Origin: Croceivirga radicis
Lineage (GTDB): Bacteria; Bacteroidota; Bacteroidia; Flavobacteriales; Flavobacteriaceae
NCBI RefSeq assembly: GCF_002072105.2
Contig: NZ_MTBC01000001.1
Coordinates: 310,001 to 374,000 of the forward strand
Direction of reading: 5' to 3'
Length of the DNA: 64,000 nt
How positions within the stretch are numbered: the stretch's first letter is position 1; the number at the start of each line of letters is the position of its first letter. This document shows positions 1 to 64,000 of the stretch, piece by piece. The translations under genes were made by a program, and so were the position numbers. Below the pieces are notes generated by a model. That model was not told where the DNA came from. It searched no databases and saw only the letters and a program-made list of their open reading frames with translations.

Positions 1-584
1 ACAAGAATAAGTAAGGTTTTTGCTGAAAACCTTAACTCATATAGCCACCATACAGGAATAAAAACCAGTGCAGAGATGTGGAAAGACGCCGCCAACAACA
101 CTAACAAAAAAAAATAGATCCTTTTCCTTTTTAGAACAAACAATAATGACATTAATACTACGCCAAGAGCCAATGCCTGTCTTACTTGATTAGCCTCTAG
201 CGACATAAAATATGTTCCTAGCAATATAAAAATTCCAAATATAGGTGCTGGAGACAATTTCTTCATAACCCAAATCTTAAGTCCAACAGAAATAATGGCT
301 AGGCAAATGAAATAAAAGACAATGTCTCCCTTTATCCATTTAATAAAACTAGATAGCATATAGAATCCTGTGTCCATATTATAATCTAGAGCATTTTTAG
401 TCCCAATATCACTGAAAAAAGAAATGTAGTTTGGCGTGTCCACACCGTCTATCCCTCTGTAACCCAGCACCATAACAGCGCCAATGAACAAAAGTATTGC
501 TGATAAGCGCATTTTTTTGGACAAAAACACTTCGATTAGAGAAGCATATAGCGCATAACAATAAAGGATTACATATTGTGTCAT
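1..584 (-). CDS. EpsG-like polysaccharide polymerase, partial (3' part off the left edge)
   Basis: The frame opens with ATG at 584-582, two bases after the stop of the upstream glycosyltransferase, and stays open to the window edge (194 codons seen). The translation is strongly hydrophobic with several membrane helices. It contains YRGIDGVDTPNY near residue 43 and EANQVRQALALG near residue 130, features typical of the EpsG/Wzy-like family of inner-membrane polymerases that join repeat units of exopolysaccharide or O-antigen. Its position at the end of a wzz-rfb-flippase-glycosyltransferase operon fits that role. The family call rests on these motifs and the context; the C-terminal part is not visible. 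Confidence 0.75.
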   Translation of the reverse strand, partial: MTQYVILYCYALYASLIEVFLSKKMRLSAILLFIGAVMVLGYRGIDGVDTPNYISFFSDIGTKNALDYNMDTGFYMLSSFIKWIKGDIVFYFICLAIISVGLKIWVMKKLSPAPIFGIFILLGTYFMSLEANQVRQALALGVVLMSLLFVLKRKRIYFFLLVLLAASFHISALVFIPVWWLYELRFSAKTLLIL

Positions 585-586
585 TA

Positions 587-1705
587 TTATTCTGTCAAAA
601 GAAGGGAAAACAAATTTTCAAATTCAATGGTTATTTTTTCAATCCCAAACCTTTCCTTTACCATATTGCTTAAAGTTTTGGGCGGAAGTTCTATTGAAGT
701 CAAATTTTCGCAAACCTTTTCAAATTCGATACTATCTGTTATATCAATTATCTCCCCATAAATTGATGTTTCAATTATTTCATTGATACCTCCTTTATAG
801 TTATTAGCTACTACAGGGGTGTCGCACATTAATGTTTCTAAAACTACATTTGGGAAACCTTCAAATCTTGAACTTGATATGAATAAGTCGGCCTGTGCCA
901 TAAATTGATACGGGTTGTCTTGAAACCCCTTGAATGAGATATTGGCGCTTAAATCAAGTTTAATTGCATGAGCTTTAAGCTTATTTTTAAGCTCCCCATC
1001 CCCCAAAATAGTTAAATGATAATTGTCTTTATTTCTAAATTTTGAAAACGAGTCCAAAAGCATATCGTATCCCTTTTGATGGGTCAAGCTACCCACAGAG
1101 ATTAAATTTATCTTACCCGTAGGTAATAATTGTTCACAGCTTTCTTTCAATTCAAATACAGTATTAAAATCTACAGGATTGTTGATTTTAACAATTTGGT
1201 TTGGTCCAAGGTTCTGTACTATCCTTTTTAGATCAGTTTCCATATCTGAACTTTGAACAACAATTCTGTCAAAATTTTTATAAAATAGCTTATAAAATAG
1301 AATTGTTATCCCGTGATGGTTTACCTTACTGATCATATTTGACTCTCGAGCCACTAACTTAACCTTAGAGGGGAAAATAAAAGAAATGGCTCCCAACAAC
1401 GCATTTAAATGCCCTAAGGTTGAGAATAAAATATCGGGTTTGGTTTTTCTTACATATTTAACTATCGGAAGTATTGCATAACGGACCCTAGAAACTCCTA
1501 AATCATGTACCTCAAAACCAGTTTCATTCTCAAGAAAAGAAACAAACTCTCCCTTTTTAGCCAATAGGCATAAGATAACATTAAACTTACTCTTATCAAT
1601 TTGCTTGCATAAATTCAAAAATACCCTTTCAGAGCCACCACCTCCCAGTGAAGGCAATAAAAAAACTATAGAACTTTTTGTTGTTTTTTTGTGATTGAAA
1701 CTCAT
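587..1705 (-). CDS. Glycosyltransferase family 4 (GT-B fold)
   Basis: A 372-residue protein, the usual size of GT4 enzymes that transfer a sugar from a nucleotide donor onto a growing lipid-linked repeat unit on the cytoplasmic face of the membrane. The N-terminal Rossmann half has the glycine-rich LPSLGGGGSERVFLNL segment. The C-terminal half has the donor-binding VSVGSLTHQKGYDMLLDSF, and EGFPNVVLETLMCDTPVV carries the E-x7-E signature. Its ATG overlaps the stop of the upstream flippase gene (ATGA, 1702-1705), so translation is probably coupled. The sugar specificity cannot be read from the sequence. Confidence 0.9.
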   Translation of the reverse strand: MSFNHKKTTKSSIVFLLPSLGGGGSERVFLNLCKQIDKSKFNVILCLLAKKGEFVSFLENETGFEVHDLGVSRVRYAILPIVKYVRKTKPDILFSTLGHLNALLGAISFIFPSKVKLVARESNMISKVNHHGITILFYKLFYKNFDRIVVQSSDMETDLKRIVQNLGPNQIVKINNPVDFNTVFELKESCEQLLPTGKINLISVGSLTHQKGYDMLLDSFSKFRNKDNYHLTILGDGELKNKLKAHAIKLDLSANISFKGFQDNPYQFMAQADLFISSSRFEGFPNVVLETLMCDTPVVANNYKGGINEIIETSIYGEIIDITDSIEFEKVCENLTSIELPPKTLSNMVKERFGIEKITIEFENLFSLLLTE

Positions 1706-3903
1706 TTTCTTGGCAATCTAACCATTTCTCCTAGTTTATAATCCCACTCCTTTGGCACGATTGGCCTAAAACCTGAATCGTGATGAAATGTAATCTCACC
1801 AAAATAGACTTTACCCTCAACTGAATAGAAATCAACCCTGGCATAAGCAAATGGTTCACTCAATATCTCAGCGAATTTTAAAATTTTCTCTAAGGTTGGA
1901 GGTTTTGGCACATTGAACTTATTAGGTAAAGTTTCCTTTCCACTCTTTAGCTTAATAGCCCAATGAAAATTAGCCTTATCCCAATTCTCATCATACCAGT
2001 TTCTAGAGTGGTGTTCGGTACCACGATCAAAATCTAATTGAATATATTTTGGCTTGCCTCCAAAACAATGAACTTTGTAATCTTTAGGTATTTCTCCATC
2101 CTTTGACTGTAGTAGTCTTTCAACCAGGATTTTTGGCGGAATGTGTTTATACTGCCATTCTTTGGATGAATAATAAAAGTTCGTTTTTAACTTTTTAGCG
2201 AAAAACTGTCTTAGCACTTTCCAGTTTTTAACTTCATTTTTGTCTTTTATAATTTTATAACTGCCTGAATCGTGATTAGTCTTAATAATGAAGGGACTCT
2301 CTGGTAATGTTTCATAAGTTATGTCTTCTACGTTTTCGGTAACAAGTAGCATTGGAATAAGATGCTCCTTGCCTATTTTTTGTTCTACATAATTTCTAAC
2401 TTCTATTTTGTCTGCACAAATTGTATGTAAATCGGTTCTATCATATAATTTTAACCATTGTATTTTTTCATTAAGTGTTTGGGGGTTATCCAAATTTAGT
2501 TCATAGCCCATCCTTCTTTTAAACCTGTTCTGTATGAATGTCTTTTCGTCCATGATATGATGTCTCCATATATCGTAAACAAAAACCATGGGCTTCATTA
2601 TAAAACCAAAAGTCCCTTTACCGTAGTAATACCTTCCTATTTTTTCCCTGATTTTCATGGATAGTAGATTGTTATGTTTAGCAAGAAAATATCTATACAA
2701 GAACTCAAATAGATAAACCAAAAATACAACTATAAGAATATAATTGAATGTCAGATGCCCGACAAAAAAGAGAATGGCAATCAAACAAGAGTAAAAAACA
2801 GTTGTCCAAACCATAGACTTAAACAACAAATTGAATTTATTGTGAACTATTAAGCAGTTTCGAGCAAGGAAAACTGATAGTGTTAAAAAGGGGGCGCTTA
2901 ACAATACAAGCCTTATTGATCCAACATTTTGCGGTTCGTCAATATTTAAAAAGCTAAAAATATCATACAAAAAAAATTGAACCACTAACAACAATGATAA
3001 CACAAAAAGCAACGTGTACATGGCAACCTTTTTCACAAAAGTCATATTCAATTCTTTAGATACCTTCGGAAATATGGCCCCATTAATAGATTCTACCGGC
3101 TGAGTAATTATCGAAATCATCTTTATTGAGATATCGTAAAGTGCAACTTCTTGCATACCCAGAAAATAGCCAACAATAAATATATTAAACCGATCCTTAA
3201 TGGATACAACCAAAGATGAAGCAAATAGCAAATAGCTTTGCTTCAAATAATGGTAATAAGTATTGAATTCATATAATCGAAACTGGACTTTCTTAAATCC
3301 TAGCATTATACCCAAACCTATTGCTCCGCCCACCAAAGCTCCCAAACTAAAAAAAAGTGGTACATAAATATAATCGTCCCTTGTCTCGATCGTGAGGAAC
3401 ATTAAAAAAACGAAAGCCAATTTAATGGAGACATTGATTATGACTATATACTTCATTTGCTCTATTCCCTGAAAAAACCATTTTGGAAATAGGATAAAAT
3501 TGAAGTTCAACCCAAAAAACAAGAGATACAATACCTCATCTCCCTTAAAAAAATCAATATTGTAAATAGCAAGAAAATATAAAGTAAACGCTACAATGCC
3601 TAATGCCAACCTTAACATCACAACACAAGAGACTATTTTAGAAAGGTTTTCGGTATCATTCCTAAAAATAGAGACCTCCTTTGTGGCATATCTATCAAAT
3701 CCAAAATCAACGAAAAGAGAAACATAAAGCGCTAGAGATTGTGCCAATATAATTTTCCCCCATAGTTCTAACCCAAATAAATCAATTAAAAATGGGTATA
3801 TAATAACAGGAAAAAAAATATTAAATACCTGAAGAACAGTTAGGTAAGAGAAGTTCTGAAGAACATTATTGTACTTTTTTACAAGAAAGGATAAGTTACC
3901 CAT
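1702..3903 (-). CDS. Wzx-type flippase fused to a TupA-like ATP-grasp domain
   Basis: A 733-residue protein with two unrelated parts. Residues 1 to about 412 form a hydrophobic multi-helix polysaccharide-transport (MOP/Wzx) domain, which moves lipid-linked repeat units across the inner membrane. Residues from about 416 to 733 are soluble and match the TupA-like ATP-grasp family, with TLNEKIQWLKLYDRTDLHT, FIIKTNHDSGSYKI, YKVHCFGGKPKYIQLDFD and YARVDFYSVEGKVYFGEITF. ATP-grasp enzymes of this type ligate amino or carboxyl groups and were named from teichuronopeptide synthesis. The two are normally separate genes. An in-frame ATG at 2658, at the domain junction, could also act as an internal start. 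The fusion is uninterrupted in this sequence. Confidence 0.85.
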   Translation of the reverse strand: MGNLSFLVKKYNNVLQNFSYLTVLQVFNIFFPVIIYPFLIDLFGLELWGKIILAQSLALYVSLFVDFGFDRYATKEVSIFRNDTENLSKIVSCVVMLRLALGIVAFTLYFLAIYNIDFFKGDEVLYLLFFGLNFNFILFPKWFFQGIEQMKYIVIINVSIKLAFVFLMFLTIETRDDYIYVPLFFSLGALVGGAIGLGIMLGFKKVQFRLYEFNTYYHYLKQSYLLFASSLVVSIKDRFNIFIVGYFLGMQEVALYDISIKMISIITQPVESINGAIFPKVSKELNMTFVKKVAMYTLLFVLSLLLVVQFFLYDIFSFLNIDEPQNVGSIRLVLLSAPFLTLSVFLARNCLIVHNKFNLLFKSMVWTTVFYSCLIAILFFVGHLTFNYILIVVFLVYLFEFLYRYFLAKHNNLLSMKIREKIGRYYYGKGTFGFIMKPMVFVYDIWRHHIMDEKTFIQNRFKRRMGYELNLDNPQTLNEKIQWLKLYDRTDLHTICADKIEVRNYVEQKIGKEHLIPMLLVTENVEDITYETLPESPFIIKTNHDSGSYKIIKDKNEVKNWKVLRQFFAKKLKTNFYYSSKEWQYKHIPPKILVERLLQSKDGEIPKDYKVHCFGGKPKYIQLDFDRGTEHHSRNWYDENWDKANFHWAIKLKSGKETLPNKFNVPKPPTLEKILKFAEILSEPFAYARVDFYSVEGKVYFGEITFHHDSGFRPIVPKEWDYKLGEMVRLPRK

Positions 3904-3965
3904 ATAAAATATTTTGTTGAATGCAAACCTGTCCTGAAAGCGTCGACTTCGATTCTCCTATTTAT

Positions 3966-4508
3966 TTAAAAAAATATTTTTTTTGACAAACTTTTGTCCT
4001 TTGAAGATAGTTTTATGTGATTACTATCTAACATCCAATTTATTTTAAGTTTAGAATTATTAAATCTTACACCACATTCAACTTTAGGGTTGTAATAATT
4101 ATCACATTTATATAAAACTCTTGCGGATTCGCTCAAAGTTAAAAAACCATGTGCAAATCCTCTTGGCACAAACAGTTGTCTTTTGTTCTCATTGTCCAGT
4201 TCAATGGATAAATGCTCGCCAAAAGTAGGGGAATTTTTACGTAAATCGACCACTACATCCTGAATTCTTCCATCCAATACGGAAACCAACTTGGCCTGGG
4301 CATGTTCGCCTTTTTGAAAATGCAGTCCTCTTAACACTCCCTTTTTGGAATAGGACTGATTATCTTGTACAAAATTTACCTCTTGCCCAATGGCTTTACA
4401 AAATTCTCTATGATTAAAACTCTCGAAAAAATAACCTCGGTCATCCTTAAAAATTGTAGGTTCGATTACAAAACATCCTTTTAACTTGGTCTCCGTCGCC
4501 TTTATCAT
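3966..4508 (-). CDS. rfbC: dTDP-4-dehydrorhamnose 3,5-epimerase
   Basis: A 180-residue cupin epimerase of the dTDP-L-rhamnose pathway, converting dTDP-4-keto-6-deoxyglucose to the 4-keto-rhamnose form. It has the family hallmarks [10 protein letters not shown] near the N-terminus, [12 protein letters not shown] with the catalytic histidine, and [14 protein letters not shown]. The length is standard. Its start overlaps the stop of rfbA by four bases (4505-4508). Together with rfbA and rfbB it makes the activated 4-keto-6-deoxyhexose; no rfbD reductase is visible in this window. The gene is transcribed from the promoter ahead of the wzz-like gene. Confidence 0.95.
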
Positions 4509-5374
4509 CCCTCTTTCTTCAAAATACCCAATAAACGTTCACCGTAGCCGCTCTTTATTAAGGGCTTGGCCAATTCTTTAAACTGATCTGCATCTATATA
4601 TCCCATTTCAAACGCTGCCACCTCTATAGATCCGACCACAAATCCTTGGCGTTCCTCGATTACTTCTATAAACTGCGAAGCCTGCATTAGGGCCTGAAAG
4701 GTCCCTGTATCCAACCAGGCAGTGCCCCTGTCCAAAATACTTACGCTCAGTTTTCCTCTTTCTAGATACGCCCTGTTTACATCGGTGATTTCCAATTCGC
4801 CCCTTTTGCTGGGCTCAATGTTTTTGGCTATGTCCACGACTTCGTTGTCATAAAAATAAATGCCCGGTACTACATAGTTGGATTTGGGTTGATTGGGCTT
4901 TTCTTCGATACTAATTGCCTTGCCATCCTCATCGAACTCCACAACCCCATATCTTTGTGGGTCGTTTACGCGATAGGCATAAACAATGCCACCCTCGGGA
5001 TTATTGTTGCTCTGCAATAACTTGGACAATCCAGCTCCATAAAAAATATTATCGCCCAAAATAAGTGCCACCTTATCATCCCCTATGAACTCTTCCCCTA
5101 TAATAAATGCTTCCGCCAGCCCGTTGGGTGAATCTTGGGCCGCATAGAAAAATGAGCAACCATATTTGTGGCCATTGCCCAACAGTTCTTTAAAAAGTGG
5201 GAGGTCTTTGGGTGTGGAAATAATCAATATTTCCCGTATTCCTGCATACATAAGGGTAGACAAGGGGTAATAGATCATCGGCTTATCGTAAATGGGCATC
5301 AACTGCTTACTCACCGATAAGGTAAGTGGGTGCAATCTACTACCTGTTCCTCCTGCCAATACGATTCCTTTCAT
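4505..5374 (-). CDS. rfbA: Glucose-1-phosphate thymidylyltransferase
   Basis: A 289-residue RmlA enzyme that makes dTDP-glucose from glucose-1-phosphate and dTTP, the first step of the dTDP-rhamnose branch. The N-terminus carries the nucleotide-binding signature [13 protein letters not shown] followed by [18 protein letters not shown]. Further on are LGDNIFYG and the sugar-binding stretch [13 protein letters not shown]. The length equals that of the short housekeeping RmlA type. It lies six bases after rfbB and overlaps rfbC by four bases, so the three genes are co-transcribed. Confidence 0.96.
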
Positions 5375-5380
5375 CCTAAT

Positions 5381-6439
5381 TTATGCTTGATATTGCTTTT
5401 TATAATATTCCAAATAGTCTCCCGAAGTAACATGGTCTAGCCATTCTTTATTATCAAAATACCACTCTATTGTTAGCTCCAAACCTTCTTCAAATGTTAC
5501 CGATGGTTCCCACCCTAATTCTTTATTGATTTTCGAGGCATCGATGGCATATCTTAGATCGTGTCCTGGACGATCCTTTACAAAGCTTATGAGCTTTGCC
5601 GAAGTGCCTGCCTGCCTGTCCAATTTTTTATCCATTAATCTGCACAATAATTGGGTCAGTTCAATATTCTTCCACTCATTAAAACCGCCAATATTGTATG
5701 TTTCCCCCTTTTTTCCTTGATGGAACACCAAGTCTATGGCCCGGGCGTGATCTTTTACAAAAAGCCAATCCCGAGTATAGTTGCCATCACCATAAACGGG
5801 CAATGGTTTTTTTTGAATGATATTGTTGATGAACAGAGGAACCAACTTTTCTGGAAATTGGTTTGGCCCATAGTTGTTGGAACAATTGGAAATTACAAAA
5901 GGAAGGCCATACGTTTCCCCATATGCCCTTACAAAATGGTCCGAACTTGCTTTAGAGGCCGAATAAGGGGAATTGGGAGCATATGCTGTAGATTCCTTGA
6001 AAAAGCCATGACTTCCCAAACTACCATAGACCTCATCGGTACTAATATGATAAAATATAAACTCAGGATTATTCCGGAATAACCCTAGGGATGTATTCAG
6101 CAAATTAACCGTTCCAATAACATTAGTGTATAAAAAGGCATTTGGATTGGAAATAGAACGATCAACATGCGATTCAGCAGCTAAATGAATTACACCATCA
6201 AATTTTTCTTTATTAAAAAGTTGGGTAATAAATACTGGGTCAACAATGTCACCTTTTATAAAAGTGTAGTTAGGATAATCCGCAATATCTTTAAGATTTT
6301 CTAGGTTACCCGCATAGGTTAAAGCATCCAGATTAAAGATATCGTAATTAGAATAGTTGGTGACAAATCTTCTGACAACGTGAGAACCAATAAATCCCGC
6401 CCCCCCTGTTATCAAAATTTTTTTATCATTGCTTCCCAT
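5381..6439 (-). CDS. rfbB: dTDP-glucose 4,6-dehydratase
   Basis: A 352-residue extended short-chain dehydrogenase. It has the NAD-binding ITGGAGFIGSHVVRRF at the N-terminus, HISTDEVYGSL (catalytic Thr-Asp-Glu triad of RmlB) and the YSASKASSDH active-site YxxxK. It converts dTDP-glucose to dTDP-4-keto-6-deoxyglucose. The start codon lies 14 bases inside the end of the upstream wzz-like gene, indicating translational coupling. The length and motifs are normal. Confidence 0.96.
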   Translation of the reverse strand: MGSNDKKILITGGAGFIGSHVVRRFVTNYSNYDIFNLDALTYAGNLENLKDIADYPNYTFIKGDIVDPVFITQLFNKEKFDGVIHLAAESHVDRSISNPNAFLYTNVIGTVNLLNTSLGLFRNNPEFIFYHISTDEVYGSLGSHGFFKESTAYAPNSPYSASKASSDHFVRAYGETYGLPFVISNCSNNYGPNQFPEKLVPLFINNIIQKKPLPVYGDGNYTRDWLFVKDHARAIDLVFHQGKKGETYNIGGFNEWKNIELTQLLCRLMDKKLDRQAGTSAKLISFVKDRPGHDLRYAIDASKINKELGWEPSVTFEEGLELTIEWYFDNKEWLDHVTSGDYLEYYKKQYQA

Positions 6440-7472
6440 ACTTTCTTAAAAACCTATTTAAATCCCTTAAGGCTAATACAATTAATATTACTCCCAATAG
6501 TAACAAAGGCAATACAAACTTATAACTATTCCAAAAACCTTTAACTTTGACACCTCGATTAGGAAAGTCACTAATTACATTTAAAATTGATGATTTATTG
6601 GCTCGTTCTTGGTTCAATGCTACTAGGTTTCGTTTCAAGATTTCTCTTTCTTTAACTAAAGCCAACTCTTTATTCTGGGATTGCCCATTTTCTGCCAAAT
6701 TTATATTGGTTCCCTGCATCGGTTTTTCTGCTTCTTTAACCAATATCGTTTTATATAATTGCTGCAAGCTATCTACTTCACTCAATTGCTGTGTTATGAT
6801 AGAATCTTGCAATTTAATATTTATGTCGTTAATCTGTTTTTGTAATTTAAAGTAATCATTACTTGAAATTGATTTAACGATGGATTGCTGTGCTTTTTTT
6901 GCCACACTGTTGTCCGTACTTATCAATGAAATTTGATGAAAACGAGCATCTAACGAATTAAAGTTTTGCAAATATGATTCAAACTCAATTGCCTTAATTG
7001 TTGATGTGTCTAATTCCTTAACAAACTCATCAAACAGTTTTATTTTTTGATTTTCGTCTGAATAGGAATCAACAAAAATTGACTTTATCGAGCCCGCTTC
7101 GGGAATTGTAATTTTTAATGCTTCTGCAAGTGCTACAGAGTCCTCTGCCTTTGCCAAGTCGTTATAAAACTCTATATTATTATATAGTTGTTGAACACTA
7201 TTGAAATTAGGCTCTACAACCATTCGAGATATAAACTTTTCTGTTTTGTATTTGTCTATAAAATAACCAGCAATGGCTCCTATTACCAATGAAGCTAATA
7301 GGATGATGAAGTTTCTTTGGATAAACAGTAACAGTAGAATAATAAGATTAAAAAAACCTTTAAAAATATTCCCAATGAAATTATACAACTTTTGAAAAGC
7401 ACGACCTATTAATTGGAATAATTGACCCAAATCAATCTCGTCAGTATTACTGTTATTATGATGTTCTAACAT
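6426..7472 (-). CDS. Wzz-like chain-length determinant / polysaccharide co-polymerase
   Basis: A 348-residue protein with an N-terminal membrane segment at about residues 44-72 (long hydrophobic stretch ending IAGYFIDKY), a periplasmic domain rich in predicted helix and coiled coil at about 90-310, and a second membrane helix at about 313-335 (VLPLLLLGVILIVLAL). This two-helix plan with a coiled periplasmic domain is that of Wzz/PCP proteins, which set polysaccharide chain length. Sequence motifs are weak, so the call rests on topology and on being the first gene of the rfb operon. A TAnnTTTG element lies 37 bases upstream. Confidence 0.7.
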   Translation of the reverse strand: MLEHHNNSNTDEIDLGQLFQLIGRAFQKLYNFIGNIFKGFFNLIILLLLFIQRNFIILLASLVIGAIAGYFIDKYKTEKFISRMVVEPNFNSVQQLYNNIEFYNDLAKAEDSVALAEALKITIPEAGSIKSIFVDSYSDENQKIKLFDEFVKELDTSTIKAIEFESYLQNFNSLDARFHQISLISTDNSVAKKAQQSIVKSISSNDYFKLQKQINDINIKLQDSIITQQLSEVDSLQQLYKTILVKEAEKPMQGTNINLAENGQSQNKELALVKEREILKRNLVALNQERANKSSILNVISDFPNRGVKVKGFWNSYKFVLPLLLLGVILIVLALRDLNRFLRKYGKQ

Positions 7473-7509
7473 TGCTTATTTTAAAATTTAGTTGGTTAGA
7501 ATTTGCCTA

Positions 7510-7517
7510 CAAAGATA
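7510..7517 (-). promoter_or_regulatory. -7 element of the polysaccharide operon promoter
   Basis: On the minus strand this reads TATCTTTG, a perfect match to the Bacteroidota sigma-A -7 consensus TAnnTTTG. It lies 37 bases before the ATG of the wzz-like gene. No clear TTG -33 element is seen at the expected distance. Confidence 0.5.
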
Positions 7518-7844
7518 CATGGAATTTAAACTCATATGCTATTAACCCGAAAAGTACTACCTTTTATCGCATTTTTAAATTAGTTATGATTACTGCCAAC
7601 TTATCCTTTTCTAATTGAATAATATGTTTTTCCGCTACTAATCAATATAATTGAAGATTGGATTACTTATCATTCAGATCTCGCTTATTTTAACAAAGCT
7701 ATTGGCCCTAACATAGGCTTCCTGTAGTTCAATTTCATTTATCATCTTATAAGCTTGCTTTGCTAAAGATTTTTATTAATTATACTAGATTTTGGACTCT
7801 ATTGGATAATCCTGATTAAACTATCAAAAACCAATTAGTATAAA
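7518..7844. other. AT-rich intergenic gap upstream of the polysaccharide operon
   Basis: This stretch separates the DUF6909 gene from the polysaccharide operon. I see no gene of convincing length, no terminator hairpin and no RNA gene in it. On the minus strand a 34-codon open stretch ends at 7674; its last part reads INEIELQEAYVRANSF. It looks more protein-like than random sequence but has no recognisable family and no -7 element in front of it, so it may be a remnant of a lost gene. Confidence 0.4.
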
Positions 7845-9524
7845 TCATATAAAAATTTGCTCCAATATTTTATAGGTAATAAGATATGTAGGTTTTACTC
7901 CCGTTGTTCCTAGACCACCAGAAGCCAACGTACTACCTGTTTCCAAAGGATTATCTGATGCGTAATATGCATATCTAACCTTAACATCCTTACTTACACT
8001 TTTTCTTACCCTTGAAGCCGATTGTATGGCTTTTTGGTAATGAACACCTTCCATTTCTAGACCAATAACGTTCCAGGTAGACTCATAGAAAAACTTTAAA
8101 ATGTCCTTATTCTGCAAAGACGTACCTAATACGGTAACCATGGTTCCTTCTAAAACTTTAAGTCCATGACCTTCAAAATCCTTGGCGCATAGTTCGTTCT
8201 CAAAAGGATAGTTATCTGCAGTACCTTCAAAAATGTGTGCAGAAGGTATCATTAAGTCGCCCTTACCGCCCTCTAGAATTCCTGCTTTACCCATAATGGA
8301 AACAGAATCTACATTCAGAAAAATTTTGTCATCTCCTTTTTCTAATGGTTTCAACAACTCGTCAATTGTTTCGTATGCCTGCTCGCCAAACGCATAATCC
8401 ATCACAAAAATTACGGGCTTTTCATCTTCAGGAATGCTAGTGTCAACCTTGTAGCAACAGGCAGCATCATTAAATTTTGCCGTGTCAAATAACTGTACGG
8501 AGATGTTAGCTCCAGAAGTATCTTCTATAGGTATCATACCATTGGCAATAGCCACCTTCTCTACTTTATTCCGTAACTCTTTATTTTCTGATAAACTTAA
8601 AGCCTGATAAATCTCTAAATCGTCTTTACCTTCAAACTCTGCTCCAAGCACTTTTCTCGCAAACAGCGAATTCATTACACTATGCATATTAGCGCTTATA
8701 ATGTGTAAAGGCCTGCCCAGTAAATTATACTTTTCTAGCGTCTCCTTAATAGTGGTAGCCCATCGTTCTCCGTGAATGTGGTGACCCAATCGTTCTCTTA
8801 AGAGCGGACTAAAAGTGATTGTTCTTTTGTTGCCTGTGGCCACCTCTTCTATAGCCAACTTGCCCAACCAATAAATAAACTCTAGAAAACGGTCTGGCAT
8901 GGCATCGGTAGCAAACTTCTTTTGTATCGCTACCACCTCTGCATACGTTCTACTTAGGATATTGGCTACATGTATGTAGGCAACTTCGCGCTCATCTTCC
9001 GTACGTTCTGTTTGCTTAACAAATTCTTCTAACTTTTGCCAATCCCGAATGGTAGTACTATCCTCCTCTATCCATACACGCTCACATATTTTATCTGCCT
9101 CAATAAACAAAAAGGTTAAGTGCGTTAAAATATCATAGATGTCTGAGCGACCACGAGTAATTTCAATATTCATCTGCTCATCGTCTATACGATAGCAGTT
9201 TCTTCTTCTTTTTGGCGGAATTATAGGCTGCAAGTGCGATTTTGAGATGCCTTCATCTGACGTTAAATTGATATACCTACATTGTTCTATGCCCATAGGT
9301 AGGCGTTCTAAAACATAAATAAGTCCGTTTAACTCTCCTCTATCTTCTGCAACCGAACCGTAAATTTCTGGTCTTAGTACCAACAATGCGTTACGCAATG
9401 CATTGCCAGAAACACCGGAAGGTTTATAAAATCCCCTATTTAACAAATGCCGCATGGTAACATACAAACGCTCTATGGCGTTGGTAGATTCTTGTGCACG
9501 TGTAGTTTCCTTAATTGCCGTCAT
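7845..9524 (-). CDS. DUF6909 family protein with nucleoside-phosphorylase-like C-terminal part
   Basis: A 559-residue protein starting at ATG 9524; an upstream GTG at 9530 is less likely. The whole resembles the Bacteroidota family annotated as DUF6909, of unknown function. The N-terminal half is helical. The C-terminal 200 residues show features reminiscent of purine nucleoside phosphorylases and nucleosidases: GKGDLMIPSAHIFEGT, IGLEMEGVHYQKAI (an E-M-E-G motif like the one that contacts ribose) and YYASDNPLE (an S-D pair like the catalytic Asp region). This resemblance is my inference. It is the last gene of an operon behind the M23 peptidase and GH3-like genes. No signal peptide is seen, so it is probably cytoplasmic. 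Confidence 0.7.
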   Translation of the reverse strand: MTAIKETTRAQESTNAIERLYVTMRHLLNRGFYKPSGVSGNALRNALLVLRPEIYGSVAEDRGELNGLIYVLERLPMGIEQCRYINLTSDEGISKSHLQPIIPPKRRRNCYRIDDEQMNIEITRGRSDIYDILTHLTFLFIEADKICERVWIEEDSTTIRDWQKLEEFVKQTERTEDEREVAYIHVANILSRTYAEVVAIQKKFATDAMPDRFLEFIYWLGKLAIEEVATGNKRTITFSPLLRERLGHHIHGERWATTIKETLEKYNLLGRPLHIISANMHSVMNSLFARKVLGAEFEGKDDLEIYQALSLSENKELRNKVEKVAIANGMIPIEDTSGANISVQLFDTAKFNDAACCYKVDTSIPEDEKPVIFVMDYAFGEQAYETIDELLKPLEKGDDKIFLNVDSVSIMGKAGILEGGKGDLMIPSAHIFEGTADNYPFENELCAKDFEGHGLKVLEGTMVTVLGTSLQNKDILKFFYESTWNVIGLEMEGVHYQKAIQSASRVRKSVSKDVKVRYAYYASDNPLETGSTLASGGLGTTGVKPTYLITYKILEQIFI

Positions 9525-9560
9525 ATTCACTATTTCAGTGTAAAAATACGGGAAATCTTC

Positions 9561-11057
9561 TTACCCTATTTTAAATGCAGTTAAGGCTTCTGCTAATTTT
9601 CTGTCATTAGAAAGGCGTTGTATTTTGTTTTGTCCACCCAGCTTACCAATGGATTGCATGTAAGCTTTAAATCCATCTTTTTGCACTTTAACTATTTGCA
9701 AACGTTTTAAAACCTTGCCTTCTATTAGATCAAAATAGTAGCTGTTTTGTTTTTGGAGCGATGTGTCTAAGGTTTGTATAAACAATTCCATATCTGATGG
9801 TTCTTTCTGAAATTCTATAAACCATTCATGATAGGGCAATCCACTTTCTGGTGTGGTTTGTGGGGCAACGGTAAATTCGTTCACTTGGGCATCCGTGGCC
9901 ACAATGGCATCTTTCATTGCTTGTTCTACTTCTTTAGCAATAACATGTTCTCCAAAGGCAGAAATAAAATGCTTAATTCTACCCGATACGATTATTTTAT
10001 AAGGGTCCTTAGAAATAAACTGAACGGTATCTCCTATGTTGTATCCCCATAATCCGGCATCTGTTGAAATTATCATGGCATAATTTACGTTCAATTCTAC
10101 GTCCTTAAGGGTGATACGTTTTGCATCTGCATCAAAAAATTCGTCTGCCTTTACAAACTCATAAAAAATACCGGCATCCGTAAGTAAGAGCATTCCTTTT
10201 TCGGATTGGGAATTCTGATAAGCAAAAAAACCTTCACTAGCTGGAAACAATTCTATAGCATCTACTTTACGGCCTATTAAACTTTCGAACTTGGCGCGAT
10301 ATGGTTCATAATTCACGCCACCGTAAATAAACAACTGAAAGTCTTTAAATAAATCACCAACCTTTTTTTGGTGTTTATCTTGTAGCTTTTCAAAATACAT
10401 CTGTACCCAAGAAGGGATGCCTGCTATAACGGTCATGTTCTCATTTTCCGTCTCGGTAACTATGGCATTTACTTTGGTTTCCCAATCTTCAATACAATTG
10501 GTTTCCCAGCTAGGCAATCTGTTTTTTTGCAAATAGTTGGGTACATAGTGTGCCGAAATACCGGATAATCTACCCAACTTTATGCCGTTTTTTTCTTCCA
10601 TTTCTGGGCTACCCTGCAAAAAAATCATTCGCCCATCTACAAAATCGGCATTGCCTGTTTCTTGAATGTAATTAAGGATGGCATCGCGAGAAGCGTTTAC
10701 CTGATTTTTAATAGAAGGTTTGGTTATGGGTATGAATTTTGCCCCAGAGGTTGTGCCCGATGTTTTTGCAAAATACAATGGTTTGCCGGGCCAAAGCACA
10801 TCCTTTTTACCTTCTAGAATTTGTTCTACGTAGGGTTTTAACTCCTCATAATCACGGATGGGAACTTGCTTTACAAAATCTACATGGTTTTTAATAGCGC
10901 CAAAATTATGGTCTTTACCAAACGTAGTATGTTCTGCATTTTTTATAAGGTTCTTAAATACCTTTTCTTGAGCCCCAATAGGATTGTTGATCCATTTACT
11001 GTTTTTTTTGGCAATTCTATTGGCAAAAATTTTGGCAGCGAATGCTTTTAAGGACAT
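9561..11057 (-). CDS. GH3 family acyl-adenylate-forming protein
   Basis: A 498-residue protein of the GH3 family (ANL adenylating superfamily), named for plant auxin-amido synthetases that activate a carboxylic acid with ATP and join it to an amino acid. The three ATP-binding motifs are visible: KTSGTTSGAKFIPIT, ELFPASEGFFAYQ and GYNIGDTVQF. Residues 1-60 and the C-terminal 130 form the usual cap region. Bacterial members are common in Bacteroidota and their substrates are unknown. The ATG at 11057 is one base after the stop of the M23 peptidase gene, so the two are co-translated. Confidence 0.9.
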   Translation of the reverse strand: MSLKAFAAKIFANRIAKKNSKWINNPIGAQEKVFKNLIKNAEHTTFGKDHNFGAIKNHVDFVKQVPIRDYEELKPYVEQILEGKKDVLWPGKPLYFAKTSGTTSGAKFIPITKPSIKNQVNASRDAILNYIQETGNADFVDGRMIFLQGSPEMEEKNGIKLGRLSGISAHYVPNYLQKNRLPSWETNCIEDWETKVNAIVTETENENMTVIAGIPSWVQMYFEKLQDKHQKKVGDLFKDFQLFIYGGVNYEPYRAKFESLIGRKVDAIELFPASEGFFAYQNSQSEKGMLLLTDAGIFYEFVKADEFFDADAKRITLKDVELNVNYAMIISTDAGLWGYNIGDTVQFISKDPYKIIVSGRIKHFISAFGEHVIAKEVEQAMKDAIVATDAQVNEFTVAPQTTPESGLPYHEWFIEFQKEPSDMELFIQTLDTSLQKQNSYYFDLIEGKVLKRLQIVKVQKDGFKAYMQSIGKLGGQNKIQRLSNDRKLAEALTAFKIG

Positions 11058-11058
11058 A

Positions 11059-11928
11059 TTATTTAAAGTCTATAAAATCTAAAGGATTGGTTGGTTTGCC
11101 GTTTAGCCATAGTTCAAAATGCAAATGCGGGCCAGTCGTAAATTCGCCTGTATTACCCACGGCAGCAATTACCTCTCCTGCCTTTACTACATCTCCTTGG
11201 CTTTTACTTAATGATCCGTTATGCTTGTAAACCGAAATCATATCGTCTTTATGTTCAATAATGATTACATAACCCGTTTCTGAGGTCCATTCCGAAAAAA
11301 TTACCATGCCCGCGGCCACGGCCTTTACCGGCGCGCCTTCTTGGGCAACAACGTCTACGGCAAAGTGCTTCTTATCTGCATTATATGTTTCTGTTAAAGA
11401 GCCATCTACTGGTTTAAACAATAAATTTCCACCGCCACTAACATTACGCTCAAATAAATTGTACTTATCTTCTAATTCTACCTCTTCGCGCATGGCCAAA
11501 TCTTCTTCAATTGGCTCTAGATTTATGGTAGACGGGTCCAGTTTATATCTTTCGAATAAAGAATCTCTTGTAAACTCATTGTTTTCAATTTCTCCACGCA
11601 ATACCTTTCTTATATTCTCCAAATACCCATTGGTATAATTTAAAACGTTTACTAAAGAATCTGTTTTATAAGTAAGCTCGGTAGCTTGTCTTTTTAAGCG
11701 GGTAGAAGAATAACCAGGTATGTATTCCCTTAATGGTGTAAAGGCAATTAATAACGTGGTTAGTCCTATTAAAACGATAATAAAAAGCGTGCCAGTAACA
11801 AATACGTTTAACCGGTTTAGTTTAAAAGATATCTTTTCTTCAAACGTATTCTCATTTAAAATAACCAACCTGTACTTGTGTAACAGCTTTCGTTTAATTT
11901 CCTTACGCTTTTTAGCTTTTTTTGCCAT
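11059..11928 (-). CDS. M23 family peptidoglycan endopeptidase
   Basis: A 289-residue protein starting at ATG 11928; an upstream in-frame TTG at 11937 falls inside the promoter -7 element and is rejected. It has a basic N-terminal cytoplasmic tail, one membrane helix (about residues 47-65), a periplasmic linker, then a LytM-type domain with all zinc and catalytic residues: KHFAVDVVAQEGAPVKAV (H and D), YKHNGSL (H) and TTGPHLHFELW (HxH). It should cleave peptide cross-links while anchored to the inner membrane. It is the first gene of an operon with the GH3-like and DUF6909 genes. Confidence 0.93.
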   Translation of the reverse strand: MAKKAKKRKEIKRKLLHKYRLVILNENTFEEKISFKLNRLNVFVTGTLFIIVLIGLTTLLIAFTPLREYIPGYSSTRLKRQATELTYKTDSLVNVLNYTNGYLENIRKVLRGEIENNEFTRDSLFERYKLDPSTINLEPIEEDLAMREEVELEDKYNLFERNVSGGGNLLFKPVDGSLTETYNADKKHFAVDVVAQEGAPVKAVAAGMVIFSEWTSETGYVIIIEHKDDMISVYKHNGSLSKSQGDVVKAGEVIAAVGNTGEFTTGPHLHFELWLNGKPTNPLDFIDFK

Positions 11929-11934
11929 AATAGA

Positions 11935-11942
11935 CAAAGATA
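11935..11942 (-). promoter_or_regulatory. -7 element for the M23-GH3-DUF6909 operon
   Basis: TATCTTTG on the minus strand, a perfect TAnnTTTG. Only six bases separate it from the ATG at 11928, so the mRNA must start at or almost at the start codon. The -33 element is not obvious. Confidence 0.6.
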
Positions 11943-12077
11943 GGTTTACAAATTAATTTACGTGCTTTTACCTTTACTTTAAAGGTATTTTAGCAATTAA
12001 CAACCGGTTAATTTACATTTTTTTGAAAGTAAAACTTCAAATTTTGGTATTTAACACCTATGCTCTGTTGAATTTTG

Positions 12078-12085
12078 TACTTTTG
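12078..12085 (+). promoter_or_regulatory. -7 element of tatA
   Basis: TACTTTTG, a perfect TAnnTTTG, 24 bases before the tatA start codon. It diverges from the M23 operon promoter about 140 bases away. Confidence 0.55.
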
Positions 12086-12109
12086 ATATTCATTTAAGAC
12101 AGAAAGATT

Positions 12110-12301
12110 ATGGTTTTAAGTACTATTATTCTTGGAATGCTTGGACCTTGGCAAATTGTATTGATTGTTTTGGCCATATTATTGTTGTTCGGTGGAAAAA
12201 AGATACCAGAATTAATGCGTGGTCTTGGTAGCGGCATAAAGGAGTTTAAGGATGCCTCCAAGGAAGATGAGCAAATAGAAGGAAAAAAAGAGACCGAATA
12301 A
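12110..12301 (+). CDS. tatA: Sec-independent protein translocase subunit TatA/E
   Basis: A 63-residue protein with the full TatA plan: a short N-terminal periplasmic tail, one membrane helix ([12 protein letters not shown], about residues 17-28), the FGGKKIPEL hinge, an amphipathic helix ([14 protein letters not shown]) and an acidic/basic tail. TatA subunits form the membrane pore of the twin-arginine translocase, which moves folded proteins. No tatC is in this window, so the partner is elsewhere. The gene stands alone between its own promoter and a terminator whose loop contains the stop codon. Confidence 0.95.
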
Positions 12302-12316
12302 CATCGGTCTTTTTCT
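12288..12316 (+). terminator. Intrinsic terminator of tatA
   Basis: The stem GACCGA (12292-12297) pairs with TCGGTC (12304-12309), with loop ATAACA, followed by TTTTTCTTTTTT. Upstream A residues extend the stem. The tatA stop codon (12299-12301) lies in the loop, so the terminator overlaps the end of the gene. Confidence 0.85.
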
Positions 12317-12380
12317 TTTTTAGCTCCTAACAGATTTCAAGACCGCCACACCTTTACGCTTTTACTTCACTATTTCTTTG

Positions 12381-12481
12381 TTTCACAACAAAAATTAATC
12401 CACTACTTATTAACAATCTATTTTCGTAGCTAGTATGTACTTTAAAGTGCATGATGTAATCGCCTAAATATCAAACTAAAA
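12381..12481 (+). promoter_or_regulatory. Leader of the PorE-like gene sharing blocks with the T9SS operon leader
   Basis: It contains TTTCACAACA (12381-12390), GTATGTA (12433-12439) and AAATATCAAACTAAAA (12466-12481), in the same order and with similar spacing as the region upstream of the T9SS operon at 32369-32498. No TAnnTTTG element is found here. This may be a co-regulated promoter type; the element is inferred from two copies only. Confidence 0.4.
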
Positions 12482-12507
12482 CATAATAGGCCATTTATAA
12501 TCTAGCC

Positions 12508-14565
12508 ATGAAAAAACTATTCTTACTACCGCTATTCCTGTTTTGCCTAACTATTTCGGCACAGTCTGTTTCCCTATTGGAGTTTGAAGATGCGGAGATT
12601 GAACGAATCATTCTAAACGAAAACAAAAAGAATGACAGCCTAACCAAAAGTAAATCAACCACAAAAACTACTGTAAACAATAAGTTGATAAAAAGAGCAG
12701 ATGGCTTTTTTGACAAATTGTGGTATGCAGAGGCGGCTAAAGTATATGATGAAGCTTTAAACGGAAAACAAAAAGATTTTCCAGCGGCTGTATGGCTAAG
12801 GGCTGGTGATTCTCACTATTTCAATTCCAACATGAAGATGGCCAGTAAGTACTACCAGATTGCATACAAAAAAGATGCAGATGCAGTTAGTAATGACGAC
12901 CTATTTAAATACGCACATGCTTTAAAGGGAACCGGTAGATATAAAAAGGCCAATAGAATTATGAAGGTGTTTAATGCGCAGGATAAACAAACCCTTTTGG
13001 CAGATAAAGAGGCTAGCACCATTGAAAATAGCTTGGCAGAGAATAGCAAGCCTTATGAGGTAGAGATTAAAAACTTAAACATTAACTCAGAATACTCAGA
13101 CTTTTCTCCAATGATAATTGGAGCGGGTAAATTCTTATATGCCTCTTCCAAAGATTCTGCATTTTTAAAAACCAGACGGTATAAATGGAACAAGCAACCC
13201 TACTTGGATTTATATGTTGGCGAGGTAGGCGATGATTTAGAAAAGGTTAAAAACGTGGAAAAGTTACCCCAAACCATAAATAGTAAATACCACGAGGCGG
13301 CAGTTACGTTTTCACCAGATAAAAACACCATCTACTTTACCAGAAACAACTATGGTAAAAAACTAAAACGAGACCAAAATGGTGTTAACCATTTAAAAAT
13401 TTATACCTCTACCAAGACAGAAAACGGCTGGTCAGAAGCTAAAGAACTGCCATTTAATAGTGAAAACTATTCTACAGGTCACCCAGCAATGAACCAAGAT
13501 GGAACCAAATTATACTTTGTTTCTGATATGCCTGGTGGTTATGGCGCAACGGATGTTTATTACGTTAACATTAAAGAAGATGGGAGTTATTCTGCACCAA
13601 TAAATCTTGGAGAGGGTGTTAACTCTAGACGAAAAGAAATGTTCCCATTTGTGTCTGAAAACGCCTTGTACTTTTCTAGCAACAGAAGCGAAGGTTTTGG
13701 AGGTTTAGATATATATAAAGCTGATATAATTAACGAAGAATATAAAAACATAACCAATATAGGAGAACCTATTAACAGCAATAAGGACGACTTTTCTTTT
13801 GTAATGGACGAGGTAAATAATTCTGGTTACTTTGCTTCTAATAGAGATGGCGGCAAAGGTGATGATGATATTTATGCCTTTACTAATTTAGAGATTAAAC
13901 CTCCTGTAGATATGAATGCTATAATTGAAGGGGTGGTCTTAGACGAACTAACAGGAAATCCAATCCAAGAGGCTCTTGTGGCCCTTTTGGATGAGGACCA
14001 AAATAAGCTTGCGGAAATAGCTACGGACGAAAAAGGAAGATTTCAGTTTGACGATGTTCGCAAACAAAGCAACTATACCATTGTAAGCAATCTTTTAAGC
14101 TATAATGAGGACAGTAAAAGTATTGCTACAGAAGACAAAGCGCGTATTAGTCTAGAGTTATTAATGAAAAAAGAGGCTGCCCCTATTGTTATGGAGGACG
14201 GGGTTAAGAAGTTGAAAATTGATAACATAAACTTTGACTTTGACCGGTATTACATTAAATCAGATGCGGCAAGCGAGTTAGATAGGTTGTTGGCTGTTTG
14301 GGAAGAGTATCCTGAAATGGTCATCAAAATTGAATCGCACACGGATAGTAGAGGTAGTAGGGCTTATAACCAATATCTTTCTGATAAGCGGGCCAAGGCA
14401 ACCAGGGATTACTTAATTAAAAATGGTATTGACCCTTCTAGAATTGCCAGTGCCGAAGGTTTTGGAGAAGACAGACCACTTAACAATTGTGAGGACGGTA
14501 TTCCGTGTAGTAGAGATAACCACTTAGAGAACAGACGTTCAGAATTTATAATTGTTTCAATGTAA
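12508..14565 (+). CDS. PorE-like OmpA family protein (TPR, beta-propeller, carboxypeptidase-regulatory-like, OmpA)
   Basis: A 685-residue exported protein with signal peptide MKKLFLLPLFLFCLTISAQ. Residues about 55-160 look like TPR helices. Residues about 185-455 hold PD40/WD40-like propeller repeats (YFVSDMPGGYGATDVYYV, FSSNRSEGFGGLDIYKA, YFASNRDGGKGDDDIYAF). Residues about 470-555 form a carboxypeptidase-regulatory-like beta domain (IIEGVVLDELTGNPIQEALV). The last 115 residues are an OmpA peptidoglycan-binding domain (INFDFDRYYIKSDA, ESHTDSRGSRAYN, LSDKRAKATRDYL). The same domain order is known for PorE of the Porphyromonas type IX secretion system, a lipoprotein; here no lipobox is visible. 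It probably anchors an outer-membrane T9SS-linked assembly to the cell wall. Single-gene unit with its own terminator. Confidence 0.88.
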   Translation: MKKLFLLPLFLFCLTISAQSVSLLEFEDAEIERIILNENKKNDSLTKSKSTTKTTVNNKLIKRADGFFDKLWYAEAAKVYDEALNGKQKDFPAAVWLRAGDSHYFNSNMKMASKYYQIAYKKDADAVSNDDLFKYAHALKGTGRYKKANRIMKVFNAQDKQTLLADKEASTIENSLAENSKPYEVEIKNLNINSEYSDFSPMIIGAGKFLYASSKDSAFLKTRRYKWNKQPYLDLYVGEVGDDLEKVKNVEKLPQTINSKYHEAAVTFSPDKNTIYFTRNNYGKKLKRDQNGVNHLKIYTSTKTENGWSEAKELPFNSENYSTGHPAMNQDGTKLYFVSDMPGGYGATDVYYVNIKEDGSYSAPINLGEGVNSRRKEMFPFVSENALYFSSNRSEGFGGLDIYKADIINEEYKNITNIGEPINSNKDDFSFVMDEVNNSGYFASNRDGGKGDDDIYAFTNLEIKPPVDMNAIIEGVVLDELTGNPIQEALVALLDEDQNKLAEIATDEKGRFQFDDVRKQSNYTIVSNLLSYNEDSKSIATEDKARISLELLMKKEAAPIVMEDGVKKLKIDNINFDFDRYYIKSDAASELDRLLAVWEEYPEMVIKIESHTDSRGSRAYNQYLSDKRAKATRDYLIKNGIDPSRIASAEGFGEDRPLNNCEDGIPCSRDNHLENRRSEFIIVSM

Positions 14566-14579
14566 ATTACAGCTAATAC

Positions 14580-14620
14580 ATAAATAAAAAAGCCCCTTGT
14601 TTAGGGGCTTTTTTATTTAT
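14580..14620. terminator. Bidirectional terminator between the OmpA-family gene and the DUF4837 gene
   Basis: A perfect long inverted repeat: AAAAAGCCCC, loop TTGTTTA (14597-14603), GGGGCTTTTT, flanked by further complementary A/T runs. It serves the rightward gene ending at 14565 and the leftward gene ending at 14633. Confidence 0.92.
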
Positions 14621-14632
14621 ACAACTCAGGTT

Positions 14633-15640
14633 TTATTTGCTAGCCATTTCTGTTTCATTGGAAAACTCAAGCGTTTTCAATACCGCTTCCAATTCAAACA
14701 TATAATCCCTTTTTTGCGTATTAGGGGCAAAAGTAAATCCTTCTAACACCAATTTTCTTTTGTTGGGTTTATCGTTGATAATATACATTAAAAACGGACC
14801 CGCCATTGGATAACCGTTAATTTCCCATATACCCCTAACCTCTGCCGCTTTTCTTCCTCCTATTTCTGCAGGAAACACATAAGGAGCAAATGCTTTTTCT
14901 GTCATCATATAAGTGCCTGCATCAGGACCAGGAACATATTTTTTACCTATACTATCTCTTAACTTAACTATATCTTGAACAAATGTAGAATCACTAGTAA
15001 ACGTTTTCTCTGGAATACTGTAGGCAATAATATTCATGTTTCCTTTTGGTATTTGGCGGTCTACCCAAACAAAATTCTTTTCTTGCTTTCCAACACGATA
15101 TACAGATGGTAAGGTAAGCTTAACACCCAATTCATCTTCTATGGCCGTTTCTTTGCTTAACGAGCGATTAAAACGCTCCTGAACCGCGGCAATCTCAACA
15201 GCTTTGAAGGCAGTTATGGCTTCTTTTCCAATTTTTTCTATACCCGCAACTATTTCGGCATTTGTTTTACCTTTTACAACGGCTATATTTTGAGGGTCTG
15301 CGTATACATCTCGTTTAACATGGGCTATCGTCAACGTGTCTTTTTGGACAAACAGAACAGAGCGTGCGTGCGTAGTAGCTCCTTTGAATACTTCCGGCGG
15401 TATCTGTGTAAGTGTAAGTATGGCCTGCTCTGGCATTAAACTCACAGCAGGGGCGGCAAAAACCTCTCGCACCTTTTCGCCAACTTCTCCTTGCCACAAG
15501 CTATTATCCATAACCACCATAAGGCTATTTTCACTTCCTGTAGAGCCAGGTAAAAAATTGGCGGCTTTTTTTTCTTGTTTACAGGAATAAACGGTAAGGG
15601 CCGCAAGGGCCAAAATGAATAGTGTTCCTAATTTTTTCAT
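14633..15640 (-). CDS. DUF4837 family lipoprotein
   Basis: A 335-residue protein with a lipoprotein signal ending LTVYSC (Cys at residue 20), so it should be lipid-anchored. The remainder matches the Bacteroidota family DUF4837, with a two-part layout including NSLMVVMDNSLWQGEVG near the N-terminus and EVRGIWEINGYPMAGPFLMY near the C-terminus. Its function is unknown. It follows the lytic transglycosylase gene by 10 bases and is co-transcribed with it, which hints at a cell-envelope role. Confidence 0.85.
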   Translation of the reverse strand: MKKLGTLFILALAALTVYSCKQEKKAANFLPGSTGSENSLMVVMDNSLWQGEVGEKVREVFAAPAVSLMPEQAILTLTQIPPEVFKGATTHARSVLFVQKDTLTIAHVKRDVYADPQNIAVVKGKTNAEIVAGIEKIGKEAITAFKAVEIAAVQERFNRSLSKETAIEDELGVKLTLPSVYRVGKQEKNFVWVDRQIPKGNMNIIAYSIPEKTFTSDSTFVQDIVKLRDSIGKKYVPGPDAGTYMMTEKAFAPYVFPAEIGGRKAAEVRGIWEINGYPMAGPFLMYIINDKPNKRKLVLEGFTFAPNTQKRDYMFELEAVLKTLEFSNETEMASK

Positions 15641-15650
15641 ATCCTCTAAT

Positions 15651-17231
15651 TTACGAAGAACAATTACACAATTTGAGTTTTGTTCCTGGTTTAAGGTTGT
15701 TGTTGCTTAAACCGTTCCACTTTCGTAAGTTATCAATAGTTATGCCAGGATATTGTCTAGATATGGTCCAAAGAGAATCTCCTGATTGTACTACATGGAT
15801 TTTAGATGGATCTGAGGGTAATTTTACAGGTTTCGTGGTTGTGGGCGTGGTGCTTTTCTTGCTTGTAGTAGTTGCCACGGCAACTGGTTTTCTGGGATAA
15901 ATAACTAGACGTTGGCCAACTTTGAGGTTATTATTTCGCAATCCGTTCCATCTTTTAATTTGGCTAACACCAACACCAAAACGTTCTGCTATTTTGCCTA
16001 AGTAGTCACCACTTCTAACTTTATACCTAACACGGTCTGTACTGGTAACTAAATCTGGTAATGTTTTTTCTTTCTTTTCAAATTCACTTTTAGCATACGA
16101 GTAAATTGAATCTTCATTGCTTACAAATGCTCCAATATGTTTTAGTGGCAAACGTAGCGGGTAAGTTTTACCGTCCACTTTAGGAATAATATCCAGTTTG
16201 TAGGATGGATTCAAGAATTTTAATTCTTCTTCTGAAATTTTTACCAGTTTTGAAATGTGTTCAAAACCAATCATGTTTTTAACATGCACTGTGTCCGTTT
16301 CAAAGTAAGGTCTATCTGCCTTTAAGCCAACAATACCATGTTCGTCTGCATATTCAAACATGTACATGGTAGCCAAAAACAATGGCACGTAATTAGCGGT
16401 TTCACGTGGAAGAAAGGGTCTTATATTCCAATAATTTGTGTGTCCGCCAGACCTCCTTATAGCCTTGTTTACATTACCCGGTCCAGAATTGTAAGCAGCC
16501 AATGCCAAATCCCAATCATTGAAAATACTATATAACTTGGACAAGTATTTTCCGGCTGCTTGGGTAGATGCAATGGGGTCGCTACGCTCGTCAACATAAC
16601 TACTTACATCTAGGCCATACATTTTTCCCGTTCCAAACATAAACTGCCATAGACCCGTAGCTCCTACCCTAGATTTGGCGGTTGGGTTTAATGCCGATTC
16701 CACAATGGCTAAATATTTCATTTCTAACGGAATATTATGAATATCTAGTTCTTGTTCAAATAGCGGAAAGTAAAACTGGCTTGCGGTAATCATTCTGTGG
16801 ATTAAGCCACGTTTTCTTTTTAAAAAGGATTGAATTACCTGTTCCAAATAAGGATTGTATTCTACGTTAAAAGGCGTTTTTGCATTTAAACGTTGTAATC
16901 TGGCCTTTAACGTATCTGTAGGTAAGTCTGCAGCGAAAATTGAGTCGTAATTAATACGAACCACTTCTGCATACATCTCATCATAAAACTTATGATTGTC
17001 CCTAAGTTCTTTTAACCAAAGACTATCATAAACATACGCTTGTTCAAACTCTTCTGTTGTGGTAAGTTCTTGCTTTTTTGCAATTGCAGGTATGTTTAAT
17101 GGTGTATCATTAAGTACGGTTGTAGTTTGCGTACTATCCTGCTCTGTTGCCTTTTGTGGGGTTTCTTGTGCCGTGGCCGTAAGAATACCTAGGGGAGCAA
17201 CAATGCCCCAAAAAATTCGCTTTCTAATCAT
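15651..17231 (-). CDS. MltD-like lytic transglycosylase with two LysM domains
   Basis: About 526 residues from ATG 17231; a GTG at 17240 is also possible. There is an N-terminal signal peptide ending near TATAQ. The SLT domain has the catalytic glutamate in LAIVESALNPTAKSRVGATG, then GLWQFMFGTGKMYGL and AYNSGPGNVNKAI. Two C-terminal LysM motifs, VRSGDYLGKIAERFGV and VQSGDSLWTISRQYPG, bind glycan strands. It cleaves peptidoglycan between MurNAc and GlcNAc in the periplasm. It is followed by the DUF4837 lipoprotein gene in an operon. The linker before the last LysM is rich in Thr and Lys. Confidence 0.93.
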   Translation of the reverse strand: MIRKRIFWGIVAPLGILTATAQETPQKATEQDSTQTTTVLNDTPLNIPAIAKKQELTTTEEFEQAYVYDSLWLKELRDNHKFYDEMYAEVVRINYDSIFAADLPTDTLKARLQRLNAKTPFNVEYNPYLEQVIQSFLKRKRGLIHRMITASQFYFPLFEQELDIHNIPLEMKYLAIVESALNPTAKSRVGATGLWQFMFGTGKMYGLDVSSYVDERSDPIASTQAAGKYLSKLYSIFNDWDLALAAYNSGPGNVNKAIRRSGGHTNYWNIRPFLPRETANYVPLFLATMYMFEYADEHGIVGLKADRPYFETDTVHVKNMIGFEHISKLVKISEEELKFLNPSYKLDIIPKVDGKTYPLRLPLKHIGAFVSNEDSIYSYAKSEFEKKEKTLPDLVTSTDRVRYKVRSGDYLGKIAERFGVGVSQIKRWNGLRNNNLKVGQRLVIYPRKPVAVATTTSKKSTTPTTTKPVKLPSDPSKIHVVQSGDSLWTISRQYPGITIDNLRKWNGLSNNNLKPGTKLKLCNCSS

Positions 17232-17350
17232 CTTTGACACCTCAGTTTGGAATGGGACGCGCTAAAATGCATCTTTTTGTTCAATAATTAAAATCCACCA
17301 AACAAAAAACAAGAATTTTAACGAACGCCCCTATTTCTATAACTGACTGA

Positions 17351-18541
17351 TTATGCCATTATTGCAGCAATACCGGGTAAAGTTTTACCTTCTAAACTTT
17401 CTAACATGGCACCACCACCAGTAGATACATAGCTTACTTTATCTTCAAAACCAAATTGCTTAACCGCGGCTACAGAGTCACCCCCACCTACTAGGGAAAA
17501 GGCACCTTTAGCAGTTGCTTCATCTACTGCGTTACCTATGGCAATGGTACCTTTGGCAAAAGATTCCATTTCAAAAACGCCAACAGGGCCATTCCATAAA
17601 ATGGTCTTGGAGTTTAGAATTACTTGTTTAAAGTTCTCCAAGGTCTTTGGTCCTGCATCTAAACCTTGCCAACCGTCTGGTATTTCTGTAACGTCTACTA
17701 CCTGGGTTTTGGCATTGTTGTTAAAATCATCTGCGGCCAATACGTCTACCGGTAAATGCACGGCTACGCCTTTTTCTTCTGCTTGTTTTAGAATATCTAG
17801 GGCCAATTCCATTTTGTCGTCTTCACAAATAGAATCTCCTACTTTTCCTCCTTTTGCTTTCACAAAAGTATAGGTCATTCCGCCACCAATTACCAAATTA
17901 TCTACCTTATCCAAGATATTTTCAATAATGGTAATTTTTGAAGATACCTTTGCTCCGCCAAGAATAGCGGTTACCGGTTTTTCACCGGTCTGCATAACCT
18001 TATCTATGGCTTTTATTTCTTTTGCCAATAAATAACCAAAACATTTATTTTCTGGGAAAAACTTGGCAACCACCGTTGTAGAGGCATGTGCTCTATGGGC
18101 CGTACCAAAAGCGTCATTTACATATATATCTCCAAAATGGGATAATTTTTCTGCAAATGCTTCGTCACCATTAGTTTCTTCATCATAAAACCGTAAGTTT
18201 TCCAAAAGTAAAATTTCGCCGTTTTGCAAATCTGAATAGGCCTGTTCTACCTTTTCTCCAACGCAATCTGCAACAAATTTTACTTGAACGCCTATAATCT
18301 CGCTTACTTTATCACAAATGTGAGACAAGGACAAATCAGGATTACTCTGACCTTTTGGCCTACCCAAATGGCTCATTAAAACGGCACTACCACCATCTTC
18401 CAAAACTTTTAATATAGTTGGTTTGGCAGCATCGATTCTACTAGTATCCGTAACATTAAAATCCTCATCTAAAGGCACATTAAAATCTACACGGATCAAA
18501 GCCTTTTTGTCTGCGAAGTTATAGTCATCTATTGTTCTCAT
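17351..18541 (-). CDS. pgk: Phosphoglycerate kinase
   Basis: A 396-residue glycolytic enzyme that makes ATP from 1,3-bisphosphoglycerate. Signatures: [43 protein letters not shown] and the nucleotide-binding [13 protein letters not shown]. The start is ATG 18541. An in-frame TTG eight codons upstream lies inside a TAnnTTTG element and would be at or before the transcript start. The length fits the family. It is a single-gene unit divergent from holB. Confidence 0.97.
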
Positions 18542-18562
18542 ATCAAAATTGGATTTAAGCTT

Positions 18563-18570
18563 CAAAAGTA
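18563..18570 (-). promoter_or_regulatory. -7 element of pgk
   Basis: TACTTTTG on the minus strand, a perfect TAnnTTTG, 21 bases before ATG 18541. It decides the pgk start, because the only upstream in-frame start codon overlaps it. Confidence 0.6.
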
Positions 18571-18662
18571 ACCAATTACCAACGCTGTGTAAAGGGGTTA
18601 TTCTGAAAATTTGTAAAGTTTTGGTGCATTTTAGTTTAAATTTCTACATATCGCCAAATATG

Positions 18663-18670
18663 TATCTTTG
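18663..18670 (+). promoter_or_regulatory. -7 element of holB
   Basis: TATCTTTG, a perfect TAnnTTTG, only five bases before the holB ATG at 18676. The mRNA is therefore probably leaderless. Confidence 0.55.
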
Positions 18671-18675
18671 ACCAT

Positions 18676-19827
18676 ATGTTGTTTAAAGAAGTTTTAGGCC
18701 AGCACCATTTAAAAACACACTTAGCGGCCACCGCAGACGCAGGTAGAATTCCGCACGCACAATTATTTGTGGGGCCAGAAGGTAGTGGAACCTTGCCATT
18801 GGCCCTAGCTTATGCCCAATATATACTTTGCGGCAATACGGGCGGTGAAAATCTTGGAGACAATAGTAGTTGTAACTTAAAATGCAGCGCATTTACCCAT
18901 CCAGATTTACATTTTGTATATCCAGTAGCTAACTCGGATAAGGTAAAAACGCATGCCATAAGTGACAATTATATTAACGAGTGGCGGCAATTTCTTAAAG
19001 AACAGCCTTACGGTAATTTGTTTGATTGGTACCGAGCCATTGGAATTGAAAAGAAACAGGGTTTAATAGGAACCGAAGAAGCACAGGAAATTGTAAAGAA
19101 ATTAACCTTAAAATCCTACGAAGGTGGTTATAAGGTAATGTTGATTTGGATGGCAGAAAAAATGAATGCTTCTGCGGCCAATAAATTACTTAAACTAATT
19201 GAAGAGCCACCAAACAAAACGGTTCTAATTTTAATAGCGGAAGATGCGGAACAAATAATCAATACTATTAGAAGCCGTTGCCAAATATTACAGTTTGGCC
19301 CTTTGCCAGAACCCGTTATCGTAGAACGCTTATTGTTAAAAGGTGCTTCTAATGATGAAGCCAATAGGTTGGCGCACGAAGCAAACGGAAATTACAACAA
19401 GGCTATAGACTTATTAAACCAGGATTCTGAAGATTTGGTTTTTGAACGATGGTTTGTTCAATGGGTACGTACCGCTTTTAAGGCTAAGGGTAATAAAGCT
19501 GCCATTCATGACTTATTATTGTGGAGCGATGAACTTTCTAAAACAGGAAGGGAAGTGCAAAAAAAATTTATACAATACTGCATTGCCATTATTAGACAAG
19601 CGCTATTGTTAAACTATGGAGCCAATGATTTGGTCTACAGCAGCATTGGTGTAGATAATTTTGATTTGGCCAAGTTTGCCCCTTTTGTTCATGAGAATAA
19701 TATTATGGGCATTATTGAAGAATTGGAAAAAGCCATGCTTCACGTGGAACGCAACGGTAATACCAAACTTATTTTTACAGACCTTTCTATTAAACTAACG
19801 CGTTTGCTTCACAGCAAAGCCGCCTAA
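18676..19827 (+). CDS. holB: DNA polymerase III subunit delta'
   Basis: A 383-residue AAA+ clamp-loader subunit. MLFKEVLGQHHLKTHL and GRIPHAQLFVGPEGSGTLPL mark the N-terminal RFC-like domain. The Walker A lysine is missing (GPEGSGT), as expected for the non-hydrolysing delta' subunit. The zinc-module region has Cys residues (YILCGNTGG, SSCNLKCSAF). MNASAANKLLKLIEEPPNKT is the sensor region, and RSRCQILQF is present. It loads the sliding clamp at the replication fork together with DnaX and delta. It leads an operon with the DoxX-like gene, 11 bases downstream. Confidence 0.93.
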   Translation: MLFKEVLGQHHLKTHLAATADAGRIPHAQLFVGPEGSGTLPLALAYAQYILCGNTGGENLGDNSSCNLKCSAFTHPDLHFVYPVANSDKVKTHAISDNYINEWRQFLKEQPYGNLFDWYRAIGIEKKQGLIGTEEAQEIVKKLTLKSYEGGYKVMLIWMAEKMNASAANKLLKLIEEPPNKTVLILIAEDAEQIINTIRSRCQILQFGPLPEPVIVERLLLKGASNDEANRLAHEANGNYNKAIDLLNQDSEDLVFERWFVQWVRTAFKAKGNKAAIHDLLLWSDELSKTGREVQKKFIQYCIAIIRQALLLNYGANDLVYSSIGVDNFDLAKFAPFVHENNIMGIIEELEKAMLHVERNGNTKLIFTDLSIKLTRLLHSKAA

Positions 19828-19838
19828 AAAACTAAGAC

Positions 19839-20240
19839 ATGCATTTACATTTTACTGAAAACGCAACCCAACTTATCTTATTAGCCATGATTATTATTGT
19901 TTTTATCCAAAGTGGTTTGGATAAGGTATTTGATTGGCATGGAAACTTATCTTGGCTAAAAAGTCATTTTGAAGAAACTCCTTTTTCTGGTTTGGTGCCT
20001 GTTTTGTTAGGAACAATTTTGGTAATGGAGCTTGTTGCGGGGATTTTATCCGTTATGGGTTTTGCCCATTTGTTATTGTTTAATGATGTGGTTTTTGCCT
20101 TTTATGGTGTATTACTAGCGGCAGTGACTTTACTAATGCTCTTATTGGGCCAACGGGTTGCCAAAGATTATGAGGGGGCAAAAACCATAGTAATTTACCT
20201 AGTCCCAGTATGTTTGTTACTCTTTTTGGTAACTAAATAG
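19839..20240 (+). CDS. DoxX-like membrane protein
   Basis: A 133-residue protein with four predicted membrane helices and almost no soluble part. QSGLDKVFDWHGNLSWLKSHF after the first helix resembles DoxX-family proteins, where a conserved SGxxK motif follows the first helix. The function of this branch is not known; some DoxX relatives act in redox or sulfur metabolism. It is co-transcribed with holB and ends before a strong terminator. Confidence 0.75.
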   Translation: MHLHFTENATQLILLAMIIIVFIQSGLDKVFDWHGNLSWLKSHFEETPFSGLVPVLLGTILVMELVAGILSVMGFAHLLLFNDVVFAFYGVLLAAVTLLMLLLGQRVAKDYEGAKTIVIYLVPVCLLLFLVTK

Positions 20241-20326
20241 ATTCTGATTAAACCAACTGGGATAGTGGTCCAATTTGATTTTTGATAACACAACATAACT
20301 AATAGTCAATTTTTAGTAAATAGAAC

Positions 20327-20360
20327 AAAAAAAGGCCTTGGTTTCCCAAGGCCTTTTTCT
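20327..20360. terminator. Bidirectional terminator between the DoxX-like gene and the OmpH gene
   Basis: GGCCTTGG (20334-20341), loop TTTC, CCAAGGCC (20346-20353), flanked by an A-run and a T-run. It serves both convergent genes. Confidence 0.92.
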
Positions 20361-20376
20361 ATTATAAACTATTTTA

Positions 20377-20883
20377 TTACTGCTTATACTCGTCGTTTAA
20401 AATCTTAAGTACTTCTTCAGTTAAGTCATTTGCTTCTTCACCATACAGTACGCTACCACCTTCTCCTCCACCAAGGATGTAGGTGTATCCGTTTGCTTTA
20501 CCGTAGGCTTCTATCTTTGCCTTTACTTTTTTAACTACACTATCCATTTTTTCCTGACCAGCTAGTTGTATGGATTGTTCTTCTTGTTGTAAGCTTTGAC
20601 CCATCATTTGCCCACGTTGTTGGATCATGCCATATTCTTCTTGCGCCTTTTTCTGAGACATTGAATTTGCCTTTGTTTGAAAAGCTTGTACTTCCATTTG
20701 AAAGGCTTGCGAAATACTGTCTCTCTTCCTATTCAACTTATCGGCTTTGGTTTTGTAATCTGCTTCTACATCTAATTTTTCTTGGTAACCATCCATCAAT
20801 TTTACATTGTCTACAAAACCAATTTTGTTTTGCTGGCAAGAAACCATAATTACCAAACCTAGTATTAATCCTAATTTTTTCAT
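20377..20883 (-). CDS. OmpH/Skp family periplasmic chaperone, predicted lipoprotein
   Basis: A 168-residue protein. The N-terminus MKKLGLILGLVIMVSC is a lipoprotein signal with Cys at residue 16. GFVDNVKLMDGY is the typical OmpH start, followed by a long coiled-coil arm rich in Lys, Gln and Glu (residues 40-120) and the C-terminal beta part YTYILGGGEGGSVLYG. Skp-type trimers hold unfolded outer-membrane proteins in the periplasm. The lipid anchor differs from soluble E. coli Skp. It is a single gene ending at the shared terminator. Confidence 0.88.
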   Translation of the reverse strand: MKKLGLILGLVIMVSCQQNKIGFVDNVKLMDGYQEKLDVEADYKTKADKLNRKRDSISQAFQMEVQAFQTKANSMSQKKAQEEYGMIQQRGQMMGQSLQQEEQSIQLAGQEKMDSVVKKVKAKIEAYGKANGYTYILGGGEGGSVLYGEEANDLTEEVLKILNDEYKQ

Positions 20884-21092
20884 TCTATCGATTTAAGTTG
20901 CGGCTAAAATATAAAATCCATTTTAGGTAAGTAAAATTCTTTTTTAATTATGTATAAGCATAACCTATAGCACAAAGAAGAACCTATAACGTGTAGTTAT
21001 AGAAATTGTGATTATACAAGGTGATTTAAGAGCGTTTTTGGGTTGTCGCCTTACCATACAATAGGTGGTTGCCGTTAAGGCCTTAGAGCGGC

Positions 21093-21923
21093 TTATTTGG
21101 CTTTTTTGAGGATATAAACATGGGAAGACCATTCTTTGGAACCTATTGCAGCTAAATTACTGTATAACCCTTTCAGAAATCCTCTAATAAGTGTGTTTTT
21201 GACACCTTTGTAGCGCTCAGATAGCATACTAACATAAAACGAATCAAAATACATGGGCTTCGTTTTTTGTAAGGCTAAATCATGCTTACCAAATAATTGC
21301 ACAATGCTATTTTGCGAAAAGTGCCAGAGATGTCTAGGCACATCAAAAGCGGCCCAATAGGTTTTATAATGTTTAGCATCCCAACTTTTAAAATTAGGAA
21401 CCGCAATAACCAACACACCGTTGTTTTTTAAAAGTGAAACCAATCTGCCTATTGTATCTTCCAAATCAGGCACATGTTCCAAAACATGCCAAAGCGTAAT
21501 ACAATCAAAACTTCCTGGCTTCAAACTATTCAAGTTCTCTTGTAAATTAATACCCTTTTGCTTAGCCAAACCTCTGGCCTTAGCATTTGGTTCAACACCA
21601 GAAACAACAAAACCTTTACTTTTAGCAACAGATAAAAAATCACCCGTACCAGCGCCGTAATCTAAAAGTTTTCCTTCATCACCTATATACTTATTTAACA
21701 TCACTACCTTACGTTTAAGGGTAAACCTTTTTACGAATTGATACAGCTTTTCGAATATTGAATCTGCACCATCTGTGTGCGAAATGTAATCCTCACTCTG
21801 ATAGTAACGATTTAAATCTGAAGGCACAGGTTTAGTGACCAACATATCTAAGGAGGAATCATACAACAATTGAAATGACTCCTTGGTAACAGAATAGTCT
21901 TTAGTTTCTAAATAAACTTCCAT
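21093..21923 (-). CDS. Class I SAM-dependent methyltransferase
   Basis: A 276-residue protein from ATG 21923 (MEVYLETKDYS); nine extra upstream codons are possible but unlikely. Residues about 90-190 are a Rossmann methyltransferase domain with the SAM motif LLDYGAGTGDFLSVAK, ITLWHVLEHVPDLEDT and VLVIAVPNFKSWDAKHY. The flanks resemble the Methyltransf_23 type seen in lipid or surface-polymer modification. The substrate is unknown. It lies 80 bases after mnmG, with a parS site between them. Confidence 0.85.
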   Translation of the reverse strand: MEVYLETKDYSVTKESFQLLYDSSLDMLVTKPVPSDLNRYYQSEDYISHTDGADSIFEKLYQFVKRFTLKRKVVMLNKYIGDEGKLLDYGAGTGDFLSVAKSKGFVVSGVEPNAKARGLAKQKGINLQENLNSLKPGSFDCITLWHVLEHVPDLEDTIGRLVSLLKNNGVLVIAVPNFKSWDAKHYKTYWAAFDVPRHLWHFSQNSIVQLFGKHDLALQKTKPMYFDSFYVSMLSERYKGVKNTLIRGFLKGLYSNLAAIGSKEWSSHVYILKKAK

Positions 21924-21987
21924 ATTGATTTTAAAAAACAATAGCCTCAAAAGAGGCTAAAGTATTTATCTTCTAGTATAGCTTTAT

Positions 21988-22003
21988 TGTTCCACGTGGA
22001 ACA
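21988..22003. other. parS centromere site 1 (ParB-binding palindrome)
   Basis: TGTTCCACGTGGAACA, a perfect 16-bp palindrome equal to the bacterial parS consensus bound by ParB/Spo0J. It touches the stop codon of mnmG (22004-22006). The 11 bases to its left (ATAGCTTTATT, 21978-21988, overlapping it by one base) are almost the same as at the second site. Confidence 0.92.
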
Positions 22004-23872
22004 TTACCTCCCTAAGTGAACTAAAAGCACGGAAATATCGGCAGGTGAAACACCACTAATTCTAGATGCTTGTGAAATAGTCACCGGTTCAATTTCCTTT
22101 AGTTTTTCTCTTGCCTCAAAACTTAAGGACTTTAACTTGGCGTAGTCAAAATTCTTAGGAATCTTAATCCCCTCTAAACGCAATAATTTGTCTGCGTTAT
22201 TCTTTTCCTTTTCAATATACCCAGAATACTTAACCTGAATTTCTGTTTGTTCTAACACGTCGGTATTCAAATAATTTTCCGTTACATATTCTGAAACTTT
22301 GTCCAATTGTAACATATGATCCATTGTAACTTTAGGCCTAGAAAAAACCTTGAACAGCTTGTCAGATTGTTTCACCAAAGAAGAATCCAAACGCTCTAAA
22401 ATTGGATTAATTTCATCTGGATTAAAACTTGTGTTTTTAAAGAAGGAGACAAAGTCACTAGATTCTTTTTCTTTGCGCTCCATATTTTTTAACCGTTCTT
22501 CTGATGCCAATCCAATTTCATAACCCCTTGGTGTTAATCTTAAATCTGCATTATCCTGCCTAAGTAAGGTTCTATACTCTGCTCTGGAGGTAAACATACG
22601 ATACGGCTCTTCTGTGCCTTTGGTAATTAAATCGTCAACCAAAACCCCAATATATGCTTCGTCCCTATTAAGAATAAAAGGGTCTTGATCATATACTTTT
22701 AGATGCGCATTTATACCCGCCATTAGACCCTGAGAAGCCGCCTCTTCATAACCAGTGGTTCCATTAATTTGCCCTGCAAAAAACAAATTGTCCACTAGCT
22801 TGGTTTCCAATGTGTGCTTTAACTGTGTAGGCGGAAAATAATCATACTCTATGGCATAACCCGCCCTAAAGAATTTTACATTCTCAAATCCCTTAACAGA
22901 ACGTAATGCTTTAAATTGAACATCTTCCGGCAGACTAGTAGAGAAACCGTTTACGTAAACCTCTACCGTATTCCAACCTTCTGGCTCTACAAATATCTGA
23001 TGTCTGTCCTTATCTGCAAATCGGTTAATCTTATCTTCTATTGAAGGGCAGTAACGAGGTCCCAAGCTCTTAATTCTACCATTGAACATTGGCGAACGAT
23101 CAAAACCTTCTCTAAGCAAATCATGCACCAACTCACTCGTATGCGTCATGTAACAATCTCGTTGGGTGGTTAACTTATGCGTATCTAAATACGAGAATTT
23201 TTCAGGCTTGCTATCTCCAGGTTGGGGAATCATAACAGAATAATCCAATGATCTACCATCCACTCTAGGCGGTGTGCCTGTTTTCATTCTACCACTCTCA
23301 AAACCCAATTGAACCAACTCCTCCGTAATACCTGTAGCAGCACTTTCACCAGCTCTACCTCCACCAAATTGTTTTTCGCCAATATGTATTAAACCATTTA
23401 AAAAAGTACCATTTGTAAGTACAACTGATTTTCCTTTTATCTTTAAACCCAAGCTGGTTTTTACACCAACTGCTTTGCCATTTTCTACCAACAAACCACT
23501 TACCATCTCTTGATAAAAATCAACATTTGGCGTTTGCTCTAACAATAAACGCCATTCCTCAGCAAAACGCATTCTATCATTCTGCGTTCTTGGGCTCCAC
23601 ATTGCCGGTCCTTTGGATTTATTGAGCATTTTAAATTGTATGGCAGAGCGATCCGATACTATTCCACTATAGCCACCAAGGGCATCAATTTCACGTACAA
23701 TTTGTCCTTTTGCAATTCCGCCCATGGCAGGATTACAGGACATTTGCCCAATATTCTGCAAATTCATTGTTACCAACAATGTACTGGAACCCATGTTGGC
23801 AGCAGCCGCGGCGGCTTCCGCTCCAGCATGGCCACCTCCTACTACAATAACATCATACTCCTTATCAAACAT
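22004..23872 (-). CDS. mnmG: tRNA uridine-5-carboxymethylaminomethyl modification enzyme MnmG (GidA)
   Basis: A 622-residue FAD protein of standard length. It has the dinucleotide-binding [14 protein letters not shown], the GidA signatures [19 protein letters not shown] and [11 protein letters not shown], and the C-terminal tRNA/MnmE-binding region. With MnmE it modifies the wobble uridine of several tRNAs in the cytoplasm. The ATG at 23872 follows the ybeY stop by four bases. It is flanked on both sides by parS sites. In many bacteria this gene sits close to the replication origin. Confidence 0.97.
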
Positions 23873-23876
23873 AGCT

Positions 23877-24296
23877 CTATTGTTCCACGTGGAACATATT
23901 AATTGATTTATCTTCTTGTAATCTCATCTCTTTTGCGTCTGACTCTGTTTTATCTTTAAAACCTAATAGGTGTAAAACACCATGAGACATAACACGCAAT
24001 AATTCATTTAAAAAAGATACCCTATTAACTACGGCATTTTCCTTTATACGTTCCAATGAAATAAAAATATCACCAGAAATATAATTTCCATCTACATAAT
24101 CAAAAGTTATAATATCCGTATAGGTATCATGGTTTAAGTACTTCATGTTAATACCATGCAGATACTCATCATTACAAAATATAAAGCACAAATCGCCTAC
24201 CTCCTTTTCATGCCCATTAATAATCCTAGTTAACCAATCGGGATACAAGGAAATATCATTTAGCTCAAATTCTGTTTCGTTTACAAACTCAATCAT
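23877..24296 (-). CDS. ybeY: Endoribonuclease YbeY
   Basis: A 139-residue metal-dependent RNase needed for 16S rRNA 3' maturation and ribosome quality control. The signature [16 protein letters not shown] is present with two of the zinc histidines. The third His of the classical HGxLHLxGYDH is replaced by a K-D-K segment, which I recall as usual in Bacteroidota. [21 protein letters not shown] precedes it. The last six residues are encoded by parS site 2. Its start overlaps the end of the DUF4175 gene by eight bases, and mnmG follows four bases after its stop. Confidence 0.93.
23881..23896. other. parS centromere site 2, inside the 3' end of ybeY
   Basis: TGTTCCACGTGGAACA, identical to site 1 and 1.88 kb from it. 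It lies just ahead of mnmG and encodes the last residues of YbeY (MFHVEQ, with the stop just beyond). The left flank ATAGCTCTATT matches that of site 1 in 10 of 11 bases. Confidence 0.92.
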
Positions 24297-27200
24297 TAGT
24301 ATTAAAATAGGACTTAACCCGATTTTTAAAATCAGTTTGCAAAGGTAATGGTTGTCTATTTAATATCTCTGTTTGTTGAAAATACTCGCGCGCATCCCTA
24401 TATTCCTTTTTAATCGTATTTGAAAAGGATCCTTTTACCTTTTCAGAATCACGCTTAGGATCTTTACCCTGTTTTAATTCCGCATCTTTAAGTTTTAGCA
24501 ACTGTTGCTGTATAACATTTACCCTATTAATATTCTCCTTAGTAATACCATTCTCTAATAATCTATCTTCAAAATCCTGCATCTGTTTTACAAGACTTTT
24601 CGCCAATTTACGTTCCTCATCATTTAGTATATCTTCTAATTGCTTTTCTAAAACAGAGCGTATTTGCTGTTGCGCTTTATAAATTTCAAATATTTCTTGT
24701 AACTCCTCTTCAGACATTCCACTGCCATTACCAGAACCACCCTCACCTCTTCCTTTAGATTTACCGTCACCTTTTCCGTTAGATTCGCCATTCTTTCCAT
24801 TACCAGTTCTACCTTGATTGCCTTCTGACCCGTCTCCATTCTTGCCATCATCACCATTTTTACCTGAATTTCCATTCTTGCCATCGCTATTTCCAGACTT
24901 AGAATCTCCTTCCTTACCAGAACCTTGGTTCCCATCTTTTTGTTCTCCTTCATTACCAGTACCCATCTTTTGACTAAGATCTTCTTGCTTTCTTATAATA
25001 TCTGGAAGTTGAAAATCCTGACCATTACCTTTTCCCTTCCCAGGGTTCATACTTTCCTGCATATTATCCAGAACATTAACCAAATAATCCGCCAAAGAAT
25101 TGGAAGCAGTTAGTACATACTGTTGATAGCTTTTTGCTTGAAAAAGTTGGTTTTCAGCAATACTTTCCAAACCTTTGTCCATATTATAATACACATCTTC
25201 TACTTGTTCGTTCACAAAATCTGCAAGCTCTACTTGTCTTAATGAAAGTGCGAACAAACTATCATCTACATGGGTAAACAATTCTCTTAATTTCTTTTGT
25301 TCCTTTATACTATTAGAAAAACTATTTAAATCTCCCCTATCAAAATTCATGCGCTCCATTAAACCTTCTTGTTTAAAAGAAAATATTAAAAGGTTGTCTA
25401 ATATTTGACGAAGCATGTCTGCATCCTCCGCTACAGTTGAGCCGCTATTAGACGCAGAGAAAGACACTTTATCGCCTAAATCTTTCATTTTAGCACCAAC
25501 GCTACGCTGTTTAGATTTCAACTTACTACCAGATTGTTCGTCTAAACCACTCCCAACATTTTCGTCCAAGTTATGCTTTTCAAACTCCTTTTGGATATCC
25601 TCCAAATCCTTATTAATCTCAATAAGCTCTTCGTCATCAACTTCTAAATCAAAACCTTTTTTAAGGCTTCCGTTTTCTTTTAGTAATTCGGAAAATTGTT
25701 TCTTTATAACAGAAAATCTATTCCTGATTGATTCTTGTGACGATTCGTTATCCTTATCCAGTAACTTTAACTTAGACAGCAATTCTTGACGTTCTCCTAG
25801 TTTATAGATTTCTTCTGCTAACTGCTTTGCCTTTTCAGCCACATAGTATCTCTTAGTTAATTCAACAATCTGTTCCAAGCTTCTTTTATTGGCTGCTTGG
25901 GATTTAGCCAACTTATCCAATTGCATTTGCAATTCTTCCTTATCTATTTTATCCGCTACCTTTTCTAGCTCTTCCAATAATTTCTGATTCTTTTTTGCAA
26001 GCATTTCTTGCCTTTCCAGTCTTTCCTGCAATAATTCATCCTTTTCATTTAGACTCTCTTTTAATTGATTGGCAAACTTTTCCATTAACCGTTCTTGATC
26101 AAGCTGCTCCCGTAATTCTTTTCTAACCTCTTCTTTTTTATTAAAACCAAAATCTGTTTGGGTTTTAAATTCCTTATCCAATTGTTCTAATTGATCAATT
26201 ATTTCTTCGCGTTTTGAGATTTGTTCATTAATACCATCTGACAAACTCTTACTAGTTTCCAACAACCTATTCTCCAATTCTTGATCACTTAAAATGTTCG
26301 TTGTAAATACCTCAGAAGTAATGCTCTTACCACCCACGACACCATCATTATCGGTAACCTTAAAATAAAAACTGTATTCCTTACCTGGGCTTAATTTTAA
26401 ACCTTGAGGAAAAGTATAATAAAACTGATTAGACCTGCCCAAATCCTTTTCCAGTATTAAACTAGATTCTTTGCTGCCGTTGACCTCTTTATATACAATT
26501 TCAACTTTATTAATACTATAATCATCCAGAACCTTACCCGAAAAAAACGATTCATTAGGAACCAAGCTATCTTGTTTACTAGTAACAGAAATGCTCGGAT
26601 ACTCATCTTTAATTACATTTATTGTATACGGAATGTTTTCATATTCTTTAAGAGAAGCATTACCTAATTGAATTTGATAATCCAACCGATTAAAAATTCT
26701 TTTTTGGTACTTAAACTCATTACCTAAAGACATAAAAGAAGAAACACTATCAGCTTCTATAAAATCTACAAGATCTAAATTTGAACCTTTGACTTTCCAA
26801 GTAACAGTTGTTCCATAAGGAACCTTTACATCTCCTGTACCGTTAACCACTCTATTCTGCATACCTAAATATTTAGGATAATTTAAGAGCATTTGAAAAT
26901 TGGTGAGCAACGGTGTTTTTACCACGTCTACCTTATAAATTTTTGAATATACATCTCCAGCCAATAATTGAAATGAAAAATTTTCTTTTTCAATTGGAAA
27001 ATCAAACTGAAAATTCTCTCGTTTATTCTCTGCTAGAAAACGTTTTCCTTGGAACAGAATAAAAACTTCTTCTGGTTTAACCGAGCCTTTAGTGGTAAAG
27101 GATAGCGACAAGCCCTGGTTGTCTTTAGTATTGAGATTATCATTTAAAATCCAAAACTGAAAAGGTGCTGGCTTAACGTAAGCTGTTTTATAATCGGCTA

Positions 27201-27741
27201 TACGTTGTATACCCTTAAAATAATCTCCTATAAATCCACTTACTACAAACAATCCTAATATACCAATAGGTATTAAAAGCCAATACGCGTATTTCCAAAT
27301 CCTCTTACTATCAACAGCATTTACAAAAGGTATGGTTTTTAGTTTTTCAGATTTTTGATTAATGGCGGCAAGTATCAAATCAGAATCAGCCTCTTCTGAT
27401 AAATCCAAAACATTGCTTAATCGATCATCAATATCCTTAAAATGTTTGCCTATTATTCTCGCCGCTTCTTTGTGTCCTATTCCTTGTTTTATTTTAAATA
27501 GATATAAACATGGGGTTAAAATATAATGGTAAATAAAGAGTAAGACCAACATACCACCAACCAGAAATAAACCAAAACGAACTCCAGGAGCTAACCAAAA
27601 AACGCTTTCAACAGTACCCAAGACCACTAGCAATAAGGCACTCGACGTTAAAAAAACTATAGCACCTTTAACCAGCTGTATTAGATAATACTTTCTAATG
27701 AAAGCCTGCAAATTGTATAAGACGCTTTCAAAATTATTCAT
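24289..27741 (-). CDS. DUF4175 family large membrane protein
   Basis: A 1,150-residue protein. The N-terminus has membrane helices at about residues 22-43, 50-75 and 150-175. Residues about 190-500 are beta-rich and probably extracytoplasmic, and 500-900 is long charged coiled coil (many KLEEL-type heptads). A low-complexity stretch of Gly, Asn, Lys, Ser and Asp spans about 930-1010, followed by a basic helical tail. This matches the Bacteroidota DUF4175 family, whose function is unknown. It is the first gene of an operon with ybeY and mnmG. No TAnnTTTG element was found ahead of it. Confidence 0.85.
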   Translation of the reverse strand: MNNFESVLYNLQAFIRKYYLIQLVKGAIVFLTSSALLLVVLGTVESVFWLAPGVRFGLFLVGGMLVLLFIYHYILTPCLYLFKIKQGIGHKEAARIIGKHFKDIDDRLSNVLDLSEEADSDLILAAINQKSEKLKTIPFVNAVDSKRIWKYAYWLLIPIGILGLFVVSGFIGDYFKGIQRIADYKTAYVKPAPFQFWILNDNLNTKDNQGLSLSFTTKGSVKPEEVFILFQGKRFLAENKRENFQFDFPIEKENFSFQLLAGDVYSKIYKVDVVKTPLLTNFQMLLNYPKYLGMQNRVVNGTGDVKVPYGTTVTWKVKGSNLDLVDFIEADSVSSFMSLGNEFKYQKRIFNRLDYQIQLGNASLKEYENIPYTINVIKDEYPSISVTSKQDSLVPNESFFSGKVLDDYSINKVEIVYKEVNGSKESSLILEKDLGRSNQFYYTFPQGLKLSPGKEYSFYFKVTDNDGVVGGKSITSEVFTTNILSDQELENRLLETSKSLSDGINEQISKREEIIDQLEQLDKEFKTQTDFGFNKKEEVRKELREQLDQERLMEKFANQLKESLNEKDELLQERLERQEMLAKKNQKLLEELEKVADKIDKEELQMQLDKLAKSQAANKRSLEQIVELTKRYYVAEKAKQLAEEIYKLGERQELLSKLKLLDKDNESSQESIRNRFSVIKKQFSELLKENGSLKKGFDLEVDDEELIEINKDLEDIQKEFEKHNLDENVGSGLDEQSGSKLKSKQRSVGAKMKDLGDKVSFSASNSGSTVAEDADMLRQILDNLLIFSFKQEGLMERMNFDRGDLNSFSNSIKEQKKLRELFTHVDDSLFALSLRQVELADFVNEQVEDVYYNMDKGLESIAENQLFQAKSYQQYVLTASNSLADYLVNVLDNMQESMNPGKGKGNGQDFQLPDIIRKQEDLSQKMGTGNEGEQKDGNQGSGKEGDSKSGNSDGKNGNSGKNGDDGKNGDGSEGNQGRTGNGKNGESNGKGDGKSKGRGEGGSGNGSGMSEEELQEIFEIYKAQQQIRSVLEKQLEDILNDEERKLAKSLVKQMQDFEDRLLENGITKENINRVNVIQQQLLKLKDAELKQGKDPKRDSEKVKGSFSNTIKKEYRDAREYFQQTEILNRQPLPLQTDFKNRVKSYFNTND

Positions 27742-27854
27742 ATAAACTCCGTTTATTACAAGTTAATCAAGCTACTAAAACAATTTTAAAAATAAACTGT
27801 TAAATCCACTTAAACCCAAATAGCTATCTTCCTTAATAACGCCATTTCATATTG

Positions 27855-27862
27855 TATATTTG
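27855..27862 (+). promoter_or_regulatory. -7 element of gltX
   Basis: TATATTTG, a perfect TAnnTTTG, 15 bases before ATG 27878. An in-frame TTG at 27860 lies inside it, so that codon cannot be the start. Confidence 0.6.
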
Positions 27863-27877
27863 CGCAAAATTGAAATC

Positions 27878-29383
27878 ATGTCTCTAGAAACTCGTGTACG
27901 TTTTGCCCCTAGCCCAACAGGACCATTGCATATTGGTGGATTAAGAACAGCTTTATTTAATTATTTATACGCCAAAAAAAACAACGGTAAATTTATATTA
28001 CGTATAGAGGATACTGATCAAAACCGGTATGTAGAAGGCGCAGAAAACTACATAGAAGAGGCCTTAAAATGGTGTGGACTAGAACCAGATGAAAGTACCA
28101 GTAATCCTGGAAAATTTGGTCCTTACAGACAAAGCGAACGTAAACACCTTTACAAAAAATATGTTTTTAACCTTATTGAAAAAGATAAGGCTTACTATGC
28201 CTTTGATACACCAGAAAGTTTAGACAACTATAGGAAAGCACACGAAGCTAAGGGTAAAACCTTTATTTACAACTGGCATAATCGGGAAAAATTAGATAAT
28301 TCTCTTTTACTTACACCAGAAGAGACACAAAATAAAATTAATTCTGGTGCACCTTATGTAATTCGTTTTAAATCACCAGAAAATCGAGAGTTAGTTTTAC
28401 GAGACGAAATCAGAGGAACTATAAAAATTGATACCAACATTTTAGACGATAAAATTTTGTTTAAAAGTGATGGTATGCCAACATACCACCTGGCCAATAT
28501 TGTAGACGACCATCTAATGGAAATTACACATGTTATCAGAGGTGAAGAATGGCTACCCTCTTTGGCCCTCCACTATTTATTGTACGAGGCCTTTGAGTGG
28601 ACAGCTCCTAAATTTGCACATTTACCCTTAATTATGAAGCCAACAGGTAAAGGAAAATTAAGCAAAAGAGATGGAGACAAAGGTGGTTTTCCTGTTTTTC
28701 CTTTATCATGGAACGATTCTAAAGGTTACAGAGAAGAAGGCTATTTTCCTGAAGTCGTGATTAACTTTTTAGCTTTATTGGGTTGGAATCCAGGCACAGA
28801 ACAGGAACTTTTTACCAAAAAAGAACTAATTGAAGCCTTTAGCCTAGAACGTGTAAACAAATCTGGTGCACGATTTGACCCTGAAAAAAACAAATGGTAT
28901 AATCATCAATATCTACAGCTAAAAGCACCAGAAGAATTAAAAGTCAACCTAATTCCTATTTTAAAAGAAAAAGGTTTATCAGAGGAACTAATAAACAGTT
29001 TACCACTAGAAAGAATTATTAGTCAGAATAAAGAAAGAGCAAATTTCATTGGGGACTTCTGGGAGTTAATTGATTATTACTTTATTGCTCCTACCGAATA
29101 TGATGCCAAAGCTTCCAATAAGCAATGGAAAGAAAACACCCCTAAATTAATGGAAGAGGTAATTACTGTTATAGAAACAATTTCTGAATTTGAATCTGAA
29201 CGTATTGAAGCCTCTATTAAACAATATATTTCTCAAAACGAACTAGGATTTGGACAAATTATGCCCCCATTGCGTTTGGCAATAGTAGGCGCAATGAAAG
29301 GACCCCATCTTTTTGATATCATGGAAATTATTGGCAAAGAAGAAACCATACATAGAATAAAACAAGCCATACACAGTTTGTAA
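27878..29383 (+). CDS. gltX: Glutamate--tRNA ligase
   Basis: A 501-residue class I aminoacyl-tRNA synthetase starting MSLETRVRFAPSPTG. It has the HIGH-type motif PLHIGGLRTALFNYL, the KMSKS-type motif GKLSKRDGD, and the FILRIEDTDQNR adenylate site. The C-terminal anticodon-binding helices follow. The length is normal. An upstream TTG six codons earlier overlaps the promoter and was rejected. It is a single-gene unit by spacing. Confidence 0.97.
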   Translation: MSLETRVRFAPSPTGPLHIGGLRTALFNYLYAKKNNGKFILRIEDTDQNRYVEGAENYIEEALKWCGLEPDESTSNPGKFGPYRQSERKHLYKKYVFNLIEKDKAYYAFDTPESLDNYRKAHEAKGKTFIYNWHNREKLDNSLLLTPEETQNKINSGAPYVIRFKSPENRELVLRDEIRGTIKIDTNILDDKILFKSDGMPTYHLANIVDDHLMEITHVIRGEEWLPSLALHYLLYEAFEWTAPKFAHLPLIMKPTGKGKLSKRDGDKGGFPVFPLSWNDSKGYREEGYFPEVVINFLALLGWNPGTEQELFTKKELIEAFSLERVNKSGARFDPEKNKWYNHQYLQLKAPEELKVNLIPILKEKGLSEELINSLPLERIISQNKERANFIGDFWELIDYYFIAPTEYDAKASNKQWKENTPKLMEEVITVIETISEFESERIEASIKQYISQNELGFGQIMPPLRLAIVGAMKGPHLFDIMEIIGKEETIHRIKQAIHSL

Positions 29384-29463
29384 CAAAATTGAAATAAATA
29401 AGACTTATCCTTCGGTAACTGTTGTACCTTACAACAAAATAATCAACAATTAAATCTTAAATT

Positions 29464-30390
29464 ATGGGGAACTTCTTATTTATTCCAATTTTAATATTGG
29501 TAATCTTTGCTGTATTATCCGGTGTGTTTATTGTTAAACAACAAACAGCCGTACTAATAGAAACCTTTGGTAAATTTACCAGTGTTAGACATTCTGGTAT
29601 TCAATTTAAAATTCCATTTGTACAACGAATTGCTGCAAGAGTAGGACTAAAAATTCAACAATTAGACGTAATAGTTGAAACAAAGACATTAGACGATGTA
29701 TTTGTAAAACTGAAAGTATCCGTACAGTATGTTGTTATCAAGGAAAAGGTATATGAGGCCTTTTACAAATTGGAATACCCGCATGATCAAATAACTTCAT
29801 ATGTATTTGATGTAGTACGTGCAGAAGTACCTAAAATGAAATTGGACGATGTCTTTGTTAAAAAAGATGATATTGCTATTGCAGTAAAAAGTGAATTACA
29901 GGATGCTATGTTAGAATATGGGTATGACATTATTAAAACCCTAGTAACAGATATAGATCCAGATCCACAAGTAAAAGCAGCCATGAACCGTATTAATGCT
30001 TCTGAACGAGAGAAAATTGCTGCTCAGTTCGAAGGTGACGCAGCACGTATTCTTATAGTAGAAAAAGCAAAAGCGGAAGCTGAAAGTAAGCGTTTACAAG
30101 GACAAGGTATTGCTGATCAGAGAAGGGAAATTGCAAGAGGTCTGGAAGAATCTGTTGAAGTTTTGAACAAAGTTGGTATTAATTCTCAAGAAGCATCTGC
30201 ACTTATAGTAGTTACCCAACATTATGATACTTTGCAATCTATAGGGGAAGAAACAAACACCAATCTAATATTGCTACCAAACTCTCCGCAAGCAGGAAGC
30301 GATATGTTAAATAATATGGTGGCTTCATTTACCGCTAGCAATATGATTGGAGAAAAAATGAAGGAGGCTTCCAAAAAGGAAAAAGAGTAA
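29464..30390 (+). CDS. SPFH/Band 7 (stomatin-like) membrane protein
   Basis: A 308-residue protein: an N-terminal hydrophobic anchor (residues 4-24), an SPFH domain (about 28-190, with QQTAVLIETFGKFTSVRHSGIQFKIP split across its start), and a C-terminal coiled coil rich in Ala, Glu and Lys (EGDAARILIVEKAKAEAESK). Such proteins form ring or cage oligomers that organise membrane domains. No NfeD partner gene is next to it. It is followed by a strong terminator. Confidence 0.9.
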   Translation: MGNFLFIPILILVIFAVLSGVFIVKQQTAVLIETFGKFTSVRHSGIQFKIPFVQRIAARVGLKIQQLDVIVETKTLDDVFVKLKVSVQYVVIKEKVYEAFYKLEYPHDQITSYVFDVVRAEVPKMKLDDVFVKKDDIAIAVKSELQDAMLEYGYDIIKTLVTDIDPDPQVKAAMNRINASEREKIAAQFEGDAARILIVEKAKAEAESKRLQGQGIADQRREIARGLEESVEVLNKVGINSQEASALIVVTQHYDTLQSIGEETNTNLILLPNSPQAGSDMLNNMVASFTASNMIGEKMKEASKKEKE

Positions 30391-30407
30391 TTCTAATTGA
30401 TTCCAAA

Positions 30408-30446
30408 AAAACAAACCCAATCATCAAAAATGATTGGGTTTTTTGT
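30408..30446 (+). terminator. Intrinsic terminator after the SPFH gene
   Basis: AACCCAATCA (30414-30423), loop TCAAAAA, TGATTGGGTT (30431-30440), then TTTTTTG. A ten-base perfect stem with a U-run. Confidence 0.92.
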
Positions 30447-30454
30447 TAAAACAC

Positions 30455-30541
30455 ATTTTAAAGGCTTTTAACAGGCGTACTGATTTTAAGTCAAGGCAAG
30501 ACACCTCCGCTTTAATTAAATGCAGTAATAGCCTTTAAAAT
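30455..30541. repeat. 87-bp element bounded by 12-bp perfect inverted repeats
   Basis: ATTTTAAAGGCT (30455-30466) and AGCCTTTAAAAT (30530-30541) are perfect inverted copies 63 bases apart, in the gap between the SPFH terminator and the end of glnS. There is no U-run, so it is not a terminator. It could be a small non-coding element (MITE or REP-like) or a structured RNA. Confidence 0.45.
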
Positions 30542-30603
30542 ATACCGATTTGTATAGTAAAAACTAATAGGCACAGGTTAATTCATAGACTTTAATAATA
30601 GTC

Positions 30604-32286
30604 TTATTTTTCTTTCAATTTTGCCCAGGTATCCCTTAGACCAACTGTTCTATTAAAAATCAATTTTTCATCCGTTGAATCTTGGTCCACATTAAAATAA
30701 CCTAAACGTTGAAACTGAACCTGATCGCCAATTGTTACATTTTTTAAACTCGGCTCCAAATAACCGGTTACTATTTGTAAAGAATCTCTGTTTACAAATT
30801 CCATAAAATCTTTTTCTTTATTTGCGTCAGGAGTTTCATTTGTAAACAAACGATCATATAATCTTATTTCAGCAGTTTCTGCATGTTTAATAGAAACCCA
30901 ATGTAGGGTGCCTTTAACCTTTCGTAGACTTTCCTCTGTACCACTTCCACTTTTGCTTTTTGGATCATAAGTACACTGTACCTCTACTATGTTGCCATTT
31001 TCATCCTTAGTACAGCTTTCTGCCTTAATAATATACCCATTTTTCAATCTAACCTCTCCACCTAACTTTAAACGGAAAAATTTTCTGTTGGCTTCTTCTT
31101 TGAAGTCTTCCTGCTCAATGTATATTTCCCTTGAAAAAGGTACTTCCCTTGTTCCTGCGCTCTCATCCTCAGGATTATTCTCTGCTTTTAACCATTCTTC
31201 TTCTCCCTCAGGATAATTAGTAATTACCACTTTTAAGGGATTTAGTACGGCCATTACCCGTGGCGCAACTTTATTTAAATGTTCACGAACGTGAAATTCC
31301 AATAACGATACATCCACAACATTATCCCTTTTGGCAATACCAATGGTATCTACAAAATTCCTAATCGATTCTGGCGGATAACCCCTTCTACGCATTCCAG
31401 AGATTGTTGGCATTCTTGGATCATCCCATCCAGAGACAACACCATCTTCTACCAATTTTAATAATTTACGTTTACTAACAACGGTGTGCGATAGATTTCT
31501 TCTTGCAAACTCTCGTTGTTTTGGCCTTAACTTATCTTTAGATACCAATTGGTCTAAAAACCAATCATACAACTCTCTATGCGGAAGAAATTCCAGCGTA
31601 CATAAAGAATGCGATACCTGTTCTATATAATCACTTTCGCCATGGGTCCAATCATACATTGGATAAATACACCAATCGGTATTTGTTCTATGGTGTGCTC
31701 TATGTATTACCCTATACATAATGGGATCACGCATTAACATGTTGGTGCTGGCCATATCAATTTTAGCGCGCAAAACGTGTATACCCTCTTCAAAATCCCC
31801 GTTCTTCATTTGCTCGAACAACGCAAGATTTTCGGCAACTGTCCTGTTCCTGTATGGACTTTCAACACCGGGTTCTGTTGGTGTTCCCTTTTGTTTTGCC
31901 ATTTCCTCTGAAGATTGGCTATCTACATAGGCTTTACCATCTTTAATCAACAGTACCGCCCAATCATATAATTGTTGAAAGTAATCTGAAGCATAGCACT
32001 CTTTATCCCATTGAAAACCAAGCCATTCCACATCTCTTTTAATGGCATCTACGTACTCCTTTTCTTCTTTGGCAGGGTTGGTATCATCAAACCTAAGATT
32101 TACCGGTGCGTTGTAACGTAAACCAAGACCAAAATTTAAACAAATAGAACTAGCATGTCCTATATGTAAATACCCATTAGGTTCTGGTGGAAATCTAAAA
32201 CGCAAATCGCTTTTAGAATAGTCTTTACCGAGGTCCTCCTCAATAATGTGTTCTATAAAATTCAAGGACTTTTTGGTCTCTTCCAT
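30604..32286 (-). CDS. glnS: Glutamine--tRNA ligase
   Basis: A 560-residue class I synthetase from ATG 32286 (MEETKKSLNF). Motifs: RFPPEPNGYLHIGHASSIC (HIGH), SHTVVSKRKLLKLV (KMSKS-type) and RFDDTNPAKEEKEYVDAI. The C-terminal half holds the beta-barrel anticodon-binding domains. Glutaminyl-tRNA is made directly, so the cell need not rely only on the amidotransferase route. A TTG seven codons upstream lies in the promoter element and was rejected. Confidence 0.97.
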   Translation of the reverse strand: MEETKKSLNFIEHIIEEDLGKDYSKSDLRFRFPPEPNGYLHIGHASSICLNFGLGLRYNAPVNLRFDDTNPAKEEKEYVDAIKRDVEWLGFQWDKECYASDYFQQLYDWAVLLIKDGKAYVDSQSSEEMAKQKGTPTEPGVESPYRNRTVAENLALFEQMKNGDFEEGIHVLRAKIDMASTNMLMRDPIMYRVIHRAHHRTNTDWCIYPMYDWTHGESDYIEQVSHSLCTLEFLPHRELYDWFLDQLVSKDKLRPKQREFARRNLSHTVVSKRKLLKLVEDGVVSGWDDPRMPTISGMRRRGYPPESIRNFVDTIGIAKRDNVVDVSLLEFHVREHLNKVAPRVMAVLNPLKVVITNYPEGEEEWLKAENNPEDESAGTREVPFSREIYIEQEDFKEEANRKFFRLKLGGEVRLKNGYIIKAESCTKDENGNIVEVQCTYDPKSKSGSGTEESLRKVKGTLHWVSIKHAETAEIRLYDRLFTNETPDANKEKDFMEFVNRDSLQIVTGYLEPSLKNVTIGDQVQFQRLGYFNVDQDSTDEKLIFNRTVGLRDTWAKLKEK

Positions 32287-32304
32287 ATAAAATTTATTGT
32301 AGGG

Positions 32305-32312
32305 CAAATGTA
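32305..32312 (-). promoter_or_regulatory. -7 element of glnS
   Basis: TACATTTG on the minus strand, a perfect TAnnTTTG, 18 bases before ATG 32286. Confidence 0.6.
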
Positions 32313-32368
32313 GCTAAAAACAACAGTTATTAGCAATTTATCAACAGTATAACCTATAAGAAATAACG

Positions 32369-32498
32369 TTTCACAACAGAAAACCGTTTCACCACAACAA
32401 TAACTTTAAGTAGTTAATAAATATGTGAATATTTGATGTTGACAAGGTATGTAGAGCCCTGTTTTTAAAGCAAATAACACCCCAAATATCAACTAAAA
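32369..32498 (+). promoter_or_regulatory. Leader of the T9SS adhesin operon with blocks shared with the PorE-like gene
   Basis: TTTCACAACA (32369-32378), a related TTTCACCACAACA (32387-32399), GTATGTA (32447-32453) and AAATATCAACTAAAA (32484-32498). The order and spacing resemble 12381-12481. The coding start is at 32552. No TAnnTTTG element is visible, which suggests a different promoter class for both units. Confidence 0.4.
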
Positions 32499-32551
32499 TT
32501 ATGCTTCTGAGACATCTTTTCACATACCAACCCCAAATAGAACCTACACTT

Positions 32552-34798
32552 ATGAAAACAAAAATTAATCAAGGTTTATGTGTGTTAGCTCTCCTGTTCA
32601 TTGGATTGGCAACAGGTAGTGCGCAGACATTGAACAAACCTACACCGGCAGACAATCCAAACCTTTCAGGTAATTCAGAATGGCAAAATGCATGTGCCTC
32701 TAGCAATTTTAACGAGTACTTTGTAAACTTTACCTGGAACCCACCATTGGTAGCTTCCAATAACGAATTTATTCTTGAGTTATCTGATGCCAGTGGTAAT
32801 TTTAGTTCACCGGTAGAATTAGCACGAATTGCCGATAAAAATCAAGTGTTTGATTTTGATATTGAATTTCAACTACCAGAAGATACCCAAGGAGAAGGGT
32901 ATCGTTTACGTGTTAAAAGTACAAATCCAGAAAAGGTAAGTGAGGTCTCAGATTCCTTTGCCATGTACTACATTGGCTATAACAGCCCAATTCTTATTAG
33001 TAAAGACGGCAATGGAACCATACCTCCAGGTGGCGTTATAGATTTATGTGATGGAGAATCTTTAACCTTAGCTACTCATAATGTATCCAATGCCAACCAA
33101 TACAATTACAGTTGGTACAGGAGTGGTACGGCACTATCTGGAAACAGCAATAGTATTAACATTACGGAACCAGGAATCTATTATGTAGAAATGAATTATG
33201 GTGCCTGTTCTGGTTCTGCAAATACCTTGTCCAATAGTATAGAAGTAAATATTAATGCTGCACAAGGCGTAGCTATTAACACGCCTACAAAAACAGTTTT
33301 GTGTAGTGAAGATACGGTTACCTTAACTGCCAACGTACAAAACCAAGGGTACACATATACCTGGTATAAAGACAACCAAATAATACAAGCGGGAACCTTA
33401 GAAGGCTATAGCTTTACAGTAGATGCAGCTAACGCAGGATTTGAAGGAGATTACCAAGTAGAAATTGAAGGTAGCGGAATTTGTGTTGAAAAGTCTGATG
33501 CCGTTACCATTTCTAGCGCTGGATCATTTACCGTGGCTTTAGACAATACAAACGGGATTGCTTTATTGCCTGGTTCAACCGAAACTATAACTGTAACAAC
33601 GGATGCGGCTTCGGCTACGTACCAATGGTACAAAAATGGAACTGCAATAGCTGGTGAAACCAACGCTAGTTATACTATTACAACGATAGGAGATTATTAT
33701 GCTACCGTTACCGAAACCGGTGGCGCATGTACTTCTGTTACCAAAACTACAGAAACAGTTACTGCGGCCTATCCTGCTGCTATGAGTATAGCTATTGATT
33801 ATATGACTACTTATGCTCCATGTGAAAATACCAATATAGAATTAGAAGTTAGTAGCATTACCGCTACGGACGCAAATGGTAACACTACAGATGTTACCGA
33901 AAGTTTAAAAGCCGATTTTACCTACCAATGGAAGAAAGATGGTGCGGCCATTACTGGTGCAACGTCCTCATTATTATCTATTTTAAATGCGGAAGAAAAC
34001 GGTACATATACACTAGAAGCAAACCTAGAAAGTTTTAATCTAGTTTCCAATGAATTGTCAGTTGTACTAAATGCAAATGATCCTATAACAATTACCGCAG
34101 ACGGAACCCAAATATGCGATGGCGTAATTGTTACCCTAAGTACGGATTACGATTTAAACAATGTTGATTTTGAATGGTACAAAGACGGAGGTAAAATAGC
34201 TGCTACCACAACAAGTTTAACAGTAACCGAAGCTGGTAACTATCAATTAAAAGTTTTAACCAACGGTTGCCCAACTCTATCTAACGAAATAGTGGTTAAC
34301 GCATTTGACGAAAGTATAGTGCAACTAGATAAAGAAAGCAGTATAGTAATCCCAGAAGGGGAAACTACCACAGTAAATGCCACTGGAGCCGATAGCTATG
34401 TGTGGTTTAATGAAGCCAACGAAAACTTAAGCACCTCTAGCAGTGTTACCTTGACAGAAGAAGGCACTTATCTACTTATAGCCACTATTGGTAATTGTAG
34501 CGTAAGCAAAACCGTTACCCTAGCATTCAGAGATAATTTTGATATCCCTAATGTGGTAACTGCAAATGGAGATGGTGTAAATGACCTTTGGATCATTCCT
34601 AATACCTATTCTAGAAAAGCAAATACAAGAGTAATTATTTATAACGAAAACGGAGAAGAAATAGTTAACCAATTGGACTACCAAAACAATTGGCCTAACT
34701 CTACCACCGGTTTTACTAAGAAAAATCAGCTCTTTTATTACAAAATAGTAGAAGCAACCAAAACCTTACGACAGGGTACCATTACGGTTATCCGATAA
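32552..34798 (+). CDS. T9SS type-B cargo protein with Ig-like repeats
   Basis: A 748-residue secreted protein starting MKTKINQGLCVLALLF; the hydrophobic signal ends near TGSAQ. About six Ig-like beta repeats follow, each with a W-Y/K core (YSWYRSGTALSG, YTWYKDNQIIQ, YQWYKNGTAIAG, YQWKKDGAAITG, FEWYKDGGKIA, YVWFNEANENLS). The last 90 residues are the gliding-motility-type (type B) T9SS sorting domain: IPNVVTANGDGVNDLWIIPN and RVIIYNENGEEI. It should be exported by the T9SS and sit on the cell surface. It is the first gene of the 20-kb operon, with a SprF gene 12 bases downstream. Seventeen extra codons upstream precede the signal peptide and were rejected. Confidence 0.88.
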   Translation: MKTKINQGLCVLALLFIGLATGSAQTLNKPTPADNPNLSGNSEWQNACASSNFNEYFVNFTWNPPLVASNNEFILELSDASGNFSSPVELARIADKNQVFDFDIEFQLPEDTQGEGYRLRVKSTNPEKVSEVSDSFAMYYIGYNSPILISKDGNGTIPPGGVIDLCDGESLTLATHNVSNANQYNYSWYRSGTALSGNSNSINITEPGIYYVEMNYGACSGSANTLSNSIEVNINAAQGVAINTPTKTVLCSEDTVTLTANVQNQGYTYTWYKDNQIIQAGTLEGYSFTVDAANAGFEGDYQVEIEGSGICVEKSDAVTISSAGSFTVALDNTNGIALLPGSTETITVTTDAASATYQWYKNGTAIAGETNASYTITTIGDYYATVTETGGACTSVTKTTETVTAAYPAAMSIAIDYMTTYAPCENTNIELEVSSITATDANGNTTDVTESLKADFTYQWKKDGAAITGATSSLLSILNAEENGTYTLEANLESFNLVSNELSVVLNANDPITITADGTQICDGVIVTLSTDYDLNNVDFEWYKDGGKIAATTTSLTVTEAGNYQLKVLTNGCPTLSNEIVVNAFDESIVQLDKESSIVIPEGETTTVNATGADSYVWFNEANENLSTSSSVTLTEEGTYLLIATIGNCSVSKTVTLAFRDNFDIPNVVTANGDGVNDLWIIPNTYSRKANTRVIIYNENGEEIVNQLDYQNNWPNSTTGFTKKNQLFYYKIVEATKTLRQGTITVIR

Positions 34799-34810
34799 CC
34801 TAACAAACAA

Positions 34811-37003
34811 ATGAACAAGTATAACAAACTAATCCTAACACTTATGGCAATTCTTTCTTTTGGTGCACTCACGGCCCAAGAGGAAGATCCCTTTGTGGCT
34901 TATGATTTACCTACACAGAACTTGGTAAAATTCAATAGATATTTATTGAACCCTACCTTTTCTACGGTTAGGGAAAATAAATCATACATCAACTTATTTC
35001 ACAGAAATGAGTCGGTATCTTTTGATGACAACCAACAAACTTACTTTTTAAGTTATAGTGGTAGAATTGGAGACCGTAGTGGTGTGGGTGTCAGTTTGTA
35101 CAATCAAAGAGAAGGCATCATAGATAATTATGGTTTGTTGGCCAATTACGCGTATGGCGTAAAATTGAGCGAAAAAAGCAACTTAACCTTTGGGGCCAAC
35201 TTTTCTTATTATAAAAGTGGAATCAATCAATCAAGGGCAAACACCTTAGATCCAAACGATCCTATTCTGCAAGGATCTAATGATATATCGTTGATAACCG
35301 TACAACCCGGATTTAACCTTTCTTACGGTCAGTTTGATTTTGGAGTTATTGCGGACAACTTATTTGATTATAATCTAAAAACAAGTGAAACGCTTACCAG
35401 TTTTGATGCTAAAACCTTCACGGGTCATTTACAATATACCCATGAGTTTACCAATAATAGCGGTTTACTAGAACAGGGTAGATTAATGCCGTTGGCAAGA
35501 GTACGTTCTATTGCTAACGAAGATATAAGCCTTGGTGGTAGTTTAATTCTTGATTTGCCTAAAATAGGATGGTTACAAGCAGGTTATGATCAATTCTATG
35601 GAGCGGCGGCAGGTATTGGTTTTAACCTGAACAAAAGAATCTCTTTAGGCTATAACATTGAAAAAGGTCTTTCTAATAATATTGAACAATTTGGTGTAAA
35701 CCATGAAATATCCCTGGCCTACAGTTTTACACCAACCCTTACCGAAGATCGTGTTCTTCTAGAAAAAGAAAATGAGGACTTAGTTAACAATGACGAAGAG
35801 GAAACTCCAATTGAAGAACTTACCGTATCCGAAAAGGACTTAAAGATTGCAGAATTACAACAAAAACTTGCTGAAAATGATGCAATTATTGAAGAATTGA
35901 TTTTCCGTCAAGACTCTATTGAATCTAACAGACAAAGTGATTTGGAGCGACGTTTTGCGATGGTAATGCGAATGGTTAAAAGAGAAACCGAAGGCAACAG
36001 ACCGGACATAGAAAAAAGAGCTCAAGAATTGTATCTGGCCAATTCTAGTGCCACTTCGGACTTAGTTAAAAATGATGCCATTCCAAACAATGACGTTGAT
36101 AGAGCAGAAACAAAAAACACTTCAACCATAGATGCTATTATACAAGACCGTATAAATTCATCAGATGCCGTGGCAGAAGTGGTTAAAGACAAAGAAGAGC
36201 CTACAGAAAACATCAGTTTAGGTAATTCATATACCAAAAAGTATAAAATAGAAGAGCCATCCCAAACTAACCGTTCTAATGTTCTAGCTGAAACCAAATC
36301 AACAATAGCAGAAAATAATAAGGACAATACAAATTATAACAATCGTTCTAAACGATACAAAACCTTCTCCATTCCAGATGTAGAAAGTGGTAGTTATGTT
36401 ATTGCCAATGTTTACAAGGGCACCAAATACATGTCAGAATTTATGGATTCAATGGCAAGCCAAGGTATAGAAACAGATTACTTTACCAATCCAAGAAACG
36501 GCCTTAACTATGTTTACATCAAAGGTATACAGAACAAACAAGATGCAATAGCAGCCCAGAAAAGTAATTTAAATGGCCAATACCAAGGAAATACTTGGGT
36601 AATGGACGTAACCAATAGTTATACAGAAGGAGCATACGTAGAGAACTCCCCCAAGTCTTCCTCTACCTATAACGACTCTGTGTTGGAACAAAACCTAAAT
36701 CATAAAAGTAAAAAATCAGGTATTGCCTACGAGACTTTACAGGTAAATGGTTTAAAAACTGGTTACTACATAATTGCAAATGTCTTTGCTAAACCAAGAA
36801 ATGCTACACGTTTTATAAAAGAACTCAATGAACAAGGATTACATGCCAGTTATTTTATTAATCCAGAAAACAACTATAGGTATGTGTATCTAAAAAAACA
36901 TCAAGAATGGACAGATGCTTTGGTCTCTTACTATTCTAACATTAACAACGCCTACGGTGATCCTATGTGGATCATGCGAGTAAAACCAAACTATAGCGCA
37001 TAA
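34811..37003 (+). CDS. PorP/SprF family protein with C-terminal tandem SPOR-like repeats
   Basis: A 730-residue protein. The signal peptide ends near LTAQ. Residues about 25-310 are a PorP/SprF outer-membrane beta-barrel domain (FNRYLLNPTFSTVRENKSYI, GRIGDRSGVGVSLYNQREG, YDQFYGAAAGIGFNLNKRI). Residues about 338-400 are coiled coil (KDLKIAELQQKLAENDAII). Two related repeats, about 516-600 and 640-727, each read GxYxIANVxxx then YFxNPxxxxxYVYxK and WxM near the end, resembling SPOR domains that bind bare glycan. SprF-type proteins help one specific T9SS cargo reach the surface. This one lies between the Ig-repeat cargo and the giant adhesin. The C-terminal part is unusual for the family. Confidence 0.82.
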   Translation: MNKYNKLILTLMAILSFGALTAQEEDPFVAYDLPTQNLVKFNRYLLNPTFSTVRENKSYINLFHRNESVSFDDNQQTYFLSYSGRIGDRSGVGVSLYNQREGIIDNYGLLANYAYGVKLSEKSNLTFGANFSYYKSGINQSRANTLDPNDPILQGSNDISLITVQPGFNLSYGQFDFGVIADNLFDYNLKTSETLTSFDAKTFTGHLQYTHEFTNNSGLLEQGRLMPLARVRSIANEDISLGGSLILDLPKIGWLQAGYDQFYGAAAGIGFNLNKRISLGYNIEKGLSNNIEQFGVNHEISLAYSFTPTLTEDRVLLEKENEDLVNNDEEETPIEELTVSEKDLKIAELQQKLAENDAIIEELIFRQDSIESNRQSDLERRFAMVMRMVKRETEGNRPDIEKRAQELYLANSSATSDLVKNDAIPNNDVDRAETKNTSTIDAIIQDRINSSDAVAEVVKDKEEPTENISLGNSYTKKYKIEEPSQTNRSNVLAETKSTIAENNKDNTNYNNRSKRYKTFSIPDVESGSYVIANVYKGTKYMSEFMDSMASQGIETDYFTNPRNGLNYVYIKGIQNKQDAIAAQKSNLNGQYQGNTWVMDVTNSYTEGAYVENSPKSSSTYNDSVLEQNLNHKSKKSGIAYETLQVNGLKTGYYIIANVFAKPRNATRFIKELNEQGLHASYFINPENNYRYVYLKKHQEWTDALVSYYSNINNAYGDPMWIMRVKPNYSA

Positions 37004-37012
37004 ATAACCATA

Positions 37013-40000
37013 ATGAGTAAGCCCCTACTAACCAAGTTACTCTTTGTAACCCTATGCCTCTTTACCCTGCAATCAATATTTGCACAAGTAAAGAACAATT
37101 TTGATCCAAGATATAACGACAACCTAAGAGGTGATTTAACCTTAATAGGAAATAATATTGTTAACCGGGATGATGGTACTTCTACTACAGAGCCAGAAGA
37201 TCCCTATAACACCACGGGCTTTAGGCTTGTCTATTATAGAGGGCGACTCTATAGAGTTCCAAACGCTACTGCTAACGATAGCTTTGACATGCAGTACATA
37301 GATGTGGATAATGATCCTTCCACTTTTAGTTCAAGTAGCGCAGATTTAAACGTACCAGACACAGATTGTTCTAGAGTAAGATATGCAGGTTTGTACTGGT
37401 CTGCTGTTTATGTTAATACCAACAGAAATGGCATAGATCAAGTACGTTTGCGTACACCTGGATCCACTAATTACATAGACATAAATGCCACAGAGGTGTT
37501 ATTTGATGGGCAAGGAGATGCGGATTTTGGTTATTATAGTCCTTATGCCTGTTATGCAGATATTACAGGGTTAATTACAGGTCTCGCAAACCCGAATGGT
37601 GAATATACCGTGGCCAATATTTTGGCTAGTAATGGGGGAGGTATCTCTGGAGGAATTTCCGGAGGATGGACCATGGTGGTAGTTTATGAAAACCCAAACT
37701 ATCCAGGTAAATATATAACCACTTTTGATGGTTACGCAGGTATAAAATCTGGGGAAAGTTTAGATATTCCAATTACTGGTTTTACAACTTTACCAGCTCC
37801 GTTTCCTGTTAATGCACGTTTAGGCGTTAGTACCTTAGAAGGTGATAATAACATTGAAGGAGACGGCCTAGCTTTTAGAGCAAACATGAACGGTGGTTTT
37901 ACCCCGTTGGGCAATGGTGCCAACCCAAATAATAACTTCTTCAATAGTAATATTACCTTTGAAGACAACGTAATCATGGACCGTAACCCAAACAGTATTA
38001 ACACACTAGGTTGGGATATAGACCATTTTACCATACCAAACACGCTTAATAACGTAATTCCAAATGGAGAAACAGGTGCTGTTTTAAGAGCTTCTTCTTC
38101 CCAAGATAAATACGATATCTTTTTTACTTCTTTTGATGTAGAGATTATTGAACCCAATATTCTGCTGACCAAAACTGTGGAAGATATTGGTGGTAATGAT
38201 ATTACAGGACAGGGTGTAAATCTTGGACAGTTATTAGACTATGTATTAACTTTTGAAAATACAGGAAACGATGATGCAATTAACTACCAAATAAGAGATG
38301 TTTTACCCATAAACGTAACCTTAGATGAGAGTAGTATAGTTATGCCTTCTGGCGTTACCTACACGTTCGATGCACCCTCAAGAACCATTACATTTAATGT
38401 GCCGGATAGTTTGGTAGAAGAATTTGATCCAGCATCGACTATTCGAATGCGCGTTCAAGTTGCGGAAAACTGTTTCGACTTTATTAATGCCTGCTCAGAT
38501 TTAATTGAAAACCTTGCCTATTCTACGTATAGAGGTGCTATTAACTCTGCAACCATTACAGATGATCCTTCAGTAACCGATTTTGATAATTGTGGATTTG
38601 TAACCCCAGGGGCAACCAACTTTTTATTGGACGATTTAGAAAATTGTGATTATTCTAGAACCGTGTTGCTTTGTGGTGAAGATGTCTTGTTAGACTCCGG
38701 TGATAATTTTGATAATTACATCTGGTATATAGACGAAAACGGAGATAGATTAATAGACGCAGGAGACACGGTAATTACTGATGCCGATAGCGATAATGAC
38801 CCTAGTACCATAGTGGTTACCGAACCGGGAGTCTATATTGTAGATAAGCAAGTTGCAGATCCTTGTAAAGGTTTTCAAGAAATTATAACTGTAGAATTAT
38901 TTGGACAAACACAAAGTAACCCAATTACTGCGCTAATTAACGATACTACAAATACAGTTGAGGGTAATATTCTTGTTTGTCCAGATGATGGGGAAGAATT
39001 ACCGGAAATCTTTTTGTGTGGTCTTAACGATGTAGAACCCATTCAAATTAATATCCCTGATGCGGTAAGCATTGTTTGGCAACAATTAGACGAAGCTAGT
39101 TGTGCCGAAGCCAATACAGATTGTGCCAACAAAAATAACACCTGTACTTGGAACCAAGTAGAGACTGGTTTTACCTATAACGCTTCAGATGCTGGCCAAT
39201 TTAGGTTACAGATCAACTATGAAGATGGTTGTTTTAGTAGGTTTTACTTTAACGTATTTAAAAATCCTTTAGACCCACAGGTAGAAACACAAGATATCAT
39301 GTGTGGTGTAGATGGCTTTATTCGTGTTACCAACATGCCGGTTAATTACGAATATCAATTGGTAAATGATGCTACAAATGCAATTATAACTCCATATAGT
39401 GCTGGCCAAGGCCCAGAATTTCCAATTGATCAGAACGGTGCCTACCGTGTAGAAATGAGACAAATTGGTGTTACTGGCGGTTGTGAATTTGTATTAGATA
39501 ATATTGGTATAAGAGAACGAAATGTTAGTATCACAACAGACATTAACAATGTTAGTTGTAATGGTCTAGGCTCTATAAACGTTTCCCTATTAGATGCAGA
39601 TGTACAGTATTACTACAGTTTAATACAAGGCGGAACGGAAGTAGATAGTTTTGGCCCCTCTGATGATAACAATTATACTTTTGAGAATAAGGCTGCAGGA
39701 GATTATACGGTACGTGTAACTACGGACGCAGGATGTGATTTAACTCAAGATGTTACAATTTTAGATGAATCTGATTTAGAACTAGAAGCAGTAATATCGC
39801 AACACATTTCTTGTAGGGAAGGTAATATTCAGATGAACTCTACAGGTGGGCAAACGCCACATACCTATGCCATTTATGAGTTTGTAGATGAAAGTGGCAC
39901 AACCGTTACTTCTTATAGTGATCCTTCTAACGTTCCTAACAGTGAATTTCAAACAAGTGTAATCTTTGATATTCTTATACCGGGCACCTATACTTTTGTG

Positions 40001-43000
40001 GTAGTAGATAGAAACAATTGTTTTGCTTTCTCCAACCCAGTAGAAATCGTATTAGTTCCATCCGTAGAATACACCACCAGCTCACAAGATGAAAGTTGTT
40101 TTGGTGCAAACGATGGTAGTATTAATATAAATTTGGTTACCTCCAATGGATACAATGTTACCTATTATTTGGAAGATGAAAATGGAAATCAATTAGCTAG
40201 CAACAATTCTGGTCAGTTCTTGAATTTAGCCCAAGGAGATTATGATGTAATCATAGATCAACGTAAAGGAAATACCCAGTGCGATTTTGTGGAGTCTTTC
40301 ACCATTGGTGGCCCTACAAGTGCGGTTACTGGTGATATAGCTTTGATTCAAGATTATACTTGTTTACAAAATGGAATTATAGAAGCACAAAACGTTACGG
40401 GTGGAGATGCACCGTATGAATACAGCATAGACGGTGTTAACTTTGTAAGTGGAGTAGGGGCAGAACGTTTTAGCAACCTTACGGATGGTACTTATAGAAT
40501 TACCATTAGAGATGCCAATAATTGTACGTTTATTACAGACCCTATTACCTTATTGCCACTTAATCCGCCTACAGATTTAGATTTTACGGCTAGTGCAGTT
40601 ACCTGCCCAGACAATACATCCAATGTTACTGCAACGGTAACCGCGGGTACGGCTCCTTTCGTTTTTGAAATAATTGCGCCTTCTTCGGTTACTCCTGATT
40701 CTGCTTCTGGGTCTACCGCAACTTTTAATAACTTAAGCCCAGATACCTATAACTTTAGAGTTACGGATAGTAGAGGTTGTGTGTATACGGAAACCTTTAC
40801 CATTGCTCCAATCACTCCAATAAATGTAATTGGTCAATTAGAGAGTAATATTAGTTGTTTAAATGCAACAGACGGTGAGGCAAGGTTTATGGTAAATGGC
40901 TTTAGTACCAACTATAATTATACCATTACAGGACCACAAACTTTTAATGGTACCAATGAAACGAACACCACTATAGACCTGACTAACCTAGCGGCAGGTA
41001 CCTATACTATTTCGGTAACGGATAATACCACCAATTGTACCGATACGGCATCGGTTACTGTGGAGGCACCAACAGCACAATTAGCCATTTCTATTGTAGA
41101 AACACAACCAACTTGTATAACAGACGGAAGTGTAGCTGTAACAGCAAGCGGAGGTTGGGGTAGTTATACCTACACCTTAACAAACCCAGATACCACAGTA
41201 TTTGGTACCAATACTACCGGCTCTTTTAACGGATTAACACAAACTGGACAATATACGGTACAAGTAGAAGATGCAAACGGTTGTATAGTTCCTGGTAATT
41301 TTACCTTAAACGCAGCTATAGCACCCGTTTTAGAACTAGTTCCTAACGATTTTTGTTATGATAATACAACCGGATTAACGCTAACCGCAAATGTAACTAG
41401 TGGTGGCGACGGCAATTTTGAATACAGTATTAACGGAGGTGCTTTTTCTAGCAATAATAGTTTTATAAATCTTTCTGCAGGTACATATACCGTGACTGTA
41501 CAAGATGGAAAATCTTGTACCGATACAGAAACAATTACAATTAACCCACAACTAACGGTAACAGCCACGGCAAGCAATATCACTGCTTGTGCTACCTCTA
41601 CTACCGTAGATATTACGGCTGCGGGTGGTGATGGTAATTATGTATACGCAGTTGTTTTAACGGGTACTACTCCGGCTGCCACAGATTTCTCAACAACAAA
41701 TCCGACAACAGTTAACGCTACAGGTACTTATGATGTTTACGTAAGGGATAATTCAGGTAATACAGATTATTGCGAAGCAGTAGATACGATAGTAATAAAT
41801 CAAGACCCTGCCCTTAATTTATCGATTTCTAATACAGCAATATTGTGTAGCGGTGATGCTTCATCAACACTTACGGTAACTATTACAGGCGGTGAAGGTC
41901 CATATACCTACAGCATTGACAATGGTGCAACCTATCAACCAGAAAACACATTTGATAACCTTGCTGCAGGTAGCTACCATGTTAGGGTTAGAGATGCTAA
42001 CACTTGTGAAATAGACCAGATTAATAACATTTCTGAACCATTACCTTTAAGCGCTTCTGCAGCAGTAGCACAACTGGCAGAGTGTAACCCTAGTGGTGCA
42101 GAAATAAGAATTACAAACGTAATTGGAGGTACAGCTCCCTATACCTATAGTTTTGATGGTGGTACCACGTATGGCGCAAGTTCTATAGAAAATCTTTTAC
42201 CAGGAGACCATACATTATTTGTAAGGGATGCAAATAATTGTACTTACCCTATGACAGTTACCGTACAGCCAGAACCAACCCCACCTAATGCAACGGCTAC
42301 AGTGGATTATGAGTGTGATGGTGAAGGTATAATTACAATTACACCAGACAGTGCAGATTTTGACTACACCTATTTAATAGATGGTACCCCAAATACGCCT
42401 GATACTTCTAATATTTTTAATAACGTACCTACTGGTAATCATACAATAACAGTAAATTATACCAGTAATATTGCACCAACGCCAAGTATACTTTTAACTG
42501 AAAACTTTGGTGCGGGTGCCAATACCCCAATTAGTGAAATTGATCCAGCATATTGTTATGAACCTCAAGACGGTTCTACAAGTTTATGTGGCTTTGGAAC
42601 GGATACACATATCCAAGATGGTGAATATTCTGTTACCAACTTGATAGTTAATCCTTACGGTTCTTGGAGGTCCCCTAGTGATCATTCTGGACTAGCCAAT
42701 GGCAGATTTCTAGCAATAAACGTAGGAGGTGTGGCCGGTGTAGGTGGTATTGTATATCAAAAAACTGGTGTTGAGGTTATACCAAATCAAGATATCGAGA
42801 TATCCTTATGGGCATTTAACCTATTAAGAACAGGTTCAACTGGAGGTGATCCTTCTATAGAAATTCAATTGGTAGATGGTAGTGGTACCATTATTGCCAG
42901 TACTACAACAGGTAATATTCCTAAAAACAGTAATGCTAATGATTGGCAGAACTATACGGTTAATTTAAATCCTGGTGCCAATGCCAATTTAGATATCGTA

Positions 43001-46000
43001 ATAAGAACTAACTCTGCAGTTACACAGGGTAACGATATTGCTATAGATGACATTCAAGCATTACAATATCCAGAGGCATGTCCTTCTAGTATTACCCTAG
43101 ATGTTCTAGTAGAAGAAGGTAATGAACTAGCTGCTAGTATTACCAATTTTACCAACATCAGCTGTAATACCGGTAGTGATGGTGCAATTACCTTTCAAGT
43201 AGAAAACTTTGATACTACCAATGGTTACGAATACCAAGTAAACGGTGGTGGTTACATAACCACAACTAATGCCAGTGTAACCCTACCAAACTTAACAGCA
43301 AACACCTATGTTATTGATGTTAGGGATATCAATGATAATAGCTGTGCTATACAACTTACACAAGTTTTAACGGAGCCAACTTTAGTGGAAGTAACGGCTA
43401 CATTAGATGCACAAGTTACCTGTACTGCTGGGGCAACCATTACGGCAAATGCTACTGGAGGTACCCCCAATTATACGTACCAATTAGAAGATAATGCAGG
43501 TACACCAATAACCAACTTCGATTTTGCTACTAATGGTACCAATACCGTTTTTTCAGATTTGGCAGCTGGTACCTATATAGTACGTGCAAGAGATACCAAT
43601 GGTTGTGAAGATGTAATTGATTCTCCCATAGTAGTAAATGCACCTGCCGTGTTAACATTTATTACAACTGCCACTGCTTGTTATAGTGGTGCTAATGATG
43701 GACAAGTAATTGTTAACGTAACTGCTGGTAATGGCGACTACTTATTTAGTTTGAATGGTGGACCGTTTATAGCGCCTGTACCATCAACATTAACAACATA
43801 TACTTTTGATAATTTAGGTCCAGGTACGTATACGGTAGATGTTATTGACGCATCTGGTTGTACGGCACCGCAACAAAGTGTTACTATTACAGACCAATTG
43901 GTTGCAAACGCTGTACTAAACCAAGATTTAACTTGTTTGGTTGATGCACAAGTAACCATAAATACCACAGGTGGTTCTGGTACTTATTCGTACGAATGGT
44001 CTAATGATGGCGGAACTACATATAATACAACTGGATTTACTGGGAATGTTTTTACAACCAATGTAGCCGGTACGTATCAATTTCAAGTAACGGATACTAC
44101 CAGCCCAACATCTTGTAGCGTGGTTACCAATACTGTGACCATTACACCTGCTGTACAACCAGTAATAAGCTCTGTAACGCCAACTCACATTTTATGTCAT
44201 GGAGAAAGTACTGGTGCTTTAGATGTGGTTATTGATACTTCTATAGGAGTGCCTCCTTATGTTATAAATGTAGTTGAAACCGGTTCTGGTACTATCTACA
44301 ATACACAAACTACCGGATTACCGGCAGGGGATTACCAAGTAACTATTACAGATGACAAAGGTTGTGTGTCTAATCCTTTCTTGGTAACCATTAATCAACC
44401 AGATGTTATTGATTATGATGTTGATAGTCAACCAATAACATGTGATAATATAGGAGGAAATACTATTCCTGGTTCTATTTCAATTGAAAATACGACTGGG
44501 GGAACAGCAGAATATACTTATTATTTAACTGGTAATAATGGCTTTACGGATAGCCACACCACTACAGCAAGCAATCGAGATTATACTTTTACCATTTTAG
44601 AATTTGGAATTTATCAAATAGATGTTGTAGATGCCAATGGTTGTGCTGCCTTTACTACAGAAATAATAGCATCACCACCAACTGATTTAGATATTACAGT
44701 AAACACTACTCCTACAAATTGTACAGATGGAGGAACCGCAATAGTAGAGGTAGATCCAGCACTGACAACGGGCAGTGGTAGTTATGAATTTGGAATTTTA
44801 GAAACTATAACTTTTCCATACACTACTAACTGGTTTAGTAATGGAACAAATATTATAACTTTCTCTTCTGCTGACCCAGATACCGGTACCTATTTAACAC
44901 CAGGTATTACCTATACCTTTGTTGTTCACGATTTAGTAACAGATTGTTATTATTTTAAAGAAGCAGATACACCAATAGATACACCTTCTAACTTAACAAA
45001 TACATTGGATGTTGTTGCTAATGTTAGTTGTACAGGAGCGGCAGATGGTAACGTAACATTCACTTTTGATAATTATGATGTAGGAGCTACGGCTATTGAC
45101 TATGAAATATTTTATCAACAATCTAATGACCCTATAACCCCTATGCCAATAAATGGTTCTTCGCCAGTTTCTGGACCCGTTACACCAGTAACAATTTCAA
45201 ATTTAGGTCCATTGGCTCCAGGTGAATATTATATTTTACTTACTGAAGTGGGAGGTGCAAATGCAGGTTGTAGTGTCTTTGGAGGTGAATTTACCATAAG
45301 GGAATCCGTAAACTTATTATCAGTAGACGTTACATCACCAACAAACGATAATTGTAATCTTAATGCGGGTGTTATAACTGCCACAGGAAGGTTTGGTACC
45401 GCTCCTTATGAATATCAATATTTACCTGATACTGCAGCAGCTCCTTTAGCCACAGATGCTGGCTGGACTACCAATACTAGTGCTAATGTAGAAGCAGGAG
45501 ATTATATCGTTTATGTAAAAGATGCTTATGCTTGTATCCAGCAAGCACCAATTACCGTTTTAGAAGATGTACGCCCAGAAATAACGCTTGCTATAGTAGA
45601 TGAATGTGTTGCTGAAGGTAGTTTTGAGGTATTGGTAACCCTTGATAATCCAGCAGCTGCTAATGCTCCTTTCCAAATAAGCATTAACGGTGGTGCTTAC
45701 CAAAACTTTACATTCAATGCAAGTAATGAATATACGGTTACTGGTTTAAGTTCTGGTTTAACCCAAACCATAAATGTTAGGGATGTAAATGGCTGTGAGG
45801 ATTCAGATACCATAGATATTTATCCTCCTTTACAATTTAATGCTCGTTTAACCACTGCTTTGGATTGTGAACCTGCACCTGCAAACAATGCAGAGATTAC
45901 TATTGATGTATTAGCTGGTTCTGGTTCTTATGATTATGCAATTGATGGTCCTGGCACGGTAGACCAAGCACAAACAAACATGGTTGGTTCCAGTGTTGTT

Positions 46001-49000
46001 TGGACGGATGCTAGCGTAGCTGGTGATTATGATATTACCGTGTATGATACCAGTACGGCAATTCCTTATTGTTTGGGTACAATTACTGTAAATGTGCCAG
46101 CTGCGGTACAACCTGTATTTACGCATACACCTACAGATGTTACTTGTAACGGAGGTGCAGATGGTACTATCCAATTATTTGAAACAAATACGGGTATTAA
46201 TCCATTAACTTATACCATTTCACCAGCTGTTGGTTCTTTCAATAGTACAACATTAACTTTTGAGAATCTACCGGCAGGTACATATACAGTTACTGGTACA
46301 GGAACCAATGATTGCGAGTTGGTTATCAACAATATTGTTATAGATGAACCTACGCCGGTATCCATAGATACTGTAACTACTACAGATTTCCTTTGTACCA
46401 ACGGTAATAATGAAAATAACGCTACTATAAGCGTAGATGCCATTACCGGTGGTAGCGGTACTTATGTGCGTTATGAATTTATAGAAGAAGATGACCCTAA
46501 TACAGTTCCTGTAGAAACACCCGTAATTGTACAAAACGGAAATAACCCAGTACTTACCGTAACCGATTTTGCTGGTGGGGTATATACCATTAATGTGTAT
46601 GATTCTGCAGGATGTATGGACAGCACTACCGCTACAATAGTTCCTTTTGATGAATTACAAACGGCTACAGCTGCCATTACCAATCCGTTGAGTTGTTCTC
46701 CAGGTTCAGATGGTGAGATAACTATAACAGTAACCTCAACAGCCAACGATGTTAATCAATATGAATATAGTATCGACAATGGTGCAACTTGGCAAAATAC
46801 TGGCAATAGCGCTACACCTAATGTATTTGGTGGTTTAACCGCAGGTACCTATAATTTCTTGGTAAGACATCTAGTAACGGGTTGTACTATTAGTACTTCT
46901 GAAACCCTTACAGACCCTAACACGTTTACCATAGACGTAGACGTGGTTAGTGATGTAATTTGCTTTGGAACGGCTACGGGTGAAGTTACCTTTGAATTGA
47001 TAGATGCAACCTATACTAGCGGATTCTCTTGGGAGATATTCAATACCAATGGTACACCAACCAATCAAGGTGACGATACCTCTGAGGGTACTGGTTCAAT
47101 AGCCACTACAGGTCCTACAGCTGGTATTAATTTACCTGCAGGTAGCTATTACGTAGTAATTACGCAAGATAATTTCCCAACCTGTGAAAATACACAGGCC
47201 TTTACCATTGCTGGTCCTAATGCTGCTATTACCGCAAACCATACAACAACACCAATAACCTGTATGTCTGCTTTATTGGATGATGGTAGTATTACCATTA
47301 CCAATGTACAAGGCGGTTGGGGAGGCTATACCTACTTTGTAGGTGCAGATGGTGTTATACCAACAGCTACGGATTTTGTAACTAATGCTTCTTTTGGTAA
47401 CCTAACTGCTGGTACGTATGATGCTTGGGTAAGAGATAGTGAAGGTTGTGAACAATTGGTACAAGATGATATCGTCCTAACCAATCCAACCCCAATCCAA
47501 GCTACTTTACTAGTAACCAATGACAACTGTACCAACTTTGAGGGCGAATTAGAAGTAGTTGGTATACCGGTAACAGACCCAGTTAGTGGTGGTCAAGGTA
47601 GCAACTACACCTACCAATTATTCAGAAATGGTACTGCATTTGGTTCTCCACAAACCAGTACCACCTTTATAAACTTAGGCGAAGGTAATTATGAAGTGGT
47701 AGTGTTAGACCAATGGGGTTGTACTTCTACTACTAATGCCGAGTTGCTATATGATGAAATGAACATTAGTACCACGGTAGATAAACAAATAGACTGCTCT
47801 ATAACGCCTGCTGGTACAATTACGGTTAACGTAAACGGTGGCTCTGGTAACTATAATTTTGAAATGACCGTACCTAATACAGGTGCTGTTATAAACCAAA
47901 ACACAGGTACTTTTAATAATTTGACTGAAGTTGGTGTGTATACTTTTGTGGTTACTGATACAGATACTAACAATCCTGTTTGTACTAGAACCATAACCCA
48001 AGAATTGGTAGCACCTAGTACTACTACATTGGATACACCTATTGTTTCAGATGTTTCTTGTTTTGGTTTGGCAGATGGTAGCATTACCGTTGTACTTGCC
48101 GCAACTGCGCCAGGTATTAATGAAGATGCTCCTTACAGTTATAATTTATATGATAATACAGGAGTGCTTATTACTGGTCCACAACCTAATCCAACTTTCA
48201 CTGGTTTGGCTGCTGGTTTCTATCAAATTGAAGCGGTTTCTGCTAAAGAATGTGCATCTGTACGTACTACAGTAGAGGTAGAGCAGCCTACAGCTTTAAG
48301 TGCAACTGAAATGGTAACTGCATTTGCATGCGCACCAGACAATAGTGTAAATACAGCTACTTTAACTATAACAGCTACAGGTGGTACATCGGCTTATTTA
48401 TATAGCATAGATGGTACTAATTATCAAACTCAAAATACCTTTGAAATTATTGATAATGGTACTGTACAAACTATTACTTATTATGTTAGAGACGCCAATG
48501 GATGTCCGTTTACAGATAGTGTAACCGTAAATCCAATTAATACATTTAGCGCAACTGTAGCACAAGATGTACAAATTTCTTGTGCGGTAAGTGAAGAAGT
48601 AACCATTACGGTTAATGATAATGGTGATGTTAGCAACGTATACACGTTTGAACTACTGCCTATTGGTAATACAGCAGCAACCTTAACTGGTACACCTGCC
48701 TATAACCAAGCATCATTTGAATTAACAGAAGTAGGTTCTTATACCTTCCGAGTTACAGATACAGCTACTGGTTGTTATTTTGATACCACAGCTTATGAAA
48801 TTGCACCCTATGATACCATTGATGTAATTGCTACAGCAACAGCTCAATCTATTTGTTATGGCGATACTTCTGGTGAAATTACTATAGATGTATCGGGTTA
48901 CAACGGTACTTATGATTATACTGTATATAATCAAGATGGAACGGCTACAGCTATAAACGGTAGTGGAAATACAACTACCAATCCTTTAGTGATTACAGGT

Positions 49001-51343
49001 TTAGCAGGTGGTAACTATTTTGTACGGGTAACAGAAACTGCAAATCCATTATGTGTAGAAGATTCTAACATAGTAACTATAGTTTCTCCAGATAGACCAT
49101 TAACAGTAGCTGCACAAGAAGTAGCCAATGTAGGTTGTTCTGATGATTTGGGTGAGATTAACGTTGTGATAGATGGTGGTTATTTACCGTACGATGTGGT
49201 TTTGACCAACACCACTACAGGTAATGTATTTACGCAAAACAATGTAGCAGCAGCCCTATTTACAGGATTAGGTGCAGGCGCATATACCATTCAAGTAACA
49301 GATAACCAAGGATGTGTTGTTTCAGATACGGAAACCCTAATTGCGCCAACGCCAATAACAGCAGGTATAACGGCTACTCCTACTATTTTACAATGTTTTG
49401 GAGATACCAATGCTTCAGTTACTGCCGTAAACCCAGTAGGTGGTGAGGGTGTTTACTTATTTGAGTTAAACTACTATGATGAAACAGGTAGTTCATTACT
49501 ATTTACCAGTGGCGCACAGAATAGCCCAACATTTAATAACTTAGGTGCTGGTGTGTATAGTATACGAGTATCCGATGGTTGGAACTGTGAGTTTGAAACT
49601 TTACAAGTAACTATAAATGAACCAGATGAGGTGGCTGCGTCTTTAGTGCAAGTATCTGCTCTTACCTGTAATAATTTAGCGGTGATAGAATTAAACGCTG
49701 TAGGTGGTAATGCACCTTATGAATACAGTGTAGATGGTGTTGTATATAGTCCTATGTCTGGTGGTGATACGCATTCTATAAATGTTTCTGCCGGTATATA
49801 CCAATACTTTGTTAGAGATAGTTTTGGTTGTGAGGCAATGATTACCAATCAAGTTTCTGTAGAAGAAGTTCCAGAATTAATGATTGATTTAGATCTTACG
49901 GCCGCAATAATAAACTGTACAGGTGAAGCAACTGCTAGAATAACTGCAAATGCATCTGGTGGTCTTGGAAACTATTCTTACGAATTGTTTACGGATGCTG
50001 CGTTGACCAATAGAATTGCTGGTCCACAAACACAAGAAAGTTTTAATAATCTAGCTACGGGTAGTTATTGGGTAAGGGTAACCAGTGTAGATTGTATTGC
50101 GGTATCTACAGAAGCAGTTATTACTGAGCCAGCTCCTTTACAGGTAGATAGAGAAGAATTTACAAACATTAGCTGTTCTGGAGAAGAAGATGGTAGTATT
50201 TATGTAGAAGTATCTGGTGGTACAGGAGAAATTTATTATGCCATTTCTCCAAATCTTAACCAATTTGATACGGACAATACCTTTACAGATTTGGCCCCTG
50301 GCATCTATGATATTATTGCTCAAGATGAGAACGGTTGTTTCTTAACCTTCCAATTTGAACTTACGGCACCAGAACCGTTAGAGGCTGAAGCTATTAATAT
50401 TGAACATGAAATTTGTTTTGAGAGCGAAGATGGTGCATTTGAACTAGCCATTACTGGCGGTACTGCTCCTTATAGTACAAGCTTAAACTCAAATGCTGCT
50501 GCAGATTTTGTACAAGACCAATTCAGTTTTGGTAATTTACCAGCTGGTACACATGTAGTATTTGTTAGAGATGCACAAGGTTGTGAAACCAATGTATTTG
50601 TAGAAATAAATCCAGGAGTTGATCTTGCTGCCACGGTAACACCTATGTACAGTTGTAGCGGTAACATACCAGATAATAACTTGGATATTGTTTTTAACGA
50701 TAGTACTGTTATGGGCAATGTACTATACGCACTAGATTCTACGGATCCTGCAAGTATGCAATTAAACGCAGACTTTACCAATATTGCGCCTGGAGAGCAT
50801 TATTTAACTATTGCGCACGAAAATGGTTGTATCAATACCATTCCATTTACAATTAACTATTATGAGCCATTGACTTTAACATTGGAATCTAATAACGTAA
50901 ATGAGATTACAGCCGTTGCCCAAGGAGGTGTAGAAGAATATACGTTCTATTTTGGTGATGTTGAAAATGGATCAGACAATACCTATTACATTAATAGAAC
51001 CGATACGTATACAGTTACCGTTGTAGACCAAAATGGTTGTGAGATGTCTGCAGAGATATTTATGGAATTCATAGATATAGAAATCCCCAATTTCTTTACC
51101 CCAGATGGTAGCGGAACTAATGATACATGGGTACCAAATAATATTCAGGGCTTCCCTAATATACTAACTATCATTTTTGACCGTTATGGTAGAGAACTCT
51201 ATAGGATGAAATTGAATGATGCTCCATGGGATGGTACATACCAGAACCAAGAGCTACCTACCGGTGATTACTGGTATGTAATTAAATTAAGAGGTGAGAA
51301 TGATGACCGTGAAATGGTTGGCCATTTTACCCTCTACAGATAA
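37013..51343 (+). CDS. Giant SprB-like surface adhesin, T9SS type-B cargo
   Basis: A 4,776-residue protein. The signal peptide ends near QSIFAQ. Residues about 30-375 are a beta-rich N-terminal domain (YAGLYWSAVY, GGISGGWTMVVVYENPNYPG). About 380-490 is a DUF11-like domain (NILLTKTVEDIGG, LDYVLTFENTGNDDAINY). From about 754 to 4680 there are some forty SprB-type repeats of 75-95 residues, each with a Cys near the start and a GTYTVxVxDxxGC-type end. Residues about 1820-2026 hold an inserted jelly-roll-like domain. The last 90 residues are the type-B sorting domain (IPNFFTPDGSGTNDTW, IFDRYGRELYRMKL). In Flavobacterium johnsoniae SprB is the mobile gliding adhesin; this protein is smaller than that one. 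It lies nine bases after a SprF gene and is followed by a second SprF gene. Confidence 0.9.
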   Translation: MSKPLLTKLLFVTLCLFTLQSIFAQVKNNFDPRYNDNLRGDLTLIGNNIVNRDDGTSTTEPEDPYNTTGFRLVYYRGRLYRVPNATANDSFDMQYIDVDNDPSTFSSSSADLNVPDTDCSRVRYAGLYWSAVYVNTNRNGIDQVRLRTPGSTNYIDINATEVLFDGQGDADFGYYSPYACYADITGLITGLANPNGEYTVANILASNGGGISGGISGGWTMVVVYENPNYPGKYITTFDGYAGIKSGESLDIPITGFTTLPAPFPVNARLGVSTLEGDNNIEGDGLAFRANMNGGFTPLGNGANPNNNFFNSNITFEDNVIMDRNPNSINTLGWDIDHFTIPNTLNNVIPNGETGAVLRASSSQDKYDIFFTSFDVEIIEPNILLTKTVEDIGGNDITGQGVNLGQLLDYVLTFENTGNDDAINYQIRDVLPINVTLDESSIVMPSGVTYTFDAPSRTITFNVPDSLVEEFDPASTIRMRVQVAENCFDFINACSDLIENLAYSTYRGAINSATITDDPSVTDFDNCGFVTPGATNFLLDDLENCDYSRTVLLCGEDVLLDSGDNFDNYIWYIDENGDRLIDAGDTVITDADSDNDPSTIVVTEPGVYIVDKQVADPCKGFQEIITVELFGQTQSNPITALINDTTNTVEGNILVCPDDGEELPEIFLCGLNDVEPIQINIPDAVSIVWQQLDEASCAEANTDCANKNNTCTWNQVETGFTYNASDAGQFRLQINYEDGCFSRFYFNVFKNPLDPQVETQDIMCGVDGFIRVTNMPVNYEYQLVNDATNAIITPYSAGQGPEFPIDQNGAYRVEMRQIGVTGGCEFVLDNIGIRERNVSITTDINNVSCNGLGSINVSLLDADVQYYYSLIQGGTEVDSFGPSDDNNYTFENKAAGDYTVRVTTDAGCDLTQDVTILDESDLELEAVISQHISCREGNIQMNSTGGQTPHTYAIYEFVDESGTTVTSYSDPSNVPNSEFQTSVIFDILIPGTYTFVVVDRNNCFAFSNPVEIVLVPSVEYTTSSQDESCFGANDGSININLVTSNGYNVTYYLEDENGNQLASNNSGQFLNLAQGDYDVIIDQRKGNTQCDFVESFTIGGPTSAVTGDIALIQDYTCLQNGIIEAQNVTGGDAPYEYSIDGVNFVSGVGAERFSNLTDGTYRITIRDANNCTFITDPITLLPLNPPTDLDFTASAVTCPDNTSNVTATVTAGTAPFVFEIIAPSSVTPDSASGSTATFNNLSPDTYNFRVTDSRGCVYTETFTIAPITPINVIGQLESNISCLNATDGEARFMVNGFSTNYNYTITGPQTFNGTNETNTTIDLTNLAAGTYTISVTDNTTNCTDTASVTVEAPTAQLAISIVETQPTCITDGSVAVTASGGWGSYTYTLTNPDTTVFGTNTTGSFNGLTQTGQYTVQVEDANGCIVPGNFTLNAAIAPVLELVPNDFCYDNTTGLTLTANVTSGGDGNFEYSINGGAFSSNNSFINLSAGTYTVTVQDGKSCTDTETITINPQLTVTATASNITACATSTTVDITAAGGDGNYVYAVVLTGTTPAATDFSTTNPTTVNATGTYDVYVRDNSGNTDYCEAVDTIVINQDPALNLSISNTAILCSGDASSTLTVTITGGEGPYTYSIDNGATYQPENTFDNLAAGSYHVRVRDANTCEIDQINNISEPLPLSASAAVAQLAECNPSGAEIRITNVIGGTAPYTYSFDGGTTYGASSIENLLPGDHTLFVRDANNCTYPMTVTVQPEPTPPNATATVDYECDGEGIITITPDSADFDYTYLIDGTPNTPDTSNIFNNVPTGNHTITVNYTSNIAPTPSILLTENFGAGANTPISEIDPAYCYEPQDGSTSLCGFGTDTHIQDGEYSVTNLIVNPYGSWRSPSDHSGLANGRFLAINVGGVAGVGGIVYQKTGVEVIPNQDIEISLWAFNLLRTGSTGGDPSIEIQLVDGSGTIIASTTTGNIPKNSNANDWQNYTVNLNPGANANLDIVIRTNSAVTQGNDIAIDDIQALQYPEACPSSITLDVLVEEGNELAASITNFTNISCNTGSDGAITFQVENFDTTNGYEYQVNGGGYITTTNASVTLPNLTANTYVIDVRDINDNSCAIQLTQVLTEPTLVEVTATLDAQVTCTAGATITANATGGTPNYTYQLEDNAGTPITNFDFATNGTNTVFSDLAAGTYIVRARDTNGCEDVIDSPIVVNAPAVLTFITTATACYSGANDGQVIVNVTAGNGDYLFSLNGGPFIAPVPSTLTTYTFDNLGPGTYTVDVIDASGCTAPQQSVTITDQLVANAVLNQDLTCLVDAQVTINTTGGSGTYSYEWSNDGGTTYNTTGFTGNVFTTNVAGTYQFQVTDTTSPTSCSVVTNTVTITPAVQPVISSVTPTHILCHGESTGALDVVIDTSIGVPPYVINVVETGSGTIYNTQTTGLPAGDYQVTITDDKGCVSNPFLVTINQPDVIDYDVDSQPITCDNIGGNTIPGSISIENTTGGTAEYTYYLTGNNGFTDSHTTTASNRDYTFTILEFGIYQIDVVDANGCAAFTTEIIASPPTDLDITVNTTPTNCTDGGTAIVEVDPALTTGSGSYEFGILETITFPYTTNWFSNGTNIITFSSADPDTGTYLTPGITYTFVVHDLVTDCYYFKEADTPIDTPSNLTNTLDVVANVSCTGAADGNVTFTFDNYDVGATAIDYEIFYQQSNDPITPMPINGSSPVSGPVTPVTISNLGPLAPGEYYILLTEVGGANAGCSVFGGEFTIRESVNLLSVDVTSPTNDNCNLNAGVITATGRFGTAPYEYQYLPDTAAAPLATDAGWTTNTSANVEAGDYIVYVKDAYACIQQAPITVLEDVRPEITLAIVDECVAEGSFEVLVTLDNPAAANAPFQISINGGAYQNFTFNASNEYTVTGLSSGLTQTINVRDVNGCEDSDTIDIYPPLQFNARLTTALDCEPAPANNAEITIDVLAGSGSYDYAIDGPGTVDQAQTNMVGSSVVWTDASVAGDYDITVYDTSTAIPYCLGTITVNVPAAVQPVFTHTPTDVTCNGGADGTIQLFETNTGINPLTYTISPAVGSFNSTTLTFENLPAGTYTVTGTGTNDCELVINNIVIDEPTPVSIDTVTTTDFLCTNGNNENNATISVDAITGGSGTYVRYEFIEEDDPNTVPVETPVIVQNGNNPVLTVTDFAGGVYTINVYDSAGCMDSTTATIVPFDELQTATAAITNPLSCSPGSDGEITITVTSTANDVNQYEYSIDNGATWQNTGNSATPNVFGGLTAGTYNFLVRHLVTGCTISTSETLTDPNTFTIDVDVVSDVICFGTATGEVTFELIDATYTSGFSWEIFNTNGTPTNQGDDTSEGTGSIATTGPTAGINLPAGSYYVVITQDNFPTCENTQAFTIAGPNAAITANHTTTPITCMSALLDDGSITITNVQGGWGGYTYFVGADGVIPTATDFVTNASFGNLTAGTYDAWVRDSEGCEQLVQDDIVLTNPTPIQATLLVTNDNCTNFEGELEVVGIPVTDPVSGGQGSNYTYQLFRNGTAFGSPQTSTTFINLGEGNYEVVVLDQWGCTSTTNAELLYDEMNISTTVDKQIDCSITPAGTITVNVNGGSGNYNFEMTVPNTGAVINQNTGTFNNLTEVGVYTFVVTDTDTNNPVCTRTITQELVAPSTTTLDTPIVSDVSCFGLADGSITVVLAATAPGINEDAPYSYNLYDNTGVLITGPQPNPTFTGLAAGFYQIEAVSAKECASVRTTVEVEQPTALSATEMVTAFACAPDNSVNTATLTITATGGTSAYLYSIDGTNYQTQNTFEIIDNGTVQTITYYVRDANGCPFTDSVTVNPINTFSATVAQDVQISCAVSEEVTITVNDNGDVSNVYTFELLPIGNTAATLTGTPAYNQASFELTEVGSYTFRVTDTATGCYFDTTAYEIAPYDTIDVIATATAQSICYGDTSGEITIDVSGYNGTYDYTVYNQDGTATAINGSGNTTTNPLVITGLAGGNYFVRVTETANPLCVEDSNIVTIVSPDRPLTVAAQEVANVGCSDDLGEINVVIDGGYLPYDVVLTNTTTGNVFTQNNVAAALFTGLGAGAYTIQVTDNQGCVVSDTETLIAPTPITAGITATPTILQCFGDTNASVTAVNPVGGEGVYLFELNYYDETGSSLLFTSGAQNSPTFNNLGAGVYSIRVSDGWNCEFETLQVTINEPDEVAASLVQVSALTCNNLAVIELNAVGGNAPYEYSVDGVVYSPMSGGDTHSINVSAGIYQYFVRDSFGCEAMITNQVSVEEVPELMIDLDLTAAIINCTGEATARITANASGGLGNYSYELFTDAALTNRIAGPQTQESFNNLATGSYWVRVTSVDCIAVSTEAVITEPAPLQVDREEFTNISCSGEEDGSIYVEVSGGTGEIYYAISPNLNQFDTDNTFTDLAPGIYDIIAQDENGCFLTFQFELTAPEPLEAEAINIEHEICFESEDGAFELAITGGTAPYSTSLNSNAAADFVQDQFSFGNLPAGTHVVFVRDAQGCETNVFVEINPGVDLAATVTPMYSCSGNIPDNNLDIVFNDSTVMGNVLYALDSTDPASMQLNADFTNIAPGEHYLTIAHENGCINTIPFTINYYEPLTLTLESNNVNEITAVAQGGVEEYTFYFGDVENGSDNTYYINRTDTYTVTVVDQNGCEMSAEIFMEFIDIEIPNFFTPDGSGTNDTWVPNNIQGFPNILTIIFDRYGRELYRMKLNDAPWDGTYQNQELPTGDYWYVIKLRGENDDREMVGHFTLYR
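39275..51050 (+). repeat. Block of about 40 divergent SprB-type repeats
   Basis: By eye I count 40 to 44 repeats ending in a G-x-Y-x-V-x-D-x(2-6)-C pattern, for example GTYRITIRDANNC, GSYHVRVRDANTC and GTYDAWVRDSEGC. The repeats differ clearly in sequence, so this is an old expansion and not a recent tandem duplication. The paired Cys residues suggest disulfides that stiffen a long fibre. The block is interrupted by a different domain at 42470-43090. Confidence 0.85.
42470..43090 (+). other. Jelly-roll (MAM/CBM-like) domain inserted in the SprB repeats
   Basis: Residues about 1820-2026 of the adhesin break the repeat pattern: ILLTENFGAGANTP, AYCYEPQDGSTSLCGF, SDHSGLANGRFLAINVGG, IEISLWAFNLLRTGS, DIVIRTNSAVTQGNDIAIDD. 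This has the order of a beta-sandwich ligand-binding module found in Bacteroidota surface proteins. It is a candidate for the actual binding site of the adhesin. The fold assignment is inferred. Confidence 0.6.
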
Positions 51344-51371
51344 AGACAGACATAAGTTAACCTACAGAGTG

Positions 51372-52325
51372 ATGAAAAAGACCCAAATCTTAATCCTACT
51401 TCTCTGCGTTTGCCTAGGTGCCAGCGCACAAGAACTAACCTTACCCCAGCATTCCCAATACAATGCGGATAATCCATTTTTAATCTCACCTGTATATGCA
51501 GGTATAGGAGACCACATTAAAGTGCGTTTAAACGGCTTAACGCAATGGGTGGGTATAGAAGATGCTCCAGATACCCAAACGTTAGCTGCAGACGCTAGAA
51601 TTGGCGATAGATCGGGTTTAGGTATGTTTATATATAATGACAGTAATGGTTTTACACGCCAAAGAGGTGCTAGGGTATCTTTTGCACACCATTTAACTTT
51701 GGATAGGTACGAGGACGAATTTTTGTCTTTTGGAATTTCTTACAACTTTAACCAGTTTAGAATTGATGTAGAAAACTTTCAAGAAGAAAACGGCGAATTA
51801 CCTACAGATGATAAATCTACGACCAACCATAACTTTGATGTAGGGGTACTGTATAGAATAAACAAATTTTTCATCAGCCTAAACGCGGCCAATTTACTAC
51901 CAAAGAACCTAGAGAATTTTAATCCGGTTTTTGAACCAAATACACTCCGTAATTATTACGCTTATGCTGGGTATGCCTTTTCTAAGAACAAAAACAGTAA
52001 ATTAGAAATAGAACCATCCATTTTCTTTCAATGGTTCGAAAGTGATGGCCGTTCGGTGACCGATTTAAATGCAAAATTTAGATTTCATAATTTCGAAGAC
52101 TACTATTACCTAGGGTTAACCTATCGTTTTTTGAACGATGCAAACCAACCACTTACTCCATTATATCTTTCGCCAATGGCAGGATTAAAAAAGAACAACC
52201 TTTATTTTGGTTACTCTTATCAAATCTTAACCAATGAAATATCTGGATACAATATTGGTACCCATGTAGTTACCGTAGGCATGGATTTGTTCCAAGGTAT
52301 CAGTAACTGTAGATGTACGTATTAA
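51372..52325 (+). CDS. PorP/SprF family T9SS membrane protein
   Basis: A 317-residue protein starting MKKTQILILLLCVC, with a signal peptide ending ASAQ; 26 codons further upstream overlap the adhesin gene and were rejected. It has the typical SprF features LPQHSQYNADNPFLISPVYA, LNGLTQWVGIEDAPDTQ and IGDRSGLGMFIYNDSNGF, and a beta-strand barrel to the end. It starts 28 bases after the adhesin stop. In F. johnsoniae SprF is encoded next to sprB and is needed for SprB secretion; this gene has the same place and probable role. No terminator hairpin was seen after it. Confidence 0.92.
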   Translation: MKKTQILILLLCVCLGASAQELTLPQHSQYNADNPFLISPVYAGIGDHIKVRLNGLTQWVGIEDAPDTQTLAADARIGDRSGLGMFIYNDSNGFTRQRGARVSFAHHLTLDRYEDEFLSFGISYNFNQFRIDVENFQEENGELPTDDKSTTNHNFDVGVLYRINKFFISLNAANLLPKNLENFNPVFEPNTLRNYYAYAGYAFSKNKNSKLEIEPSIFFQWFESDGRSVTDLNAKFRFHNFEDYYYLGLTYRFLNDANQPLTPLYLSPMAGLKKNNLYFGYSYQILTNEISGYNIGTHVVTVGMDLFQGISNCRCTY

Positions 52326-52342
52326 TTCTACCGTAATTAGCT

Positions 52343-52350
52343 TAATTTTG
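52343..52350 (+). promoter_or_regulatory. -7 element of folB
   Basis: TAATTTTG, a perfect TAnnTTTG, 19 bases before the folB ATG and 18 bases after the stop of the preceding SprF gene. Confidence 0.55.
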
Positions 52351-52369
52351 CCGCATATTTAAATACGCT

Positions 52370-52729
52370 ATGGGTAAGATTAGATTAAATAATATTAGGG
52401 TACACGCCAATCATGGTTGCTTACAAGAAGAAGGTATTATTGGCAGTGATTATCGCGTAGATTTATCGGTTACCGCAAATTTAAAAGATGCCGCACATAG
52501 CGATAAATTATCTGAAACCGTAGACTATGTACACCTTAACAACATAGTTAAAGAAGAAATGGCCATAAAATCCAAATTATTGGAACATGTTGCCAAAAGG
52601 ATATTGGATAGAATCTTTACCGAAATACCCATGGTCCTAGATGCAGAAATAGCTGTATCTAAGATAAATCCGCCAATAGGGGGAGACGTAGAAAGTGTTA
52701 CAGTAGAATTGTTTCGTAAAAACGAATAA
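52370..52729 (+). CDS. folB: Dihydroneopterin aldolase
   Basis: A 119-residue enzyme of folate synthesis that splits dihydroneopterin to 6-hydroxymethyl-dihydropterin and glycolaldehyde. NIRVHANHGCLQEEGIIGSD carries the conserved glutamate, SETVDYVHLNNIV is the pterin-binding segment, and SKINPPIGGDVESV holds the catalytic lysine. The length is normal for the family. It stands alone between the T9SS operon and tRNA-Cys, with its own -7 element. Confidence 0.95.
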   Translation: MGKIRLNNIRVHANHGCLQEEGIIGSDYRVDLSVTANLKDAAHSDKLSETVDYVHLNNIVKEEMAIKSKLLEHVAKRILDRIFTEIPMVLDAEIAVSKINPPIGGDVESVTVELFRKNE

Positions 52730-52737
52730 AATCTATC

Positions 52738-52768
52738 TTGCAAAGCTAAATTTATTGAGGTACATTTG
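52738..52768 (+). promoter_or_regulatory. Full -33/-7 promoter of tRNA-Cys
   Basis: TTG (52738-52740), a 20-base spacer, then TACATTTG (52761-52768), matching the Bacteroidota TTG-N(19-21)-TAnnTTTG layout. Its end is 10 bases before the mature tRNA 5' end. This is the clearest promoter in the window. Confidence 0.8.
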
Positions 52769-52778
52769 CAGCCTTAAT

Positions 52779-52849
52779 GGCATCGTGGCCGAGCGGCTAG
52801 GCAGAGCTCTGCAAAAGCTTGTACAACGGTTCGAATCCGTTCGATGCCT
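52779..52849 (+). tRNA. tRNA-Cys (anticodon GCA)
   Basis: The acceptor stem GGCATCG (52779-52785) pairs with CGATGCC (52842-52848). The D-arm is GCC..GGC. The anticodon stem GAGCT/AGCTT has loop CTGCAAA and anticodon GCA at 52811-52813. The T-arm AACGG-TTCGAAT-CCGTT is perfect. The discriminator base is T, as usual for tRNA-Cys. The CCA end is not encoded. Confidence 0.96.
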
Positions 52850-52856
52850 CTTCAAC

Positions 52857-52890
52857 AAAAAAGCCTTCCAAAATGGAAGGCTTTTTTTAT
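52857..52890. terminator. Bidirectional terminator between tRNA-Cys and the LysE gene
   Basis: AGCCTTCCA (52862-52870), loop AAA, TGGAAGGCT (52874-52882), flanked by A- and T-runs. It serves the tRNA on the plus strand and the GIN-LysE operon on the minus strand. Confidence 0.92.
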
Positions 52891-53543
52891 TTTATACGTT
52901 CTATACTATCCTGAACATTAAATTTTTCCTTTGGTAAAAATCCTTTGGTTATCAACACAATTCCGCAAATCATTAAAACAACACCCAATCCCTTTTTTAC
53001 CAACCTAATACGTTTTGGTGTTAACTTCTTTTTTAACTGTTTTGCCAACAAAATTTTAATGACGTCTACCAAAAAATAAGTTAGGATCATAGTAGTAAAA
53101 AAGGCAATTAACCTATTTTCATCGTTCTCCATACTTGGACCAACAACAATTAGAACACCTAACCAAAATACAAGTACCCCTATATTAATAAAATTCAGTA
53201 AAAAACCTTTAACAATTAAAACAAGATAACTTCCTTTTAGTTTTTTAGACTCTTTCTTTTTAGTTTCTTTTTTTACATAAACTACAATGCCGTAAACCAA
53301 TAAAATCATACCTCCAAAAACATAGAGTCCAGGTTCATTACTTAAATTTTCTAACAACTGAAAACTTGAGAAATAGGCAATGAATATAAATAAGATATCT
53401 GCTAAGATTACACCCAGGTCTACGGCTATTGCCGCCCTAAAACCTTTAGTTGCCCCGGTTTCTAACAAAACAAAGAAAACTGGACCAATCATAAAACTTA
53501 GTAAGATACCTAAGGGAATAGCTGTTTGTATATCTTCTAACAT
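52887..53543 (-). CDS. LysE family amino-acid exporter
   Basis: A 218-residue inner-membrane protein with about six helices. The N-terminal AIPLGILLSFMIGPVFFVLL has the glycine-proline pattern of LysE/RhtB exporters, and GATKGFRAAIAVDLGVILAD follows it. A lysine-rich loop (KKETKKKESKKLKGSY) lies near the middle. The substrate is not predictable. It starts eight bases after the GIN-domain gene and ends in the shared terminator. Confidence 0.87.
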   Translation of the reverse strand: MLEDIQTAIPLGILLSFMIGPVFFVLLETGATKGFRAAIAVDLGVILADILFIFIAYFSSFQLLENLSNEPGLYVFGGMILLVYGIVVYVKKETKKKESKKLKGSYLVLIVKGFLLNFINIGVLVFWLGVLIVVGPSMENDENRLIAFFTTMILTYFLVDVIKILLAKQLKKKLTPKRIRLVKKGLGVVLMICGIVLITKGFLPKEKFNVQDSIERIK

Positions 53544-53551
53544 AAATAATT

Positions 53552-54235
53552 TTACTCTACACGCTCTATTTTACCTCCAAAGACTGTTTTCTGGTCCATT
53601 TTTTTAGGATTTCCATAGACTAAAACGGTGCCACCGGCTTTTACGTTGGCCTGCACATAATCTGTTGCATAGATAGCGGCTGTACCGCCCGCATTAACGC
53701 TTATTGTGGTGAGTTTACTTTTAAATACTTTACCCGTATAGGTACCTCCCGTATTTATTGTAATATCTTGATTGTTAGTAAAACCCTTTACAATAACATC
53801 TCCTCCGGTAACCGCTTTAACTAGTAATTGTTCCGTTTGGCAATTAAGATTAACCTCGCCACCTTCTTGGGCCCTAATTTCTAATAGATCTTGTACAAAA
53901 ATATCTTTAGATTTAATTAATGCGTCTTCGTTTACATCTATAAGTTTTAATTCTTGGTTGTAATGTACATCCACAAAAGTTCTATAACCACTAAAAATCT
54001 TTTCTAATTCCATGCGAATTTTTAAGATTCCGTCATTATTAACAATTACCACCTTCTGTGTGTTTTCTCCGGTAATTACCGCTTTATTACTAGAAGATCT
54101 TATAAGATTTACAGAAATTCCATCAAAAGCTTTGATTTCTGTAAATTCATCTAAATCTATGGTAATATCTTGGTCTTGGGCCAGTGTATTATAATATAAC
54201 AATAACACTAGAAATAAAGAAAAGTAGGTTTTCAT
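53552..54235 (-). CDS. GIN domain (DUF2807) secreted protein
   Basis: A 227-residue protein with a signal peptide (MKTYFSLFLVLLLYYNTLAQ). The rest is the repetitive beta-helix-like GIN auto-transporter-adhesin domain: FTEIKAFDGISVNLIRSSS at the start and AGGTVLVYGNP at the end, with short turns of the type VKAVTGGDVIVKGF. Such proteins are common in Bacteroidota and lack a proven role. It is the first gene of an operon with the LysE gene. Confidence 0.85.
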   Translation of the reverse strand: MKTYFSLFLVLLLYYNTLAQDQDITIDLDEFTEIKAFDGISVNLIRSSSNKAVITGENTQKVVIVNNDGILKIRMELEKIFSGYRTFVDVHYNQELKLIDVNEDALIKSKDIFVQDLLEIRAQEGGEVNLNCQTEQLLVKAVTGGDVIVKGFTNNQDITINTGGTYTGKVFKSKLTTISVNAGGTAAIYATDYVQANVKAGGTVLVYGNPKKMDQKTVFGGKIERVE

Positions 54236-54286
54236 TTTTATTTAGTATTGATTCTCAAATACATAAACTGTTCCAAAACTAAAAAA

Positions 54287-56479
54287 TTATGATTGGTACT
54301 TACCGATTAACGAAAAATCTAAATGTCTTTTTTCTAAATCTGTGTTTTTAACCATAACAACTACTTCATCTCCAAGTTGATACGTTTTTTTGAAGCGTTC
54401 TCCCACAATTGCATATTGTGATTCGTCAAAAACATAATAATCGTCCTTGATATCACGTATACGCACCATACCTTCACATTTGTTAGCAATGATTTCTACA
54501 TAAATTCCCCATTCTGTAACACCAGAAATTACCCCAACAAATTCCGTATCCGCATGATCTTGCATAAACTTAATTTGCATATATTTTATAGAATCCCTTT
54601 CGGCACTTGCCGCTAGCATTTCCATTTGGGAAGCGTGTTGGCATTTTTCTTCATAAACAACCTCTTTGGCCGTTTTACCATCATCTAGATAATGCTGTAA
54701 AAGCCGGTGCACCATCACATCTGGATATCTTCTAATAGGAGATGTAAAATGCGTATAATAATCAAATGCCAAACCATAATGGCCAATATTCTCGGTAGTA
54801 TAAATGGCTTTGCTCATACTACGTATGGCAAGGGTATCTACAAGGTTTTGTTCTTTTTTACCTTTTACATCTTCCAATAATTTGTTTAAAGAACTGTTTA
54901 TGGTCTTTCGGTCTTTTAACGCTATAGAATGTCCAAATCTTGATATTACCCCGTTTAAGGCCATTAATTTATCCAAGTCTGGTTGATCATGTACCCGGTA
55001 TACAAATGTTTTCTTAGGCTTTTGTTTACCAATGTATTCTGCCACTTTTCTATTGGCCAATAGCATAAACTCTTCTATAAGTTTATTGGCATCTTTTGCT
55101 TCCTTAAAGTATACGCTTTCTGGGTTATTCTCTTCATCAAGATTAAAACGTACTTCAATTTTATCAAAAGAAATAGCTCCAGAATCCATACGTTTGCTTC
55201 GCATGATTTTTGCTAAACCGTCTAAGGTTAAAATAGCTTCTACTATAGTCTCATCTACCGCATAACCATCTTCTCTAATAGAAATTTCTTTAGGTATAAT
55301 ACCTGCTTTGGTTTCTATTATATGTTGTGCCTCTTCGTAAGCAAAACGCTCATTAGAATCTATTACCGTTCTACCAAACCATTGGTTTATTAATTTGGCT
55401 TCTTTATCCAATTCAAAAATTGCAGAAAAGGTATATTTTTCTTCTCTTGGTCTTAGGGAACAAGCATTATTGGATAGAATTTCTGGTAACATAGGAACTA
55501 CCCGGTCTACTAAGTAAACAGATGTTGCCCTGTTATAGGCTTCCTCGTCCAAAATAGAATCTGGTGTTACGTAATGAGATACATCTGCAATGTGTATCCC
55601 TATTTCAAAATTGCCGTTTTCCAATTTGGTAAAAGATAGTGCATCATCAAAATCTTTTGCATCTTTAGGATCAATGGTAAAGGTTAAATCTTGCCGCATA
55701 TCTCTACGTTTGGCAATTTCCTCAGGCTTTATACTGGTATCTAATTTATTTGCAAATTGTTCTACATCATAAGGAAACTCATAGGGTAAACCGTATTCCG
55801 CTAAAATGGAATGTATTTCTGTATTGTGTTCACCAGGCATTCCTAACACTTTAACAACTTTGCCGTATGGAGAATCTGCTTCCTTTGGCCAGTCACCAAG
55901 GGCTACCAAAACCTTTGATCCATCTTCTGCTTCCATTGTTTTTTCCAGTGGAACAAAGATATCTGTATACATACGGTTATCCATTGGTCTAACAAAGGCA
56001 AAGTTTTTGTTACGTTCTAAAACCCCAACATATTCCGTTTTAAATCTATTTAAAACTTTTACAATTTCACCTTCTGGTCTTTTTCCTTTTCTGGAAGGTC
56101 TTAGACTTACCATTACCTGATCTTGATGAAAAGCACCATTTAATTTACTATTGGGTATAAAAATATCTTCTGGTATACCTTCTACTACAATATAGGCATT
56201 GCCACTAGATGTTAAATCTACCTTACCAGTAACAGTCTCGTAAGCATCGGCTTTCTTTTTATACTTTCCTTTTTCAACTTCTATAATCCTACCTTTTTGT
56301 TTAAGCTGGCCTAATCTGCGTATTAGATCGTTTCTACCTTGCGTATCATCTATACCTAATTTAGCGGCTATCTGCTTGTAATTAAAGGCGTTATTAGGCT
56401 TTTCTTCCAGAACGGTAAAGATTCCTTTTGTAATCTCGTTCTTTTTTTGGCTTCTAGCCCTTTTCTTTTTCTTAGCCAT
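54287..56479 (-). CDS. rnr: Ribonuclease R
   Basis: A 730-residue 3'-5' exoribonuclease. There is a basic N-terminal tail (MAKKKKRARSQKK), a winged-helix region (about 15-75), cold-shock OB domains (about 80-230), and the RNB catalytic domain with the metal-binding cluster TIDPKDAKDFDDALSF. The C-terminal S1 domain contains GVISGVTEWGIYVEI. It degrades structured RNA in the cytoplasm. It is divergent from rpiB across an AT-rich gap. Confidence 0.96.
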   Translation of the reverse strand: MAKKKKRARSQKKNEITKGIFTVLEEKPNNAFNYKQIAAKLGIDDTQGRNDLIRRLGQLKQKGRIIEVEKGKYKKKADAYETVTGKVDLTSSGNAYIVVEGIPEDIFIPNSKLNGAFHQDQVMVSLRPSRKGKRPEGEIVKVLNRFKTEYVGVLERNKNFAFVRPMDNRMYTDIFVPLEKTMEAEDGSKVLVALGDWPKEADSPYGKVVKVLGMPGEHNTEIHSILAEYGLPYEFPYDVEQFANKLDTSIKPEEIAKRRDMRQDLTFTIDPKDAKDFDDALSFTKLENGNFEIGIHIADVSHYVTPDSILDEEAYNRATSVYLVDRVVPMLPEILSNNACSLRPREEKYTFSAIFELDKEAKLINQWFGRTVIDSNERFAYEEAQHIIETKAGIIPKEISIREDGYAVDETIVEAILTLDGLAKIMRSKRMDSGAISFDKIEVRFNLDEENNPESVYFKEAKDANKLIEEFMLLANRKVAEYIGKQKPKKTFVYRVHDQPDLDKLMALNGVISRFGHSIALKDRKTINSSLNKLLEDVKGKKEQNLVDTLAIRSMSKAIYTTENIGHYGLAFDYYTHFTSPIRRYPDVMVHRLLQHYLDDGKTAKEVVYEEKCQHASQMEMLAASAERDSIKYMQIKFMQDHADTEFVGVISGVTEWGIYVEIIANKCEGMVRIRDIKDDYYVFDESQYAIVGERFKKTYQLGDEVVVMVKNTDLEKRHLDFSLIGKYQS

Positions 56480-57034
56480 TCAAAGAATATTTTTTTGAAA
56501 ATTACAAATAATTAACGGGGAAGTTCGTTATATAAAGACCAATCATCCAAAAAGAGAAGGTTTATCAACAAACTAAATATTATTCTTTTTTCTTTTTTAA
56601 AATTTAAATTAAAAATGATGGTTATGATTGGTTGTTAATTTCTGGTATTGTTTTCACAACATTTTTTTGCTTTGAACAATAAAAAATTCTTATTGACAAT
56701 TTATACCAGCTAAATTTTAAAGATTATCAAATACTTAGATAGGTTATCAACTGTTTTTAATAAGTGGTTTCAACATAAATTTCATGATAACTTAATGTAT
56801 ATTTACTGTTAATATCTGAGAATTTTTGTTGACTTAACCTTGATTAATTTTTAATTAAATATTAGCTAAACATCAATAAATCTTAGTATTGTTGAATTAT
56901 CATTAAAAATCAAAATTTATTTCTTCATTTTTCTCCGCTATTTCTTCACATTTTAGAAATAATACTAATTGCTTGATTTGTAGTTTACTTTTATAGCTCT
57001 GCTTTTATTTATTAACAACACCGTTTAAAACGTT
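56480..57034. other. AT-rich divergent intergenic region between rnr and rpiB
   Basis: 555 bases without a gene, RNA or terminator that I can recognise, and very rich in A and T. It contains TTATCAACA (56562-56570), TTATCAACT near 56754 and TTATTAACA (57009-57017), which are one or two bases away from the DnaA box TTATCCACA, plus long A/T tracts. It must also hold the rnr promoter, which is not obvious. It might be a replication origin or only a large promoter region. Confidence 0.4.
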
Positions 57035-57037
57035 TTG

Positions 57038-57045
57038 TACCTTTG
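57038..57045 (+). promoter_or_regulatory. -7 element of the rpiB operon
   Basis: TACCTTTG, a perfect TAnnTTTG, 28 bases before ATG 57074. A TTG at 57035 that would extend the frame lies upstream of the transcript start and was rejected. Confidence 0.55.
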
Positions 57046-57073
57046 TTGTAAACCCAAAACAAACGAGAACATT

Positions 57074-57508
57074 ATGAAAATTGCTATTGGTAACGATCAC
57101 GCAGGTACTGATTATAAACTGGCTATTGTTGGTTTATTAAAATCTAAAGGAATAGAAGTTGTTAACTATGGTACGGATGGTTCTGACAGCGTTGATTATC
57201 CAGATTTTACGCATCCTGTGGCCCAAGATGTAGAAGAAGGTAAGGTAGATTTAGGTATAGTAATCTGCGGTAGTGGTAATGGGGCAACCATGACCATAAA
57301 CAAGCACCAAGGTGTGCGTGGAGCACTTTGTTGGACAAAAGAAATTACTGCATTAGCTAGAGCGCATAATAATGCCAATGTTTTAAGCTTACCAGCAAGA
57401 TTTATCTCTTTGCCACAAGCATTGGAAATGGTAGATACTTTTTTAAATACCGAGTTTGATGGAGGAAGGCACGAGAGGAGGATTGAAAAAATTCCTTGTG
57501 GTTTTTAA
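57074..57508 (+). CDS. rpiB: Ribose-5-phosphate isomerase B
   Basis: A 144-residue enzyme of the RpiB/LacAB type, interconverting ribose-5-phosphate and ribulose-5-phosphate in the pentose phosphate pathway. It starts MKIAIGNDHAGTDYKL. DSVDYPDFTHPVA and VICGSGNGATMTINKHQGVR (with the active-site Cys) follow, then RAHNNANVLSLPARF. The length is normal. It leads an operon with a CDF transporter and a GNAT gene. Confidence 0.95.
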   Translation: MKIAIGNDHAGTDYKLAIVGLLKSKGIEVVNYGTDGSDSVDYPDFTHPVAQDVEEGKVDLGIVICGSGNGATMTINKHQGVRGALCWTKEITALARAHNNANVLSLPARFISLPQALEMVDTFLNTEFDGGRHERRIEKIPCGF

Positions 57509-57524
57509 TTAGTAATGCAGATCA

Positions 57525-58433
57525 TTGTTGGGACATAATCACCATCATCATAGTGCCGATGCTACTGGAAAAAAGTTACTAATAAGTATAATCTTAAATG
57601 TAGTTATAACAGTAACCCAAATTATTGGTGGGTTAATCTCTGGTAGTTTAGCGCTTTTATCAGATGCACTCCATAATTTTAGTGATGTACTTTCTTTAGT
57701 GGTTAGCTATTTTGCCAATAGGCTTGCCAAGAAAAAATCAACAACCAACAAAACATTTGGTTATAAGCGAGCAGAAATAATTGCTGCTTTTGTAAATGCA
57801 AGTAGCTTATTGGTAATTGCACTATTACTAATAAAAGAAGGTATAGCACGGTTTTTAAATCCTGAACCTGTGGGTTCTAACTTGGTTATTATACTTTCAA
57901 TTGTAGCCATTTTAGGAAACGGATTTAGTGTATTATTACTACAGAAAGAGGCAGGTAGGAATATGAATATGAAATCTGCTTACCTACATTTATTAACAGA
58001 TATGTTGGCCTCTGTTGCTGTTCTTATAGGTGGTCTTGTCATGAAATATTTTTCTTGGTATTGGATTGATTCCCTACTAACAATTATAATAGCTTTATAC
58101 CTTGTCTACATGGGGTATGATTTATTAAAGGAATCTACTCGAGTATTAATGTTATTTACACCTAAGTCTGTAGTGGTAGAAGACATTGTAAAGCATATTT
58201 CTAAAATAGACGGTATTAAAAATGTGCATCATGTACATATTTGGCAATTGAATGAAGATGAGGTGCATTTAGAAGCACATATAGATTTTATAAATGATAT
58301 ACGCTTATCTACTTTTGATGCAATTCTTATAGAAATTGAAGAATTGGTATATCATAACTTTGGAATTAATCACGTTAATATACAGCCAGAGTTTGGCAAA
58401 TGTGATCCTAAAACCGTTATAGTTGAAGATTAA
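57525..58433 (+). CDS. Cation diffusion facilitator transporter with His-rich N-terminus
   Basis: A 302-residue CDF protein, a proton-coupled exporter of zinc or similar divalent metals. The N-terminus LGHNHHHHSADATGKK is a His-rich metal-binding tail. Six membrane helices follow, with the metal sites SDALHNFSD in helix 2 and HLLTDML in helix 5. A C-terminal cytoplasmic domain follows (GIKNVHHVHIWQLNEDEVHL). The frame has no ATG before this tail, so translation probably begins at TTG 57525 (or 57528). The stop overlaps the start of the GNAT gene by one base. Confidence 0.9.
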   Translation: MLGHNHHHHSADATGKKLLISIILNVVITVTQIIGGLISGSLALLSDALHNFSDVLSLVVSYFANRLAKKKSTTNKTFGYKRAEIIAAFVNASSLLVIALLLIKEGIARFLNPEPVGSNLVIILSIVAILGNGFSVLLLQKEAGRNMNMKSAYLHLLTDMLASVAVLIGGLVMKYFSWYWIDSLLTIIIALYLVYMGYDLLKESTRVLMLFTPKSVVVEDIVKHISKIDGIKNVHHVHIWQLNEDEVHLEAHIDFINDIRLSTFDAILIEIEELVYHNFGINHVNIQPEFGKCDPKTVIVED

Positions 58434-58879
58434 TGAAGGTACAGGTTAAAAAATTTAATGAGTTAACCGTAAAAGAACTTTACGCAATTTTAGCTCTTAG
58501 AAGCGAAGTATTTGTAGTGGAACAAAATTGTGTATATCAGGATATTGATTTTAAAGACCAAAAGGCATATCACTTAATTTTAAAAGAAGAAGGAAACATA
58601 GCGGCCTATACACGAATTTTTAAAGCTGGTGATTATTTTGAAGATAATGCTTCTATTGGTAGGGTAGTGGTTTCACCAAAATATAGAGGTTTAAATTTTG
58701 GTAAAAAGGTCATGGAAGAAAGCCTAAAATTTATCAGAAAAAAAATTGAAACCAAAGGCATAGAAATATCGGCCCAAGTATATTTACTCAGGTTTTATAA
58801 TAATCTTGGATTTAAAGAAGTTGGGGAACCGTATTTGGAAGATGATATTCCCCATATTAGAATGCTAAATACTAACTAA
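58433..58879 (+). CDS. ElaA-like GNAT N-acetyltransferase
   Basis: A 148-residue acetyltransferase. LYAILALRSEVFVVEQNCVY and IDFKDQKAYHLIL at the N-terminus are typical of the ElaA subfamily. The acetyl-CoA loop is IGRVVVSPKYRGLNFGKKVM. The substrate is unknown. Translationally coupled to the CDF transporter (TAATG junction). Its stop is directly next to the stop of the convergent gene at 58880, with no spacer. Confidence 0.88.
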   Translation: MKVQVKKFNELTVKELYAILALRSEVFVVEQNCVYQDIDFKDQKAYHLILKEEGNIAAYTRIFKAGDYFEDNASIGRVVVSPKYRGLNFGKKVMEESLKFIRKKIETKGIEISAQVYLLRFYNNLGFKEVGEPYLEDDIPHIRMLNTN

Positions 58880-59254
58880 TTATATACGAATAGGAGTTTT
58901 GTTGGTCAGGTTTAAATCGTTCAACAAAGTATCCGTAAACTTATAGTGTCCTCTAGTAGTAATAATTTTAAATCGGTTAGATTTTAATCTACTTAACGTA
59001 TCTAAGAACAACCATTTAGATTTCAATAGATTTTCTTTGTCTGTTTTTAGACTGATGTCAAAAAAGTACTTTCTACCATTTTTTTCAGCAACAATATCTG
59101 GTGTTACTGTTGTTCCAGTACTTTTTTTAAGGAAAGACTTTGGCGTATCATAGCCTTCTACATCGGCTCTGATATTTTCAAAACCAGTGTTTTCCAAATA
59201 CTTAATAGACTTCTCTAAAAATTCCGTGTTTTCTTGTTTTTCCTTTTTTATCAT
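58880..59254 (-). CDS. Small conserved-looking protein, possible nuclease-like fold
   Basis: A 124-residue cytoplasmic protein, highly charged. I do not recognise a named family, but the pattern GYDTPKSF, then TVTPDIVAEKNGRKYFFDIS with SLK, then ITTRGHYKFTD, resembles a short PD-(D/E)xK-type core (P52-D53, D66, K70). The D66-K70 spacing is not canonical. It lies 67 bases downstream of the restriction-modification genes on the same strand, so it may belong to that island or be an unrelated core gene. Confidence 0.55.
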   Translation of the reverse strand: MIKKEKQENTEFLEKSIKYLENTGFENIRADVEGYDTPKSFLKKSTGTTVTPDIVAEKNGRKYFFDISLKTDKENLLKSKWLFLDTLSRLKSNRFKIITTRGHYKFTDTLLNDLNLTNKTPIRI

Positions 59255-59321
59255 AACATATAAAATAAAAAAAACAGTACTAAAACCAATTTTTTAGTGT
59301 TGATTAACAAGTACTTAACAA

Positions 59322-59918
59322 TTAAAATAACTGCCTGGCTACATTGTTTTTTATTAAAAAATCTAATTTTAAAATTAAATTTAGCGGTTGTTCTATCTTA
59401 TTTTTCGAACTTAAGTATAAATAGCCTTCTTTTTTGGCAAACAAGTTAGGAACCAAACTAATACCATGTTTCTGAGGTCTTTCAATGGATTTTAAATTTA
59501 TTCTGCTACTTAAATAATCTATCAGTTTAACCCTATTAACAAAGTAATATTTGCAAGAAGTAAATTTGTTGGGTTCATCACAATAAATAGAAGTAACTAA
59601 ACCGTAAAAATCTGTTGTTTTCTTAGAATCTATGAACCAGCCTGGTTTTACAGTTCCATTTTTTAGATAAGATAGTTCAAAAGCAAATGTGGGTAAATCT
59701 TCGTTTATGTAGTCTAGCTGGGCTTTCTCATCTACAGAATATTGTTTGTTGGTTACCTTATGGGTTAGGTAAATATCAACTCCTAATAATTGTTCTTTTA
59801 GAGAATTATTACGTTTAAAAGTATATTGCTTTAAATGTTTTTGGTATTGGATATCTAAAAAATGTTGAAGTAGTTTCTCTTTTTTAAGGTCAGAATTGAA
59901 ACTACTTTTAGGATGCAC
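59322..59918 (-). CDS. Putative type II restriction endonuclease (PD-(D/E)xK)
   Basis: A 198-residue protein of no family I can name. LLGVDIYL (D48) followed 15 residues later by VDEKAQLDY (D63-E64-K65) and TFAFELSY (E81) fits a PD-(D/E)xK nuclease core, and GWFIDSKKTTDFYG is a plausible conserved tail. Its ATG directly follows the stop of the cytosine methyltransferase gene without a gap. That pairing suggests the endonuclease of a type II system; cleavage is inferred, not shown. Confidence 0.65.
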   Translation of the reverse strand: MHPKSSFNSDLKKEKLLQHFLDIQYQKHLKQYTFKRNNSLKEQLLGVDIYLTHKVTNKQYSVDEKAQLDYINEDLPTFAFELSYLKNGTVKPGWFIDSKKTTDFYGLVTSIYCDEPNKFTSCKYYFVNRVKLIDYLSSRINLKSIERPQKHGISLVPNLFAKKEGYLYLSSKNKIEQPLNLILKLDFLIKNNVARQLF

Positions 59919-61145
59919 TTAGCTGTTTTTTAAATGATTAATTAAACTTAATCCAATTTTCTCAACTATACCAACCACTAGGGCGTTTCCCATAAAAAAG
60001 GCGCGTTTGGTATCCGTTATTCCAGTAAGTTGGGTGTGGTTATCAGGAAACATATTTAAACGTTCCAATTCTACGGGTGTTAATCTTCTTAAACCTTTTT
60101 TTGTTTGTATTACATGTTTAAATCTAGAAGGTGAAGCTCCCCCTTCTCCTGTAATAATTGTTCTAGAAGCTTTATCTAAATCATCAGGAAAAACCATACT
60201 ACCCTCAGCATAGTTATAGGTAAAACCTGCTTTGGTTGTCCTAGTTTCCTTTTTAGAACCTTTTAAGTAGCTCCATTTTTGCAATTGTTCCTCTGGTAGG
60301 TAAAATGCTTTATCTACTTTACTATCTTCTTGTAAAACCTCTCTTAAAATGCTATGTGGACCATTAAAATCTGGCTTTAAATTTGCGGTTGTTACAGTAT
60401 GCTCTAGACAGATACCACTATTTAAAAAAGGTGAAAGTTTACTGTCTAAGTTAAATTGTTCTGTTATGGCTACAAGATTCTTTTTTAGTTTAAATTGTTC
60501 AGGGCGGTTATAGTCCTCTTTTACAGGGAAACCTTTGGCCAATATGCCATTTTGCCGTAACCATTTTTCTGGAGTTTTTATTTTTTTATAAAGTGGGCTT
60601 GTATTATGTATACCCACAAAAAAAACGCGCCTTCGGCGCTGTGGCATACCATATTCAGCGGCATTTATAATACGCCATTCTACGGCATATCCTAAATTAT
60701 TTAGTCCAGATAGCATAATGGCAAAATCCCTACCACGCTGTTTAACGGGGGACTTTAAAAGCCGATCAACATTTTCTAAAATTAAAAACTGTGGCTTTAC
60801 TTTTTTCTCTTCTAAAATTCTATAAATAGACCACCATAAGACCCCTTTTTTACCTATAATACCCTTTGCATTTTTTAAGGTAGCGGCAACAGAATAATCT
60901 TGACAGGGAAATCCACCCACCAATACATCAAAATCTGGTATTTCTTCTGTATTTACCGTCTCAATATCTTTATTGGAATGGTTTTCTGGGCCAAATTTGG
61001 CCTCATATACCATGGAGGCATGTTGGGTTTTTGTACTAGGTTCCCATTGGTTACTCCAGATAACTTTAAAACCTTGTGTTTTTTCTAAACCTAAACGAAA
61101 ACCGCCAACACCGGCAAATAGTTCACAAACGGATAGTTTTTGCAT
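59919..61145 (-). CDS. DNA (cytosine-5-)-methyltransferase
   Basis: A 408-residue C5-methyltransferase. Motif I is LFAGVGGFRLGLEKT, motif IV GGFPCQDYSVA (catalytic Cys), motif VI ILENVDRLLKSP and motif VIII MPQRRRRVFFVGIH. A variable target-recognition region spans about 205-335, then motif IX RRLTPVELERLNMFP and motif X RAFFMGNALVVGIVEKIG. All catalytic parts are present, so it should be active. The target sequence cannot be read. It is followed at once by the putative endonuclease gene. Confidence 0.93.
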   Translation of the reverse strand: MQKLSVCELFAGVGGFRLGLEKTQGFKVIWSNQWEPSTKTQHASMVYEAKFGPENHSNKDIETVNTEEIPDFDVLVGGFPCQDYSVAATLKNAKGIIGKKGVLWWSIYRILEEKKVKPQFLILENVDRLLKSPVKQRGRDFAIMLSGLNNLGYAVEWRIINAAEYGMPQRRRRVFFVGIHNTSPLYKKIKTPEKWLRQNGILAKGFPVKEDYNRPEQFKLKKNLVAITEQFNLDSKLSPFLNSGICLEHTVTTANLKPDFNGPHSILREVLQEDSKVDKAFYLPEEQLQKWSYLKGSKKETRTTKAGFTYNYAEGSMVFPDDLDKASRTIITGEGGASPSRFKHVIQTKKGLRRLTPVELERLNMFPDNHTQLTGITDTKRAFFMGNALVVGIVEKIGLSLINHLKNS

Positions 61146-61169
61146 TGGCTAAAAATAGGTAATGTAAGC

Positions 61170-61200
61170 ACAAAAAAAAACTGCCCCGACCAAGGGGCAG
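61170..61200 (-). terminator. Intrinsic terminator upstream of the methyltransferase gene
   Basis: CTGCCCC (61181-61187) and GGGGCAG (61194-61200) form a seven-base stem with loop GACCAA, read on the minus strand before a T-run (61172-61180). It ends transcripts coming from the kinase-regulator operon, about 170 bases after the regulator stop. Confidence 0.85.
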
Positions 61201-61334
61201 CATCAACCTAAATATAACTAAAAACAAACTAAATTCTTTTTTAAATCAATGAACAATCATAATTATTAACCATTGCTGTTTCATTAATACGAAGTAAACT
61301 TAAGAAAGAATATTCTTACAAAATATAGTTTGTT

Positions 61335-61351
61335 GTTTAGCTTAGCTAAAC
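61335..61351. repeat. Short perfect hairpin in the 3' region of the regulator gene
   Basis: GTTTAGC, loop TTA, GCTAAAC: a perfect seven-base stem 18 bases beyond the response-regulator gene. It has no U-run, so it is not a terminator by itself. It may stabilise the mRNA end. Confidence 0.5.
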
Positions 61352-61368
61352 TGTTGTTATTTATAGAA

Positions 61369-61776
61369 TTACTGTTGTGAGTCTTCTCCTTTTATGAATT
61401 TTTCTATAAGATTTTGTATGGCTCTTTTATCTAATGGTTTGTTTATGATTTGGCTAACCATTGGATACACTTTAATACGTTCATTATCTTCTGGAGATAG
61501 CGAAGTAGTTAGTAATATTATTTTAGGATTTGTTTTTACACTACGTTCTATAGCGTTGTATAGGTCCAAAAATTCCCAGACGTCCATAGTAGGCATGTTA
61601 ATATCCGAAATAATTAAATCTGGAAACACGTTGTCTTTATCTTGAAGGTGTTCTAAAGCATCTTTTCCAGTCAAGAAAGATACAATTTCATTACAAGCGT
61701 CTGACTGCTTTAAAAATTTTGTGTGGATAAAATTAGTAGCCTTGTTATCGTCTAGTAATAAAACTTTATTGAACAT
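61369..61776 (-). CDS. Single-domain response regulator
   Basis: A 135-residue CheY-like receiver with no output domain. KVLLLDDNKATNFI has the acidic pocket, LIISDINMP the phospho-acceptor Asp (about residue 56), LLTTS the conserved Thr/Ser and QIINKPLDK the Lys. It lies five bases after the PAS histidine kinase gene, so the two are a probable pair. The output is likely through protein contact, not DNA binding. Confidence 0.93.
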   Translation of the reverse strand: MFNKVLLLDDNKATNFIHTKFLKQSDACNEIVSFLTGKDALEHLQDKDNVFPDLIISDINMPTMDVWEFLDLYNAIERSVKTNPKIILLTTSLSPEDNERIKVYPMVSQIINKPLDKRAIQNLIEKFIKGEDSQQ

Positions 61777-61781
61777 AAGCT

Positions 61782-63224
61782 TTATATATAATTAGTGTTT
61801 AGCGGTATGGTAAATTTAAAGGTACTCCCTAAGCCAACAGTACTATTAACCCAAAGGTTGCCACCCATGTTTTCAATTAATTTTTTACAATGTGCCAATC
61901 CTATACCAGTACCCTTATAAGATTCACTACTATGTAATCTGGTAAATAGATTAAATATTTCCGTAAGGTTTTTTTTGGCAATACCAATACCGTTATCACT
62001 AATACTGATTTCTATATGGGTTGCCGTTTCTTCTCCACTTATACATATTTTAGGGACCGTATTTTCTTTTGTAAACTTTAAGGCATTGCCTATTAAGTTA
62101 AGAAATAAAGAATTTAGTTCGGTTTCATTACCATAGGCATTGGGTAAATTTGAAACACTAATTTTTGCATTTTTTTCTTTGATAACCTTGCTAAGACTAT
62201 TTAAGCTATTCTTCACTACTTCATTAAGATTTACCGTAGTTCTATTAGAATTACCTTGTAGTTTGGAATAATCTAACAATCCTGTTACCAAACTGTTCAT
62301 TTTTTTTGTCTCATCTAAAATCAAATTTAAGTGAGACATACCTTCTTCATTTAAAATAGATTTGTAATCATTTAAAAACAAGTCTAATAGGCTGGCAATT
62401 GTTTTAATTGGCTCTTGTAAATCATGGCTTGCGGTATAGGCAAATTGCTCCAAATTTTCGTTGCTGTTACTAAGCTGTTTTAATTTGGAAATATCGGTTA
62501 GCGTACCTACTATTTTTAATGGCAAATTATTTTTATCCCATTCTATAATTTGCGCTTTGCTGTAACCCCAGATTACAGAACCGTTTTTGTGCCTATACCT
62601 AACTTCCCCTTCAAAAGGCAGGGAACCTTTACTTGCAATATGTTTTTTAAATCCATAAATGGATTTAGATAGGTCTTCTGTAAGTATTTTTGATTTCCAA
62701 AATTCCGATTTATTGGCTTCTGGGTCATTCTCGTATCCAAAAATTTTCTTGAAAGATTTACTTATATAGCCTTCGTTCTTATTAATGTTCCATTCCCAAA
62801 AACCAATATTTGTGGTATTTAGTACTTTCTCAAAAAGCAATATTTGTTCAGCATATTTTTCTTGATACGATATTTCTTGTGTAATATCTTTAATTATGGA
62901 AACAACATAACTTAACTTTTGGTTCTTATCTAATTTTGGAATGCTGTTAAGTTTGATCCAAACCTCATTACCATTAGCATCTATATTTTTTCTAATGGTA
63001 TCTTTTAATGCTATTCCCTGTTCTAGCTGCAACCAATCTATTTTGTGTTGTTCTTTGGCTTTTTCCGAACCAAAATCCATTACATGCTTGCCTATTAGTT
63101 GGTCTTTATGACTGCATTTATGAACCTTTACCAACTTTTGGTTGCAGTTTATTATACGACCCTTATTATCTAAAATAACAATTACATCTGGAGAGTTTTC
63201 AAAAATTTCTTGGTAAACATCCAT
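61782..63224 (-). CDS. PAS-domain sensor histidine kinase
   Basis: About 480 residues from ATG 63224; a TTG 18 codons upstream (63278) is possible. Two PAS domains (about residues 1-125: IFENSPDVIVILDNKGRI; and 130-255: IGFWEWNINKNEGYISKSF), then HisKA with FAYTASHDLQEPIKT (phospho-His) and HATPase with NLIGNALKFT, ISDNGIGIAKKN and GTGIGLAHCKKL. No membrane helix is seen, so it senses a cytoplasmic signal. The receiver gene follows five bases later. Confidence 0.92.
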   Translation of the reverse strand: MDVYQEIFENSPDVIVILDNKGRIINCNQKLVKVHKCSHKDQLIGKHVMDFGSEKAKEQHKIDWLQLEQGIALKDTIRKNIDANGNEVWIKLNSIPKLDKNQKLSYVVSIIKDITQEISYQEKYAEQILLFEKVLNTTNIGFWEWNINKNEGYISKSFKKIFGYENDPEANKSEFWKSKILTEDLSKSIYGFKKHIASKGSLPFEGEVRYRHKNGSVIWGYSKAQIIEWDKNNLPLKIVGTLTDISKLKQLSNSNENLEQFAYTASHDLQEPIKTIASLLDLFLNDYKSILNEEGMSHLNLILDETKKMNSLVTGLLDYSKLQGNSNRTTVNLNEVVKNSLNSLSKVIKEKNAKISVSNLPNAYGNETELNSLFLNLIGNALKFTKENTVPKICISGEETATHIEISISDNGIGIAKKNLTEIFNLFTRLHSSESYKGTGIGLAHCKKLIENMGGNLWVNSTVGLGSTFKFTIPLNTNYI

Positions 63225-63529
63225 GGCAGGTATAGAATGTTTTCTAAAATAATTGTTATGATAATTATCTAAACTCAACTCAAGGGATTTTATAGGTACT
63301 TATTTATAGGGCATATAATTTTAAAAATTTCATAGTTTTTATAACAAATACGCGCAAACCATTTTTATTCATGATTAAGCATGAATAAATGTTGACCGAA
63401 CTTTACATGTAAGTATGAAATTCAAATTTGGTTAAGAATAATGGTTAGTTGATTCCTAATAGCTAATATAGAAAAATCTTACAAAAAACAATTAAAACCC
63501 TACAAAAAATAAGGTTTATCTAGTTGATA

Positions 63530-63999
63530 TTAGGCCGTTTGGAGGGTAAAACTAAAGGTAGTTCCTTTGCCTTGTTCAGATTCACACCAAATTTCTCCAT
63601 TGTGTGTCTCTACTATTTTCTTACATTGAGAAAGTCCTATACCAGTACCACTAAATTCTTGACTATTATTTAATCGTTTAAATATTTCAAAGACGGTGTT
63701 CAGTTTATCTTTTGGAATACCAATTCCATTGTCGCTGATGTTAATTTTGAGCATCCCTTTGTGTAGGCCTTTGGTAATATTAATGTTGGGTATTTGTTCT
63801 TTTGTTGTAAATTTTAGACTATTTCCTATAAGATTTAAGAACAAAGAATGTAGTTCAATTTCATTACCTATAACATTGGGTAGATCAATTGTTTTTACAA
63901 TGGCATTTTTTTGTTTAATACTGGTATTTAAATCATTTAAAACATTTTTTAGTACCCGGTTCAAGTCAACCGTTTCTTTATGGCTAGTTTTGCCCACTT
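63530..63999 (-). CDS. Histidine kinase, C-terminal part (5' part off the right edge)
   Basis: The visible 155 or so codons hold a HATPase domain with NLIGNSLKFTTKE, NISDNGIGIPKDKL and GTGIGLSQCKKIVETHNGE. It is closely similar to the kinase at 61782 (TVDLNRVLKNVLNDL versus TVNLNEVVKNSLNSL), so the two are probably paralogues in tandem. The first in-frame start codon near the edge (GTG at 63997) is inside the domain, so the real gene extends beyond the window. It ends 251 bases upstream of the next kinase. Confidence 0.9.
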   Translation of the reverse strand, partial: VGKTSHKETVDLNRVLKNVLNDLNTSIKQKNAIVKTIDLPNVIGNEIELHSLFLNLIGNSLKFTTKEQIPNINITKGLHKGMLKINISDNGIGIPKDKLNTVFEIFKRLNNSQEFSGTGIGLSQCKKIVETHNGEIWCESEQGKGTTFSFTLQTA

Positions 64000-64000
64000 T

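Follow-up and report, generated by a model that had tools for sequence, protein, structure and literature searches.

Two parS-type palindromes flank mnmG in Croceivirga radicis, one of them within the reading frame of ybeY

Among described systems, the chromosomal ParABS (Spo0J/ParB-parS) system is closest to the locus analyzed here: both have 16-bp palindromes of one family, one ParB with an adjacent ParA, few sites, and a location coarsely near the origin (PMC7333895). The present locus differs in that its sites lie beside mnmG, far from parB and dnaA in ten relatives, and in that they are mostly two and in a recurrent arrangement. The same review asks why the number of parS sites varies and what holds the sites clustered over evolution.

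A second likeness is found in Thermus thermophilus HB27, where parSc lies in gidB, upstream of parA, and is thus a parS within coding sequence in a gid-par neighbourhood (PMC4409726). There, however, parA is next to a single site, whereas here parAB is encoded elsewhere, the neighbour is mnmG (gidA), and the site forms the C-terminus of a protein. Within the same family as C. radicis, Ori-Finder and GC skew put the origin at mnmG in Mariniflexile litorale and in Algorimicrobium, oriC being predicted to adjoin the gene in both cases (PMC11278836, PMC12843772), but the available portions of these two papers do not name parS sites. The literature searched, to which the main parS survey (Livny 2007) did not belong, contains no report of a bracket of sites around mnmG or of an overlap with YbeY.

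The two palindromes and the chromosomal ParB

The window, which is the whole stretch of C. radicis DNA that was analyzed (64,000 nucleotides), contains the exact 16-bp palindrome TGTTCCACGTGGAACA twice, on the two sides of mnmG. The features of the locus are listed below in window coordinates.

21093..21923, minus strand: methyltransferase-like gene, after mnmG (NCBIfam methyltransferase matches below cut-off only)
21988..22003, no strand assigned: parS site 1, perfect 16-bp palindrome, abutting the mnmG stop codon
22004..23872, minus strand: mnmG (gidA), between the two sites (NCBIfam TIGR00136, 833 bits, cut-off 525)
23877..24296, minus strand: ybeY (TIGR00043), whose C-terminal MFHVEQ and stop codon (23877-23897) run through site 2
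23881..23896, no strand assigned: parS site 2, perfect 16-bp palindrome, 8 bp ahead of the mnmG ATG and in the ybeY frame

The genes ybeY and mnmG nearly abut in the window, and an OmpH-like gene is also among the genes after mnmG. Elsewhere in the window, inspection by eye found a repetitive ORF of 4776 aa (37013-51343), presumably surface-protein-like, followed by an ORF that we take to resemble a type IX secretion-associated membrane protein, and a gene resembling a cytosine methyltransferase together with its two small neighbours (58880-61145), possibly a restriction-modification cluster.

An earlier note on this DNA had described two exact palindromes flanking mnmG, and their coordinates were confirmed. 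With up to three mismatches allowed, the window holds four matches to TGTTCCACGTGGAACA against a mean of 0.31 in shuffled sequence, and four were reached in none of 100 shuffles. When the whole genome (3,602,643 bases, 20 contigs) was scanned with up to two mismatches, TGTTCCACGTGGAACA was found only at these two places, and the reversed pattern gave no match; the search for further copies that the note had recommended thus showed that they are not spread over the chromosome. The pair, two sites within 1.9 kb, is few and clustered, as expected for parS. Both palindromes fit exactly the form TGTTNCACGTGNAACA, which we take to be that of parS. Compared with printed forms, they have one mismatch to TGTTNCACGTGAAACA (PMC4409726) and two to TGTTTCACGTGAAACA, two being the number that PMC10197239 allows.

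On the mnmG strand, the 12-bp flanks of the two sites are ATAGAGCTATGT and ATAAAGCTATAC. The flank repeat ATAGCTYTATT pointed out in the note does exist, but only to one side of the palindrome. As an extension of parS it was rejected, since over 134 loci the flanks within a genome (mean likeness 9.87 of 24 letters) are no more alike than those between genomes (9.82). By eye, site 1 read on the mnmG strand (window 21985-22005, minus) overlaps the mnmG stop as TAATG and opens a mini-frame, MFHVEQ-stop, whose six residues are those of the YbeY tail; this mini-frame is probably a by-product of the sequence common to both sites.

A single ParB_N (PF02195) match was found in the genome (C18:67815), on another contig than the sites and with a ParA-like gene directly ahead of it, so the lack of a ParB, which the note had named as telling against its interpretation, does not apply. 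The protein is of the Spo0J type. It passes the ParB/RepB/Spo0J domain model TIGR00180 (166 bits, cut-off 58), carries the GERRFRA motif, and over residues ~40-230 aligns with the solved ParB/Spo0J chains 7bnk (E 9.8e-51), 6sdk, 1vz0, and 6t1f. Residues R173 and G201 in Caulobacter numbering are described as marking the parS-binding ParBs (PMC7383237), and both are present here when positions are mapped via the structure alignment. Among the mapped parS contacts, the C. radicis protein departs at S172, which is K, and it also has K at mapped position 184, which is lysine in Noc; positions 179 and 184 vary among ParBs. The Noc-NBS system is a further relative, alike in having a related protein and site, in the score of this ParB on the Noc model TIGR04285 (236 bits, below the cut-off of 315), and in that lysine, but the site here is of the parS type, and the protein has the arginine and glycine of parS-binding ParBs.

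Conservation of the sites beside mnmG

The Flavobacteriaceae were represented by 149 genomes of 148 genera, that of C. radicis included. The strict motif TGTTYCACGTGRAACA is present in 135 of them in one to three copies each, the reversed control giving none in any; by hand tally, one copy was found in 63 genomes, two in 65, three in seven, and none in 14. Positions were analyzed in 62 loci, namely the site stretches of 48 genomes, the mnmG loci of all but one of the 14 genomes free of the strict motif, and the window, the other 87 of the 149 genomes (G099 among them) falling outside this count. Each of the 61 loci with mnmG in the stretch, the 13 from strict-motif-free genomes among them, carries the 14-bp core GTTYCACGTGRAAC both before and after the gene when one mismatch is allowed, and in 59 the cores on the two sides are exact. 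The core starts 21-377 bp before mnmG and 4-481 bp after its aligned end (stop codon uncounted). A set of 80 named loci, which may share genomes with the 149, has the bracket in 74 cases and an exact one in 67; the six unbracketed loci comprise a Capnocytophaga MAG (L284) with no site near mnmG, four loci with an upstream site only, and one with a downstream site only. When two mismatches to the motif were allowed, the 14 strict-motif-free genomes had 4-31 matches each against 1-17 for the reversed control, and because of these control counts such loose matches mean little without their position.

The remaining one of the 62 loci is from a genome of a single contig (G017, 2.6 Mb). Its mnmG is located at 1,277 kb, and the surrounding 20 kb contain no core, while three perfect sites are found at 997-999 kb beside relatives of the methyltransferase-like and OmpH-like genes that come after mnmG in the window. 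With 280 kb between mnmG and parS, this genome shows that the sites are not bound to the gene as such, and the separation speaks for a role of the place and against a role tied to mnmG.

Some loci of the family are unusual in the number or form of their sites. In Flavobacterium sp. MC2016-06 (L250), twelve parS-like sites lie 0.07-1.2 kb before mnmG, seven with exact cores and five with one mismatch, and four of the twelve are CACATG variants spaced by 116-118 bp. Similarly, the upstream sites found in a Kordia MAG (L247) and in L268 and L170, which may be the same or sister genomes, all have CACATG, not CACGTG, and the YbeY end there reads FHMEQ; another Kordia MAG (L285) has CACGTG. The CACATG sites are a possible variant of ParB recognition.

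In the phylum, the exact core was detected in 111 of 118 genomes, the reversed control matching once in six of the 118. A hand tally of these genomes gave seven without a copy, 13 with one, 79 with two, and 19 with more than two, and mnmG lies within 1.5 kb in 27 of the 30 loci returned with this search. Outside the family, mnmG was matched in 64 of 65 chosen genomes, and the resulting 64 loci, from 29 families, were read with flanks of 0.1-2.5 kb. The core with at most one mismatch is found beside mnmG in 59 of them and is exact in 54: on both sides in 15 (in one of these the downstream site is 1.95 kb off), upstream in 23 (one with an extra site inside mnmG), and downstream in 16, the other five having one-mismatch cores only. 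Where loci outside the family have two sites, these may share the upstream or the downstream side of mnmG or flank the gene. No core was found near mnmG in five of the 64 loci (G208, G182, G235, G161, and G251); a core match away from mnmG in G182, and one of the two such matches in G208, read STWNN in a threonine-synthase-like gene and are probably chance matches. Neither an mnmG match nor an exact core was found in G099 and G258, where loss, masking, or an assembly gap is possible. What recurs across the phylum is the small number of sites and their place beside mnmG, and, judging from the variable side in other families, mnmG would be chiefly a neighbour of the sites.

The ybeY overlap and alternative explanations

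The last codons of ybeY run in phase through site 2, which encodes most of the MFHVEQ peptide ahead of the stop codon. Of the 139 loci that have ybeY before mnmG, 60 show such an overlap of the ybeY frame with the first parS; four of 64 apparent overlaps (L275, L280, L295, and L298) were dropped, the alignment there having run past an earlier stop. The site is read as FHV or FHM with E or K after it in 56 of the 60 and as VSRET or VPRET in four, the third frame being used in none, and in 45 of the overlapping loci a stop codon comes directly after the site. On a FastTree phylogeny built from the MnmG proteins only (139 rows, two identical), the coding or intergenic state of the site changes eight times, three of the changes being forced by starred branches, with gain and loss not told apart.

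The possibility that YbeY needs an FHVE tail, of which the palindrome of site 2 is a by-product, can draw on the starred, fully coding clade that is the smallest to hold the window and in which the overlap is present in 23 of 23 rows. We nevertheless regard it as highly improbable. The overlap is lacking in 79 of the 139 loci, none of which has FHV ahead of the true stop (four have it beyond that stop); the four VSRET or VPRET loci read the site in another frame; and site 1, which is outside ybeY, has the identical sequence. In addition, the joint probability of the codons TTC CAC GTG GAA, given the peptide FHVE and the codon usage of the window, is 0.004, the rare TTC CAC GTG having been kept. 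Judging from these sequences, it is the DNA site that most likely sets the YbeY peptide, and not the reverse, because of the codon choice and of the relatives without overlap. The suggestion in the earlier note of a protein end shaped by a centromere agrees well with the frame counts, with the lack of FHV before the stop in the non-overlapping loci, and with the retained rare codons.

Alternatively, the sites could be operators of mnmG or ybeY, at which ParB or another protein bound at the mnmG start represses or insulates the gene, chromosome segregation being secondary. Indeed, the upstream core frequently begins 21-45 bp from the mnmG ATG, where it could block the start of transcription or translation, and ParB of P. 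aeruginosa at the intergenic sites parS3 and parS4 represses the adjacent genes (PMC7022226). Such a role is improbable, however, given that the sequence is of the parS type, that G017 keeps three perfect sites by its methyltransferase-like gene while its distant mnmG is without a core in the 20 kb around it, and that outside the family the sites may be upstream only, downstream only, or on both sides. Terminator hairpins after ybeY and after mnmG are a very improbable source of the palindromes. Site 1 does follow the mnmG stop, site 2 ends at the ybeY stop, and a terminator scan lists the 23881 site as terminator-like on the plus strand, but the genes are on the minus strand, where the scan calls neither site; moreover, the sequence, its centre included, recurs through the phylum, and elsewhere the sites occur inside coding sequence or as a pair before mnmG. 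The chance arrival of two copies of a mobile or interspersed repeat, to which the two copies and their partly common flank on one side might point, is scarcely credible and already contradicted by the constant position in all 61 family loci with mnmG in the stretch, by the lack of further copies in the genome, and by flanks that are not generally alike within genomes.

Nearness to the origin and interpretation

Skew in the C. radicis genome was read on the contig that carries the sites (652,543 bases, one of 20). Its cumulative GC skew drops to ~340 kb and reaches a minimum at 382 kb, the parS sites being at 332-334 kb; a three-segment fit placed break points at 344 and 528 kb, with a flat course between them and a rise thereafter. 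In three single-contig relatives, each sampled in 20 stretches, the skew-fitted origin is 34, 282, and 313 kb from parS, so that in two of the three the agreement is as coarse as ~0.3 Mb. The location near the origin given in the earlier note thus holds by skew on the contig itself and coarsely in the relatives.

The dnaA scores are negative in all three skew-fitted relatives, and the strong dnaA match of C. radicis is on a third contig (C14). Of 17 genomes searched, the ten that consist of a single contig, taken as circular, gave distances of 0.62-1.47 Mb from parS to parB and of 0.93-2.03 Mb from parS to dnaA. The DnaA box TTATNCACA, presumably that of E. coli, occurs twice in the window against a shuffled mean of 4.46, in neither case near the parS sites, and no TTWTNCACA box was found at 325-345 kb of the contig. 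In the window and this contig, no convincing DnaA-box cluster near the parS sites and no exact oriC were found. When one mismatch is allowed, the contig has four clusters of three DnaA-like boxes, and one of them, at window 19650-19916, is ~2 kb from site 1; as a marker of oriC it was set aside as too weak.

According to the text on M. litorale, dnaA did not fit the skew, but one figure legend of the same paper contradicts that text, giving the label ter to mnmG and the label oriC to leuB and dnaA (PMC11278836). In gut bacteria, including Bacteroides caecimuris, parS clusters are reported at ori, and ori not always at dnaA, the ori calls resting partly on parS with read coverage in support (PMC10197239). 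For Melioribacter, which branches deeply in the Bacteroidetes/Chlorobi group, an origin between dnaA and dnaN was reported (PMC3534657), so that a wide separation of dnaA and origin does not hold for the phylum as a whole.

The above analysis makes it very likely that the two palindromes are the parS centromere of the chromosome, served by its single chromosomal ParB. By analogy with the known ParABS system, we infer ParB binding, clamp loading, and segregation at these sites. ParB, encoded with ParA on another contig, would bind each 16-bp site as a dimer, close into a CTP-bound clamp, and spread across the mnmG region, and ParA would then move the ParB complex, and hence the origin region, to the daughter cell. 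The near abutment of ybeY and mnmG would bring the upstream site into the ybeY frame in this clade, and selection on parS at the DNA level would set the last YbeY residues. The ParB loading zone predicted in the earlier note is supported overall, by the few sites, the ParAB pair, and the coarse nearness to the origin.

Two wider readings go beyond this parS interpretation. The bracket may be functional in itself, such that selection in the Flavobacteriaceae maintains loading sites for ParB at the two ends of mnmG and so creates a bounded ParB-coated segment, which would couple assembly of the centromere to expression of mnmG, a tRNA-modification gene, or act as a specialised two-gate centromere; and mnmG and parS would form an ancient unit of the phylum that in this family remained bound to the origin while dnaA and parAB moved. 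To this combined proposal we give a small, though not negligible, chance. Since the Thermus parS sits in gidB next to parA (PMC4409726), the comparison also suggests that this lineage may have broken up an old, origin-proximal gid-par-parS neighbourhood, mnmG and parS being left together.

As ordinary parS, the sites and their mechanism are of a known kind, and what is of interest is their fixed address and the recurrent coding overlap. The phylum provides a case where a centromere of mostly two sites has kept its address beside one gene (in 59 of 64 loci even outside the family), and in the Flavobacteriaceae both parB and dnaA are far from this centromere in the ten genomes checked. The overlap with ybeY would be a repeated case of a chromosome-segregation site setting the end of a protein. 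If confirmed, the mnmG-parS arrangement would serve as a simple marker of origin and centromere in the Flavobacteriaceae, where dnaA can mislead.
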